Below, piece by piece: positions 1-64,000 of a DNA stretch of 64,000 nt (positions are counted from its first letter, which is position 1; every line of letters starts with the position of its first letter). The DNA is from Watersipora subatra. Lineage: Eukaryota > Bryozoa > Gymnolaemata > Cheilostomatida > Watersiporidae. Made by a program: the position numbers and the translations under genes. The stretch is taken from assembly GCF_963576615.1 (NCBI RefSeq), contig NC_088709.1:22461243-22525242 (forward strand), written 5' to 3'. The notes beneath the pieces are model-generated. The model was not told the DNA's origin, made no database searches, and worked only from the letters and a program-made list of their open reading frames with translations.

Positions 1-179
1 CTCCTCTTCCTATCAGGTTGAGATTTGGAACCCGGCTAACTACGAAGTTTAAAGCAAAATGATTTCCCTTTACGGTTTTAGTATTCAGCTGGCACTGTCC
101 AATTACTTCAATTGGATGTTTTGAAGCAGATTCGTAGTTTGTCGTTGTTGTAGAGAGTATAGGTTTTCCAAGTTTACAC

Positions 180-612
180 CGGACTTTCTCAGTGATGAAG
201 TTGTCACAGGCTCCTGTATCTAACTCCATTTCTACGATCTGTTCCTCTATCTCAATACTCTTTTGAAGTTGTTCTATATGTATTCTTCGAATAGTTTTAA
301 GCTGTTTTTTTGATGTAGATTCCTGTGCTATAGGCCTTTTATTAGTAGTTGCTTTTCTTTTTCGGCAGGCAACTTCTAGATGTCCTAACTTCTGGCAAAA
401 ATTACATGTAGCAGATCTGTATGTATATTCCTTAGCAGTATGTGTAGTTTATTGCATCTGTAGCAATTGAAAGTTGTCTGTCTTGCTTCTTTGTATTTTG
501 AAGTTCTTGTTGGTGTCTTAGTTCTATGATCTGGTTGTACCTTGTTGACTTTTTGTTGCTCTCCATATACGGTTTCCTTGGCTATCTTGGCTGCATCCTC
601 TGTTTCTGTCAA
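180..612 (-). pseudogene. Zinc-knuckle and aspartic-protease segment of the same element
   Basis: From about 612 the frame reads TETEDAAKIAKETVYG and reaches a first knuckle (CYRCNKLH). It then needs another one-base shift to reach the second knuckle CNFCQKLGHLEVAC (CX2CX4HX4C, about 365-410). Downstream, EMELDTGACDNFI (about 205-240) is a retropepsin active-site motif. Nucleocapsid followed by protease is the usual Ty3/gypsy order. The two frame breaks indicate decay. Confidence 0.7.
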
Positions 613-1246
613 TAGCTCTTCTAAAAGATAGCTCAGTTTCTTTTACTTTGAACAGTGCTTTGAGAACTGCTTCATTATTTACTGAGCAGACAAACCGTGT
701 TCTCATAGCTTCATCTAATGGATCATCAATATTAGAAAAGTCACATGTGGTCGCTTCCTGTCTAATTTTATTCGCTAATTCATGAACAGTTTCTCCAGGT
801 TTCCTTTTCATAGTACTCCAGAATTTATATCGCTCGGGTACTAAAAATCGTGTGGGATCATATTGTTCTTTTAAGAAGTTATTTATTTCCTCCATGGTAA
901 CTTCATTTATAAGTTTTGGAGTCTCCAGTTGGCCAGCCATGTTGCTGATCTGTTTGTAGAGAACAGGTGACTGATTAATTAAGAACATGTTAGCTGTTCT
1001 CTCTTCAGGTATTGAGTGAGCTGCTACAAAAGTGTCATATCGATTCATGTAATCAGTTAATAGTTCGGTAGCTGAATCATACTCTGAAAACTTAGGTAAG
1101 GCAGCCGATGGTGCTAGCTTAGCTGCTGTTTCGGTTTGACCTTTCACCAGTAGTTTCATGAGTTTCCTATTTTCTTCCAGATAAGCTTGTTGTTGTTCTT
1201 GATGAGCTGTAATTACTTCAATTAAGCTATCCATTTCCGAAGACAT
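524..1246 (-). pseudogene. Gag (capsid region) of the left LTR element
   Basis: About 240 codons from an ATG (MSSEMDSL) at 1246; an in-frame upstream GTG is less likely as start. An N-terminal stretch of predicted helix (EEN, KLMKLL) leads into a Gag-type capsid region with the pattern F..Y...T...ANMFLINQSP and later KFWSTMKRKPGETVHELA, which is typical of retrotransposon Gag. The last 20 or so residues are out-of-frame sequence: the true frame shifts by one base near 612. Gag would package the element RNA in cytoplasmic particles. Confidence is high that this is Gag and that this copy is broken. Confidence 0.75.
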
Positions 1247-1323
1247 ACTTGTATACACTGAGAATGCTGTATAGGTTCTGGGTTATATTCTTGTAAGAAT
1301 CTCAGTTGTACTGCTTAAGAATA

Positions 1324-1340
1324 TCCCATCCTTGTCACCA
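1324..1340 (-). other. Candidate primer-binding site
   Basis: On the minus strand TGGTGACAAGGATGGGA begins 8 bases inside the LTR. The TGG start is required for pairing with a tRNA CCA end. I could not assign the tRNA. Confidence 0.4.
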
Positions 1341-1348
1341 ATAACTTC

Positions 1349-1566
1349 TGTTATGTTCCTGTATGAATAATAGCACAAGATGTGGTTTATTCACTCTCAT
1401 AGTATGTATTGCACTGTTGCCTTCCAGACCTAGTTTATATAAGCCTGAGCTATGGCTATGTAATAAATAGCTAAACAAAAGCATTACTTGTATTAGAATA
1501 TTTAGCTATATTAGAATAGATTGCGCAAAGTTAGCTTGACTTAAGCTTTATGATGGCAATCTAACA
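1349..1566 (-). repeat. Putative LTR (218 bp)
   Basis: The segment starts TGTTA and ends TAACA on either strand (short inverted ends). On the minus strand it carries a TATA-like CTTATATAAAC (about 1433-1443), followed some 45 bases later by AATAAA (1386-1391), the promoter and polyadenylation arrangement expected of an LTR. Its 3' edge sits 8 bases from a possible primer-binding site. The partner LTR lies outside the window, so the limits are inferred. Confidence 0.6.
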
Positions 1567-2090
1567 ACTACCTCAAACTAGAAACTAGCCGCTAGGAAGA
1601 TTTAGTAAACATAGCTGAGCTCCAACTCTTTTAAAATCATCACCGGGGCTTTGGGTTAAGCCCAATGCCAATGCGTCACACTTCTTTACAAAATTATTCA
1701 AGGTTGTCACAAGCTTTTCGGAATTTGGCACGGTGTCATCATCGCAAAAATCTCTTTTGCAGGTCTTTACATTGAAAAAACACATAACTTACCACAAGTT
1801 GTTGGTTCACCAAAGGCCTCCAAATCGATGAACACTCATGAAAACCTCTGGATTCAGTCAAAAATTTATAGCTTGGCATGATCAACATAACTTTCCTAGC
1901 CAAACAGAAACTTAAACACGTGGTATACGCACAGGAAAGTTTTACTCTATCGCTAGCTGATTTCACGGATTAATTTATTCGCGAATGTTTTCATCCGTGA
2001 ATAATTTAGTCCGCGAATATGCAGGAAAAGAATGTTTTTGCGAAATTTAACTCCGCAAATAATTTCATCCTGTAGAGTATATTATAACTA
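1567..2090. other. No confident gene
   Basis: Two overlapping minus-strand open stretches (1585-1785 and 1739-1966) are present. The second ends near a good splice-donor-like GTAAGT (about 1795), so an exon is possible, but I recognise no family and see no partner exon. Confidence 0.3.
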
Positions 2091-2753
2091 CAGTAAGTCT
2101 TTATGCTCAAGCCGCGCGGCTTGTCGTTGAGTGCGGCTTCTGGTTCAAGGTAATAAGCCGTGACTAAATCCAAGTTTTTAAAACTTACGTGAGGCTTAGG
2201 GCGGCTACTCGAAAAATGCGGTCTCTGTTCAGTTCCGCGCTATAACCATAGAACCGCAGTCATGATACACTTTTATGTACGGGATTTTGGCGACCTACTC
2301 GTTTATTTTCAGGGTCATGCTTATGGAATACTTTAGACTAACGGAGAATTTATTGCTAATGTTTAGCTCACCACAGTCGTAGGTCATTAAAACCGTTTCA
2401 TTTCTGACCGCATATTTCTATAAACATGAAGCCTTCTAACAGCGCAATAAAAATTTAGCTGAGACATGACAAAAAGTTGTTGATGCCAGGGTTTAGAAAT
2501 TTTAATTCGAACTTGGAAGTAAAAGAAAATTCTTTTCACATGTACTGATGTAGCCTGTTTTTTTATTCAAGTGTACTGGGTATAACGAAACCCTTCTCAA
2601 CACTCTCGCTCATGAAAGGGGTCAAGGACGACAAAACCTCGGTCATTAGCCGCGGTCTTTGAGCATATGCGGCTTGTTGGAGGATTATTTTTTCTTTCGT
2701 GAATCATCTGGTTTTGAGCACAAGCTGCGCGGCTTGAGCATGAGGACTTACGG
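2091..2753. mobile_element. TA-flanked MITE-like element (mariner type?)
   Basis: Inverted ends of about 35 bases match almost fully: left CAGTAAGTCTTTATGCTCAA and the complement of the right end CCGTAAGTCCTCATGCTCAA, both continuing with GCCGCGCGGCTTG-like sequence. TA dinucleotides flank both sides (2089-2090 and 2754-2755), as expected for Tc1/mariner-type target duplication. The interior has no transposase, so it is non-autonomous. Confidence 0.7.
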
Positions 2754-2761
2754 TATATATA

Positions 2762-3998
2762 CTGTAAAACCTCTATTTGAACACAATGACGCTCTATTTT
2801 TCAACCTGCTTCTTATAGTAACAATCAAATAGAGGTGGAATTCATATAGAGGCTGGCGTATTTTTCAAATAATTCATCAAATTCTTGGAAACCAAGTTTA
2901 ACCTTTTCATGGTCAGAGCAAATGTCACCTACATTTTGTACTCCCTTCGGGCAGAGCGGCAAGAAATATTGCAAGAAACCTGCTATCTTCTTTTCAACGT
3001 GTTACAGATTTTCAAATAAGTATGCATTGGGAAACCGAGAAATACCTCTACTAGTTGTTACCTATTGCTTGAACTTAACTTGCGATGATATTATAGCCTG
3101 TGCCCTGCTTTACAATTTGTTAGACATTTCAATTTTTAATTTCATTCTAAATATAAAGGCATATTTTTCACTGATACGTTTGCTAGAGTTTGCCGCCAAA
3201 AATGGTCTTTTTTTGTGCAATAGAAAAGGAATTATGAGCGTCGATTCGTTGTAAGCCGGGTTTAGATAACCACAAGGATCTACAGCATATGATCAAATAA
3301 TATGCCATAAATCTGCCAATTTATATGTTGTATAATAATAATAATCTATCATTTGCTGCAAATATATATTTAAGAACCAGTAGCCTAAACAAACCATGCT
3401 TATCATACATGGAGAAAAAAATTTAACATTTTGGAAACAAAAGTATTTGCATCGTTTGCTCAACCAGTTGCGTTCTGAATGTTGCTTTTGTTTGGAATGA
3501 TTTCATCTTCTTCTGACTGTTTAATAGCTCCCACAATTTATTTTGACCTCATCTCTCCTTCTGCTCTTCAGAACTAATCGATATTATTGTTTCAACAATT
3601 TTTTTAGCAAAACAAAACTTTTACGTGTTGCTAGTTGAATTCTTTTTGTGACAATAATGAGACCTTTTAGCGGCACGAAGCCCAAAATATAGCCTCAAAA
3701 TAGTAGTACAGATTTGATCGAATTGTTAAACCATTTTTCACATACATTGAAATATCCAAGTTTGAAAGTTTTAACGAAAAGACTAAACCTTTGGAGTAAC
3801 AAAACGGACTTCGACAAAAATTGAAACAACGAGAGAATTAATTCTTATCGATGTAAACGATTAATTATTAATACGATTTTGTGGACACTTCTACTAACAC
3901 TTGCTACCATGTGTTCAAAAGATCAAAGAATGTCAAAGTGGCGGTCAAATGAAGATGACGGTGAAATAAAGGGGAGCGTTCAAATAGAAGTTTTACGG
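2762..3998. mobile_element. Second TA-flanked inverted-repeat element, non-autonomous
   Basis: Left end CTGTAAAACCTCTATTTGAA and the complement of the right end CCGTAAAACTTCTATTTGAA are inverted repeats, flanked by TA at 2760-2761 and 3999-4000. The subterminal phrase CAAATAGAGGTGG recurs inside the left end. The interior open frame at 2922-3254 (110 codons, plus) resembles nothing I know and is probably chance. A related end occurs at 62230. Confidence 0.65.
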
Positions 3999-4000
3999 TA

Positions 4001-6027
4001 AGTGGAATGTACCTGTAATTTTATTATATGATGTTGCTCTTCTTACTAAGCTTCACTTGATTTTATAATCTATGCTTCAGTCTTTCATCTCCATATATGC
4101 TAAACTCGGTTAATATTTGGTTTTTTGCACTCATTTCTAAAACTTTACATGTGATTGTAATCATGTTGTTTGAAGGTGGTATCTGCCAATCCTATGTCGC
4201 GCTCATCTGGTAATTTATCTTTGGTGGTGACTGTTGCTCTGTATATAATTGACTTGCTGAGCCAAGTCGATCTGGTCGTAGAATAGACAAGCGCGCAACC
4301 TTTCATAGTACGCTGTGTAACAACCTATTTCTTTTGATTATACTGGTCAAAAAATAAAAAAATATTATTATGTGATGGCTCAGTTTTCATTCGATATTTT
4401 GAGGATTGGAATTTTTCATTCCAGAAAGATGTCGTAAATGTAGATGTCATAAGCTGCATGGTGATGTAACTTGTTATTTTCTTGAGGTCGATCTGTACAA
4501 GGCTGATATCAGATATAAGGCCATTAACTTTTTTATTGATTACGTATATTGGCAAGTATAAATATGTTTACACAATGTTTGCAGGCATATCTTTGTAAAG
4601 TCAAGTAATTATCATAAACGATATGTATTTCAAGATGGAACACGAGTAACTTTCTCAGTAATAATATTTCTATTCAGCCCATTTGCTCAAAAAAAACTTC
4701 AAATTATCATCGCCAGGATTCCTTTTTGGAATAGCGTGTTTTTTCAAACTTAATGCCTAAACCTGTATTTTTGGTAGCAAGTTGGGGCTGCAAATGTTAG
4801 GTGACTAATTATAAACACCTGGGGGTTGCGGAGGCGGTGTAAGTCCCCCAATGGGGTTCAGAGCAGCGTCACAAAGCTCTGGACTTTTTAAGCATCAACA
4901 ACCCTCAAAGTATGCATAAATGCAATCAATTGTAAGCATCAAAATTCACTATCAAAATAAAATTATGAGAGTCATTGATTGATTGATTAAGAATGACCAG
5001 AGTGTATTGCTCATGATCGGCCTGTTTATTTTTAGTGGCAGAATCAACCAAGACACCTAATTACTACACCACAAGGCTTATCTGGAGAAGACTGCAGTTA
5101 ATTTTGGTTTGTTTATTCATTGTAGTCAGTGTTCATCTAAACAGCTAAAAGCTCTTTATCTCTCAACAAAAGGGCTTTTTGAAGCAAGTTTGCAATGGCG
5201 CAAGTTTTATATGACAAGGAAAATTCAAGTTTGGGGGTCTTCTTCACACCCACCCTATAAGCAATAAAGTTCAGTTTCCAAGTCTCTTTCACTACTGCAA
5301 GCTGATGTATTGGCTCAGGTTACCTTCTCTTAGTGGCCGGAAGCCGTTGCGTGGGCTTCTAGACAGTGTGTTAGTTTATTTATAATTACTCCGCTTTCGC
5401 TTCAGATAGACCAATAAGATCTGGCCTTCATGAAAACAAGCTTATTGCTAATGATATAAACTAATTAACAGGCCTCTCGCTACCGGCTCACTGATTATCA
5501 AACAAAAGTTCACTGCGGAAATTGCACATAAAAAACTATACATTTACCTCAATCGTTCAAGCTGTAGAAGATTCTAACATTTTTAGCCATTGGGACTCTA
5601 GTAACTCTATATCGAGTGATTTGGACTCTTCTAGTGCATGTATTTCATGTGAAAAATTGTAAAAGTAAACGAATATTAAGGTGACAGTCAAAATACGACT
5701 ATCAAAATCGCTGCCAAAATAGTGTTGGTGAAGTTTGTAAAAAACTTTACCATTTTCAAACGAAGTTACACGTATTTCAAGTTTTTTTAATTTTCTAATA
5801 GCATATCTTTTTTCAACAACTTGTTTTTTAAATCAAGGAGATATATTCATTCTTTCTCAAGCTATCACAAAAGTAAATTAATTGTTGGAAATTCCAAATG
5901 AATGAGCTTAGACTGCAATTCTTAGTGCTTAACCGCCGAAAATCATTAAAAAGTTGGGGCGGTTTAGCCGCCCCACAGAATACGAACCTGTTAATGCCTT
6001 AAATCTTGACAAGAAGATCACCTAAAG
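4001..6027. other. No gene seen
   Basis: AT-rich sequence with only short open stretches. A GC-rich island at about 4829-4860 and a small perfect hairpin at 5956-5974 (7-bp stem GGGGCGG/CCGCCCC, loop TTTAG) stand out but have no assigned role. Confidence 0.5.
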
Positions 6028-6583
6028 CAGGAGTGTCCAAAATTTTTGCCAAGGGGGCCATATTTGTCGCGTTAAAAGTTTGAGGGCCAACCTTGGCGAA
6101 CATTTTTTACATCTAACAGAAATTAATTTAAATAAATTTTACCGAGCCAATATGTGTTTCATATTCCCTTTTTTAGTTCTATTTCAGCTATTGTAAGCAT
6201 GTGTTTTGGTTCGTTTGAAGCATGCATATCAAAATTGCATTGACAATATAATTGAAATTTAATAATCACCTAACTTCACTCTTTTTACACTAACTTTTTT
6301 GTAACAGTTGAACAAAGTAATATTACTCTTGGTTACAAATTACATTTGAAACGTGAAACAATATCTTACAATGGCAGTTTAATATTTATAGCCTTTTTAA
6401 ACACAATTACAGAAAAATGAACAAGCAATAGGCATATCAACAAATTAAGGGCTCATTTAAAATATGACAGTGCTATAAATATTGATTACAATCTTAAATG
6501 TTTAACACGCAGGTGACACTGCTTCTGCCCAATTTATTAACCCTTTGAACTATGGTCGTTTTTGTCAGCGGTGTCAGTAACTC

Positions 6584-7192
6584 TGTTATAGTTTCTGTTA
6601 CTGCTTTTAATTACTGAGACAATGCTATAACAACACTATATCAAACTCAGCGTAGCTATTTCAATCAATCAAGATTATTGATAAATGCAATCAATGTAAT
6701 AATTCCAAATACCTGTTGTAGCGTTCTTGAGTTGATCTCGGTCCCAGTGCGTCCACCAGGTTGGAAATCCGGACTCCAAAAGAATACCTTTTTGTCCTCC
6801 AGATCTCCCACCTCAGGTTGGTTAGTGACGCTCTGCCTGCGTGTACCAATCCTATTGGATCTTTCTTGAAACCTGGAAGTTCTAGCCTGAGACGAAACAG
6901 TAGATAAGATGATCAATAACACTGATGAAGTCGTTTGTAGAATATTGAGATTCTAGGCTGCCCTCCGCTTTCTAACTTTAGCTAGATTACACAGTTAAGA
7001 TTGACGTTGTTGCTGACATAAATCACTGTTCGTGTCTGACTGCAATTGATACCTTTAAGGCACCATTGAGTACCAATATATCACTTATTCTGACGGTTCC
7101 TCTTCCTACGAATAGTGTGAGTCAGTATCAGCAACTACCCATTGTTCAATACATATATAGAATCCGTCTTACATTCAATTCCAGCTATAACA
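6584..7192 (-). repeat. 3' LTR of the large retroelement
   Basis: 609 bp starting TGTTATAG and ending CTATAACA, matching 18202-18810 base for base by eye. Being in direct orientation it also lies immediately upstream of the plus-strand gene at 7368 and could contribute to its transcription; that is inference. Confidence 0.95.
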
Positions 7193-7367
7193 GTTCACCC
7201 GGAGTTAAGATTGTCAGTCCCTGACATTTAACTTAAACCAAGCCGGATATCATGTATTAGTACAACCGAATGTGTTCGAGGAAATCGTCGTAGGCCACCG
7301 TAGGGGAGGAGTTTTGCGATATCATTTGCTAATACCTGTCCGTATAATACCGTAATATTATTTCAAC
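7193..7367. other. Spacer between 3' LTR and antisense gene; polypurine tract expected but not evident
   Basis: For a minus-strand element the polypurine tract should abut position 7193 on the minus strand, but the sequence there (CTTAACTCCGGGTGAAC) is mixed. A purine run (GTAGGGGAGGAG, about 7299-7310) is on the plus strand and 100 bases away. TATA-like GTATAATA (about 7342) lies 25 bases before the antisense ATG. Confidence 0.4.
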
Positions 7368-8608
7368 ATGTCTAACGTATTCTTCTTCGTTGTACTTCTT
7401 GCTAGTGTAGTCGCGGTTCATGAGTATGTAAGTACTTAATTTTCCAAATCCATATACCGATGATATACATATATAAATAGTCTGCACTAGAAACCCATAA
7501 ACCAAAAGTAAAATGAAATGGAAAAAGAAATATAACAGATAAATGAGTCATACGGGTTACTCTATAAAAGTATAAAACGTCTTATTCGAGTTTTAGCTCG
7601 TAAGACTTCTTATCCATTAAAATACATTATAAAGTTATGAATATGTTAAGAACTCGTGGTTGGAGCCCCATTAAGTAATTCTAATTCTATGGTTTACAAT
7701 GAATATAGTCGAGATATAACAATTAGGAAACATTGCGTTAGTACAACACGTGCTAATCTCAGAAATAGGCATATATATATGTACCAGTGTACATCAGCCT
7801 ATATATATATATTTTTTTTTCTCGTTAGTATGGTTTGGAACTTGTATTATTATTTTTTTTTTTTTTTATATATATGCATGTAATCTGGTGATAAAATGGA
7901 GTTTAATAGTTAATAAGCTCAGCTAGAACGTGAGGTTAAATCATAATAAAAAACAAAAAGTTCTCAACTGCACCATAGAATCAGAATATTATGGGCTCGG
8001 ACTAGAAAATAAGATTGGAGAAAGAATTTCCACGTTTTGAACTTCTCCAATCTAATTAGTCTGCCGTTTTTCTATCGTGAAATTTCATTAAAATTCATAT
8101 ATACTACTAAAAATTTACTAACACGATTCCAAACAGGGTTGCCCCCACAACTGCAAATGTTTCCACGAGGTGTGGGACTGTCGAACGTCGCCACCCACCA
8201 CCTCAACTTCTCCACCTACCTCTATTTCGAATACTCACCATACCACTGCGGCATCCGACTATCACTCCACTACAACCGACCTACCTGTCTCCATTGGTGA
8301 GCCAAACCTGACCACCACTTCCATTTCTCCCATTAATGTTACGGGTGCTGTGGAAACACTGCAATACTTTACCAAAGAAAGAGTAAATATTGGTATGTCA
8401 TAAATATTATGAAAAAAGTATCTTCTTTCAGTCTCGTACTATTCTCAAACACTTTTTATTTGTAGATTGGAATATACTAGGCCCCGTCATTGCGGTGGCT
8501 GGGATTTTGTTGGCTGTCGTATGTTGGTGCTGTTTTAGAAAATACTCCAATAGACGGCAATCATCAATAACTCTGAATCTGCACAGACAAAGCCCTGAAG
8601 AGGCTTGA
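7368..8608 (+). CDS. Antisense spliced gene inside the retroelement: small type I membrane glycoprotein (form with last exon a)
   Basis: Three exons: 7368-7427, 8137-8392, 8466-8608 (152 residues). Exon 1 is a signal peptide (MSNVFFFVVLLASVVAVHEY) ending at a consensus GTAAGT donor. Intron 1 (709 nt) ends with a perfect TACTAAC branch site and CAG; intron 2 is 73 nt (GTATGT...TTTGTAG). Exon 2 opens with GCPHNCKCFHEVWDC, the CPxxCxCx6C pattern of an LRRNT cysteine cap, then a Thr/Ser/Pro-rich mucin-like stalk with two N-glycosylation sequons (NLT, NVT). Exon 3a starts in phase and encodes a transmembrane segment (VIAVAGILLAVVCWCC) and a 20-residue basic tail. AATAAA follows at 8661. It runs opposite to gag-pol, within the element. 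Function unknown; adhesion, receptor or superinfection roles are only guesses. Confidence 0.7.
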
Positions 8609-8660
8609 TTTGAATTTCTGGCTTATTAAGTGCCTTTTGTGTTTGATATATATATATTTG

Positions 8661-8666
8661 AATAAA
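8661..8666 (+). promoter_or_regulatory. Polyadenylation signal after exon a
   Basis: AATAAA 53 bases after the exon-a stop codon. Its use would truncate the transcript before exon b, a simple way of choosing between the two ends. Confidence 0.5.
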
Positions 8667-8738
8667 TAATCTATGGTTTGGGTACCCTTCTGTGATACTT
8701 GATTTCCTCAAGTGTTGATAGCAATAATTTTATTTTAG

Positions 8739-8839
8739 ACCCGATCATTCTGGACATCCTCCTTATATGTGGGATGCTATTAAGTATTCCCGTGATATTC
8801 CTACTGATAACCTGCTACCACCGCGCAAGAGAGCAGTAG
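8739..8839 (+). CDS. Alternative last exon b of the antisense glycoprotein gene
   Basis: A TTTTATTTTAG acceptor (ending 8738) opens a 101-base exon in the same phase as exon 3a. Joined to exon 2 it also creates an initial Asp codon and then ILDILLICGMLLSIPVIFLL, a second transmembrane segment, with a short basic tail (CYHRAREQ) and stop at 8837-8839. Agreement in phase, first residue, membrane segment and length argues for mutually exclusive terminal exons rather than chance. AATAAA occurs downstream at 9057-9062. RNA evidence is lacking. Confidence 0.55.
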
Positions 8840-9056
8840 TATTGCAAAGCTTCAAATGCTATGCTGTGCCAAAATGCTTAATTGCCTGAATATATCTGTT
8901 TTTTAAACAAAATAGTTGCATGTTGCTTAACTATGATAATACTACTAGTGAACTCAAAGTATAATGCAAGATATATCCTATGAGCACATCGTAAACTAAT
9001 TATGATCATGCCCCTGTAAAAAATGAATTTACTCCGTAAATTGCATAATAAGATTA

Positions 9057-9062
9057 AATAAA
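9057..9062 (+). promoter_or_regulatory. Polyadenylation signal after exon b
   Basis: AATAAA in an A-rich stretch 218 bases after the exon-b stop codon and 123 bases before the end of the convergent pol frame. Confidence 0.4.
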
Positions 9063-9184
9063 ACAACTACTTAAACCCAATCTTGACTTTATTATGTACG
9101 TATATGTTTACATATATATAGGTATATCTTGACAGCTAAATATGATACATTGATCCTGATTCTTCTGATTAGCGAGGTGAGAGT

Positions 9185-12100
9185 CTATGAGCTCGTATAC
9201 AGAAAATCTGCATCCCGCTTCCGCTTAACTCTCCGCCGTAGAGCGTATCTACCATCTGCATCTTTCCGCGTTCGTTGTTCTGGCTCGGGTGGTGGTTGTT
9301 TTCTGTTTATCTGACTGTTGTCATCCACAGGTACTTCAGAATCATTGCCTTGGGAAGATACTGAGTCTCCGGAAACGGTTAAATGTTCCGCACTGTTTCT
9401 CTTGTTGCCGTCTGAGACTACTGAAGTGTTACCTGCTGATTTGTCATTTTCAGGTCTTCTAGTGCCATCTGACGGGTAGCTAACCTCTGGTTTCCCACCA
9501 CTACGAGAAGAATTACCTTCCCTATCACTGGTATCCGACTCAGCGCGGGCGTCATCATTGGTATCTGATTCGTCATCAGGTGAGTACCCTAAATCTATAT
9601 CTAGCTCATGGCTACTGCCCCTCACTGCAGGCCCATGATACTGTTTTAGTGTATTTAGGTTCACTCTGAATGGTTTCTGGTCCGGTTCGTCAAATAATTG
9701 AATGTCCGCATAGTTTTCTGTCATCTTCTTGACGATGTAGATCCCCTGCCATCTCTTTATGAGTTTAGATGTTCGATTTCGGTAACCTCGGCGGTTATAG
9801 TAGAGGACCGCATCTCCCACTCGCAATGTCGATGGGGTTGCCTTTTTGTCGTAATACTTCTTCTGATTAATTTTTCCCTTTTCCATGGCTTGTCTAGCAT
9901 GTTCCCAAACCGTGGCCATACGCTCATGCAGTTCTGCTGCATATGTACCTGGGCTTACTCGTTCAGGTACCTTTGGTTGTGTCATGTCATACGGCATCCT
10001 CATCTCCCTGCAGAACAACAGCATGCTTGGTGATGCGTTGATGACTGTATGACGAGCAGAGTTGTGAGCCATTTGCACGAAGGGCAGATACGTGTCCCAA
10101 TCTTTGTGATTCTCAGCCACCAAGTGCGACAGCATCTGTCCAATAGTGCGGTTCGTAACTTCTGTGAGGCCATTGGTTTGAGGGCGGTAGGGAGTAGTTT
10201 TACGATGATCCACCCGTAGCAGAGAATTAATCTCAGTGACCACCTCGCTGAGGAAGTTTTTTGCTCTGTCACTGAGTAAAACTCTACTGCAACCGAACCT
10301 GCAGAAAATTCTTTCGATGTATGACCTGGCCACTGTCATGGCTGCCTGGTCTCTACATGCTTCCAACTCTGTGTACTTGGTAAAGTGATCTGTCCACACC
10401 AGAATGTGCTTCATGCCAGAGTCACTCTCCACGAAGGGTCCCTGAAAGTCCACTGACAACACATCGAATGGGCTGTCTGCCATTTGATATTTCATGGGTA
10501 CTCTTATAGGGGTTTTAGGGTCCTTCTTCCTTTGGCATGACTCACACTGGCTAATGTGTCTTCTTACTTCTTTGTTCATATTGGGGAACCAGTATTTGCT
10601 CCTTAGCTTGAGCAAAGTTTTACTCACTCCTGGGTGAATTGACATAAGGGACTCGTGGGCTGCGAAGAGCAAGTCTTTTCTCTGGTTGGCTGGTATGGCC
10701 AGCAGACGTTGACCATCTCTTGCCTTGTATAGCACCCCATTCACCAGCTCAAATCCAGAGCTTTTTTCCATAATCACTGTACGCTCTCTTTTAGAAGCGT
10801 CTGGTGGAAATTTTTTCTTGCTCAGGTAGAGCATAATAGGAGAAAGGTAGTAGTCTCTGGACTGTGCTAATGACATGCCCTTGTCATTCTCATCTAAATC
10901 TTCATCGATCACATTCACCTCATCAGCTCGGGACAGTGCGTCAGCGACTAGATTCTCTTTTCCCGCTTTGTGCTCTATATCGAAAGAGTAATCAGCCAGT
11001 TGTACCGCCCATCTTGCCAACCTGGGTGTGAGATCACTCTTCTTTACAATATAGGTGCATGCTACATTGTCTGTTTGAACCTTGAAATGGGTGTTCATAA
11101 GAAACGCCCTATAATGCTTCACCGCACATAAGATAGCAAACAGCTCTTGCTCGCAAGCATCCCACTTGCGCTCGGGAGCTTTGAGTGCTCGGGAGTAAAA
11201 CGACACAGGATGAGATTTGCCATCTTCTCCTACTTGTGAGAGTACTGCACCTACGGCCGTGGCACTCGCATCCGTCGTGAGAACGAAAGGCCTCGAGAAG
11301 TCTGGAAAAGATAATATTGGTGCTGAGGTGATTCTTTCTTTGAGCACTTCCATCGCGTGCTGGCACTCCTCGGTCCATACAAATGGTACATCTTTTGTTA
11401 GATGTTTAAGAGGGGCCGCAATAGAAGAGAATCCTTTTATGTATGTTCTGTAGAAGGAGAATAGGCCTAGTAACCTTTTAACTCCCGTCTTATCCGTCGG
11501 TGCTTTGAATTTCGATATCTTTTCAGTGTTATGTGGGGCTACCGCTATTCCCTTAGCAGATATAACATGCCCCAAGTACGTGAGCTCTCTCTGACAAAAA
11601 GTACTCTTTGACAACCGGTATTTGAGTCCATCGAACCGGAGTCTAGAAAATACTGTTCTGAGCAACTCCAAATGTTTGTCAAATGTTCTAGAGGTCATGA
11701 GCCAATCATCCAAGTAGACACAGCTACTGCCCTCAGTAATGAGATCTGCCATTATAGCCAGTGCCAACCTTTGGAAGGTACTAGGGGACCCAGATGCCCC
11801 CTGAGGCATCACATTCCAACGGTAGGTACCGAATGGTGTTATAAAGGAAGATTTTTCTTTCGAATCCTCATGAAGGGACACCTGATGGAATCCCGAACAC
11901 AGGTCGATGCTACTGAAATATCTTTTACCATGCATGATCTCCATAGCATTGTCTATGTTCGTAAGGGCCATTGAATGCTTAACTGTAACTGCGTTCAATT
12001 TTCTGTAATCCACACAAAATCTCCACGTACCATCCTTCTTTTTCACCAAAACTATCGGTGAACTCCACGCTCCTGTGCTCATCGATATTAGTCCTTGTTC

Positions 12101-13123
12101 CATCATCTTGTCAATCTGATCTTTTACTTCGGCACGGAGGTGTACAGGTATATTGTATGGTCTACTACGTACTGGCGTAGCTCCCGGAACAGTTTCTATT
12201 ACGTGTTCCACTATGGAAGTCCGACCAAGCTCTGTAATCCCTTCCGCTATCGTGTCCCGGAATTCGTTGATCAGGCCTCTCAGTTGTCGTATTTGGTTCT
12301 GGTTTAAATCCGTGTTCTCCATTTTCAACGAATCTCCTGGTCTACTATCAGATTGTACCACCGGTTTATCCCTAAGTAGATGTAGGTCCTCTTCAAGACT
12401 TTCTACACTTCCTACTATCGCGTTGACTGGCATGATCTGAAATGAGGAGCTTGTGTTCAGTATGGGGAAACGGATCATCCCTGTATTTACTCGATCTACT
12501 GATCTTCCAATCAACAGACTCCTTGAAGTCGCTAACTGATTGCCTTCAAAAAGGCACAGTCGACCTTCCTTGAAGTCGTGCTCTACGCGAATGTCTATCA
12601 AAGTCTGAGAGAAAGGAGGTAGTCGCATATGGTCTACCATCCTTACAGCATGTTTATTTCCCTTGTGTATGCAAATTTTGGCATCTCGTTGGATTACTGC
12701 TCTATCTCCCATCGGTACATCCGTGTTTCCAATTTTCAGCAAACATTTGTCAAAGTTATATGCAACCTCACCTAACTTGGCCAAGAAATCTGTGCCTAAA
12801 ATCACTTCATGGGAAATCTGATCCGCTATATGGAGGCAATGAGTATAAACCTCTCCTCCTAATGTGATTTTAGCTGCTGTCCTGCCTATAATTTTCAGAG
12901 TGTCATTGGTCACTCCTGTAGCAGATATCTTGTGTTGGTGAATAGGTAATTTCAGTCGGGCGGCGATATCAGCTCTAATCAAGGTGATAGTGGCTCCTGC
13001 ATCAGCTAAAGCCAAACAAGGTTTTCCCGAAATTAGAACTCGTACCACTGCATGTCGGCATTTTTTCCCTTTTGATGTGATTCCATTCACTCTATCCTGG
13101 CTAGTTGGTGGGTTGCTTGATTG
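9185..13123 (-). CDS. pol: Pol: aspartic protease, reverse transcriptase, RNase H, integrase
   Basis: Open for more than 1300 codons and in the same frame as the gag-glycoprotein frame, separated from it by one UGA (13124-13126). There is no good ATG at its start, so expression by readthrough is likely. Counting from 13090: protease motif ALADAGATITLI (Asp30; Ala replaces the usual Thr/Ser), RT with SSIDLCSGFHQ and YLDD near residue 458, RNase H TTDAS near 608, integrase zinc domain HX3-4H...CESCQ near 810-850, and DDE residues in SVDFQG, LSDRAKN and GLTEVTN (about 879, 940, 977; spacing near D-61-D-36-E). A hydrophilic tail of 150 residues ends in KRKRDADFLYTSS. PR-RT-RH-IN order is that of Ty3/gypsy. 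No stops or frame shifts, so it appears intact. Confidence 0.93.
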   Translation of the reverse strand, partial: QSSNPPTSQDRVNGITSKGKKCRHAVVRVLISGKPCLALADAGATITLIRADIAARLKLPIHQHKISATGVTNDTLKIIGRTAAKITLGGEVYTHCLHIADQISHEVILGTDFLAKLGEVAYNFDKCLLKIGNTDVPMGDRAVIQRDAKICIHKGNKHAVRMVDHMRLPPFSQTLIDIRVEHDFKEGRLCLFEGNQLATSRSLLIGRSVDRVNTGMIRFPILNTSSSFQIMPVNAIVGSVESLEEDLHLLRDKPVVQSDSRPGDSLKMENTDLNQNQIRQLRGLINEFRDTIAEGITELGRTSIVEHVIETVPGATPVRSRPYNIPVHLRAEVKDQIDKMMEQGLISMSTGAWSSPIVLVKKKDGTWRFCVDYRKLNAVTVKHSMALTNIDNAMEIMHGKRYFSSIDLCSGFHQVSLHEDSKEKSSFITPFGTYRWNVMPQGASGSPSTFQRLALAIMADLITEGSSCVYLDDWLMTSRTFDKHLELLRTVFSRLRFDGLKYRLSKSTFCQRELTYLGHVISAKGIAVAPHNTEKISKFKAPTDKTGVKRLLGLFSFYRTYIKGFSSIAAPLKHLTKDVPFVWTEECQHAMEVLKERITSAPILSFPDFSRPFVLTTDASATAVGAVLSQVGEDGKSHPVSFYSRALKAPERKWDACEQELFAILCAVKHYRAFLMNTHFKVQTDNVACTYIVKKSDLTPRLARWAVQLADYSFDIEHKAGKENLVADALSRADEVNVIDEDLDENDKGMSLAQSRDYYLSPIMLYLSKKKFPPDASKRERTVIMEKSSGFELVNGVLYKARDGQRLLAIPANQRKDLLFAAHESLMSIHPGVSKTLLKLRSKYWFPNMNKEVRRHISQCESCQRKKDPKTPIRVPMKYQMADSPFDVLSVDFQGPFVESDSGMKHILVWTDHFTKYTELEACRDQAAMTVARSYIERIFCRFGCSRVLLSDRAKNFLSEVVTEINSLLRVDHRKTTPYRPQTNGLTEVTNRTIGQMLSHLVAENHKDWDTYLPFVQMAHNSARHTVINASPSMLLFCREMRMPYDMTQPKVPERVSPGTYAAELHERMATVWEHARQAMEKGKINQKKYYDKKATPSTLRVGDAVLYYNRRGYRNRTSKLIKRWQGIYIVKKMTENYADIQLFDEPDQKPFRVNLNTLKQYHGPAVRGSSHELDIDLGYSPDDESDTNDDARAESDTSDREGNSSRSGGKPEVSYPSDGTRRPENDKSAGNTSVVSDGNKRNSAEHLTVSGDSVSSQGNDSEVPVDDNSQINRKQPPPEPEQRTRKDADGRYALRRRVKRKRDADFLYTSS

Positions 13124-13126
13124 TCA
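13118..13126 (-). promoter_or_regulatory. UGA stop with readthrough-type context between gag-glycoprotein and pol
   Basis: The codons are TGA CAA TCA. The six bases after the stop fit CARYYA, the context known for leaky stops in tobamoviruses, and the next in-frame stop is over 1300 codons away. This would yield a small amount of Pol fusion protein. The retroviral precedent for same-frame readthrough is gammaretroviral gag-pol (there UAG). Confidence 0.65.
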
Positions 13127-16100
13127 ATGTTGGGCTGCATATTGCTCTTGCGGGAAGTAAGTGGGGAATGGCAAGTTGGTGTCATTGACATTAGATACTA
13201 TACCTATTCCCTGGGGCGTACAATGGAGGCGCATAAAGGGCCCCTGCGAAGGCGCTTCAGATGGTGCTGAGGGCTCCATATGCATTCTCCTGCAATCGCA
13301 CTGAGTTGTGGCGTCTCCTCTGGTTGCGAGGATCTCATCATTTCCGTCTTTAAACATAGGGGTGTTTTCCGCAATGGCTTCGATATCTTCATCTGTGACT
13401 CCACCTTCAACATTTGCTACTAGGGCGCTCCGGTAGCGTTGAATTCGATCTGCGAGGCATTTCGTGTATAACTTATATGCCACTGCAAATGAGGCAAGTA
13501 ATGTCACCCCCAAGTTGCACAGAAATGACCACATCTCAAATCCATTAGCAACATGTCCTCCCGTTAGAAACCGGAAATAAGCGTTCCCAAGCACGCCCTC
13601 ATTGGACTCCCTTATATTGTCTTCCAACGTCCGGTGTCTGGTAGCCGATACACCCATGGCATTCAGTACTTGCTTCTGACGACTTAGCGTGGCCAGTAGA
13701 TTGTTGAGACTGCTATGGTCGCTAAATTGCTGCCAGTTTAGTCTGTGAGCTCGACTGTAAATGGTCTCGTGAATCTTTGGTGGGTTAGCTCCCAAATGGA
13801 TATTCGGAATAGATATATTGTGTAGTAATTCGGCTTTAGTGAGTGTTCCATCTCGATGGTAAGTGTAGACGGTTCCATTTAGTTTAATAAGCGACTCGTC
13901 CCTTAAACGGCAGTCGACCTGAATGGAATCCGTATGAACCACATTAGTTGTTGAGTCTATGAACCCAACATAGGTATCACCACCGAAGGTAATGTTGATG
14001 GGCAAATACTCTGTGCAGTTGTTCTCCTCCATGCCCAGGAACTTGTAAGAGTCCGGATTAAGTTCAGTGCAGGGGAACACTTGCACAAAGTCGGGTCCTT
14101 GTCTGGCTATAATGTCGGAATTATTCAACAGGAAGCGGGCACTAGTAGTGGGATGTTGAGTTAGGAGCAGGGCTATTATTTTCAAGGTCTCTGCAATATT
14201 GTTGCAGGTATACGCATAATTGCTCCAAAATTGGTTTTTTTCTGTTTGCGCCATCTGGTAGGCTAATGGTTGTATCATTGCGTTCAGAATTGCGGTATCC
14301 TCTCCCACAGCTGTATTTTCCTTCTTTGTGTAATTGGCCAAGTCGACCATGGTGACATTATTGAGTAGGCGAACTACCAACCCTTGGTCCGTAACTGTCA
14401 CGGGCCGATCGGAACAATCCTTCATGGTGTTTAAGCCATGTTTGTGGAATGTTAGCGCTAGGTTAAGGTCGGTGCTTACAAAATGACCATCAAAATATGT
14501 ACCATTCACCTTGTAATCTTCCGTAAATTTGCACGTAGTATTAGCATTCTCATTCCAAATTAACACCGTGCCATCCGCTAGCAAACAACTCTTATCTTCA
14601 TACTTGCAGCTCGACACATCTCCAGCTGTCGATTCAAAAATGTCTTGGCCATGTCTCTTGTAAACACTGGCTTCAATAACCGAACACTGTTCAGCCGTGA
14701 AGTCATGTTTTTTGCAGCAGTACCTGTACTCTGCATTGATGGTGTTTTTTGTAATGTAGACACCATTACCACCTTCCAGAGGTCCCGCTGAGCATCGTCT
14801 CGTGTTTACCATCGAGACACATTCTTCCCTTGTAACGGTTGTGCTCTTACTTGACGGAGTTTTCTGTTTGATATCCGATAACCAACTTATTTCGGTTGTT
14901 ATTGTCTGCGTAAATTTACTGCACTGGTAGGCGATGCTGGACCATTGCACTAGGTTTTTTTGATATACCATAAGTTGCATGGCCTGTGGTTTCATGGTAG
15001 AGTTGTCAACAGACTGTTTATCACACACGTAGTTGGTATTTATCCCGTAGATGTGCGGCTTATCCGCAGGTGAAGATCCGCAAATCAGTGGTCCTGTGGG
15101 GTGTACTGCGGAAGAAGGGGTAGTAAGGACGGCTAGAACAGTGCACACCAGCATTGGTGCATATGCCATCGTTTTTGTGCCCTTTACCTTGGTACCTTTT
15201 CGATGGGTTCCTGGTTTTTCTCCCTCATCTTTCGGTTGAGTGAGCAAAGCATGTGCAAACTGTTCGTCATCCAATTTTTCAAAGTTCCTTTCGGCATTCC
15301 CCACCTGATTCACTTTATTGCCGGATCTATCACCGTAGTTGCCGTTGCGTCTGTTGCTGTAACAATTTTCTGTCCAATGGTTTTTCTTTCTGCAAATTTT
15401 ACAAAACTTCATTGGCGGGATATTTCTTGTCGAGCTGTTGGGTGTCATGTCGTGGTTAAATTGCTTCTTCCCTTGTCCATAATTATCTCCTTGAGATGTC
15501 TGAACGCGACTTGGACGAAAGGGTTGTCTGTCTTTATTAATAGTTGGGTTTTGCGCTGTCTGGCCTTTAGAAGTTTGAGATTTCACAAGTTCGGTCAAGG
15601 CCTTGACCTGCTTGGCTAACCCCTCTACCCTTGACCCTTCTGGTCTTTCCTTCGGTTTTTGAGATCGAATTTCATTCACGTTGTGGGAGTTAGCTGCCAC
15701 CAGTCTCTGTCCTTTTCCAACAGCGTCGTTATATTCTGTAGTCTTGGCTATTTCTAATGCTCGAGCCAACGTGCAATCCCCTGCAGCTATTATCTTATCT
15801 TGGTATTTTTCCTTCAGACCATTTATGAAGGCATCCCTGATGAATTGCTCCTTGTAGTATTCGGGGATTCCCGAATACGCGGCCTTGCTCGAGGTCACCA
15901 GTTCATCATAAAAATGCCCTACAGACTTCTTCCCTTGGGTCAAAGTGAACATGGCTCTTCCTTTCATTGTCTTATGTCGTAGAAAGGTTTTGTCCAATTC
16001 GCCTTTGAGGGCTAGGTAGCTTCTAACACAAGGGTTACCACCTTTTACCAGACTTATGTAGGCCTGATACGCCGATCCCTTAAGGGACTTCGGCAGGCAT

Positions 16101-16528
16101 TGCGCAAGTTGCTCGTCGCTTTGACCGAAGGGGAGCATGTCTACTTCCCACCTCTCCGTAAATCCTTGCCAGCTTTCCTGTGGCTCATCAGCAAAGTTGA
16201 TCATGGTTTCGAAGTTCGGAAGAACTACGGGAGCGGCAGCAGACCTCAGGGCCGTGCCTGATATAGGCGAGGCCGGATATACGGGCTCTTGGAGGCGGGC
16301 AACATTACCCGCTTGGGCCTGCATTTGATACCCCGGCGGGGGGGGCAAATCCTCCCAGTGGGGGAATGACTCCTCCCGGCGGAATTTCATAGCCTGTCTG
16401 CAGCATTGGCTTTGGAACCTGTACCATCGGTTGCCCTGAAAATGGTTGTTGTGGAGACGGTATAACGGGTTGTGGTTGTAGATTGGTACGCTCGGCTGGT
16501 TGGCCACTAGCGAAGGGCTGTTGACCAA
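13124..16528 (-). CDS. Gag capsid/nucleocapsid fused in frame to an envelope-like glycoprotein
   Basis: 1134 codons, though about the first 65 belong to the overlap with the upstream gag frame. Residues about 95-300 are Gag capsid-like. A CCHC knuckle CKICRKKNHWTENC lies near 373-388. From the Met at residue 454 (15169) a typical signal peptide (MAYAPMLVCTVLAVLTTPSSA) starts a 681-residue cysteine-rich ectodomain with about ten N-X-S/T sequons. A membrane span (WSFLCNLGVTLLASFAVAYKLY) lies near 996-1020, followed by a tail of roughly 110 residues. I see no RXK/RR furin site and cannot place it in a known fusion-protein class. A glycoprotein between gag and pol is atypical. No obvious splice acceptor precedes 15169, so it may be released from a polyprotein by signal peptidase. 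A capture of a host ectodomain is the alternative. Confidence 0.8.
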   Translation of the reverse strand: MVNSPSLVANQPSVPIYNHNPLYRLHNNHFQGNRWYRFQSQCCRQAMKFRREESFPHWEDLPPPPGYQMQAQAGNVARLQEPVYPASPISGTALRSAAAPVVLPNFETMINFADEPQESWQGFTERWEVDMLPFGQSDEQLAQCLPKSLKGSAYQAYISLVKGGNPCVRSYLALKGELDKTFLRHKTMKGRAMFTLTQGKKSVGHFYDELVTSSKAAYSGIPEYYKEQFIRDAFINGLKEKYQDKIIAAGDCTLARALEIAKTTEYNDAVGKGQRLVAANSHNVNEIRSQKPKERPEGSRVEGLAKQVKALTELVKSQTSKGQTAQNPTINKDRQPFRPSRVQTSQGDNYGQGKKQFNHDMTPNSSTRNIPPMKFCKICRKKNHWTENCYSNRRNGNYGDRSGNKVNQVGNAERNFEKLDDEQFAHALLTQPKDEGEKPGTHRKGTKVKGTKTMAYAPMLVCTVLAVLTTPSSAVHPTGPLICGSSPADKPHIYGINTNYVCDKQSVDNSTMKPQAMQLMVYQKNLVQWSSIAYQCSKFTQTITTEISWLSDIKQKTPSSKSTTVTREECVSMVNTRRCSAGPLEGGNGVYITKNTINAEYRYCCKKHDFTAEQCSVIEASVYKRHGQDIFESTAGDVSSCKYEDKSCLLADGTVLIWNENANTTCKFTEDYKVNGTYFDGHFVSTDLNLALTFHKHGLNTMKDCSDRPVTVTDQGLVVRLLNNVTMVDLANYTKKENTAVGEDTAILNAMIQPLAYQMAQTEKNQFWSNYAYTCNNIAETLKIIALLLTQHPTTSARFLLNNSDIIARQGPDFVQVFPCTELNPDSYKFLGMEENNCTEYLPINITFGGDTYVGFIDSTTNVVHTDSIQVDCRLRDESLIKLNGTVYTYHRDGTLTKAELLHNISIPNIHLGANPPKIHETIYSRAHRLNWQQFSDHSSLNNLLATLSRQKQVLNAMGVSATRHRTLEDNIRESNEGVLGNAYFRFLTGGHVANGFEMWSFLCNLGVTLLASFAVAYKLYTKCLADRIQRYRSALVANVEGGVTDEDIEAIAENTPMFKDGNDEILATRGDATTQCDCRRMHMEPSAPSEAPSQGPFMRLHCTPQGIGIVSNVNDTNLPFPTYFPQEQYAAQH

Positions 16529-17219
16529 ATGCTTGTGGTGGGCCAGTCACAGTTCGGGGTGTGCTAACTGCTGACGGCTTCCCAATTATGATTGGTTGTT
16601 GCAAAGGGGCCTGATTTGGTTGAGATGTGTTTGCATGCAATAACATCATCTGCAAATCAGTCGGTATTGATCTCCACACGGCTTCCGCTTGTCGTTCTCT
16701 ACTCATAGCGGGTAATGTCCGCTGTGACTGAACCATTGGGGCAGCAAAGCGCATCATGCCCGGTTGAGTCGCTGTTTGGGGAGGCTGCAGTGACCTGAAT
16801 GGTGGCTGATATGCGGTGGTAGGTTGAGGATTAGGTATTGGTGGGTAACCTATTGGTTGCTGCTCCCGTGTATCAATACCTAATCGCCTATCCGTGTTGG
16901 CCTGGTAATAACTCAGCGGTAGGTGGTTACCTAGCGAGAGTGGTTGCTTGAGGCTGGGTGGGTCCTCTAGACTCACTGACGTATCAACGGCTGAACTCGC
17001 GAAAGATGTTCCGCCACTTGTGTTATTATCATCAGTTAAGGGTGCTGTATTGATATCAGGGTATAGCCCTGCTTCAGCAGCTTGGGGCTGCCCATTGGAA
17101 GCAGTGCCTACCGATTGAGTCAAAGGTGTCATCTCCTCAGTGGAGACTGGTTGGTAGGGTCTATTGCTTCTCGTCCTGCCTCCAACCATGCCACGCAGCC
17201 AGGATCCTGCTTGTTCCAT
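16305..17219 (-). CDS. gag: Gag N-terminal region, Pro/Gln-rich
   Basis: Starts at ATG 17219 (MEQAGSWLRGMVGG) after the long leader and runs about 290 codons before leaving the capsid frame at a C8 run (plus-strand G8, 16338-16345). Composition is rich in Pro, Gln and Ser with repeated PP and QP motifs, like the disordered matrix/linker parts of many Gag proteins. Gly is not at position 2, so no N-myristoylation is expected. A single-base length change in the C8 run would explain the loss of frame with the capsid frame; whether this is mutation, sequencing error or recoding is open. Confidence 0.75.
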   Translation of the reverse strand: MEQAGSWLRGMVGGRTRSNRPYQPVSTEEMTPLTQSVGTASNGQPQAAEAGLYPDINTAPLTDDNNTSGGTSFASSAVDTSVSLEDPPSLKQPLSLGNHLPLSYYQANTDRRLGIDTREQQPIGYPPIPNPQPTTAYQPPFRSLQPPQTATQPGMMRFAAPMVQSQRTLPAMSRERQAEAVWRSIPTDLQMMLLHANTSQPNQAPLQQPIIIGKPSAVSTPRTVTGPPQAFGQQPFASGQPAERTNLQPQPVIPSPQQPFSGQPMVQVPKPMLQTGYEIPPGGVIPPLGGFAPPAGVSNAGPSG

Positions 17220-18184
17220 GCTTTAACGCAAATATTTCCCTTTGTATTTGTCACTCTGTGTTGTAACAACAACAGTTTCTCCTGCGCTATGTATAAATTA
17301 CTGTGCTTCAGAATTAATGCAGCTTACAGAGAATACTTAGATTGGCTATTGTTGCTATGGTTACTGTTTTATTGCTCTAGTTATGATTACACAAGTTTGA
17401 CAATAACTCGGTTCAATCAACAATGAATTAAATGAACACTCAGTAAGGTATAATTGATTAAAGTATAAGCGTCTGTAATTCTTTTTAAAATTCAATTGGG
17501 TTAATTATCTGCTAATTAATTTCCAAAATTAATTAAACAAAAGGTTTTCCCTGTCGCTTATATTGCAGAATTGTCACTATTGTAGTGTATTTTCAATTGC
17601 TTGAAAGCTATGTAAGCTTACAATCAGTTTTCCTAAGGTAGCTACTCTACTAGTTATATGCAGGTGCTTGAAAACTGTAAAAATGAATCAAGATATTTTA
17701 GTTTCCCTATCTTTGGCTGCCTTACACTATTCTTACCCTGTTCTTCGGTAAATTTGTAAGCACCTGAAAACTAAGACGGTTAGTATATCAGTTTCCCTAT
17801 TGTTAGCTGCACTACACTAATTCTTTACCCTATGCTTTGGTAAATCTGTAGGCGCTTGAAAACTGATTTATCTGCTTGCTCTGACAGAGGGGTGATTTCA
17901 ATTTGTTTCTTGTGAAATTCAAGTTCCCTAAGCAGTTACGCTAATTTGTTATGGATAGTGCACTTATCCGTTTAACAGTAGCAGATTGGAATGTGTCTCA
18001 AATATGTGTGCGACGGCTAAAACTATTAATCACTTATGCAGTTACTTAAGCTCACCCGTCGTAAAAACACACTGTCCACAGTGGATTAACAACTGCAGAT
18101 ATACACAATACAAAATTGCAAGCAAAAACTAAGAGGGGGCGATCCACCAGGACGTCCAATTGCTTGGCAGCGGGGCCGGAAAAA
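17220..18184 (-). other. Long retroelement leader with imperfect tandem repeats
   Basis: No gene. Between about 17660 and 17870, blocks of about 95 bases recur: TTTCCCTAT...TTAGCTGC...TACACTA...TTACCCT...GGTAAAT.TGTA, each ending in CTTGAAAACT or CCTGAAAACT. On the minus strand the repeats contain GGGTAAG/GGGTAAA, possible splice donors. A packaging, insulator or promoter role is possible but unproven. Confidence 0.6.
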
Positions 18185-18198
18185 CCTAGCCTCCACCA
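18185..18198 (-). other. Primer-binding site of the large retroelement
   Basis: On the minus strand TGGTGGAGGCTAGG begins 3 bases after the 5' LTR. The first eight bases match the 3' end expected of tRNA-Ala; the tRNA assignment is tentative. Confidence 0.55.
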
Positions 18199-18201
18199 CA
18201 A

Positions 18202-18810
18202 TGTTATAGTTTCTGTTACTGCTTTTAATTACTGAGACAATGCTATAACAACACTATATCAAACTCAGCGTAGCTATTTCAATCAATCAAGATTATTGAT
18301 AAATGCAATCAATGTAATAATTCCAAATACCTGTTGTAGCGTTCTTGAGTTGATCTCGGTCCCAGTGCGTCCACCAGGTTGGAAATCCGGACTCCAAAAG
18401 AATACCTTTTTGTCCTCCAGATCTCCCACCTCAGGTTGGTTAGTGACGCTCTGCCTGCGTGTACCAATCCTATTGGATCTTTCTTGAAACCTGGAAGTTC
18501 TAGCCTGAGACGAAACAGTAGATAAGATGATCAATAACACTGATGAAGTCGTTTGTAGAATATTGAGATTCTAGGCTGCCCTCCGCTTTCTAACTTTAGC
18601 TAGATTACACAGTTAAGATTGACGTTGTTGCTGACATAAATCACTGTTCGTGTCTGACTGCAATTGATACCTTTAAGGCACCATTGAGTACCAATATATC
18701 ACTTATTCTGACGGTTCCTCTTCCTACGAATAGTGTGAGTCAGTATCAGCAACTACCCATTGTTCAATACATATATAGAATCCGTCTTACATTCAATTCC
18801 AGCTATAACA
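18202..18810 (-). repeat. 5' LTR of the large retroelement
   Basis: 609-bp copy of 6584-7192. On the minus strand it has TATA-like TCTATATATG about 40 bases into the LTR and AT-rich sequence beyond. A primer-binding site follows 3 bases after its minus-strand 3' edge. Confidence 0.95.
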
Positions 18811-19736
18811 ACTCGAGGAAATCTGTCCAACGATCATAACTTTTATTAAATATAACTTAACATGCTCATAATACAATGATGTTTGGTAAAAATTAGTAAA
18901 AAGGTCGAGCAACCCACAGAAAATGTCACCAAACAGAAAAAACAGTGCGCCACCATTATTAGGGCCAAAACTATAACGAATCGTACGTTTTCAAAAAACT
19001 TGTAAAAACATTTACAATAGCACCATATCCATTGAGCACATGTTCATCATCATTTCATGACTAAAAATATAGTGAAAAATTGCAGTTAGTATCATAAAAT
19101 TCTTTATTTGCATCACAATCATTTATGACCTACAACAAACGAGTCGTATCAATTTTTTCGCAAAACCTTTTAAATAGAATTTGTTATTAAATCGAAGGAA
19201 GTGAAGATATTTGAAAACTGTTACAAATGGATAGGACATTTCAGTTCAAACTTCCTGTGCAAGAATTAATCTGATTGGTTTATGCTGTTACTTAGAAACT
19301 GCTTTTGCAAACAAAGCCGTGCGAATACCAGATTTCCAGCCGTTTGGGATTTTGACACACCTGCCTTCGCAATGCTGAGAAAAACAGCCGGTAGGTTTCA
19401 TAGTTAATTCTGCAGGCGGGCCAGACTTTATTGATTTTAAGACAGAGGCTGTGGGCCGAATAAAAATTGACCCTGGGCGGCATTTGGCCCAGATGCCGGA
19501 CTTTGGACGTGTCTGGCCTAATACCCTAAAACAACCAACACTGATAGGAACTGATCGGAAACAATCGATACTTTCTGTCAGAATCAACTAAAATTTGACG
19601 GTGGCGAGTTCGTTCTATTGGTGAGGTGGGCTAACACGATGTTGAAGTATTGTTTTGTACCTTGTGGTCTTCATTAGAACTGTGGTCTCTCGGTCTTGGT
19701 TAACTGCTGTATTGCCGAAAGCACAAAGAAAACATA

Positions 19737-19972
19737 CCGTTTGCCGATACTATTTGCCATACATATTCGCCGATGGCGTTTTGAACGCCATTTTTTCTCG
19801 TACGCCTCGCCCTGGATGAAACGCCGACTGCACTAGTAGCGACCAAACAGTCAGAAAAGAAGGTCGACTGTCCAGTATATACAGGTACATCATATGTCAG
19901 TACCATGATTTTTAAACCAAACCTTAGACTTTGGCATAAACGCCGAGTCGATATATACGCCGAAATTTACGG
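19737..19972. mobile_element. Small TA-flanked MITE (236 bp)
   Basis: Ends CCGTTTGCCGATACTATTTG and, complemented, CCGTAAATTTCGGCGTATAT are imperfect inverted repeats built from GCCGA/TTTGCC words, with TA on both sides (19735-19736, 19973-19974). The inverted repeat is degenerate, so limits are tentative. Confidence 0.45.
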
Positions 19973-19974
19973 TA

Positions 19975-20665
19975 CTCTCTTATTAGTATTGAAGGGAAAG
20001 CGTTGGATCACGGACGTCATTCATGAACTGACAGAAACTATCCAGCGATATATTTATGATAAGTCGCTCTGTTAGTGTTATTATTAGTTTTTACTACGAC
20101 TTGATTCATTTTTAAGATTAGGAGGTCACTCCATTAGCGATTACTATTGAAACGCGAACTTAAGAGAACTCAAATAGTATTGAAATTACACAGGACATTG
20201 TGGTATTCTAATGATGGCTAAAAATCAAGTGCTATACTAGATGCTTCTTATTAGACAATTGCTTCATGTTGCTGCACTCTTCATGTAGCAGCAAGTAAAC
20301 AGGGAAGACCGGAGCAAGTTGAGTTTTCAAAATTTGATTGGGTATCACTCATTTGTCTATAGTACAATCAAATTGACTTTCACAGCATAGGTGCGGCATA
20401 GCACAGTGTTTCAGTGGGTAGTAGGCGTATTATTTTTTTCAGTCCAACTAATGTAGCTTTCATAGCAATTGAAAAACTGAAAAAATTTTGGGGCATGTCG
20501 AGCATAGTTGGAGCATGTTGAGCATTAAAAATATAGTTGCTGAAACTTTTATTCAGGATGCAAACTGGCAAGAAAAAGCTAAAATAGAACAAACTCTAGG
20601 AGCGAGAAGTATAAATGGGTAAAAGTATTAGTTACAGTCCAATGCATACTTAAAATGAACTTTAC
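19975..20665. other. No confident gene
   Basis: AT-rich. A minus-strand open stretch at 20380-20592 resembles nothing I know and includes repeated GAGCATGTTGAGCAT-like words. Confidence 0.4.
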
Positions 20666-21122
20666 TTGCCGTTCAATGACAGGCTCTGGCAACACTTCAA
20701 GGATATTTGCATAGACTAACCATCCCTCATCGTCTTTGTCTTGTGATGCTGGAATGGGGGGTTTCTCAATTGCTCGAACAAACAAAGGGGTGAGAATTAA
20801 TAACAGAAATGAACTGACCCACACTCCACTATAATGCAGATTACTAATATTAGAGCTCGCTCGCATCAATAGTTTATACATTTATTAACTTATGCTCAAT
20901 TCAAAGACAAATTATTATTATTGTTTTAATTAAAAATTATTCAAAGGCATAATTACTCCATGATTACATTTATTATTTAATTCAAGGAAAATGAAGTTAT
21001 ACAGGGAATCAGCATACCACTGGTATGCCATAGGTCTGGACCATAGGTCACTCCTTCCGGGATATACGCATCCTGCCATGGCAAGCGTGGATTTTTGGTT
21101 TTGATGTAGCCAGCAGCAGGAT
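20666..21122 (-). CDS. Two candidate exons of an unrecognised gene
   Basis: Exon A 21003-21122 and exon B 20666-20772 on the minus strand. Exon A reads PRLPWQDAYIPEGVTYGPDL in an open frame between TGTGAG (acceptor-like) and T|GTATAA. Exon B begins after a pyrimidine stretch TTTGTTTGTTCGAG and reads PPIPASQDKDDEGWLVYANI up to CAA|GTAAAG. The phases fit (1 base + 107 bases = 36 codons). Aromatic- and proline-rich composition looks protein-like, but I cannot name a family and see no further exons. A fragment of a host gene or decayed transposon are alternatives. Confidence 0.35.
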
Positions 21123-21959
21123 CTCACATTTAGTCACCAGGCATCGAAGAGAGAAAAGAACCAAGAGACAATGAGCATTCGTAGGAAGTCTAACCGCTAG
21201 GAGCACTGGAAGGCGTAGGCAGGATTACTCAATGCTTACGATAAAGGAGAGGGAGTATCGGTAGACCACCCTATCAAAAGAGAACTTGGTTATCATACAT
21301 GACCCGGGCTCGCTGGTGTCATTCTATTGGTTAAGGACAAACAGCACACCGTTAGGTCAATTCAAATGTCAATCGCGATGTGAGATGGATAAGTACCAGT
21401 ACCGTAACACGGCATGAGTGACGCAAAACAGCCCGGCGACTTTCGCATCGCTCTATGAGCTATCCAAAGCAAGAAGACAACTCTTAGTTTCAATTGATAA
21501 TTGGAAACTACCGAAATCAGATATAACAGTCTGGATAGCGGAAGGGTGTTCGAGTAGGTGAGCTCTCTCCTGTTCGAGTCAGATAGTTTATGTAGACTAC
21601 CTTATCATCTTCATCAATCATAATAACTATGTACAAAAACTTATTTTCTTGTTGACCTATTTCCTAATACACTAGCCATTATATAACTGCCGAATCTTAC
21701 TTCGATGGATTGTGAATAGACTTGTTCGCATATTTTCTCTTCATCTGTTCATTCAGAAGTGGTTGATTTATCTTCGCGACTATCATTGACTGGCTCTGTC
21801 TCCTTTTTTAGTTGAGGTTTGGTACATAAATGTTACTGGAACTTTGGTATGCTTCTCTGTGGTGATCATTAACTTTAGTAGGGGTATTAGTCAATATCAA
21901 GGTTATATAACATCTTCGATTTTTGTTCTTGCTTTTTGAGGTAGGGCTTTTGGTACTGG
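21123..21959. other. No gene seen
   Basis: No sustained reading frame or repeat structure that I recognise. Confidence 0.5.
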
Positions 21960-23165
21960 AATTAATACAGCAGGTGGTATGTACCGTCTGACTCCAGTGC
22001 AAGATAGCTTATGTTGAACATCCAATGGACACCAGTTTGAATTTTTCCATGACCCTGCCATAGGACAACCACTGCTGCTACAAAGTCTGCTTCACCAAAA
22101 ATGTCACAGTTCAAGGGGTATATACTTGACCTTTCAAATCCAGATATAGTGTTATTAGGTGTTAGAGCATTTAGAACAGCTCGGTTGACAAACTGCAATT
22201 TTTACGAATCCAACAAGTTTACTATCATTAAGCCTCATTCGGTCATCAAAGACAGTGTTAAAACGGGCTTTATATAGTCCACAAACTGCAATTTCAAGGG
22301 GCTGGATGCGATGGGTTTCAAAGGGCTGGATGCGATGGGAAGTATGAGGGGATATGTTCAACATCACCAAACCTGCACGTTTTGTTTTCTCTATAACATC
22401 AATATGGGTATGCAAACTGATTGTCCAAGATCAGAAGTATGGGATTCTCTAGACTTCATCCAGTATTCTGTATAAGGTGCTCAGTATAACCTCAGCTAAA
22501 AAATTCTTCATTCATTCAACCACTTTATGCTGCACATTTTTTACTACCAACTGGGGCGCCATTCATAAATTGTGGCTGCATTCTGACTCAAGGAAATATT
22601 AGACGTAGAGGAATGTAAGTTTCTGTGGCACTGATTGTGCATACTACAATAACAAGCTCACTTCATTCTGCAGAAGTTATGCTTCCTACCTACTTTTTTT
22701 CTTGCCTTGCAACAATTCTTTTTGGATTTTGAATCATTGAATATCCAGTTTAATCCATATCGTATCCTTGCTGCTTGGTGGAAATATGTATTTTTCCACA
22801 ACCTTTGCTAGATTGTTACATTTTTTTCAATGGTTGCTCTATTAAATGTCGATGCTCGAGCAACTGATGTGGCCTCTGGAGTATGAAGGGATAAGTGCCG
22901 ACGTTCCTTGAATGAGGAATATCAGCCATAGCCTGCCATACACGTTTTTCCTAAGATTTGAAATTTTAAAACTGTTCGCAGCAGCATTTTTGTTTGCAGT
23001 CTTTTGACATTTTACAATAGACAACCCATAGAATCTATATGTCAAAGTTACTATATGATTGGCTAATTCAGTTTCCAACTTTTGAGAAAATAATTGTTTT
23101 GATGCATTACCATCGCCTAGCCTATGATTACTATGATGCATTTTTGCTATGTACTAAGTAATTGC
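21960..23165 (-). pseudogene. pogo/Tigger (Jerky-like) transposase, decayed
   Basis: On the minus strand three frames carry pieces in the correct order. 22842-23141 has LFSQKLETELANHIVTLTYR followed by FYGLSIVKCQ, matching the CENP-B/Tigger helix-turn-helix region. 22155-22415 has NISPHTSHRIQPFE (the PPHTSHxLQPLD motif preceding the last catalytic Asp region) and VCGLYKARFN. 21962-22198 has LTPNNTISGFERSSIYPLN, the GFRxTGIYPxN signature of the DDE_1 family. The middle (22420-22840) is interrupted by stops. A 12-base phrase near 22300-22340 is duplicated. Several frame shifts make it a dead copy. Confidence 0.8.
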
Positions 23166-24686
23166 CATTCGACCTACACCATACTCTGGCGCCAGAGCAT
23201 TTACTTTCGGCTTGTTATTAATAACATCATCATATGCAGCTTCTAAATTTTCAATACTTGCGTATTTATTTGTTTTCATTTTGTAATGTCTGACAATTAT
23301 TATGAAGGTCTTACGGTATATATCTCATGAAAGAGCCATTTGCCCTGCACAAGCGTGCACAATTACCTAAAATCAAAATGATCGACTTGCCCCACTTATA
23401 ACTTCTCATGCTTTGTAATCTAACCTGGAAAACCTCCATGTAGTATCACAAAAAATATACTATCACTTCAAAAACATTCTATCAAACGAGATGTAACAAT
23501 ATAGTGGACAATGAGTGGCTCAATTTGGCCTTTTTCACAAATATGATGTACACGAAAATTACAAAAAAACAGGACAATTGACAAAAATTTGAATGAATGG
23601 CTAACTCTTTGTCTTTCCCCTTTAGCTTGTAAATAGTTGTATGTAATGTTTAAAGTCATAAAATTATGCTACAAATGTAAACAACAGAGCACATGGTCGG
23701 TAGGAAATGGTAATGCTCAACTTGCCTCAATGCTCAACTTTTGCCTACGTTGTTCAACACTGTTTTCATTTTAATTTTTGCTAGTGGGTTCAGTACTATC
23801 AACATTTAGTAGCCAATAGTACTAAAGTTGAGGAAACAAGGCAGATTGTGTTAAACGGTAATTATCAAAAAGAATTTCATATTGTTACAATGCAAAATAA
23901 TCAATTTAAGAACACAAACTTTAACAGTGGGTTGTTGTACCTTTTTTAAGGTACAAGTAAAATGTTTTTACTTATTTCACTTAATGCATTATATGTTGAA
24001 GTAAATTGAACATTTATAAAAACCTATTTGAAAATATTGGATATGACACAAAGTAACAACTAAATGAGGGTTCAAGCTATGTCAAGAGGAATTTTTTCAT
24101 CTCTCAACGCATTGCTCTCGGCAGAAGTTAGAGGCTCTAATTTTTTGAGGCAGCAAGAACATCTAGCTCAAGGACAATTATCTAAGTGAATACCATAGAT
24201 AAGCCTTCTTTGAGCACTGCTTATGTTTTTAATAGTCAAGCAGACATCATGTTACAGTTGACAATTGCTGACAGTTATATTTACCTGAAAGATGGCACCA
24301 CAAGTTAACTCAAATTTACATCTACACTTACGAGGCTTATCTAAGCATCTATGTTAGCTACCTCTCTTAATTCACTTGAACCTTGACACACTTATGTTGT
24401 AATACTACAAAAAATAACAACTGTTGAAAATAGTGACCTGCGGTTTTTCTGTTGTGGTAAAATCCGGTAAGACCTTCTGTGGTTTCACCTGATTGAGTAG
24501 TTTCATGTAAATTAATTTGACTGATCACTGAACCTAAATTCTTTTAGTTGAACAGTCTTTGACAAATCAGATGTTTAACCGTCAAAATTTAATTCATATT
24601 TGATCAAAGCAAATAAACCGGAAATAAGCAAAAATGGAAGAGATTCAAATACTATTGGTCAACATGTGCATTACTATTAACAATTT
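23166..24686. other. No gene seen upstream of the ankyrin gene
   Basis: AT-rich. A CTACAG just after 24687 could be a splice acceptor, so a 5' untranslated exon may lie here, but no promoter element is convincing. Confidence 0.4.
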
Positions 24687-27600
24687 ATGATCTACAGTGT
24701 ATCAATGATAGAAAACCACAGAGCCATTAATGCAACAGGTATGGAAGCGCAAGAAAGGAACTCGGAAGAGCTGCTCTACCACCTCCTCAAAACATACACA
24801 GAAGGGGAGTACAGATTTTCTCAACTAACAGTCACAGACCTGAGCAGGTTCTTGGAAGGTGTTTCAGAAGCAAAGCGTTGTTTTATTGTTCAAAGCAAGT
24901 TTGAAGATGGAGTGAGTTTCCTTCATCAAACTGTTGGATATGAAAAATTGCTGTTCATGTGCATTTTGAACAGCATTCAGTCGGAGGATAGACATAAATT
25001 AATTATGGTGCAGGACAATGAAGGAATGACACCGCTGCACTATGCTAGTCGGTCATACCCTTTAGATACAGTGAGATATGTACTGGAATGCATAACACCA
25101 GAAAGTAGACATGCATCACTTATGGTGCAGGATACTAAAGGAATGACACCACTACACTATGTTAGTCAGTCAAAAGATGCATATGCAGTGAAATATGTAC
25201 TGGAATCCATAGCACTGGAGAATAGACTTGCATCACTTATGATACAGAATAATGAAGGAATGACGTCATTACACTATGCTAGTCAGTCATACTCCTCAGA
25301 TAAAGCGAAATATGTATTGGAATCCATAGCGTCAGATAATAGACATGCATTACTTATGATGCAGGATAATAAAGGGATGACGTCACTACACTATGCTAGT
25401 ATGTCAGACGGTGCGGATGCGGTGAAATATTTATTGGAATCTATAGCACTAAAGAATAGGCAAGCATCACTTATGGTACAGGATACAGAAGGAATGACCT
25501 CACTACACTATGTTGGTCAGTCAAGAAATACAGATAAAGTAAAATATGTACTGGAATCCATTGCACCAGAGAAGGAACATGCATCACTTATGGTTCGGGA
25601 TAATAGAGGGATGACACCATTACACTATGCTAGTCAGTCAGGAGGCGCAGCTACAGTGAAATTTGTATTGGAATTCATAGCAACAGCGAATGAACATGCA
25701 TTACTTATGGTGCGCGATGATAAAGAAATGACATCACTGCACTATGCTTGTCAGTCAGGAGGCCCAGATACAGTGAAATATGTACTGGAATCCATAGGAC
25801 CAGAGAATAGGCTGTCATCACTTATGGTCCAAGATAATAAAGGAATGACATCACTACACTATGCTAGTCAGTCAAAAAATCCAGATACATTAAAGTATAC
25901 ACTGAAATCCATTGCACCAGAGAATAGACATGCATCACTTATGGTACAGGATAATGAAGGAATGACACCACTACACTATGCTAGTCAGTCAGGTGTAAAT
26001 ACAATGAAATGTGTACTGGAATCTATAGCGCCAGATAATAGACAATCATCACTTATGGTGCAGGATAATGAAGGAATGACATCACTACATTATGCTAGTC
26101 AGTCAGGAGATTCAAATACAGTGAGATATGTACTGGAATCCATTGCACCAGAGAAAAGACATGCATTACTTATGTGGCAGGATAAAGAAGGAATGACATC
26201 ACTACACTATGCTAGTCAGTCAGGAGATGTAGATACAGTCAAATATCTACTGGAATGTATCGCACCAGAGAATAGACACGCGTCACTTATGGTGTGGGAT
26301 AAAGAAAGAATGATACCACTACAGTATGCTAGTCAGTCAGGAGATATAGATAAAGTGAAATATGTACTGGAATCCATAGTGTCAAAGAAGGGACACACAT
26401 CACTTATGGTTCAGGATAATAAAGGAATGACATCACTACATTATGTTTCCCAATCAAGAGGTGCAGATACAGTGAAATACGTACTGGATTCCATAACACC
26501 AGAGTATAGACATGCATTACTTATGGTACAGGATAATGAAGGAATGACATCACTACACCATGCTTGTCAGTCAGAAGAAGAAGATAAAGTGAAGTATGTA
26601 CTAGAATCCATAGCACCAGAGTATAGACACACATCACTTATGGCACAGGATAATAAAGGAATGACGGCGCTACACTATGCTAGTCGGTCATACTTTTCAG
26701 ATACATTAAAACATGTACTAGAATCCATTGCGCCAGAAAATAGACATGCTTTACTTATGGTGCGGGATAATGAAGGAATGACATCATTACACTATGTTAG
26801 TCTTTCAAGATGCGCAAATAAAGTTAAATATGTACTGGAATCCATTCCTCCAGAGAATAGATATGCATTACTTGCAGTACAAGACAATGAAGGATTGACA
26901 TCACTACACTATGCTAGTCAATCAGGAGGTGCAGATGCAGTGAAATATGTACTGGAATCCGTAGCACCAGAGAATATACATGCAATGCTTATAGTGCAAG
27001 ATAAGGGAGGAATGACATCATTACACTATGCTAGTCAGTCAGGAGGTGCAGATGCAGTGAAATATATACTGGGATCCATAGCATCAAAGAATAGACATGC
27101 ATTACTTTATGCGCAGACCAATAGAGGAATGACATCCCTACACTATGCTAGTCAGTCAGGAGATACAGATACTGTTAAGTATGTGCTTGAATCTATAGCA
27201 CCAAAGAATAGACATGCATCACTCAAAGTACAGGATAATGAAGGTAAGACAGCCCTGCACTATGCTAGTCAGTCAAGAGATACAGCTTTAGTGAAATATG
27301 TACTGGAATCCATACCATCGGAGAATAGACATGCATCACTCATGGTACAGGATAATGAAGGAATGACATCATTACACTATGCTAGCCGATCTTGCTTTTC
27401 TGATACAGTGAAATTTGTACTGGAATCTATTGCACCGGAGTATAGACACACATCACTCATGGTGCAGAATAATAGTGGAATGACATCGCTACACTATGCT
27501 AGTCAGTCAGGAGATACAGATAAAGTGAAATATATAATTGAATCCGTATCATGGGCGACTAGACATGCATTGTTCATGGTACAGGATTATAAGGGAATGA

Positions 27601-29142
27601 CATCACTACACTATGCTAGTCAGTCAGGAGGTGCAGCTAAAGTGAAATGTTTACTAGAATTCATAACACCAGAGAATAGAGGTGCATCACTTCTAATACA
27701 GGATCGTGATGGAATGACATCACTACACCATGCTAGTCAGTCGGTAGATGCGAATACAGTGAAATGTGTACTGGAGTCAATAATACCAAATCATAGATAT
27801 GCATCACTTTTGGTGCGCGATAATCGAGGAATGACATCGCTACACTATGCTTGTGAGTCAGGAGATGCGGATACGGTGAAATATGTACTGGAATTTATAG
27901 CACCAAAGAATAGGCATGCATCACTTATGGTGCAGGATGATAAAGGAATGACACCACTACACTATGCTTGCCAGTTAAGATATCCTGTGAAATATGTATT
28001 GGAATCTATAGCACCAGAGAATAGAAATGCCTTACTTATGGTGCAGGATAATAAAGGAATGACATTACTACACTATGTTTGTCAGTTAAGAGATACAGAT
28101 AAAGTGAAATATTTACTGAAATCCATAGCACCAGAGAATAGACGCGTATCACTTATGATGCAGGACAATGTCGGAAGGACATCACTGCACTATGCTAGTC
28201 AGTCAGGAGATACAGATACAGTAAAATATTTACTGGAATCTATACCCACAGAGAAAAGAAATGCGTCAATTATGGTGCAGGATTGTGAAGGAATGACATT
28301 GCTGCACTGTGCTAGTCTGTCATATTTTTCAGATACAGTAAAGTATTTACTGGAATCCATAGCACAAGAGAATAAACATGCATCAATTATGGTGCAAGAT
28401 AATGAAGGAATGACATCACTACACCATGCTAGTAAATCAGGAAATATAAATACAGTGAAATGTGTACTGGAATTCATAGCACCAGAGACCAGGCATTTAT
28501 CACTTATGGTGCAGGATCATAAGGGAATGACATCACTACACTATGCTAGTCAGTCAGGAGATGCAGGGACAGTGAAATATGTACTGGAATCCATAGTATC
28601 AGAGAATAGGCATGCATCGCTTATGGTGCAGGATCATAAAGGAATGACATCACTAGACTATGCGAATGCTAGAGTATCATACCTCTTCAGGTTAATGATC
28701 AATTTTCCTAAAACACATCATTTTACCCGACAGATCCGAACGGTGCAAATGTCAGAGCCGCAACCCCTTGAGACATTTACTTTTCAACCCACAGAACAGC
28801 CTATCCAGGATATGTTATCCAGTGATACAGTCAATCAATGCCTTCAGAATACTTCTCCTATTGCTACCATATTACCAGCAACGGCCAGGAGGGAATCATC
28901 ACCTTTGAACATCCATCATAAAATTACAGCAGCTGTTCCCTCAGCGGTAGAGAGATCTGGTGGGTTTCATTCACCTCAAGCCCCATCTACATCTTTTTCT
29001 CAAGATGATTTAAACATTGCCAACAATGATAACAGTTGTGATGTTGGTCAGACAGTGTTCAACAAAAAACGGGCTCCTTCTGATCTCTTCTCCGACCAAG
29101 TCGAATCTGGTCCATCTAATATGCAGATCATTAGACATGAAG
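24687..29142 (+). CDS. Large ankyrin-repeat protein, exon 1
   Basis: Open from ATG 24687 (a second ATG at 24705 is possible). Residues 1-105 are a non-repeat N-terminus with a weak repeat-like end. Then come 31 full ankyrin repeats of 39 residues (one of 38, one of 37) and a partial cap. The repeat core is GMTSLHYASQSGD, then TVKYVLESIAP, then ENRHASLMVQDN. The usual ankyrin TPLHxAA helix is replaced by TSLHYAS, and the loop is 6 residues longer than the 33-residue standard. About 130 low-complexity Ser/Thr/Pro-rich residues follow. The frame ends six bases after a GAAG|GTAAAT donor (29142/29143), so the stop at 29148 is probably intronic. Likely an intracellular binding scaffold; partner unknown. 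Confidence 0.88.
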
Positions 29143-29249
29143 GTAAATGAAATATTTTAAATCCTCTTGAGAATACATTTACTACAAGCCGCCTTCATGG
29201 TAATTTAATTGCCATTTTATGAGTTTCTTATAAACATTTTAGTTTTCAT

Positions 29250-30370
29250 CAGACAGCCAATAATCATACAGTAACTCATTTACTCATGATCTATAATCAA
29301 ACAGCTACTAGTAACTCATATACTCGTAATTTATAATAAAATGGCTAATAGTAACTCATATACTCATATCTTATCATCAAACAGCTAATAGTAACTCATA
29401 TACTCATAATTTATAATCAAACAGCTAATAGTAACTCATATACTCATAATTTATAATCAAACAGCTAATAGTAACTCATATACTCATAATTTATAATCAA
29501 ACAGCTAATAGTAACTCATATACTCATATCTTATCATCAAACAGCTAATAGTAACTCACATAGTCGTAATTTATAATCAAACGGCTAATAGTAACTCATA
29601 TACTCATAATTTATAATCAAACAGCTACTAGTAACTCATATACTCATATCTTATCATCAAACAGCTAATAGTAACTCACATAGTCGTAATTTATAATCAA
29701 ACGGCTAATAGTAACTCATATACTCATAATTTATAATCAAACAGCTACTAGTAACTCATATACTCATATCTTATCATCAAACAGCTAATAGTAACTCACA
29801 TAGTCGTAATTTATAATCAAACAGCTAATAGTAACTCATATACTCATAATTTATAATCAAACAGCTACTAGTAACTCATATACTCATAATTTATAATCAA
29901 ACAGCTAATAGTAACTCATATACTCATAATTTATAATCAAACAGCTAATAGTAACTCATATACTCATATCTTATCATCAAACAGCTAATAGTAACTCACA
30001 TAGTCGTAATTTATAATCAAACGGCTAATAGTAACTCATATACACATAATTTATAATCAAACAGCTAATAGTAACTCATATACTCATAATTTATAATTAA
30101 ACAGCTAATAGTAACTCATATACTCATAATTTATAATCAAACAGCTAATAGTAACTCATATACACATAATTTATAATCAAACAGCTAATAGTAACTCGTA
30201 TACTCATAATTTATAATCAAACAGCTAATAGTAACTCGTATACTCATAATTTCTAATCAAACAGCTAATAGTAACTCATATACTCATATCTTATAATCCA
30301 ACCGCTAATAGTAACTCATATACTCATAATTTATAATCAACAGCTAATAGTAATTCATATCCTCATAATT
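29250..30370. repeat. 40-bp minisatellite, about 27 copies
   Basis: Unit TACTCATAATTTATAATCAA followed by ACAGCTAATAGTAACTCATA. Variants (CTTATCATCAA; TAGTCGTAAT with ACGGCT) alternate in a fixed order, forming a 120-bp higher-order unit starting at about 29521, 29641 and 29761. The first copies (from about 29250) and the last are degenerate. Confidence 0.9.
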
Positions 30371-30545
30371 CAATTGAAGTCTTTAGTCTCATAGGATTAC
30401 AAATGTAAAGGCAGAAAATGTCAAGATAGTGAATAGACCCACTAATAATTCCAGTTTGCACATCATGAAAAAGATAACAAGTGCACTTATCATTTGGTGA
30501 TTGTACCAGGGCAATAGATGAACAATGGATATCTGGTAGGGTTAT

Positions 30546-33345
30546 CTAGAATCATAGATATATATATATATATACCTAGATTGGCCAATAGAGAAAAAGC
30601 CTATCAGACTTAAATAGCATGATGTAACGTCATTGTATTGTACCTCACGCTTGACTGCACTGCTGGTTACAATGAAGCTTATGAGGAGAATTTGACAAAA
30701 TTACATTTATTTTCACATAAAAACCTTCTTGGATACATAATCCTGTAAACTAAAGCAATTCTGTGATAATATTTGATAACCACCTTAGATTAAAACTATA
30801 AAAGTTATGAATTGTTGCGAACAAGTCATGAGCCATCAGGGCTTTATTTGCCACCCTCTCCTATCCTCATTCTCTCTTTTCCCCTTCTCCAAAGAAGAAG
30901 TGAGAAGGGGAAAAAAGAGAAGAGAGAAAAGAGAGGGGGGGGGGCAAATAGCCCACCCACTCAAAGAGCCAGACCCTGGCTAGGTGAATAGACTAATATC
31001 ATGTTGAACTAAACAAGACAAAATAAGATGAGCCTGTGAAGTTTTGATCTGATCAGGGAAATGGAACCAACGGCTTTCTTAGCTGGAGCTGGAACAAGAC
31101 CAAGGAATGCAGGGTCGGACCAGACTCGGGGTCAGCAATGAGGGCCAAGATCGGGTCGGACTGGGTCAGCACGATTTTTTATTCATTCAAGGTTAAGAGA
31201 TAGTTCTATTACAGCCTAATGTTGTTACATCAATAAACTGAGATAGAAGAAACCCTTATCTTACCAATTATTATATTTTGTGGCTTGGTTTATAGATGCA
31301 ATCTACAATTTATGGCTAGACATTGGTGGATCAATGCTATTCAATGGGTGATAGATTAATGGCATGATTTGGCTAGTGTTTTTATTACTAATTTTATTTT
31401 CAACTGCAATTATAATCAACAAGGGATTAGTTAAGAAATACTTAACAAATATAGAAATAGATAACCCAACATAGTGGAAAACAAAAATCCATCACTTACC
31501 TAAAACTTCTGGTGTTAGTAGAAGAAACTAAAAATAAAATAAATTTGCTGGATTGAAGGTTCTTAGACGTGCTTTTAAATTCCTCAGGATGCCCTCGTTG
31601 TAAATGCCTCAATAGTATTGAGGTGGTTCGTTCTTTGTAGCTTAAAGGTTGACTCGCAACAAAATTCGCATTACAGTTATTTGGTATCAAAATATTCACC
31701 GTGTTTTACTCTGTTGTGTTGTAGGTGCCAAATACGCGGAAAAATGATTACAAACATTTAAAAGCTCAAAAACGAAAAGCCGCCATAGATTGGAATCTTT
31801 TTATTTCGATGACGTAGTCATTACAGTTTGGTTATCGTCTTGTCACGTGATGTTTTCACGTGAATTGAAAAGCCAATAAAAAGCTAAATATAAAACTTAT
31901 CGTAGCACTAGTTTATGACAAACACTGGGTTTTACCGAATACCTTGTATCAAATATAGATGCTCGCTACTTTACAGTTTTGTTTCGGCATTATTAAGTCG
32001 TCAAGTCGTCATCTGAACGTGACCCAATATTTCGAAAATAATTTTTGCAGCATTTTTCGATTATCACAGTTGACCAACAGGCCCGTCATGATTATCAGAC
32101 AATGATATGTACTCCTTCGAGCTAAGGTTGAAAAGTTTAACGATTTTTTTTGGTAAGTTATAAGATATCAGTGCTAAAAGTGACAGCATTACAATGACGA
32201 TAAAACAGACGCGTAGGAACAATAGACATGGTTTTATTGAATGCATGAAGTATATTTATAAAAATATTTTGACGAATGAGGTTGCATGAAAGTGTAAACA
32301 GAAACCATCTTGTAACAACTACGTCCTATTTGAGCCGTTTTGGAAAGCGAATCCAAACTACGGTGGTCTCGTGTGGCTGCGATTAACTGTTCGTTTTTTA
32401 ACTTTTAAGAGATTGTAATCACATTTCCACATATTTTGCACCTACAACACAACAGAGTAAGACATGGTGAATCTTTTAATACCAAATAACTTTAATGTGA
32501 ATTTTATTGCAAGTCAACCTTTAAACAATAGCATGATGTTGAACCTCAGCAACTTCTCCATGGTAGCACTTAGTGCTAGCCTGGAAAAGTTTTTCACCAA
32601 TCCAGCATTACTAAGCAACACTCTCGTCGCTTTCTCACTGTGGTTGCAAACCTCAATCACCACAGGCGAAGACAAAGTCAAGCCACCACGATTCTTAACT
32701 GTGATTAGGGAATTTGTTGCTTGGTTGACATCATAGTTGGTAACATCTACGATGCTAGTGATACAATCATTACATTTCAGCTTTGGTGACCTAGCCAGCT
32801 ACATTGCCAGCTGTAAAATAATCGTTCTGTCTCATTTTTGACTTAAGACATACTTGCGTACTCTTCATATTTAGTCATGTTTAGTTCAGCATGATATTAG
32901 TCTATTTACCTAGCCAGGGTCTGACTCTTTGAGTGGGTGGGCTATTTTCCCCCCATTTCCTTTCTCCCTTCTCTCTTTTCCCCTTCTCACTTCTTCTTTG
33001 GAGAAGGGGAAAAGAGAGAACGGGGATAGGAGAGGGTGGCAAATAAAGCATTGATTGCTCATGATTTGTGTTCAACAATTCATACCTTTTATAGTTTTAA
33101 TCTAAGGTGGTTATCAGATATTATCACAGAATTGCTTTAGTTTACTGGATTATGTATCCAAGAAGGTTTTTATGTGAAAATAAATGTAATTTTGTCAGAT
33201 TCTCCTCATAAGCTTAATTGTTAACAACAGTGCAGTCAAGCGTGAGGTACAATACAATGACGTTACGTCGTGCTATTTAAGTCTGACAAGGCAACGGGTA
33301 GGAATAGCTATTATTGGCCAATCTAGGTTTATATATCTATGTCTA
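30546..33345. mobile_element. Foldback-type element with about 480-bp inverted arms
   Basis: Left arm about 30546-31030 and right arm about 32866-33345 are inverted copies, from CCTAGATTGGCCAATA at the outside to GACTAATATCATG at the inside. They share an embedded purine/pyrimidine tract (CTTTTCCCCTTCTC). No transposase is visible. The middle is largely occupied by a TTAA-flanked MITE (31646-32520). Confidence 0.75.
31646..32520 (-). mobile_element. TTAA-flanked MITE, copy A (875 bp)
   Basis: TTAA at 31642-31645 and 32521-32524. Ends AGGTTGACTCGCAACAAAAT and, complemented, AGGTTGACTTGCAATAAAAT. TTAA duplication is the piggyBac hallmark, but no transposase is present. Interior orientation is opposite to copies B and C and the same as D. 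Confidence 0.8.
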
Positions 33346-33448
33346 GAATGTATTTACTGTCAAGTTGGTAAGGAGCAGACAACCCTTATATTACTTCAAT
33401 TATTTATCACCATACACCAACTGAGTATTCTCTACGCGTTTTTTCTAG

Positions 33449-34669
33449 ACAAAATTGAAGATGGTATCGTTAAACTTGTTGTAAAAGAACAACAGTTTAT
33501 CTTCGCGTTTTCAAAATGTGGGACTGTTGGAGAATTCACTAGAGAGGTACAGGAGACAACTGGATATGAATGTAACATCTCATCTCAAGGTTAGGCTAGT
33601 GTATTTTGATGATTAGAGTCATTGTCTGGCTATACTAGTCCCATAGAAGAGTCTGTAGTCGATTCTCTTCAACTGCTCAGACCTAAGTCTAAAATACGCT
33701 TATAAGGATCATCATTATTCTGAATGGAGCTAGTTTGTCATAGACGTCATTCAGTTCTGTTGGCTCCATCAACCGCAGCCCTCTTTGTATTAGATGTAAA
33801 ATATGGTGCTCCCTTTTGATTTAACTCGATTAAAACAGTTATAGGAAAACTTGAACCCATGACCTTTATTTATGACAGTTTCAGGTTTTGATTCTGTAAA
33901 AAATATCTAGTAAACTACCTTTGGGGATCTTCTACTCTCTGTTTGCTGTCTCTGTTCAAATCAGTCCCTATAATAATGAGTCAACTGTAAGTTACTTGAG
34001 CGACTCACCTCTGTTCCCATTGTGAAGAGTAAATGAAGTTCCACAAAACAGTTGCGTAGCGATTGTATCAGCCTATGTAGCTACCGTTTGAGAAAAGCAG
34101 GTACTGCTTGAATGGTAGTACTGACTGACTAGTGACAGCGAGAGTGGCACTACTGCTGGTTTATTCTCAGTTGCGTGTCAGCAGTGGCAGACCTGAATGG
34201 TCTTTACAAGCCTCATGAAGAAGTATTTTGTGGACAAAGTCTCTTTTAACATGATGCATTATGTAGACACAATTTGTTTCGATGCTACTCATATTATGTC
34301 ATAAATGTAATTGTGCAGATGGATTTGAATACACTGATGCTGTATGTCTTGGAGCTCTAGTTTTACCCTTTACAATTTCTGCTGGGGACTCTAAAACCAT
34401 CATAACATCAAGTAAGTTAGCTTACACCTAGTGTGTCTTTAACATATGTTGGTTGGAAACAACATAAGCTATGTTGCTAGTTTAGGCTGTGTTTTCCTCT
34501 GGCATGTTAGCAAAGTGGAGAATACTTTTTACCAGCCATGCATAGTTTTGGAGTATCACAGTAATAGAAGGGTATCGATAGAAATATTCTGAATCATAAA
34601 AAAACACCAACTGTTTAAGCAGATGTTGAACAAGAAGATCTCAGATGTTTGAACGAAGAATCCATGTGA
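33449..34669 (+). CDS. Ankyrin gene exons 2-4: C-terminal domain
   Basis: Exon 2 33449-33589 (TTTTTTCTAG acceptor, AAG|GTTAGG donor), exon 3 34319-34411 (TTGTGCAG, CAA|GTAAGT), exon 4 34623-34669 (TTTAAGCAG, stop TGA). All junctions are phase 1 and remain open when joined to exon 1, giving 1578 residues in total. The added 93 residues include KLVVKEQQFIFAFSKCGTV, GEFTREVQETTGYECNIS and DGFEYTDAVCLGALVLPFTI. The alternating strand/helix pattern may be a small ubiquitin-like or other globular fold, but I do not recognise a named domain. Three compatible splice pairs in a row make chance unlikely. Confidence 0.65.
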
Positions 34670-34734
34670 GGCTCTACTAGCACGTTGAGAGAATTTGTCG
34701 AAAGTATGTATTACATCGTTATGCGACCTATTAC

Positions 34735-35605
34735 AGTGACTTATAGAGTGCTGCCTATTATAGTGACTTGTACAGTGCTGCTTATTATAGTGACTTGTAG
34801 AGTGTTGCCTATTATAGTGATTTGTAGAGTGTTGTATATTATAGTAACTTGTAGAGTGCTGGCTATTATAGTGTCTTATAGAGTGCTGTCTATTATAGTG
34901 ATTTGTAAAGTGCTGCCTATCATAGTGTCTTGTAGAGGTCTGTCTATTATAATGTCTTATAGAGTTCTGTCTATTATAGTGACTTTTAGAGTGCAGTCTA
35001 TTATATTCACTTGTAGAGTGCTGCCTAATATAGTGACTTGTAGAGTGCTGACTATTATAGTGACTTGTAGAGTGCTGTCTATTATAGTGACTTGTACAGT
35101 ACTGCCTATTATAGTGACTTTTAGAGTGTTGACTATTATATTCACTTGTAGAGTGCTGCCTATTATAGTGACTTGCAGGGTGCTAACTATTCTAGTGACT
35201 TGTAGAGTTCTGTCTATTATAGTGTCTTGTAGAGTGCTGTCTATTATAGTGACTTGTAGACTACTGCTTATTATACTGACTTGTAAAGTGCTGCCTATTA
35301 TAGATACTCGTAGAGTGCTGCCTATTATAGTGACTTGCAGAGTGCTGTCTATTATAGTGACTTGTACAGTGCTGCCTATAGTAGTGACTTGTAGAATGTT
35401 GTCTATTATAGTGACTTGCAGAGTGCTGTCTATAATTATAGTGACTTGTAGAGTGCTGCCTATTATAGTGACTTGTAGAGTGCTGCCTATTATCTTGACT
35501 TGTAGAGCGCTGACTATTATAGTGACTTGTAGAGCACTGTCTATTATAATGACTTGTAGAAAGTGGCTTATTATAGTGTCTCGTAGTACTGTTACAGTAA
35601 TAGTT
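34735..35605. repeat. 27-bp minisatellite, about 32 copies
   Basis: Unit TGCTGCCTATTATAGTGACT plus TGTAGAG. Because 27 is a multiple of 3 and the unit lacks stops in one frame, a 312-codon open frame results (34685-35623). The array begins about 65 bases after the ankyrin gene stop codon and may lie in its 3' UTR. Confidence 0.9.
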
Positions 35606-35944
35606 ACTAACTTTGTAGTATAAAGTATGATTGTAGTTATATAGTCAAGAAAAGCATTGAAATGAATGATAATCTTATGTTTTTCGTGTTGATAAATAAC
35701 CTTCGACCTGTGCCACTAAAATCATTTGATCTGTAAAATCATCAGCTAATATTTGCTTGCTTATATATTGCAGTGGAACAAAGGTTAGAATAAAAGCTGT
35801 ATTATTAATGTACTGTGCGTCCCTGATATACAATTTCAATATGTTTCATGGTTGGTACCGTATAGCGAAAATGTCATATAGCAGGGTGGAAAAACCCATA
35901 GTAATTATATAATGCAAAGATCCTGTGGTAAAAATTTTGTTTAA

Positions 35945-36815
35945 AGGTTGACTTGCAACAAAATTCACCTTACAGTTATTTACAGATTCACTGTCTCACT
36001 CTGCTTTGTTGTAGGTACAAAATATGTGGAAATGTCATTACAAGCTCCTAAAAGCTCAAAAATGAACAGTTAATCGCCGCCATCACAAAACCGCCGTAGA
36101 TTAGAATCTCTTTCCAAAACGGCTCAAATGGGACATAGTTGTACAAGATGGCTTATGTTTACACTTTCACACAACCTCATTCGTCGAAATATTTTCACAA
36201 TTACACTTCACGCATTCAATAAAACCATGTACATTGTTCTTACGCGTCTATTTTATCGTCATTGTAATGCTATCACTTTCAGCACTGATATCTTATAACT
36301 TACCGTAAAAAATTGTCTAATTTTTTTCACCTTAGCTCGAAGGAGTACATATCATTTTCTGATAGTCATGACGAGCCTGTTGGTCACCTGTGATAATGGA
36401 AAAGTGCTGCAGAATTTATTTGCGAAGTATTAGTACACATCATCAGATTACGATTAGACGATTAGACCAAGTCGAAACAAAACTGCAAAGTAGCGAGCAT
36501 CTATATTTGATAGGGGTTCTTCGGTAAAACCCGAAGTGTTCGCCATAAACTAGTGCTACGAGAAGTTTTATATTGAGCCTTTTATTTGCCTTTTAATTTA
36601 CGTGAGAACATCACGTGACAAAACAATAACGAAATGGAATGACAACGTCAGAGAAATAAACTGATTCTAATCTACGGCGGCTTTTCGTTTTTGAGCTTCT
36701 AAAAGCTTGTAATCACATTTCCACATATTTTGAAACCTACAACACAGCAGCGTAAGACATCGTGAATCTTTTGACACCAAATAACTGTAAGGTGGATTTT
36801 GTTGCAAGCCAACCT
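35945..36815 (+). mobile_element. TTAA-flanked MITE, copy B (871 bp)
   Basis: TTAA at 35941-35944 and 36816-36819; ends AGGTTGACTTGCAACAAAAT and AGGTTGGCTTGCAACAAAAT (complemented). Same family as A, C and D. No coding capacity. Confidence 0.85.
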
Positions 36816-36819
36816 TTAA

Positions 36820-38420
36820 GTACTCTACATCTAAAAAATCTAAAAAACTAAAAATCAGCAACAAAATAGTATGTTTACCTTGGTAACTATAGCTACCCAC
36901 AGTAACTTTAGTGTATTTAGTGGTTATGATCTGCAATAAAATGTAGCATTACAATGTTTTATGTGCAGTATGTACCGTATAGAGTTCTTACCTTCGAAAC
37001 AAACATATAACATAAACGCTGAATTTAACCTAAAGAATTTAGCTTAAAACACACTTAAAACTAAGTTTTATTATGTATCTTCAACTATTTTACTAAACTT
37101 CAACTTTTTCTTCACTAAAGTTTTATCCCTCTTACCGGTTTCCGGCTTAGTTTTTACTATAACTTTTAGCCGACCTCATTAACACCTTTTCAACTTAATC
37201 CGACAAGAAAGCCCGAGTGATGCTGTTATCATAAATTGTTCTATTTAATACATAATGAAATGGATTATTGCTAGCAGCTAAGGAAACCTGTCTGATCCCG
37301 ACCCTCTGTTCGAAAAGATCGCAACTTCAACTTTGCTACTGGTTTAAAGGAGAAAATATTACCGCTTTTTACCCAAGAAATGCTAAATTAAGAGAAATCG
37401 GTCATCGTATCTCTTTCAGGCGTTTGAGAAAGTCTCGGGAACAGCATATCGACATCTTTGTTATTGCAAGGTTATGAGCACATCAACTGCCAAAATTGAA
37501 TTTCGAGCAAGGTTTCTTGTTTAATTCAAATGATGAAATAGGATTCATATGGCGAGGACGAAAAACCATTGTGTTCCAATTCGTGAGGGGAAAAAATGGT
37601 CTAATATGAACATCCTAACCCGAGGGTGCTTTGTACTGTCTCTTACTAGTTTTGATTATTCATAGCTTGAGAGACAGCGCGCAGGGAGGACAGTCATGGA
37701 ACTCTACAAAACTTTGATAAACTAGCAGAAGAGGAAGTAAACTGGAAGCTTTTAGGAAAGTTAGCCGAAGAAAGAAGTGGTACTTTATTCGTTGCCATGA
37801 ACAAAGACTCATGAAATACAGTAAGGAATAACTATTAACCATTAATTCTCCAACCTTCTTGTGTGCAATACTTTATCAATTGTATAGTAAACCTGCACGA
37901 TTTGTTTCCCCCATGCCAATTCGATTATCGACCTCAACTTCAGTTGAACACCGTTTATAACCGACACACATGATGACTCACCACAGTGTCAAACGATGTC
38001 ACAATTGCTTTTGGTTAACCTGACACTGCGGCCACCTGAACATCCTCATTTCATAAACTTTAACTTCATATTTTTGTAATGAAGTATAAATAGCTTTCGA
38101 GAATGGATGTGATATCTACGTATATGTACAGCAAAGATCAAAAAAATCTTTCAAGAAAAAATAGTGTCAATCTCCATGGAAGATTCTGTGTATCCGATCC
38201 AAGCACCCAGGTGCAGTTTTCATGATATGGAAACGGAAACCGCACCAAAAAATTGCACTTCAAACTCGCACCGATTAACCGGTGTTCCCCGTTTTGTCCG
38301 ATGTCAGAAAATAAAAGATTAGACTTGATTTAATAGAAACTAACCGCAACCACCGGATCAAACCGAAAAATCGTGCAGGTCTGTTGTATTCTCAAGGGTT
38401 GTCTTGTCATATTCATTTTG
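36820..38420. other. No gene; possible small inverted-repeat element at 37892-38384
   Basis: Short open stretches only. ACCTGCACGATTTG (37892) and its complement near 38384 (AAAAATCGTGCAGGT) form inverted ends about 490 bp apart, MITE-like, but I see no matching target duplication. Confidence 0.4.
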
Positions 38421-38424
38421 TTAA

Positions 38425-39302
38425 TGGCTGACTTGCAACAAATTTCACATTACAGTTATTTGGTATCATAAGATTCACCATGTCTTACTCTGTTGTGTTG
38501 TAGGTAAAAAATATATTGGAATGTGATTACAAGCCCTTAAAAGCTAAAAGACGAACAGTTAATCGCAGCTACACCAGACCGCCGTAGTTTGGATTCGCTT
38601 TCCAAAACGGCTCAAATGGGGCGTAGTTGTTACAGGATGGTTTCTGTTTACACTTTCATGCAACCTCATTCGTCGAAACATTTTCACAAATATACTTCAC
38701 GCATTCAATAAAACCATGTCTATTGTTCTTACGCGTCTTTTTATCGTCATTGTAATGCTGTCACTTTTAGCACTGATATCTTATAACTTACCGTAAAAAA
38801 TCGTTAAACTTTTTAACCTTAACTCGAAGGAGTACATATCATTGTCTGATAATCATGGCGAGTCTGTTGGTTACCTGTGATAATCGAAAAGTGTTGCAAA
38901 AATTGTTTTTGAAGTAATGGGTCACGTGATCAAATTACGACTTGATGATTGAATAATGCCGAAACAAAACTGTAAAGTAGCGAGCATCTATATTTAATAC
39001 GGGGTCTTCGGTAAAACCCGAAGTGTTTGTCATAAATTAGTACTACAATATGTTTTATAGTGAGCTTTTTATTGGCCTTTCAATACACGTGAGAACATCA
39101 CGTGACAAGACAATAACCAAACTGTAATGAACACGTCAGATAAATAAACATATTCCAATCTACGGCGGCTTTTCGTTTTTGAGCTTTTAAGGGCTTGTAA
39201 TCACATTTCCATGTATTTGGCACCCACGAAACAACAGAGTAAAACATGGTGAATCTGTTGATACCAAATAACTGTAATGTGAATTTGGTTGCAAGTCAAC
39301 CT
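38425..39302 (+). mobile_element. TTAA-flanked MITE, copy C (878 bp)
   Basis: TTAA at 38421-38424 and 39303-39306. Left end TGGCTGACTTGCAACAAATT, right end complement AGGTTGACTTGCAACCAAAT. Interior collinear with B. Confidence 0.85.
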
Positions 39303-39306
39303 TTAA

Positions 39307-39741
39307 GTTATAAAGTTGTCAGCTAGCTGTAGTTGTGGTATAAAATGGGTCACCTTGACATACATCAATAATTGAGTGAATTGCTGGTTAAAATCATCAT
39401 GTGAAACCATTAGAAGTTTCTAGTATACATAACTCAATAAGCAGGAAGTGTAAAGTAAATTTAGCTATAAATATTGTTTATCTGTTGCAGCAGGCAGTGG
39501 GGTGAGATAAACCTAACATAATCTGTTAATCTGTTGTCAATAAACAGTCATTTACAAGGTTGCTAATTCTATCTAGCCTAAGTTCCTATTGTATGGTGAA
39601 GTTAATAACTCATGCATGTATATTATATAACAGGTCATTTAAAATAATTCTTCTAGGCTCATACTTTCTCAAACTTGCATTTCCTTGTAGCACATTACAG
39701 AAGTCTTTCCTTAGCTGTGTAACAAAATACGCATCAAACTA
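39307..39741. other. No gene seen
   Basis: AT-rich spacer between MITE copies C and D. Confidence 0.5.
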
Positions 39742-39745
39742 TTAA

Positions 39746-41584
39746 AGGTTGATTTGCAACAAAATTCACATTGCAGTTATTTGGTATCAAAATGTTCACC
39801 ATGTTTTACTCTGCTGTGTTGTAAGTGCAAAATATGTGGAAATGTGGCTAGAAGCTCTTAAAAGCTAAAAAACGAACAGTTAATTGCAGCCATCACGGAA
39901 ACGCTGTAAATTGGAATATCTTTATTTTGATGACATTGTCAAACGGTGTGGTTATTGTTTTTGATTACGTGAAGCTAAAGGCCCATCAAAGGCTCAATAT
40001 AAAATGTCTCGTAGCACTAGTTTATGACAAATACTTCGGGTTCTACCGAAAAGCCCGTATCATATATAGAGGCTAGCTACGTTACAGTTTTGTTTTGGCT
40101 TGGTCTAATCATCTAGTTGTAATCTGATCATGTGACCCATACTTCCGGCCATATAGCGCGAACAATTTCTCCAGCATTTTTCGACTATCACAGGTGACCA
40201 ACAGGCGCGTTATGTTTGTTAGAAGATGATATGCACTCCTTCAAGTTGAGGTTGAAAATTAAACGAACTTTTGCGGTAAGTTTTGAGATATCAGTGCTCA
40301 AAATGACAGCATTACAACGATGATGAAACAGACGCGTAAAAACAATAGACATGGTTTTATTGAATGCATGAAGTATATTTGTGAAAATAATTTGACGAAT
40401 GAGGTTTCATGAAAGTGTTAACAGAAGCCATTCTGTTCAAGTATGTCCCATTTGAGCCGTTTCGGGAAGAGATTCCAACCTACGGCGTTTTTGTGATGGC
40501 TGCAATTAACTATTCATTTTTGAGCTTAGAGGTTAGAAGGCACCCTCAAAATAGTACTTTTTTTCAAAAAAAAATATTTTCAACAAAAACATGTTTCCTA
40601 TATAATTAAAGTGTGCTCTTCCCATTGCTGCCACTAAAAAATATGTCAAACCACTTTAAAACACTCACAACTTGAACTAAATGTTGGCCACTTCCAGAGA
40701 CAATATGCCCGAGATATTGATCGCTGCGGGGTGGTACGTGGAAACAAGGCAGCTGAATCTGTGGTAAATGCTGCTAGGAAGGCAAACAGAAGGTCAGCTG
40801 CACCAGATAATAATACGTATTCAAGTGGAGAGTTTTAAATATACATATTCAAGTGGAGGGTTTTAAAAATGTATGAGATGTATCCATGACGATCCAGCTG
40901 CCCATAACTATAAAGAAATCATCCGTTTTCTATTCCCAAACTTTATGCAGCATTTTCTCATTATTTGCTTTTTGTCAGTGTTTTTAATCTTTAAAACGCT
41001 GTCATTTTGTCAATTTTACAGATATCTACTTGAAATTTTGTATGGTTATTCCTTGAAACCTAACTGATGTACTTATGATCTCAGATTTTTTCTTCTCCGT
41101 GTAAGGGGTCCAACCGATGATCCAAACTCCAACCTGATTTCGCATATATTACTGTTTGTCTTTTTAACTGAATAAAAGTTGTAATTGAAAATTCTGCTTC
41201 CATATTATCATGATATACACTGTTTGGCAGTATAATAACCACTTTTAAAGTGGATACACCGAGACTTTTATCCAGATATTTTGCATAAGAAACATGACTT
41301 CGAAACCACATTCTGATTCATAAAATGAGAACCGTTTGCCTGGTGAACAAACCATGTATACCATTGGATTTGTTTTGAAAAACTACACCAGACTATGACC
41401 TTTTCAAGTTTGTAACACTATATATATATATATATATAGAGGGGGTCTCTCCGAGGGTGCCTCCTAGCCGTAGGAGCTTGTAATCACATTTACACATATT
41501 TTTCACCTACAACACAGCAGAGTAAGAGATGGTGAATCTTTTGATACCAAATTACTGTAATGTGAATTTTGTTGCAAGTCAACT
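39746..41584 (-). mobile_element. TTAA-flanked MITE, copy D, interrupted
   Basis: Left end AGGTTGATTTGCAACAAAAT after TTAA (39742-39745); right end at 41584 before TTAA (41585-41588). The element body matches copy A until 40530 and resumes at 41470; the gap is a separate insertion. Confidence 0.75.
40531..41469. mobile_element. 939-bp inverted-repeat insertion inside MITE copy D
   Basis: Ends GGTTAGAAGGCACCCTC and, complemented, GGCTAGGAGGCACCCTC (15 of 17 identical). It contains a plus-strand open stretch after a TTCCAG (about 40700-40838) reading RQYARDIDRCGVVRGNKAAE and SVVNAARKANRRSAA, which looks protein-like but is unrecognised. A (TA)n tract lies near its right end. Confidence 0.6.
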
Positions 41585-41588
41585 TTAA

Positions 41589-42584
41589 ACAGCTTTGAGG
41601 GGGTTATATTTGGGAGTTATTGTTCTTACCCGGAGATTTGATAAAGAGATAACAGGTGACACCTACAGGGAGTCAACACACACTATGCTCAATTCATAGC
41701 CCTTCTAGGATTATAACATATTCTCAATTTCTGTGTTTATAGTAACCGATTGGGTGCTGAATGATGTTCAGATGCTGCTCCTTCGATGATTACATCAGCA
41801 ACTGAGAATTTTACCTGATTTGATGTCCTGGATTGAGGCCTTCACAAACAATCTATTTTAGTGTTATGTATAGATTTGTGAAATTAATCAAGCTCTCTAC
41901 ATATTTCATTTGCTTGTCTGGACCCTTGTTATACTACAGGATGTACGGTGTGTGCATTACAGGTTTTTCAATAAGCCAGACATCTTACAGCTTGTGATAC
42001 ATTCTCTTGTGGTCTGCTATAAGTGTGACTATTTTCTATGCGGTTTTCTCTTATGGCTGTGTGTATCATATCTTCCTATACTGACTGAGGCATGCACAAT
42101 CTATTTTAGTGTTATGTATAGATTTATAAACCGAACAAGGCTCTCTATTTACTATATTTTTCTGTACACTTGCTATATCGTAAGGTGTGTACTGTGTGAT
42201 ACAAAGTTTTCAATGAGCGAACCCTTTTACTCTTGCTGCTAGTGCTAAGCACTCTTGTTATGATCTGATATGTAGCTATCATTTTGTGTATCTGTGTAAT
42301 GATTAGTGTGTACTATGTATATAAGTTACATCTGTGTATATATATTTATAATTATGAACATTTTATATTTGCTCAATTCACCCATATACCTTCTCTCTAT
42401 GTATATGCTCACATGTTTGTACATTTATATAATATAGTGTGTTTAATTTGTTTGTATTAATAAATTTAGTAACTCAAACTCCTAACATGTCATGCAAACC
42501 TAAAACAACAACTAAGTGTTCATCATCAATAAGTACAGTTACTCGTGGTTTCCTTACAAGTAGTTGTACAGTGATTGGGTAAAC
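41589..42584. other. No gene; diverged tandem duplication
   Basis: About 41845-41990 and 42094-42225 are related (both hold CAATCTATTTTAGTGTTATG and TATAGATTT, then TGTGTGCATTAC or TGTGTGATAC words), a period of roughly 249 bp. Open stretches here are chance. Confidence 0.5.
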
Positions 42585-42695
42585 ACAGGTATTTGAATTG
42601 TACTCATGACCCCTAACAATGGTAGAATTTAGTAGGTTGTGCCTAGATTTTGGACATGAGTGTGCCCGATAACCATGCCAACTGAGCTCCATTAA
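42585..42695 (-). repeat. tRNA-derived SINE-like segment
   Basis: On the minus strand GGAGCTCAGTTGGCATGGT (A-box-like) is followed about 75 bases later by AATTCAAATACC (B-box-like), spacing as in tRNA-derived SINE heads. No complete tRNA cloverleaf is possible. Confidence 0.4.
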
Positions 42696-42974
42696 GGGGC
42701 GGGGGAGTGAATCTCTAAGAAATAATCAAACTGCTACAGTGAAAGAAGAGGAATCACTCACGCTTGCGGATATTTTTAAAGACAACCTTAGCTAAACACT
42801 TCTGAAGCGCTTTAGACTGTTTATATTTAAGCATATATACATGTATATACATATATTTATATATATATATATATATATATATCTGTATATATGTATATAT
42901 CTATATATATATTTCTCAAAGTCCGTGTGTCATCGGAAATCCGGCTATAGATCTTAAAATCTTGATTTTTTGCA

Positions 42975-43075
42975 ATCTGATGGATTCGACCCCACAACGG
43001 TTTTCCCATCGACGATCTATGAAGTAATCCAGTACAGTGTTTCCGGATGCTTTACCACTGAGCTATAACGCTTTA
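42975..43075 (-). repeat. tRNA-like A and B boxes near the Helitron 5' end
   Basis: The minus strand has TAGCTCAGTGGTAAAGC, a strong A box, and GGGGTCGAATCC, a strong B box, about 65 bases apart. Acceptor ends do not pair, so this is a tRNA-derived fragment rather than a tRNA gene. Confidence 0.5.
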
Positions 43076-43794
43076 GTAAACCTGTGTGTTTTTATATACG
43101 TTCTTATATAACAGATACGCTATGCGCGCAAACTATAAATTAGCCTTGTTAAACAAAGCTATTTAAACATTGCCATTAAAACTGCATTTTGACTCACGAC
43201 GAATTTAACGGATACGACGAATTACGATGCTACTGTTCCGAAATATTCTGGGACCTAAGAACAAGCAACGCGATGCTTCTTCGTCTTTTTTCGAAAATCT
43301 TTTTGGTAAATTATCTCGAACTATAAATTTGATGAGTTTTTTACAGATTATATACGTTACCAAACTGGGTATATACGTTTTGTTGACATTTCGTACCTTA
43401 CATTCCTGCTATTTATTTTACATCTACATTTAGTTACTAATTTATTTCCGCTGCTCAGGAGACTTTTCCACAGCTACATTATGTTTTTTAGATTCTCATT
43501 CGGTACCTTGTGTTCCACAATCATTGAATACGAACTAAATAATTGTTTGTTTTAAAATATTTAACGTACTTTCCTTTAGTTCAAATTAAAACATCTCTGT
43601 TTGGATGACTATTTTCCAGTTTGTTATTAAAGCTTTATTTTAATAGCGATATAGCCTATTACCAAGCGCAATTTTCTTTCCTCAACAGACAGATAAGACG
43701 AAGTTCGCAAACGTACACGAAAATCACAAATGTTCCTATCAGTTCTCGCTTTGTGTACTAACTTACACATCTTTCCTTCTAAACCTAACCAATT

Positions 43795-44435
43795 AGTAAT
43801 TCGTAACTAGTTTTACATTTTACAACAAACGTTTGTAAGTTATCTATTAGATTATCTGTAAGATTTATCGTGTAACGTTACAAGTATCAGTTATTCCTCG
43901 CTATCTTATATTTACACACCTTTACATATTTTGAGAAATATATATCTAAATTTACATTCTCCTATTACATTCTTAAACTTCTTATAACTTTTGAAGTTTA
44001 TAATATTAGTTTTTAAAGTTTGTTTCATTATCGTTATTATTTCACCTTGCATTTTTTGAAACTTAATTTGAGTATTGTGTTTGAAGTTTAAACATTTTTC
44101 ATTTTCAAACACCTCTATTATTACTTAGTCAGTTTCCAATCTTTATTATTAATATTAGTAATTCGTAATTAATTTTACATTTGACAACAAACAGTTGTAA
44201 GATTATCTGTTAAATTATCTGTTAGATTATCTGTAAGATTTATCCTTTACAGATTTTGAGAAATATATATCTAGATTTACATTCTCCTATTACATTCTTA
44301 AACTTCTTATAACTTTTGAAGTTTATAATAATAGTTTTTAAAGTTTGTTTCATTATTGTCATTATTTCACCTTGCATTTTTTTAAACGTAATTTGAGTAT
44401 CGTGTTTGAAGTTTTAACATTATTCATTTTCAAAT
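43795..44435. repeat. Tandem duplication of about 300-360 bp in the Helitron
   Basis: 43795-44110 and 44155-44431 are close copies (shared TTACATTCTCCTATTACATT, CTTCTTATAACTTTTGAAGT). The duplication lies directly before the first recognisable Rep codons and seems to have replaced the Rep N-terminus. Confidence 0.75.
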
Positions 44436-44448
44436 TGAAAGTGAAAGA

Positions 44449-45600
44449 TTGGCTTATATTAAACATAACCATAGAAGACTTAGAGCTGACAGTTACATTC
44501 ACCTAAGAGATGTTGTGCTAAACGATGATGCACAGAACATCGGCCAATTAGTCATTTTCCCTTTAATGGAAACCCTCGATACATGCATGAGTATGTCCAA
44601 GATGGTAGCACCTATGCCAGACAACATGTAAGGCCAGATCTATTTATAACATTAACGTGCAATCCAAATTGGGCGGGTATCAAAGAAGCTCTCCTAGATA
44701 GGCAAGCAGCTCATGACAGACATGACATTGTAGCTAGAGTGTTTGGGCTAAAAGTGAAACTACTGCTCAACTTGCTAACCAAGGGAAAAAAATTTGGCAA
44801 TGCTCAATTCTTCCTTTATTCAATTGAATGGCAAAAACAAGGTCTGCCTCATTGTCATCTTCTTCTATGGCTGGTAGAAAAAATACGCTGATTTCAGGTT
44901 GACTCAATAATATTTGCAGAAATTCCAGATAACGAGGAGGACCCAACTCTGCACAGCATCGTTACCAAGCAAATGATACATGGGCCATGTGGCAACTTCA
45001 ATCACCTTTCTCCCTGTATGAAAGACGGAAAATGCACCAAACAATACCCGCAAGCACTAATTCATGACACTCTGACTGCTGATGATGGATATCCACAGTA
45101 TAGAAGACGAATACCAGGGATGGGAGGACATTTTGCAATAATTCAATGCGGTGGTACAGAAATAGAAATTGAAAACAGATGGGTTGTGCTATACTGCCCT
45201 CTTCTATCAAAGATTTTCAACACCCATCTCAATGTGGAATATTGTCATTCGAATAAATCCATAAAATACATTTGCAAATACATTCACAAAGGTAGTGATC
45301 AAGCAGCTTTTGTTATAGAAAATAACAGGGATGAAGTTACCACTTTTCAAACTGGTAGATATATTTCCAGCAATGAGGCTGTTTGGAGGATTTTAGGTTT
45401 GCCAGTTCATCAGAGACATCCTGCAGTAACACACCTTAGTGTACTTCTGGAAAATGGACAGTGAGTATACTTCAATGAGGAGAACATTGAACAACGCGCA
45501 CAGGAACCACCAAGGACTACTTTAACAGAATTTTGTAAAGCATGACAAAACGATGAGTTTGCTCAAACTCTACTATATCATCAAATGCCTAATTACTACA
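44449..45600 (+). pseudogene. Helitron Rep (HUH nuclease) remnant
   Basis: Successive frames read AYIKHNHRRLRADSYIHLRD, then MHEYVQDGSTYARQHVRPDL and FITLTCNPNW, then GLPHCHLLLWL (HUH motif, about 44840-44870), then KYICKYIHKGSD (YxxxK/KY catalytic tyrosine region, about 45265-45300). Breaks: a frame shift near 44570, an in-frame TGA at 44889, and TGA codons near 45461 and 45543. The normal N-terminal half is missing. In an intact element this protein nicks and joins single-stranded DNA for rolling-circle transposition. Confidence 0.85.
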
Positions 45601-45601
45601 C

Positions 45602-47609
45602 ATGAACAGCACAAAAATTTGGCAATCTAGAAAACAAGCAAAAGTGGTTGAAAACTGGCCTCACATACGTGCATCAGATGCGCTAGGAAGAGTATATACC
45701 GTTCATCCAACAAACGTAGAATGTTTTCACTTGCGAATTTTACTACACAAAACTATGGAACCTACTTCGTTTCAACAGCTTCAAACTGTCGACGAAATTA
45801 TTTGTTCAACATTTAAGGAGGCATGTCTCAAACGAGGATTACTAGAAGATGACAGACAGTGGCACAACACTCTTCAGGAAGCTTCAGTTTCAGATTCACC
45901 TTCTCGGTTGCGTAATCTATTTGCTGTTATTCTTATTAGCTGCAATCCTTCTGATCCTAAACTATTATGGCTAGATCATAGAGAAAGCATGAGTGATGAT
46001 GTATGCAGACAATTGAATCAACTTCAACCGCAGATCTCTTTAGATTTCACAGCCGAAATTTTCAACCAAACTTTGATTTGGTTAGAAGACAAAGTCATTA
46101 ACATTTCTGGTAAGAGACTAGAGCAACTCAGATTCACATCGCTATGCAGAGATTTAGACCTGCTTCCACAGACAGAATTGCTACGAGAAACCAACTATGA
46201 CATGGTAAAGTTAGATAGAATTGTTAGCAGCGCCGAACCAAACCTTCCATTGGATCAGAATTTAGTTTATTGAAAAATTTTAAAAGCTGTGGAGGATGAG
46301 CGTGAAGCGATCTTTTTCTTGGACGCTCTCGGTGAAACTGGTAAAACTTTCTTGCTCAATCTTTTGCTTGCTAAAATCAGATCTAATCAACAAGTCGCAC
46401 TGGCAGTCGCATCTTCAGGTATAGCCGCTACGTTGCTGGAAGGTGGAAGAACGTCTCATTCCATGTTTAAACTACCATTAGATATAGGATGCCTGGAGAC
46501 TCCTGTTTGCAACGTCTGTAAAGGTACTGGATTGGCTCAATTGTTACAGACCCCAAAATTAATTGTTTGGAATGAATGCACAATGGCACATAAAGCAACA
46601 TTAGAAGCTCTGGATCGCACGCTTAAAGACCTTTATAACAGTGACAAACTTATGGGTGGTGTATGTGTACTTCTTGCTGGTGATTTTCATCAAATCCTAC
46701 TGGTCATACCTAAAGGAACTCCAGCTGATGAACTCAAATCTTGCTTAAATGATTCTTATACATGTATATGGAACTGTGTAGAAGTTTGTAAACTAACGAT
46801 AAATATGAGAGTGCATCTGGGAGGGATGACACTTTGGGGGAATTTTCTGCACAACTTTTAAATATCGGTGAGGGAAAGCTACCAGTTAACAATGGGCTAA
46901 TCTCTCTACCTGATAATTGCGAATCTATTGTAGACACAGAAGACAATTTAATACAAAAAGTGTGCCTAAGTATTTACGAAAACTATCTTCAACACCAATG
47001 GCTGAAAAAAAGGGTAATTCTAGCACCTAAAATGACACTGTTGACCACATCAATCAACTACTTCTCAAAAAAATTCCTGGGACTACGATTTCATTCCTCA
47101 GCATAGACTGTGTTGTTGAAGAGAATGACTCTGTCAATTATCTTACAGAATTCTTGAACTCTTTACAGCCTGCCAGTATGCCTCCTCGTAATCTTCAACT
47201 ATGCGTTGGTGCCCCAGTTATGCTTCTTCGAAATTTGGATTTACCTAGACTTTGTAATGGAACAAGATTGATCATCGAAAATCTATCCCCAAATCTTAAT
47301 TGTGCTACTGCGCTTACCAGAGCTTCGATGGGTGAAAAAGTTTTTATCCCTAGAATACCACTAATTCCGACAAATGTGCCGTTTCAATTTAAACGTTTTC
47401 AGTTTCCTGTTAGACTGTCAGTTGCTTTGGCTATCAACAAATCCCAAGGTCAAACACTAAAAACTGTCGGCATTCACCTCCTTACACCTTGCTTTTCTCA
47501 TGGACAGTTGTATGTTGCGCTATCCCGAGTAGGCAGTAAAAATGGTCTATACCTTCTCTCACCATTCGGTCAAACAAAGAACATTGTTTACTCTCAAGCG
47601 CTTCAGTGA
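45602..47609 (+). pseudogene. Helitron Pif1-like helicase remnant
   Basis: 45602-46273 carries HPTNVECFHLRILLH and a linker region. 46289-46861 carries Walker A FLDALGETGKTF and Walker-B-like KLIVWNECTMAHK (Asp replaced by Asn) and GDFHQILLVIPKGT. 47154-47609 carries LCVGAPVMLLRNLD, ALAINKSQGQTL and YVALSRVGS, helicase motifs V-VI. Stops and frame shifts near 46273, 46861 and 47106 break it. Order and motifs match the Pif1-like domain fused to Rep in Helitrons. Confidence 0.85.
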
Positions 47610-48632
47610 TACACTAGCAGTATGCTCGGCAAATTTTCAAGGATATCTTCCTCAGCAACAGTAACTTTTCATTGTTATTATTCATGATATTTTGGTTTTT
47701 CATTTTGTATATCATATTTCTATCAATTCAAATTTTTTGCAATCAATGTGGTAGAACAGACTACATTTAACAATTGCTTGCTAATTACTTCACATTTAAT
47801 CACCTTGACTGATGTCTTATTTTTTCTGTAAATTGTTTGGATTGGCACAAATTGCCTTGCTCATGAAATTTTTTGGAGAATTTATATTTCCATTGTCATG
47901 TAATAAACTTCAACAATAAAATTCTTGAGATATTCAACATTGTATACATGTTCCGTGGTCTATATGCCTACTGGGGAACCCGCCACCTTACAAAAATGGG
48001 TAAGGTGCCATTTGTCTACCTCTTGGGTGGTGTGGAGATGACATGTCCACAAATATTACAAAACTTTTATTTCATTCATGGTTTTTACGTTAGTTCTTTA
48101 AATTTAAATAACTTCTTCAATCATTTCTATTTAAAGAAGTTCTCCTTGTTTGTATGAATATTTTGAAATTTTTTTAGTGTTTTTTTAACTCTTTGTTTTA
48201 ACATATTTTAACTCTAATTTTATCACTTATCTGTTTGCGAACACTTTTTTATTATAACGGATTGAAAAACAAACAAAACAAAGTCTTGTGAACGGAAAAG
48301 GTAATAGTGAAGGGAAAATATTAATACAACAATAGAACACTATGAGCAAGGTTGACTCAGAAGCATGTTAGATAAAAAGTCAAATATGCAAAAAGTGGTT
48401 TCTAATCACTGAGACAACATTTAGGTAGCATCTATGTGCTGCATATGAAGATTCATAAAGCTACCATGAAAATGTATATATTTTTGGTGGTTTACATGCC
48501 TACTGGGGAACTCGCCACTTTAAAAATGGGTAATGCGCTATTTGTCTACCTCCTGGGGGATGCGGAAATGACTTATGTCCAAAAATATTAAAAAGATTTC
48601 GTTTCTCGAGCAACGCCGGGTAGTACAGCTAG

Positions 48633-49640
48633 TATAGATATATATACATATATATATACATACTTATATTTAAGCAATATATATATATGCTTAAATATAT
48701 ATTTGGCAGTATAATTAACAGTATATATATGTAGCATGAGTACTTGCTCCCTTACTTCAGTTTGGTTGAGCGCTCTGTGAAAGGTGTGACACTATTAGCC
48801 TCAGTGTAAAGCTCATCACAGTTGTGATTTGAGCACTCTGGTGTCAGCACATTGACTTTGTTAAAGTCTGTGAGGCAACCTAGTTGTTTCATGGCAGGAA
48901 CTCAACACTCATTAGCAAAGGGATTTGTCTCCCTTGCCTGCTCTAAGCTGCTCTGATGAGGCTTCAATAACCGAAACAGTACTGTATGTATATAATTATA
49001 TATTATAGCAATTCAGTTAGTTAAATTGCTTGATTGGCTTAGATTCAGCGATGTGAAATTACTCGAATAAGAAAGTGTTAATCTGTAATACTCTTTATTA
49101 TTATTCTCCAAACATAATGGTCAAAACACACCATGAAGTCTGCAATAAAACAAGTAGCACTAAGCGAAATGCTCACATGAGCTATGATAGCAAATGAAAA
49201 CTGCATGTATAAATGAGACATAAATGCAACTGTGACAATTACATAACAGCAATTACATAGTAAATAATTCGACGGTAAAGCATCAAGTATAATAAACAAA
49301 AATGTAACATACCTTTTGCCTCCTTAGCATTTAGCTTTGAACAAATGGTTAAACTTTAACTTTGCGTAGCATACGTATTGACAATAAAATGATAAAGCAT
49401 AAATTTCTAAAGAGAATTGCATCTGGTCTGATGCATTGCAAATTGCTAACTGATTGAGCAGCTTGAAAGTTTCGCTGGCAGCAAAATGGGACACAGGTGC
49501 TGTCGCGCTTCTACTGGCCCCACCAGAAAAGGTCCCACACCAGAGCACCAATCAAAACTGGGCTATCTGGAAGAACAGAGGAAGCAAGAGCCCAGCAACG
49601 GCTGGTCAAGCAAGCAACAATTGCCCACCTCTATGACCTG
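48633..49640. other. No gene; TA repeats and a ribozyme-like core
   Basis: Contains TA-rich sequence (48640-48735), the hammerhead-like core at 48953-48977 and AT-rich sequence that may include the 3' LTR of the BEL/Pao element. Confidence 0.4.
48953..48977 (+). ncRNA. Hammerhead-ribozyme-like core
   Basis: CTGATGA, then GGCTTCAATAACC, then GAAAC, followed by ACAGTACTGT, which can form the very short stem III typical of hammerheads in Penelope-like elements and retrozymes. Stem II is weak (GG/CC plus one U-A) and stem I is not convincing, so this may be a decayed copy. Confidence 0.35.
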
Positions 49641-49706
49641 ACAAGAACTTCTTTCTGACCACAATATACTGAACTAATGGCGTGTATGTGAACACATTTT
49701 ATTGTT

Positions 49707-50870
49707 TCAAAGTGTGAGTGGTCTGTCATTTTCTGTAAGCAAGACCGAGTCTCCTTCTGCGAGATTCTCATTTGCAGTAGTCCACTTTTGTCTTTTGGTG
49801 ATGCTAGATAGATAGTCGGTTTTCCAAATGTTCCAGAAGTCATTGGCAAAAGATTGTATTCTGCGCCAACGAGCCCTGCTATAATTATCTTCCTCTGAGA
49901 AATCTCCTGGTGGTGGAGCAAATTGTGATGCTTTTTGGGTCAGCAAATGATTTTGGGTGATAACTGTGCTATTTGAGTTATCAGAACAAGCCGCTGTAAT
50001 AGGTCAACTGTTAACAGTGGCCATTGCTTCATATAGTGCAGTTCTGAGCATAGTTGTATCCATTCTCCATGCATATTTGAGGGAAATCTCATTTAGCACC
50101 GAGCGAATACTTCTTATTTGCCTCTCCCACACCCCTCCTTGATGGCTGGCTGTGGATGAAGTCATCTTGAATTCTATCTGGTGCTGTTGCATGGAGTCTT
50201 TTGACCTTTTGTCACTCATTATCTCTAGTTGCTTCTTGAGCTCATTTTTGGCACCGACAAAATTAGTACCATTGTCACAGAATATTGAGCTGACTGGGCC
50301 CCGTATAGCCATAAAACAACGGAGTGTGTTCAAGAATGCATCAGTGGAAAGGTCGTCTACCACTTCCACGTGGATGGCTCGAGAGAACAAACAGGTGAAC
50401 AGCACGCCCCATCACTTCAGCTCTGAGCGACGTTTTCTAACTTGAAAAGGGCCAAAACAGTCTACCCCTACGTTAGTAAAGGGAGGTGTATTTTCTACTC
50501 GTTCAGCTGGTAAATCTCCCATCATCTGTGTTTCTGTGAAGCCCCGAAGGCGTCGACATAGAGTACAGTTCTTGATGATTTCTTCCGTAGTCTTTGTACC
50601 ACCAATTATCCAAAAACCATTCTGTCTCGTAGCACTTGCAGTATGAGCTGTGCCAAGATGATGTGCCTTCTCATGAGTGTCTCTTATCATCAGCTTTCCT
50701 AGATGGCAGTTTCTTGGTATTATAATAGGATGCTTCTCATCTTCTGTGAGTACAGTAGACTTGTTGGTCCTCCCACCGACACGGAGTAGACCCTTAGTGT
50801 CTATGTATGGGCTCAGTGGTAACAAATTACTCTTCTTTAGTAATTGAGTCTGTCTATCCTTTAGCGTCAA
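49707..50870 (-). pseudogene. BEL/Pao integrase remnant
   Basis: 50412-50870: integrase N-terminal part with PIIIPRNCHLGKLMIRDTHE, HHLG and CTLCRRLRG (zinc-binding) and NVGVDCFGPF (first catalytic Asp). 50004-50405: SSIFCDNGTNFVGAKNEL (second Asp) and HQGGVWERQIRS (Glu), characteristic of Pao integrases. 49707-49946: C-terminal WRRIQSFANDFWNIW and LAEGDSVLL. A frame shift near 50408 and others separate the parts. Confidence 0.85.
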
Positions 50871-51172
50871 TAAGTCTTGTTTAAAGTGATAGCGTTGAGC
50901 GATATTTATTACTATTCTTGAGCGCTTTTCAAGTCTTCAAGGTCAAGTGACTGAAAATTTTTTCCAAGACCCTTTGGCAGCCATCTGTCGTAGGTAGGCA
51001 ATAGAAGTTACCAGCCTTTTGAGAGAGCTGAATTTGGTGAAGCTATGGTAAATTGTTTCCTGTTGCAGCTTAGTAGCTTTAACATCCTTGAGCTGTTATA
51101 CCTCAGGATCTTTGTCATCGATAGGCTTTCCTTTCGGCTGTTTCTCGAATTGGTCTTTTAGGTTGTGGCATT

Positions 51173-51484
51173 TCAGGAACTTGGGCCGTTGAGCCACATG
51201 GAAGATTTTAACTGGTGGCAGCCTGTGCCACGAGATGCAATGTCAGCAGGATTTTCTCTACTGCTTACGTGATGCCACTGCTGTATGCCAGAGCACGTCT
51301 TTATTTCACGTATATGATTAGCGACATACACGTGGAACCTCTTCTGGTCGTTAGCCAAGTAAGCTAGGACTATATCCGAATCTGTCCAAAATTCTTCACT
51401 GTCTACTGTAATGTCCAACTCTCTGTGAAGTATCGCACTCAATTTGGTGGCCATGACAGTGCCTTGCAATTCCAGCCTAGGCAC
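51173..51484 (-). pseudogene. BEL/Pao RNase H region
   Basis: PRLELQGTVMATKL, FWTDSDIVLAYL, RFHVYVANHI and ENPADIASRGT follow the Pao RNase H pattern in order. The link to the integrase (50871-51172) is broken by stops. Confidence 0.8.
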
Positions 51485-51579
51485 GGTTGTGATTCCTTTA
51501 CTTGGAATTACACGTGAGATTTGGCCAACAAAAGGCTGGTGTGGATGTCGTTGTTTTCATTTATCAAACGTATGTATGA

Positions 51580-52497
51580 TCAAGCGCCTATGCCATCTAT
51601 ACTCCCATCACAAAAGTGATGCAGCTCGCTTCTTTTTACTGTTTCAAAGCCAGTAGGCTTAATGCATCTGGGAATCTTGATAGTGTCCAGCATATCCAGC
51701 TCCTGAACCCATTTTTTCCAAGGTTCCTGAACATCTTTAGCAAAGGGTTTGTCCCAATCGGTACCTGATTTATTTACCTTTTGTAGAATTTTCTTCCCAA
51801 CTAATGTGTAGGGTGCTAAGAAGCCCAAGGGATCATACAATTGGCTAACAGTCGAGAGTATACCTCGTCTGGTTGATGGCTTCTGCTGAATTCCGCTATT
51901 GGTAAATCGCAGCACGTCTTTGTTGACAGACCACTCAATACCAAGTGTCCGTTGCGCTGGCAGGTTATCACTATAAAGGTCGACATCCTGAACTGCTCTC
52001 TCTGTGTCTGGTAGTTCCCGTAAACCTTCGATTTTGTTAGAGACAAATTTGTGGAGGCTCAGATTGCCCTTTTTACAGAGGTTTCTTGCCTCTGTGATAA
52101 GCTCTATAGCTTCAGCTGTAGTAGAAACACTTGTTATCCCGTCATCTACGTAGAAGTTTCTTTTTATAAATTCTGACGCTGCTGAAGTCTCTTCTCTATG
52201 TTGGTCTGCTAACTTTTGCAGACTATAAGTGGCTACAGCTGGGGATGATGTTGCACCGAACAAGTGTACCTTCATGCAGTAATCCTTGATAGCACCGTCC
52301 TTTCCAAACCACAGAAATCTCAAAAAATCTCTAATTTCCTTGTTTACATAAAAATTGTGGAACATTTTCTCCACGTCACATGCAATGTCTATGGGTTCTT
52401 TTCTGAGCCTCAGCAATATTCCCAACATGTTATTTATCAAATCAGGTCCCTGTAAGAGATGTTCATTTAGCGATGTGCCACCAAAGGTAGCACACGT
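51580..52497 (-). pseudogene. BEL/Pao reverse transcriptase, 5'-truncated
   Basis: Open for 286 codons from 52440, with in-frame sequence (CATFGGTSLNEHLLQGPDLI) upstream to 52497. DVEKMFHNFYV carries the first catalytic Asp and NFYVDDGITS the YVDD box. LYDPLGFLAPYTL is a Pao hallmark. It stops abruptly at the LTR fragment. Confidence 0.85.
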
Positions 52498-52638
52498 ATT
52501 ACTGAACTAATGGCGTGTATGTGAACACATTTTATTGTTCCAAAGTGTGAGCCAGCAATAAACAGCAGGTGGCATATAACGTAAAAACTAAATGAAACTA
52601 CAGGCAAAAGCTAGAAATACAAGCAAGAGTTACAAAAT

Positions 52639-52643
<5 letters not shown>

Positions 52644-52708
<65 letters not shown>

Positions 52709-52709
52709 C
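52644..52709. repeat. TA microsatellite bordering the plus-strand LINE
   Basis: Nearly pure (TA)n directly 5' of the first LINE codons. Confidence 0.9.
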
Positions 52710-52716
52710 TAAGGAC

Positions 52717-55251
52717 TTGCGCAAGAAAGTAAGTGGGCTCAGTGAAAGATCTAACCACAGTTTGGAGCGTCCAAAAGGGGAAGCCACAATAGAAGCTCTA
52801 GAATCTGCCAAACAGCAGCTAGTAGCACTCTCGGCACGACTGAAGCGGTACACCAAAGAGCGGGATAACAAGAGAATGAACAAACTGTTCATCAATAATC
52901 TATCTAAAGTGTATTCTCAGTTCAAAGGTCAACTGCGGAGGCCAATGTCAGATCCTCTCCGATCCAGCACCTCAATGTTCTGGAAAGACATCTGGGAGAA
53001 AGAGGCTACTCATAACACCACTGCAAATTAGCTGAAGAGGCTTAAAGAGAGCCACCAACACACTGTGGCTCAGCAAGGACTCACCATCAGCGAATTGGAC
53101 ATCAAGTGCAGAGTGCAGTGTATGAAGAACAGGGCAGCACTTGGCCATGACATGATTCAAGCCTTCTGGTTGAAGAAATTGACATCACTTCACACTAGAA
53201 TGGCTAAGCAGATGGAATGCCTAATAGAAGAAGGCGACCATCCGGAATGGCTGACCAAAGGGCGAACTGTACTTCTGATAAAAGATAGAAAGCAGGGGCT
53301 GACTCCCAAAAACTATCGACCAATAATGTGCTTGCCCACCACCTGGAAACTGCTCTCAGGAATAGTTGCAGACAAACTGGAAGAGCACATAAGTCACTAT
53401 ATGACCAGTGCTCAGAAAGGAATTGGGCGCAACACCTGAGGAGCCAAACATCAGTTACTGGTGGATCGGACGGTCTGTCAAGACAGCAGAAGAAAGCATA
53501 CCAATCTTACCATGGCTTGGATCGACTACAAAAAGGCTAATGACTCAATTCCCCATAGTTGGATACTTGAGTGCCTCAGTATGTACAATGTTCACCCTGC
53601 TCTTGTGGCATTCATCAAGATGTCAATGACCAAATGGAAGACGGAACTGGAGGCTAATGGCAAAAAGCTGGCGAGTGTACAAATTAAGTGAGACATCTAT
53701 CAAAGTGACTCCTTATCACCGCTGCTCTTCTGCATATGCCTAAACCCTCTAAGAAATATGCTAGAGAAGACTCACTATGGGTACCAGTTTGAGAGTGGCA
53801 CCAAGATAAACCATCTTTTTTACATGGATGACATCAAGCTGTACGCAAACCATGAACGAGACATTGATTCGCTAATACACCTCACTCAGGTATACAGCAA
53901 GGACATCGGAATGACCTTCGGTATCAAGAAATGTAGAAGGTTAATTCTTAAAAAAAACCATTCTATGCTCACAGATGGCCTAAGAATGCCAAATGGTACC
54001 ATCAAAGATATAGAAGAAGGGTACAAGTACTTGGGGATTATGCAAAGCAACATCAACCACGAAGCCGAGGTATGTCACAAAGCTATTACTGAATACAAAA
54101 AACGCATTCGGCAGGTCCTACGGAGCCAGTTCAATGCCGAGAACCAAGTCATGGCAATAAATACCTACACACTGCCAGTAATAAGATATCCAGCAGGTAT
54201 AATAAAGTGAACTGAAGAAGCCATCAAAGAAACAGATATAGCAACTTGTAAACTGCTGACCATGCATGGAGCACTCTACCCAAAATCTAATACTACTAGA
54301 TTGTATCTCGATAGGAAAGAGGGTGGTAGGGGACTCAAAAGTCTACAGCAGACAGTGAAGGAGGAAGAACAAAGCATCAAAGCCTATGCAGCCTCTATGG
54401 CCATCTCAGATAAGTTGCTAGCTGAATTTCAATCGGCTGCTCTTACAATGGACCTTCGCCCTGATGATGAGGAAATTGACTGGCACATGAATCCTCTTCA
54501 TGGTGCTTACCACCAACACATATCTAAGGTTGGCGATCTTCACCAGACATATATGTGGCTGAACAAAGGAAACCTAACAGCCAATACAGAGTCGCTAATC
54601 ATGGCAGCCCAGGAGCAAACACTCCCAACAAGGCAACTCCAGAGAAAAATCTATCACACTAGAGATGATCCTAGATGCAGACTGTGCAAAGATGCACCTG
54701 AGACCATCCAACACATCATCAGTGGATGCAAGCAACTAGCAGGAAATGCATACACTGAGCGGCATAACCATGTCGCAGGTGTTGTGTATAGAAGTCTATG
54801 TGACGAGTATGGCCTTAATAAACCACAACACTGGTGGGAAACTCCTGGTAAGGTCAATGAATATGATCGCGCTAAGATCCTCTGGAACTTCTACATCCGG
54901 ACTGACAAGCATGTCCTAGCAGTCCAACCAGATATAGTAGTGGTAGACAAGGAGAACAAGAGAGCTACTATAATAGATATAGCAGTACCCAATGACTACA
55001 ATATAGACCGCAAAGAAAAAGAAAAGGTAGAGAAATATCTCCCTCTTGGAGAAAAGATTAAAAAATGCTGGAGTGTAAGAACAACTGTAATCCTAGTAGT
55101 CATTGGGGCACTGGGCACAATAACACCGGCGCATAAAATGTGGCTTGCCCAAATACCAACAGCAATCAACTCAGGTAAGTTGCAAAAAAGTGCGCTACTG
55201 GGAACAGCTAAGGTCTTGAGGCAAGTGCTCAAACTCCCAGGTTTCTGGTAG
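52717..55251 (+). pseudogene. LINE with restriction-like endonuclease (R2/R4 type), copy 1
   Basis: Begins inside ORF sequence (5'-truncated). RT motifs: LTPKNYRPIMCLPT near 53300, WIDYKKANDSIPHSW near 53520, NHLFYMDDIKLYA near 53815 (catalytic FYMDD). After RT comes a CRLCKDAPETIQHIISGC zinc motif (CX2CX7HX4C type, about 54677) and an endonuclease motif QPDIVVVDKENKRATIIDIA (PDX14D, about 54930-54985), as in LINEs that use a restriction-like nuclease. In-frame stops at about 53028, 53437, 53690 and 54208 disable it; copy 2 has sense codons at these points. It ends LPGFW at 55251. Confidence 0.85.
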
Positions 55252-55313
55252 GAGACCCGAGTTAAAGCAGAAACTACTACCACCCATACGGGTTAACCGG
55301 GGTGAGGAAACAA

Positions 55314-55336
55314 TTATATATATATATATATATAAA
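55314..55336. repeat. TA microsatellite at the centre of the LINE palindrome
   Basis: Short (TA)n between the 3' tails of the two opposed LINE copies; both tails end in GAGGAAACAAT before it. Confidence 0.9.
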
Positions 55337-55398
55337 AAATTGTTTCCTCACCCCGGATACCCCGTATGGGTGGTAAATTCTGCTCTAACTCGGGTCTC

Positions 55399-57647
55399 CT
55401 ACCAGAGACCTGGGAGTTTGAGCACTTGCCTCAAGATCTTAGCTGTTCCCAATAGCGCACTTTTCTGCAACTCACTTGAGTTGATTGTTGTTGGTATTTG
55501 AGCAAGCCCCATTTTATGCGCCGGTGTTATTGTGCCCAGTGCCCCAATGACTACTGGGATTACAGTTGTTCTTACATTCCAGCATTTTTCAATTTCTTCT
55601 CCAAGAGGGAGATATTTCTCTACCTTTTCTTTTTCTTTGCTGGCTATATTGTAGTCATTGGGTACTGCTATATCTATTATAGTAGCCCTCTTGTTCTCCT
55701 TGTCTACCACCACTATATCTGGTTGGTTTGCTAGGACATGCTTGTCAGTTCGGATGTAGAAGTCCCAGAGGATCTTAGCGCGGTCATTTTCATTGACCTT
55801 ACCAGGAGTTTCCCACCAGTGTTGTGGTTTATTAAGGCCATACTCGTCACATAGACTTCTATACACAACACCTGCGACATGATCATGCCGCTCAGTGTAT
55901 GCGTTCCCTGCTAGCTGCTTGCATCCACTGATGATGTGTTGGATGGTCTCAGGTGCATCTTTGCGCAGTCTGCATCTAGGATCGTCTCTAGTGTGATAGA
56001 TTTTCGTTTGGAGTTGCCTTGTTGGGAGCACTCGCTCCTGGGCTGCCATGATTAGCGACTCTGTATTGGCTGTTAGGTTTCCTTTGTTCAGCCACATATA
56101 TGTCTGGTGAAGATCGCCAACCTTAGATATTTGTTGGTGGTAAGCACCATGAATAGGTTTTGTGTGCCAGTCAATTTCCTCATCGTCAGGGCGTAGGTCC
56201 GTTGTGAGAGCAGCCGATTGAAATTCAGCTAGCAACTTATCTGAGATGGCCATAGAGGCTGCATATGCTTTGATGCTTTGCTCCTCCTCTTTCACTGTCT
56301 GATGTACACTTTTGAGTCCCTACCGCCATCTTTCCTATCAAGATACAATCTAGTAGTATCAGATTTTGGGTGGAGTGCTCCATGCATGGTCAGCAGTTTA
56401 CGAGTTGCTATATCTGTTTCTTTGATGGTTTCCGCAGTCCACTTTATTATGCCTGCTGGATATCTTATTACTGGCAGTGTGTAGGTATTTATTGCCATGA
56501 CTTGGTTCTTGGCATTGAGCTGGCTCTGTAAGACCTGCCAAAGGCATTTCTTGTATTCTGTAATGGCTTTGTGACTTACTTCGGCTACGTGGTTGATGTT
56601 GCTTCGCATAATCCCCAAGTACTTGTACCCTTCTTCTATATCTTTGATGGTACCATTTGGCATTCTTAGGCCATCTGTGAGCATAGAATGGCCTTTCTTA
56701 AGAATTAGCCTTCCACATTTCTCCATACCGAAGGTCATTCCGATGTCCTTGCTGTATACCTGAGTGAGGTGTATTAGCGAATCAATGTCTCTTTTTTTGT
56801 TAGCGTACAGCTTGATGTCGTCCATGTAGAAGAGGTGGTTTATCTTGGTGCCACTCTCAAACTGGTACCCATATTGAGTCTCCTCCAGCATATTGCTTAG
56901 AGGGTTTAGGCATATGCAGAAGAGCAGCGGTGATAAGGAGTCACCTTGATAAATGCTTCGCTTAATTTGTACACTCGCCAGCTTTTTGCCATTAGCCTCC
57001 AGTTCTGTCTTCCATTTGGTCATTGACATCTTGATGAATGCCACAAGAGCAGGGTGAACATTGTACATACTGAGGCACTCAAGTATCCAACTATGGGGAA
57101 TTGAGTCATTAGCCTTTTTGTAGTCGATCCAAGCCATGGCAAGATTGGTATGCTTTCTTCTGCTGTCTTGACAGACCGTCCGATCCACCAGTAACTGATG
57201 TTTAGCTCCTCGGGTGTTGCGCCCAATTCCTTTTTGAGCACTGGTCATATAGTGACTCATGTGCTCTTCCAGTTTGTCTGCAACTATTCCTGAGAGCAGT
57301 TTCCAAGTGGTGGGCAAGCACGTTATTGGTCGATAGTTTTTGGGAATCGGCCCCTGCTTTGTATCTTTTGTCAGAAGTGCAGTTCGTCCTTTGGTCAGCC
57401 ATTCTGAATGGTCACCTTGTTCTATTAGGCATTCTATCTGCTTAGCCATTCTAGTGTGAAGTGATGTCAATTTCTTCAACCAGAAGGCTTGAATCATGTC
57501 ATGGCCATGTGCTGCCCAGTTCTTCATACGCTGCACTCTGCACTTGATGTCCTCTTTGCTGATGGTGAGTCCTTGCTGAGCCACAGTGTGTTGATGGCTC
57601 TCTTTAAGCCTCTTCAGCCAATTTGCAGGGGTGTTATGAGTATCAAG

Positions 57648-57648
<1 letters not shown>
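55399..57648 (-). pseudogene. LINE with restriction-like endonuclease, copy 2 (inverted)
   Basis: Two long frames, 57584-56292 (RT, 430 codons) and 56295-55399 (zinc motif and nuclease, 298 codons), are separated by one frame shift near 56300. The sequence parallels copy 1 closely but starts later: it joins the TA repeat at about 57648, at the point matching about 53007 of copy 1. FYMDDIKLYA is present and PDIVVVDKENKRATIIDIA is intact. The first zinc Cys is altered (CRLRKDAPE). It keeps sense codons where copy 1 has stops, so it is better preserved. Confidence 0.85.

Positions 57649-57730
<82 letters not shown>
57649..57730. repeat. TA microsatellite bordering the minus-strand LINE
   Basis: About 80 bases of pure (TA)n adjoining the 5' truncation point of copy 2. 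Confidence 0.95.
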
Positions 57731-57731
<1 letters not shown>

Positions 57732-57974
57732 CAAAACATGGCCTTGTTTAAAAGGATACTAAGTATTGCAAGCCACTAGTTGGCGACTGAACTCTTGAGT
57801 TTCTCAATCGGTATAGTCAAGAAGACAACAAGATCTTTCTTCAACTTGTTTACAAAATGAACACAATTCCAAAATCCTTTGATACAGACTGAGTCGAAAA
57901 AAAAGTTTTACACTTTTTTGAAATGGTCTCCCCCTGCTAAACTTTAGGCCTTTTATTTCCCATTTTGTTTTAAA

Positions 57975-58179
57975 GATGGAAGAATGTAACTAAAGCTATT
58001 GAACTTAAAATAGCAATATAAGCCTTTATAGGCTTCATGGTAAAATTTATCATATATGAAGTTGTTGAAATCTAAATTTTTGATTTCAACAACATCATAT
58101 ATGATAGATTTTACCATGATGCCGATAGAAGCTTATATTGCTATTTTAAGTTCAATAGCTTTAGTTACATTCTTCTATC
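57975..58179. repeat. 205-bp near-perfect palindrome
   Basis: Arms of about 98 bases (GGAAGAATGTAACTAAAGCT... and its complement) around a short loop in TGAAATCTAAATTTTTGATT. It abuts the TIR element at 58179. Probably a MITE or foldback unit; a transcript would form a long hairpin. Confidence 0.85.
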
Positions 58180-59621
58180 CTCAACGGAAGATTTTAACGG
58201 AAAAACGATCAATGTCACAATTGTTCAAAATTGAGATATAGCCATTTTACAGTTTACAAACTATTTTTTAGAAATAATTACAACCTTTATTATAGAAACT
58301 TTTTAGCTATTGGTTAATAAGGATGTTACCTAGGAATGTGATCAACAAAGAAGCGGTAGACATAATTTGGGATGGCACAACATAGCCTAAGTTAACACCA
58401 CTACACGGAAATTAGTCGATTTATTTTTGAAGTCATTGACAACTCTTTACGCATGATGTTTCATTAGGTGATAAAGCTACAATATTATAGTATTCTTACT
58501 TTAAACTTTATATTGCAGTAAAATAAGGGGTTTCAACCATTCAAATTTCAACCAACCAAAAGTGAACAGGTCACAATACTACAACAACAAATTTTTTACT
58601 GTGTCCTAGAAAAACTGCAATATTTTGTTTTGCATTACACTACACGTTTTTGCACACACTTCTTTTTTGCTTTTTGGTACTGTTCAGATTTTTCCCTTTA
58701 CTCTCACTGCCTCTGCCAATTGTATCAAGTTCTTAACTTTTTCACTGCCATCCATGTACAAATTCAGTTATCGTCCTACTACCAGCCATTTTGCCAAAAA
58801 TTGTGGATTTTGCTGCATGATATGTATACAATTTTTTTCAACTTGAACCTATATCTACAACATATTTATTATATATTTTATTTTTGCACACTTGTAAACA
58901 AGCGGTGCTAAAAAATTCAATGTATCTACACTTTGTGCATTGTTAAAGCTATGTGAAGCTACGATCGCTATGAAGCTAAAGCGATACTCAACAATGTTCT
59001 TTATTCCTACACAACTATTAATTTCACCACCATTGAACTCAGTGCTGCTACTTGAATTGTCTGTGTAATCACGAAAAAAATCTGAATTATCGATAATGTC
59101 ATCAACATATGTAATTATCTGTCTTCTAACACGGGCGGCACTTACAAAAAACTTAAACAAAAATGTTCGTTTTCAAGTTGGAATTTCTCAAACCAAAAAT
59201 TTGAAGTTGCTTCACAATTTTACTGTAGTTTTATAGAGAAAACTGACATATTCAGCATAAGTAATTCTCTGTTTTTTAACTTGAGAGGTACATGTACTTA
59301 CGAAAGCCATAATAACACCATATAGTTCGAACGTCCGAAAGAAAAGAACGAATGTTATAAGTTGGAAATTCCCAAACATATATGCGTTACTAGTGGCTGA
59401 AAGTAATCACATGACTGGAAAATGATTGTTGTTGCTGGGTAGCGGGTGGGCATTGATCGTTTTTGCAAAGAACTAGTTTATTTTAAGCAGGAATATCTCT
59501 GGACCTTGATAATTTTTGCTGAAACTTTGTCACAGAGACTAAACTTTGTGGCCAGAACTATTAAGAGAAGATAAATCTAGAATTTTGAGAAAATGTGACA
59601 TTGATCGTTCTTCCGTTGAGG
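58179..59621. mobile_element. DNA element with terminal inverted repeats, no transposase recognised
   Basis: Left end CCTCAACGGAAGA..ACGATCAATGTCACA and the complement of the right end CCTCAACGGAAGAACGATCAATGTCACA match; the left copy has a 13-base insertion. Interior frames, including a minus-strand one at 58855-59160, are unrecognised. Confidence 0.6.
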
Positions 59622-59635
59622 TCTTCAAATGTGTC

Positions 59636-60639
59636 ACCAATGATATACAGCCCCAAAGGATAGCCGACGGCGCTCATATGGGCGGGGTTTAATGATGAAG
59701 CTCTGTTGGGATTAACCCGAACACGGCACCCGAACAAACAAATATGCTGAATAAAGCACCTTGTAAATTTACGAGTATTATGAACTATAGTGGTTATTTT
59801 ACTTATCTGTTGAATTCATTTTGTTGTCAAATAAATATAGTATCCCAATATTGCCACCGTTATGATCAGTCAGTTGCCATTCACAAGCATTCGTGATATT
59901 AATAGTCACAATCGTAAAATAGCTCAAATTCGGTTTTGCATTTAGATTTTGAGTATGAAAACTACACTGCACAGCTTTGCCTGCTGTCCCATCTTATTGG
60001 CAAGGTAAAACAATGTGAAACCGATGAAAGACTTTGTCATTTTATATTAGGGGTGGCAAAATATTAATCAAAAACTAGAAAGAAAATGCCGTTGCTCGGG
60101 TAATTATATTCAACTTTAGGCATATACTACGACCGTTACTAATTTTAAAATTACTAAAAGTAGGTAATTTGAAATGTTTTATTTTGAATAGATACATTAT
60201 TTTGGTTAGGTATTACCAATGATATACAGCCCCCCAAGGATAGCCGACGGCTATCATATGGGCGGGGTTTAATGATGGAGCTCTATTAGGATTGTGCTAG
60301 CCTGGGTTTCGGAGCAAACACAACTCTCGCGGGGCGGTCGCGTTGCTTTGTTAGGTTTTAGAATGCTGGGGCTTTAGGGGCTGTATATCATTGGTATTAC
60401 CCCTACATTGCAGAAATTCAATGTTTGCTATTGTGACCCGCGGGGTCTACTGGCTGAATAAGCTAATGAAACGATAACAGCGATTCGTGTTTTCTAAAAC
60501 CTAACAAGGCAACGCGACCGCCCCGCGAGAGTTGTGTTTGCTTTGAAACCCAGGCTAGCACAATCCTAATAAAGCTCCATCATTAAACCCCACCCATATG
60601 ATAGCCGTCGGCTGTCCTTTTGGGCTGTATATCATTGGT
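59636..60639. mobile_element. MITE with 3-bp target duplication (outer copy)
   Basis: Both ends read ACCAATGATATACAGCCC inwards, with about 80 bases of inverted similarity (through GATAGCCGACGG and GGGTTTAATGATG). GTC flanks both sides (59633-59635, 60640-60642). A related element sits inside it. The 3-bp duplication suggests a PIF/Harbinger-like transposase in trans. Confidence 0.7.
60215..60395. mobile_element. MITE with 3-bp target duplication (inner copy, 181 bp)
   Basis: Same ACCAATGATATACAGCCC ends as the host element, flanked by ATT on both sides (60212-60214, 60396-60398). Its GC-rich middle (CTCGCGGGGCGGTCGCGTTG) is repeated in inverted form at about 60500-60530. Confidence 0.75.
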
Positions 60640-60642
60640 GTC

Positions 60643-61644
60643 ACCTTATGGCACTCGGATTTCCTTAATTGGGTAGTCATTACTGACGCTGTATATTAAT
60701 CTACAGTATGTTATTGTCCAAGAGTCAGTATAAAGTGTTTCGCAATGCGGGCTCAATAGCCTACAGAATCAAAAGACAGCAGAATCAATTGCCTACATAA
60801 TCAATAGCCTACAATGGAAACATTGTTTAAATTAACTCGCGATGCAAGGCGACGTAGGCCAACTAGCGTCCCTGATGTGTTCTACATACGTTCTCTAACG
60901 GCAAGTCAAGAAGATTTAGATACACGTACCGTACTTCAACTACGCATTAGTGTCGGCTATTTGTTGTCATCGGCAGTTTCAATATTGGGAATTCCCATTA
61001 CCTAGCTTATCTGTTAGGAAAGTGAAAATACTCAAGGCCTTTATCAGATTTCGAAACTGCATGGGATTTGCCTACAGTTGCTATTCGTCGTCAAGGTGGT
61101 TATTCTGCAAGTCGCTGCTTACTGACTAACTTCTACAAAAGCGTAGCGGTTCTATCGACTTTACTGGGGATAACCGGCCCAACCTGTGAGTATAATCTCT
61201 ATATTTATTTGTGTTACTTGAGTTACCTAATAACAACATGTTATAGTAGCAATTGAATATACATGTAAACAGAACATGTGAAAGACCGGACACAGCAAAC
61301 CTGTACAAGTACTCATGAACACAAAGACCAATTATTGTAATGTTAGTAGTAGCCATGAATGATTTGTAAACATTTTAATGCCTTTAAATGTAAATAGTTT
61401 GCTAACATAAGTTTGTACTGCATGTGTAACAGTAAACTATGTGTAGTGTCAGAGAGGTTTTAGTCATCTTAAACTATTACTTCAGGATAATTTACTGTCA
61501 ATTCTGGCATAGTAAGTCACACAATTGACACTACACTTCAAGCTGTGATAAGTTATTGTGTTGAAGAGGTATTGAAGAAAAGGTATTTAATCACAGACTT
61601 TAATTATGACTTCTCTAGAAAGTATCTATTAATCGTAGACAACA
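60643..61644. other. No confident gene; possible exons
   Basis: An ATG-led stretch at 60814-61005 (METLFKLTRDARRRRPTS) and an open segment from about 61050 (WDLPTVAIRRQGGYSASRCL) that ends at CCT|GTGAGT (about 61188) look protein-like but match no family I recognise. Confidence 0.3.
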
Positions 61645-62118
61645 TTTATAAGGCAGCGTTTATAAGACAGCGTGTATAAGATAGTGTTTATAAGGCAGTG
61701 TTTATAAGGTAGTGTTTATATGGCAGCATTTCTAAATCAGCTTTTATAACACAGCATTTAAAACATAACGTTCATAAAACTGTGTAAATAAGACAGCGTT
61801 TATAAAAGAGTGTTTAATAGACAGCGTTTGCGAGAGAGCTAATGCAAGACAACGCTTGCAAGACAGCGTTTGCAAGACAGCATTTACAAAACAATGTTTA
61901 TGAGACACCGTTTATGGGACAGCGTTTATGAGACAAAGTTTATAAGGCAGCGTTTATAAGGCAGCGTTTATATGAGAGTGTTTATAAGTCAGCAATCATA
62001 TAGCAGTCTTTAAGAGACAGCATTTGCGAGACAGTGTTTATAAGTCAGCAATCATATAACAGCATTTTTAAAACATAGTTTATAAGGCAGCGTTTATATG
62101 AGAGTGTTTATAAGCTGG
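61645..62118. repeat. 14-bp degenerate minisatellite
   Basis: Unit close to ATAAGGCAGCGTTT repeated with many substitutions (ATAAGACAGCGTGT, ATATGAGAGTGTTT). Confidence 0.8.
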
Positions 62119-62705
62119 TATTTTGTAAAGGAAACTTCCAGTTCCCTCTACTCTCTACAAGGCAGTCAAGCAATAAATACACCGAGTGTTAGCCACCAAC
62201 AATATATATATATTTATTATCTATATTTGCCGTAAAACCTCTACGGTGAACGCCACCTCTATTTGAAAATAACCTCCATTTGACCGTTACTTTGACTACG
62301 TATCTTTGATCACTATGGATTCATAATATCAAGTGAAAATCATATTATTAACGATCAGTTATCTCGTTATCCAACTTCAAAGCTTTTCGCTTTTATTTTC
62401 GTTAAAGCTTTGAAAGCAACCCCATAGAAATAATCAATAATGGTCTCAGGCTAATAGTAGTTTCTTGTTTACTCTTACTAACCATTTAATGTCGGGCATT
62501 CACCTAGTTTAACATATATATATAGGAGTACATGAATGACATGCAATAAACCTTTAGCATACAAACAGATAGCGTGTGTGCAGTACAACTCTGCCAAAAC
62601 GTTTGAATGTTGTTTCTTTTATACGCTTTGTTCTTTTGTAGACTCTGCCTACCTTTTTTCTCTGTTTTTATTCGGTCTCTTTTGGTAACACAGCTGTTAT
62701 GGCTG
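62119..62705. other. No gene; fragment related to the 2762-3998 element
   Basis: CCGTAAAACCTCTACGGTGA with CACCTCTATTTGAAAATAAC at 62230-62275 resembles the ends of the element at 2762. No matching second end found. Confidence 0.45.
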
Positions 62706-62780
62706 GTCTCTTCCTAAAATAGGAATCGAACGCTCCTGTTCGTGATAAGCTCAACTGAGTCATGTGAGGCTTTCCACCAG
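62706..62780 (-). repeat. tRNA-like fragment
   Basis: The minus strand has GACTCAGTTGAGC (A-box-like) and GTTCGATTCC (B box) but no matching acceptor stem. Confidence 0.3.
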
Positions 62781-62840
62781 CGTTCTTCTTTTGGCCTCCG
62801 AGTTGTAACAAACCAGGCCACCGTTTCACTAGAGGGGCTG

Positions 62841-63134
62841 TCAGCTACGGTCAATGTTGGCTGAAAGGGTAGTGTCTTCAGGTTGATTGGCCACCTTCTG
62901 ACAGGCAGAAAGGATCTCTTGTGGGCCTAGTCGACCAGGTATACTGCACTGCCGCACTCGATAGTTTAGCGGTTTTTCCATCGGGGCCATCAGCTGGCCT
63001 CCGAAGATGTGTTGAAGGCGGTAGAAACAGACATATACAGTGAAATGCTGTACTCCGTGCTGTCTGTTCTTGCACGCATTCGTGGTTACTCCACATAAGC
63101 TGCAGGTGCCAGAATCGTTCAACGCATCTTTCAC
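62841..63134 (-). pseudogene. Unrecognised reading frame with CXXC motif
   Basis: About 97 codons with GTCSLCGVTTNACKNRQHG, a possible zinc-binding start, then VYVCFYRLQHIFGG. No ATG at the start (GTG), so probably an exon or a remnant. Codon content looks protein-like. It lies downstream of the frame at 63462-63689, and both may belong to one decayed retroelement or gene; family unknown. Confidence 0.3.
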
Positions 63135-63279
63135 TTACTCTCATGTGCTACCACTGACATAGCGATTGGTCTGAATTACCTCGCTCTTTTCAGTCCGTAT
63201 TGTGGCTAGCTTTATTGAAAGTTTTTGTTAAGGTGGCTGTGTGGGGGTTGGCAATAGAATGAGCTCAGGCTCACTAATG

Positions 63280-63689
63280 TATGAGACCTGAACCGGCACA
63301 GCCATTTCAGCCTTCTCCATTTCCTTTATCTAGTTAAAGGGCTCTTGAATTTCTGATGATGCCTCGGTGGGTGGACTCGCAGGCATCTTTTTAAAAGGCA
63401 CAATGTGGGTCGGTATCATCTGACTGATCGTGGCTAGAGTGTCAACTGGGTGTGTCTAAACTCAAGCCTCTCTTTCGGCAACAGAATAGCACGAAGAGAC
63501 AGCGGCTGTAGTGAGAAGAGCTTGGTTGTACTCTCTGAGGCAGCTGGGCCTGTGTTCTGACGCATAGACGCAGTCTCTTCTTTTGAAGTCTAACAAACCT
63601 GCCAGCAACTCCTCATCTTCTGTCTCCGCAGGCTCTAGTAACTTCAGCATCTCAGCTAAGGAGTTGAGATTTCCACCTGAAATCGCCAT
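63280..63689 (-). pseudogene. Unrecognised minus-strand gene start, interrupted
   Basis: Starts at ATG 63689 (MAISGGNLNSLAEMLKLLEP), acidic and leucine-rich, and is open to 63462. In a shifted frame the sequence continues with MIPTHIVPFKKMPASPPTEA and EMEKAEMAVPVQVSYISEPE to about 63240, interrupted by stops. This could be a Gag-like leader of a retroelement or a degraded host gene. No diagnostic motif. Confidence 0.3.
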
Positions 63690-64000
63690 AGTTGGTTTGT
63701 TTGATTTACATTAAATCATAACTTAACATCAGCATGGAATTCCAGAAAGCATAAAAAGCTCTTTGTAACGAGCTTTTTAAGAGATTGGAAAGTAGTGTCT
63801 GTAGAGGAAGTATTGCACCTTCCTAAGCAGACTCTATTCCCTTGAAGGTGCAGAAATAAAAGGTCTTATGCCACCAATTCCTAAGTACCCTTGCTCACTT
63901 GGGCTCTGGCAGTACTACTACGGGTAAACCCTGATTGGCAGTCACCATGGTTAGCCACGCCTACTCTTCATAACGGTCTAGTGGCCGAGTGCTCTGGGCT
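63690..64000. other. No gene seen at right edge
   Basis: Sequence upstream of the ATG at 63689. AGCTCTTTGTAACGAGCTTT near 63760 is a small inverted repeat. No LTR partner is available within the window. Confidence 0.4.

What the first reader, a model, noticed from the sequence alone, without database searches (positions are those of the whole stretch)
7368..8839. Spliced host-like gene carried on the opposite strand of a young LTR retroelement
Seen: signal-peptide exon with consensus donor, TACTAAC/CAG acceptor, a second exon with matching phase, and terminal exons with transmembrane segments, all between pol and the 3' LTR and antisense to gag-pol. Known: introns in sense would be lost on retrotransposition, but antisense introns are not spliced from genomic RNA and can be carried indefinitely. 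Inference: the element stably propagates an intron-containing membrane-protein gene, comparable in position to antisense genes such as HTLV-1 HBZ but with its own exons. I know of no described Ty3/gypsy element like this.
Basis: partly seen in the sequence, partly recalled or inferred. Interest (0 to 1): 0.92.

Follow-up and report, generated by a model that had tools for sequence, protein, structure and literature searches.

The report
Conserved antisense intron-bearing gene in retrotransposon
A virus-like jumping element carries, on its opposite strand, a small intron-containing gene for a probable membrane protein; other copies and related families share its exons, frames and splice sites, so it looks like a real, long-lived gene of the element.

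Summary
A 12.2-kb Ty3/gypsy element (6584-18810, minus strand; 609-bp LTRs identical) carries on the plus strand, between pol and 3' LTR, exons 7368-7427, 8137-8392 and 8466-8608, with an alternative last exon 8739-8839. The same genome holds 14 loci of this region. Splice sites are kept in nearly all loci that have them. Exon-2 indels are multiples of three in 17 of 20 locus comparisons, against 15 of 88 in intron 1. dN/dS is 0.33, 0.49 and 0.52 for exons 1, 2 and 3a, but 1.2 and 1.1 in exon 2's wrong frames. Two sister families (pol 62-63% identical) carry the same three-exon antisense gene with the same intron phases; two more distant families showed none. So it is an old accessory gene of this lineage; 'host-like' is not supported. 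Predicted product: a small single-pass, Ser/Thr-rich membrane protein. Transcription, splicing and function are not shown; only 5 of 14 loci keep exons 1-3a open. Precedents exist (plant Grande/Retand antisense ORFs, spliced HTLV-1 HBZ, HIV-1 ASP): a new variant.

The parts
6584..7192 (-). 3' LTR of the element (609 bp)
   Evidence: 100% identical to 18202-18810; starts TGTTATAG, ends CTATAACA
18202..18810 (-). 5' LTR of the element
   Evidence: flanking 4-bp repeat ACTC at 6580-6583 and 18811-18814
7368..7427 (+). antisense gene exon 1: start codon and hydrophobic leader (signal-peptide-like), ends in phase 0 before GTAAGT
   Evidence: dN/dS 0.33 in 9 loci
7428..8136 (+). intron 1 (709 nt); CTAAC at 8118-8122, CAG acceptor
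   Evidence: donor GT 11 of 12 loci, acceptor AG 14 of 14; indels multiple of 3 in 15 of 88
8137..8392 (+). exon 2: Cys-rich start, Ser/Thr-rich middle; ends in phase 1 before GTATGT
   Evidence: dN/dS 0.49 in frame, 1.22 and 1.14 in the other frames, 11 loci; donor GT 14 of 14
8297..8302 (+). alternative in-phase donor GTGAGC inside exon 2, aligned with the exon-2 donor of sister families A and B
   Evidence: GT in 12 of 14 loci (not L007, L014)
8393..8465 (+). intron 2 (73 nt)
   Evidence: acceptor TAG 12 of 12 loci
8466..8608 (+). exon 3a: hydrophobic (TM-like) segment, short basic tail, TGA
   Evidence: dN/dS 0.52 in 10 loci; homologous exon in sister families
8661..8666 (+). AATAAA after exon 3a
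   Evidence: present in 11 of the 12 loci that have the stretch
8739..8839 (+). exon 3b: alternative last exon, hydrophobic, TAG; coding role unproven
   Evidence: acceptor AG 12 of 12; no internal stop in the 11 loci of whole-codon length, L010 left out; L011 has lost the stop codon; dN/dS 1.93 on few changes, changes 12/12/5 by codon position
9057..9062 (+). AATAAA after exon 3b
   Evidence: present in 11 of the 11 loci that have the stretch
9185..13090 (-). pol (protease, RT, RNase H, integrase)
   Evidence: Pfam
13124..16528 (-). open frame: gag domain and CCHC motif, then an envelope-like glycoprotein in the same frame
   Evidence: (gag domain below Pfam cut-off, 19.6 against 24.1 bits); CCHC read by eye
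16305..17219 (-). upstream gag-region frame (Pro/Gln-rich)
   Evidence: no Pfam match

Best explanation
A genuine accessory gene of a Ty3/gypsy lineage, written antisense to gag-pol between pol and the 3' LTR. Inferred working: a promoter in or just inside the 3' LTR makes a plus-strand transcript; the host spliceosome removes two introns; the mRNA ends at an AATAAA before pol; the product enters the secretory pathway by its exon-1 leader and becomes a small single-pass membrane protein with a short Cys-bearing, Ser/Thr-rich outer part and a basic tail. The introns survive because the genomic RNA that is reverse-transcribed is the other strand, on which they are not splice sites. Most likely role (inference): a surface accessory protein acting beside the element's own envelope-like glycoprotein at the membrane where particles leave or arrive. 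Shown here: anatomy, conservation, coding constraint on exons 1, 2 and 3a, shared structure in two sister families. Inferred: promoter, splicing, topology, role.
For: 14 loci in one genome share the structure: acceptor 1 and donor 2 14 of 14, donor 1 11 of 12, acceptors 3a and 3b 12 of 12 each (these counts include the window copy and near-identical L002; without them). Counting changes on a tree, the exons together change most at the third codon position (114/93/142, p=0.0024; driven by exons 1 and 2), introns and flanks do not. dN/dS ex1 0.33, ex2 0.49, ex3a 0.52, different from 1 with p 0.0013, 0.00012, 0.00066 (kappa held at 2 in the null, so approximate). Pairwise dN/dS to the window copy 0.30-0.43 for the 10 loci compared over three or more exons; the end of pol gives 0.25-0.63 for 8 of the 9 loci usable there and 0.96 for L003. 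Indels keep the frame in 17 of 20 exon-2 comparisons and 10 of 16 in exon 1. Sister families A (5 loci) and B (12 loci): GTAAGT donor in 17 of 17, leader open from its ATG in 15 of 17 (not L042, L052), exon-2 acceptor AG and donor GT in 17 of 17, exon-3 acceptor in 14 of 17, and 13 of those 14 begin D-W-S-V/A-V-G-P. Exons 2 and 3a match each of L032-L035 better than all 200 shuffles. AATAAA follows exon 3 in L032 and L034/L035 too (read).
Against: No RNA or protein evidence. Only 5 of 14 loci (L001, L002, L005, L006, L007) keep exons 1, 2 and 3a all open. Exon 3a alone shows no clear third-position excess (36/27/37) and one wrong frame of it also departed from 1 (dN/dS 0.75, p 0.029); its two indels and exon 3b's one are not multiples of three. 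Within families A and B dN/dS is not clearly below 1 except A exon 3 (0.35): A ex1 0.67, ex2 1.5; B 0.96, 0.89, 0.74; divergence there is low. The truncated L009 and L012 give 0.66-0.67. Exon 3b shows no amino-acid constraint. The product has no known relative, so the role is a guess. TM segment and signal peptide are read from hydrophobicity; no dedicated predictor was run.
Confidence: 0.82

Rival explanations
1. A recently captured host gene fragment, carried passively antisense in the element and drifting.
For: Introns, leader exon and last exons look like a host gene; antisense position lets introns persist.
Against: Present in the 14 loci found and in two sister families with pol only 62-63% identical; coding constraint; no host paralogue found by tblastn with exon 2 and no database relative.
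Confidence: 0.06
2. A non-coding antisense RNA that regulates the element (small-RNA source or sense-RNA blocker); open frames incidental.
For: Antisense non-coding transcripts are known in retrotransposons (PMC7264820, passages seen); exon 3b is conserved in nucleotides without codon bias.
Against: Frame-specific dN/dS, frame-keeping indels, phases and splice sites kept.
Confidence: 0.08
3. Small fusogen or attachment protein for direct cell-to-cell transfer, like Drosophila sORF2/FAST-like proteins.
For: Small single-pass membrane protein with basic residues after the hydrophobic stretch; such proteins are reported to move Ty3/gypsy capsids between cells (PMC11952523, passages seen).
Against: That family is forward-oriented, mostly N-myristoylated, 63-107 aa and its transcripts showed no splicing in the passages seen; here antisense, with a leader exon and a Ser/Thr-rich stalk, and the element already has an envelope-like protein.
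Confidence: 0.15
4. Receptor-interference or immune-modulating surface decoy made by the integrated copy.
For: Secreted/membrane design and fast-changing Ser/Thr-rich outer part; antisense-region divergence exceeds that of pol in L007 (synonymous 0.28 against 0.085), as if variants are exchanged.
Confidence: 0.2

Closest known systems
Antisense additional ORFs of plant Ty3/gypsy elements (Grande gene23, RIRE2, Retand)
   Same: [quoted passage not shown] conserved in many copies; Grande gene23 has its own promoter (PMC7264820, PMC11963269, passages seen).
   Different: Products described there are nuclear (Grande) or carry the TRP28 domain (Retand); the word 'intron' occurs 0 times in either paper's held main text. 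Here two introns, a leader exon and a hydrophobic last exon.
HTLV-1 HBZ and the antisense proteins of HTLV-2, -3 and -4
   Same: Antisense gene, HBZ expressed from the 3' LTR, with spliced transcripts (PMC10186651, passages seen).
   Different: HBZ is a nuclear bZIP protein; no such domain here. HTLV is Retroviridae, this element is Ty3/gypsy.
HIV-1 antisense protein ASP
   Same: Antisense-coded membrane protein of a retrovirus; a cited title calls it a cell-surface and virion-envelope protein (PMC10186651, passages and reference list seen).
   Different: ASP is modelled with two TM segments and (recalled) overlaps env; here one hydrophobic segment per last exon, and the exons overlap no sense ORF of 60 aa or more.
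sORF2/FAST-like proteins of insect Ty3/gypsy elements
   Same: Small single-pass membrane accessory proteins of Metaviridae (PMC11952523, passages seen).
   Different: All candidates there in forward orientation, no splicing seen; no leader exon.
ORF3s of bdelloid rotifer LTR elements
   Same: Additional small ORFs with TM segments, called separate transcription units from spliced messages (PMC5408684, passages seen).
   Different: The passages do not describe antisense genes; the word 'intron' occurs 0 times there.
Anakin (mosquito BEL-Pao element with a chuvirus glycoprotein)
   Same: LTR element carrying a negative-strand-virus-type glycoprotein (PMC7642597, passages seen).
   Different: BEL-Pao, not Ty3/gypsy; concerns the sense glycoprotein, not the antisense gene.

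Membership tests
Ty3/gypsy (Metaviridae) LTR retroelement | pol order protease-RT-RNase H-integrase | tested here: met
   Pfam protease 16-104, RT 349-510, RNase H 597-701, integrase 799-970
Ty3/gypsy (Metaviridae) LTR retroelement | paired LTRs with TG..CA ends and a short target duplication | tested here: met
   609-bp identical LTRs; TG..CA ends and ACTC repeat
[quoted passage not shown]
Antisense aORF between pol and 3' LTR (as in Grande, Retand) | own antisense promoter | not testable with these tools
   no RNA data
Antisense aORF between pol and 3' LTR (as in Grande, Retand) | TRP28 domain (Retand only) | tested here: not met
   Pfam on exons 2, 3a, 3b apart: no such match
HBZ-like spliced antisense retroviral gene | intron(s) in the antisense gene | tested here: inconclusive
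   conserved splice sites and phases; splicing itself not observed
HBZ-like spliced antisense retroviral gene | bZIP protein | tested here: not met
   no Pfam match to bZIP on exons 2, 3a, 3b
sORF2/FAST-like membrane proteins | forward orientation and N-myristoylation motif | tested here: not met
   antisense; leader starts MSNVFFF, no MGxxxS/T
Host gene capture | a host paralogue outside the element | tested here: not met
   tblastn with exon 2 at E up to 1: 17 rows, 16 from the family and 1 decayed relative beside a pol fragment
LRR N-terminal cap (considered from the Cys pattern, recalled) | Pfam LRRNT match | tested here: not met
   no family for exon 2 at E up to 10; sister exons lack the full Cys pattern

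The most novel reading that the evidence does not exclude
An old class of Ty3/gypsy elements keeps, for at least as long as its families have diverged, a spliced antisense gene for a surface protein that works as a second membrane protein beside a captured negative-strand-virus-type envelope, with a switchable last exon (3a or 3b) in one family. That would make the antisense strand of a retroelement a refuge for intron-bearing, independently regulated genes.
Probability: 0.35. Interest if true: 0.9.

Novelty: new variant of a known kind. Interest (0 to 1): 0.75.

Why it matters
Reverse transcription is expected to erase introns. A gene that keeps two introns through the divergence of at least three element families, by lying on the antisense strand, shows how retroelements can hold and regulate intron-bearing genes. 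It also gives a concrete, testable case of an antisense-coded membrane protein in Ty3/gypsy elements, alongside the little-understood antisense proteins of HIV-1 and HTLV.

Tried and rejected
Host-gene origin: exon 2 against the protein database, Pfam, PDB (three GAL4 matches at E 0.1-0.9, taken as chance), phage records (44), own genome (55): no host relative. LRR-cap idea from the CxxxCxC pattern: no Pfam support, and the pattern is not held in families A and B. IMG/VR scan with pol: no relative. Host species: not identified; the pol search gave a 99% relative on an unnamed 7.2-kb contig. Exon 3b as a coding exon: not supported by codon statistics; a weak likeness to the last exon of L031 (p 0.05) and one high score in L039 but not its sister L038 (0 of 200 shuffles) are left as probable chance. 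Other copies of L031's family and a direct search with family B's stretch could not be looked for: those requests did not complete. Two slips were redone: one search translated exon 3b one base off, and skipped exons 3a and 3b by wrong end coordinates.

Rows dropped before counts. Codon models: loci whose exon length is not a multiple of three (exon 1: L008, L011, L013; exon 2: L003, L008, L013; exon 3a: L004, L013; exon 3b: L010) and loci lacking the exon (exon 1: L012, L014; exons 3a and 3b: L009, L012). Family models: L042 by length in B exons 1 and 2; L040, L042, L046 by hand and L043 by length in B exon 3. Family A: 5 of 6 places were used (the sixth is broken by an insertion); family B: 12 of 17. 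Sister pol families: eight elements fetched out of 29 sister rows, itself a capped list (36 of 10,937 candidates scored).

Full report
The element. The window holds a Ty3/gypsy element with both LTRs on the minus strand, 6584-18810. Its LTRs (609 bp) are identical at every base and are flanked by ACTC on both sides. pol is one open frame of 1301 codons with protease, RT, RNase H and integrase in the Ty3/gypsy order. Upstream lies a gag region, whose second frame (16528-13124) runs from a gag domain (below Pfam's cut-off) and a CCHC motif read by eye straight into an envelope-like glycoprotein.

The antisense gene. On the plus strand, between the 3' LTR and the end of pol, the sequence shows an ATG and hydrophobic leader (7368-7427), a GTAAGT donor, a 709-nt intron ending TACTAAC...CAG, exon 2 (8137-8392), a GTATGT donor, a 73-nt intron and exon 3a (8466-8608, TGA) with a hydrophobic stretch and a short basic tail; a second acceptor opens exon 3b (8739-8839, TAG), also hydrophobic. 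Phases agree: 0 into exon 2, 1 out of it, 1 into either last exon. No sense-strand frame of 60 codons or more overlaps the exons (the only such sense ORF between the LTR and pol is 8878-9066).

Copies in the same genome. A DNA search gave 15 matches at 75-100% identity, which are 14 loci (two matches belong to L013). Splice sites (window copy and near-identical L002 included): donor 1 GT in 11 of 12 loci that have it (L009 reads CT); acceptor 1 AG in 14 of 14; donor 2 GT in 14 of 14; acceptors 3a and 3b AG in 12 of 12 each. Without L001 and L002, GTATGT is identical in 12 of 12 and GTAAGT in 9 of 10, while only 41 of 655 six-mers of intron 1 (9 of 113 and 28 of 333 in two flanking stretches) are identical in every locus. 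Many copies are decayed: only 5 of 14 (L001, L002, L005, L006, L007) have exons 1, 2 and 3a all open; the others carry a frameshift, stop, lost ATG or truncation. L007 is notable: its exons 1, 2 and 3a are 82-86% identical to the window's, all open, with in-frame length changes.

Coding constraint. Changes counted on a tree fall 114/93/142 on codon positions 1/2/3 of the exons (p=0.0024), and about evenly in introns and flanks; by exon: 17/6/27, 49/48/73, 36/27/37 and, for 3b, 12/12/5. Codon models run on each exon apart give dN/dS 0.33 (exon 1, 9 loci), 0.49 (exon 2, 11 loci) and 0.52 (exon 3a, 10 loci), but 1.22 and 1.14 for exon 2 read in the other two frames, 0.75 for exon 3a one base off, and 1.93 for exon 3b. 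Against dN/dS=1 the fit differs with p 0.0013, 0.00012 and 0.00066 for exons 1, 2, 3a, and 0.0049 for 3b, whose estimate lies above 1; the wrong frames gave 0.24, 0.19 and 0.029. The null held kappa at 2, so these p values are approximate. Indels against the window copy, counted locus by locus and so not all independent, are multiples of three in 17 of 20 cases in exon 2 and 10 of 16 in exon 1, but 15 of 88 in intron 1, 0 of 4 in intron 2, 0 of 2 in exon 3a and 0 of 1 in exon 3b. Pairwise dN/dS to the window copy is 0.30-0.43 for the ten loci compared over three or more exons (L003-L008, L010, L011, L013, L014) and 0.66-0.67 for the truncated L009 and L012. For the end of pol, ten loci were compared: 8 give 0.25-0.63, L003 gives 0.96 with 11 stops, and L002 has one change only. 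So exons 1-3a are constrained about as pol is. Exon 3b is conserved in sequence, but not in a way that shows coding.

Sister families. tblastn with exon 2 finds only the family's loci plus L031 (E 0.08). The pol search, a capped list, shows other families at 57-63% identity, many open. I fetched the pol-3' LTR stretch of eight such elements, two each of four families. Families A (L032, L033) and B (L034, L035), pol 63% identical (62-63% over the families' rows), hold the same gene: a leader exon ending at a codon boundary before GTAAGT, an exon 2 with C-K-G-W-x-x-V-T-x-C and ending in phase 1, and a last exon beginning D-W-S-V-V-G-P after TTGTAG, followed by AATAAA. More loci, 5 of family A and 12 of B in all, keep GTAAGT in 17 of 17 and the exon-2 acceptor and donor in 17 of 17. 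The exon-3 acceptor is kept in 5 of 5 and 9 of 12 (L040, L042, L046 lack the exon). The leader is open from its ATG in 15 of 17, exon 2 in 15 of 17 (not L041, L042), and exon 3 in 11 of the 14 that have it (not L041, L043, L047). Exons 2 and 3a of the window score 48-61 and 62-70 against L032-L035, above all 200 shuffles in each of the eight tests (two near-identical loci per family, so about four independent ones). In L036-L039 (families C and D, pol 58-59%), 12 to 196 of 200 shuffles score as high for exons 2 and 3a. Exon 3b finds no match in A or B in that test. The donor of A and B aligns with a second in-phase donor of the window family, GTGAGC at 8297, so the window family may have lengthened exon 2. 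L031 is a decayed relative with a similar exon 2 and last exon, beside a pol fragment 43% identical. Within A and B, dN/dS is not clearly below 1 except for A exon 3 (0.35); those copies are very similar.

What it is. The gene is older than the split of the three families and was either gained in their common ancestor or lost in C and D. No relative outside was found, so neither a host nor a viral source can be named. The sequence suggests a small type-I, Ser/Thr-rich, single-pass membrane protein; this rests on hydrophobicity and composition. The intron-keeping logic is established knowledge: only the sense genomic RNA is reverse-transcribed. The antisense promoter in the 3' LTR is inferred by analogy with HTLV-1.

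A mosaic. For L007 the antisense exons are synonymously 0.28 diverged from the window copy, while the end of pol is at 0.085 and the LTR at 97% identity. Intron 1 is at 87%. So this stretch has another history than its flanks; exchange of variants by template switching would explain it.

Comparison with what is known. Antisense ORFs between pol and 3' LTR characterise plant Retand elements and occur in Grande and RIRE2 (PMC11963269, PMC7264820; passages seen); neither held text contains the word intron. HTLV-1 HBZ comes as spliced and unspliced antisense transcripts from the 3' LTR, and HIV-1 ASP is an antisense membrane protein (PMC10186651; passages seen). Small membrane proteins of insect Ty3/gypsy elements (sORF2) are all forward-oriented (PMC11952523; passages seen). 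Bdelloid elements have small TM ORF3s from spliced messages (PMC5408684; passages seen). In the listings of searches of the held library I saw no description of an intron-bearing antisense membrane-protein gene in a Ty3/gypsy element; most subscription papers are missing there.

Verdict. Conserved and under coding constraint (confidence 0.82 for an accessory gene of the element); expression and function unproven; a new variant of the known kind 'antisense accessory gene of an LTR element'.

Noticed in passing
13124-16528 (-): An envelope-like glycoprotein lies between gag and pol, in frame with gag. Nine relatives at 44-55% identity, two labelled with a gag domain and one (P0008) with PF24664; in my own scan P0002 weakly matches PF24664 Monjiviricetes_fusion (E 1.5e-5, 23.6 bits, below the cut-off of 27) and P0008 does not. 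Envelope before pol is unusual for LTR elements (recalled; I saw no such case in the listing of one search).
   Followed up: partly
7193-9184 in L007, L008, L010 against the window: The antisense region is more diverged than pol in the same copies (synonymous 0.25-0.28 against 0.085-0.117), suggesting mosaic elements or exchanged gene variants (LTR 94-97%).
   Followed up: partly
8739-8839 (+): Exon 3b is among the best-conserved stretches of the region (97-100% identical in 8 of 11 loci) but shows no codon-position bias, so its conservation may have another cause.
   Followed up: partly
24687-29150 (+): 1487-codon open frame with about 30 tandem 117-nt (39-residue) repeats, ankyrin-like by eye.
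   Followed up: no
44973-47609 (+): Frames that look like a Helitron/PIF1-type helicase by eye.
   Followed up: no
50412-57584: Fragments that look like BEL/Pao and non-LTR retrotransposons by eye, two similar non-LTR pieces in opposite orientation.
   Followed up: no
G000:C6:58635365-58639006: A relative of pol sits in an open frame of 2498 codons, perhaps gag-envelope-pol in one frame.
   Followed up: no
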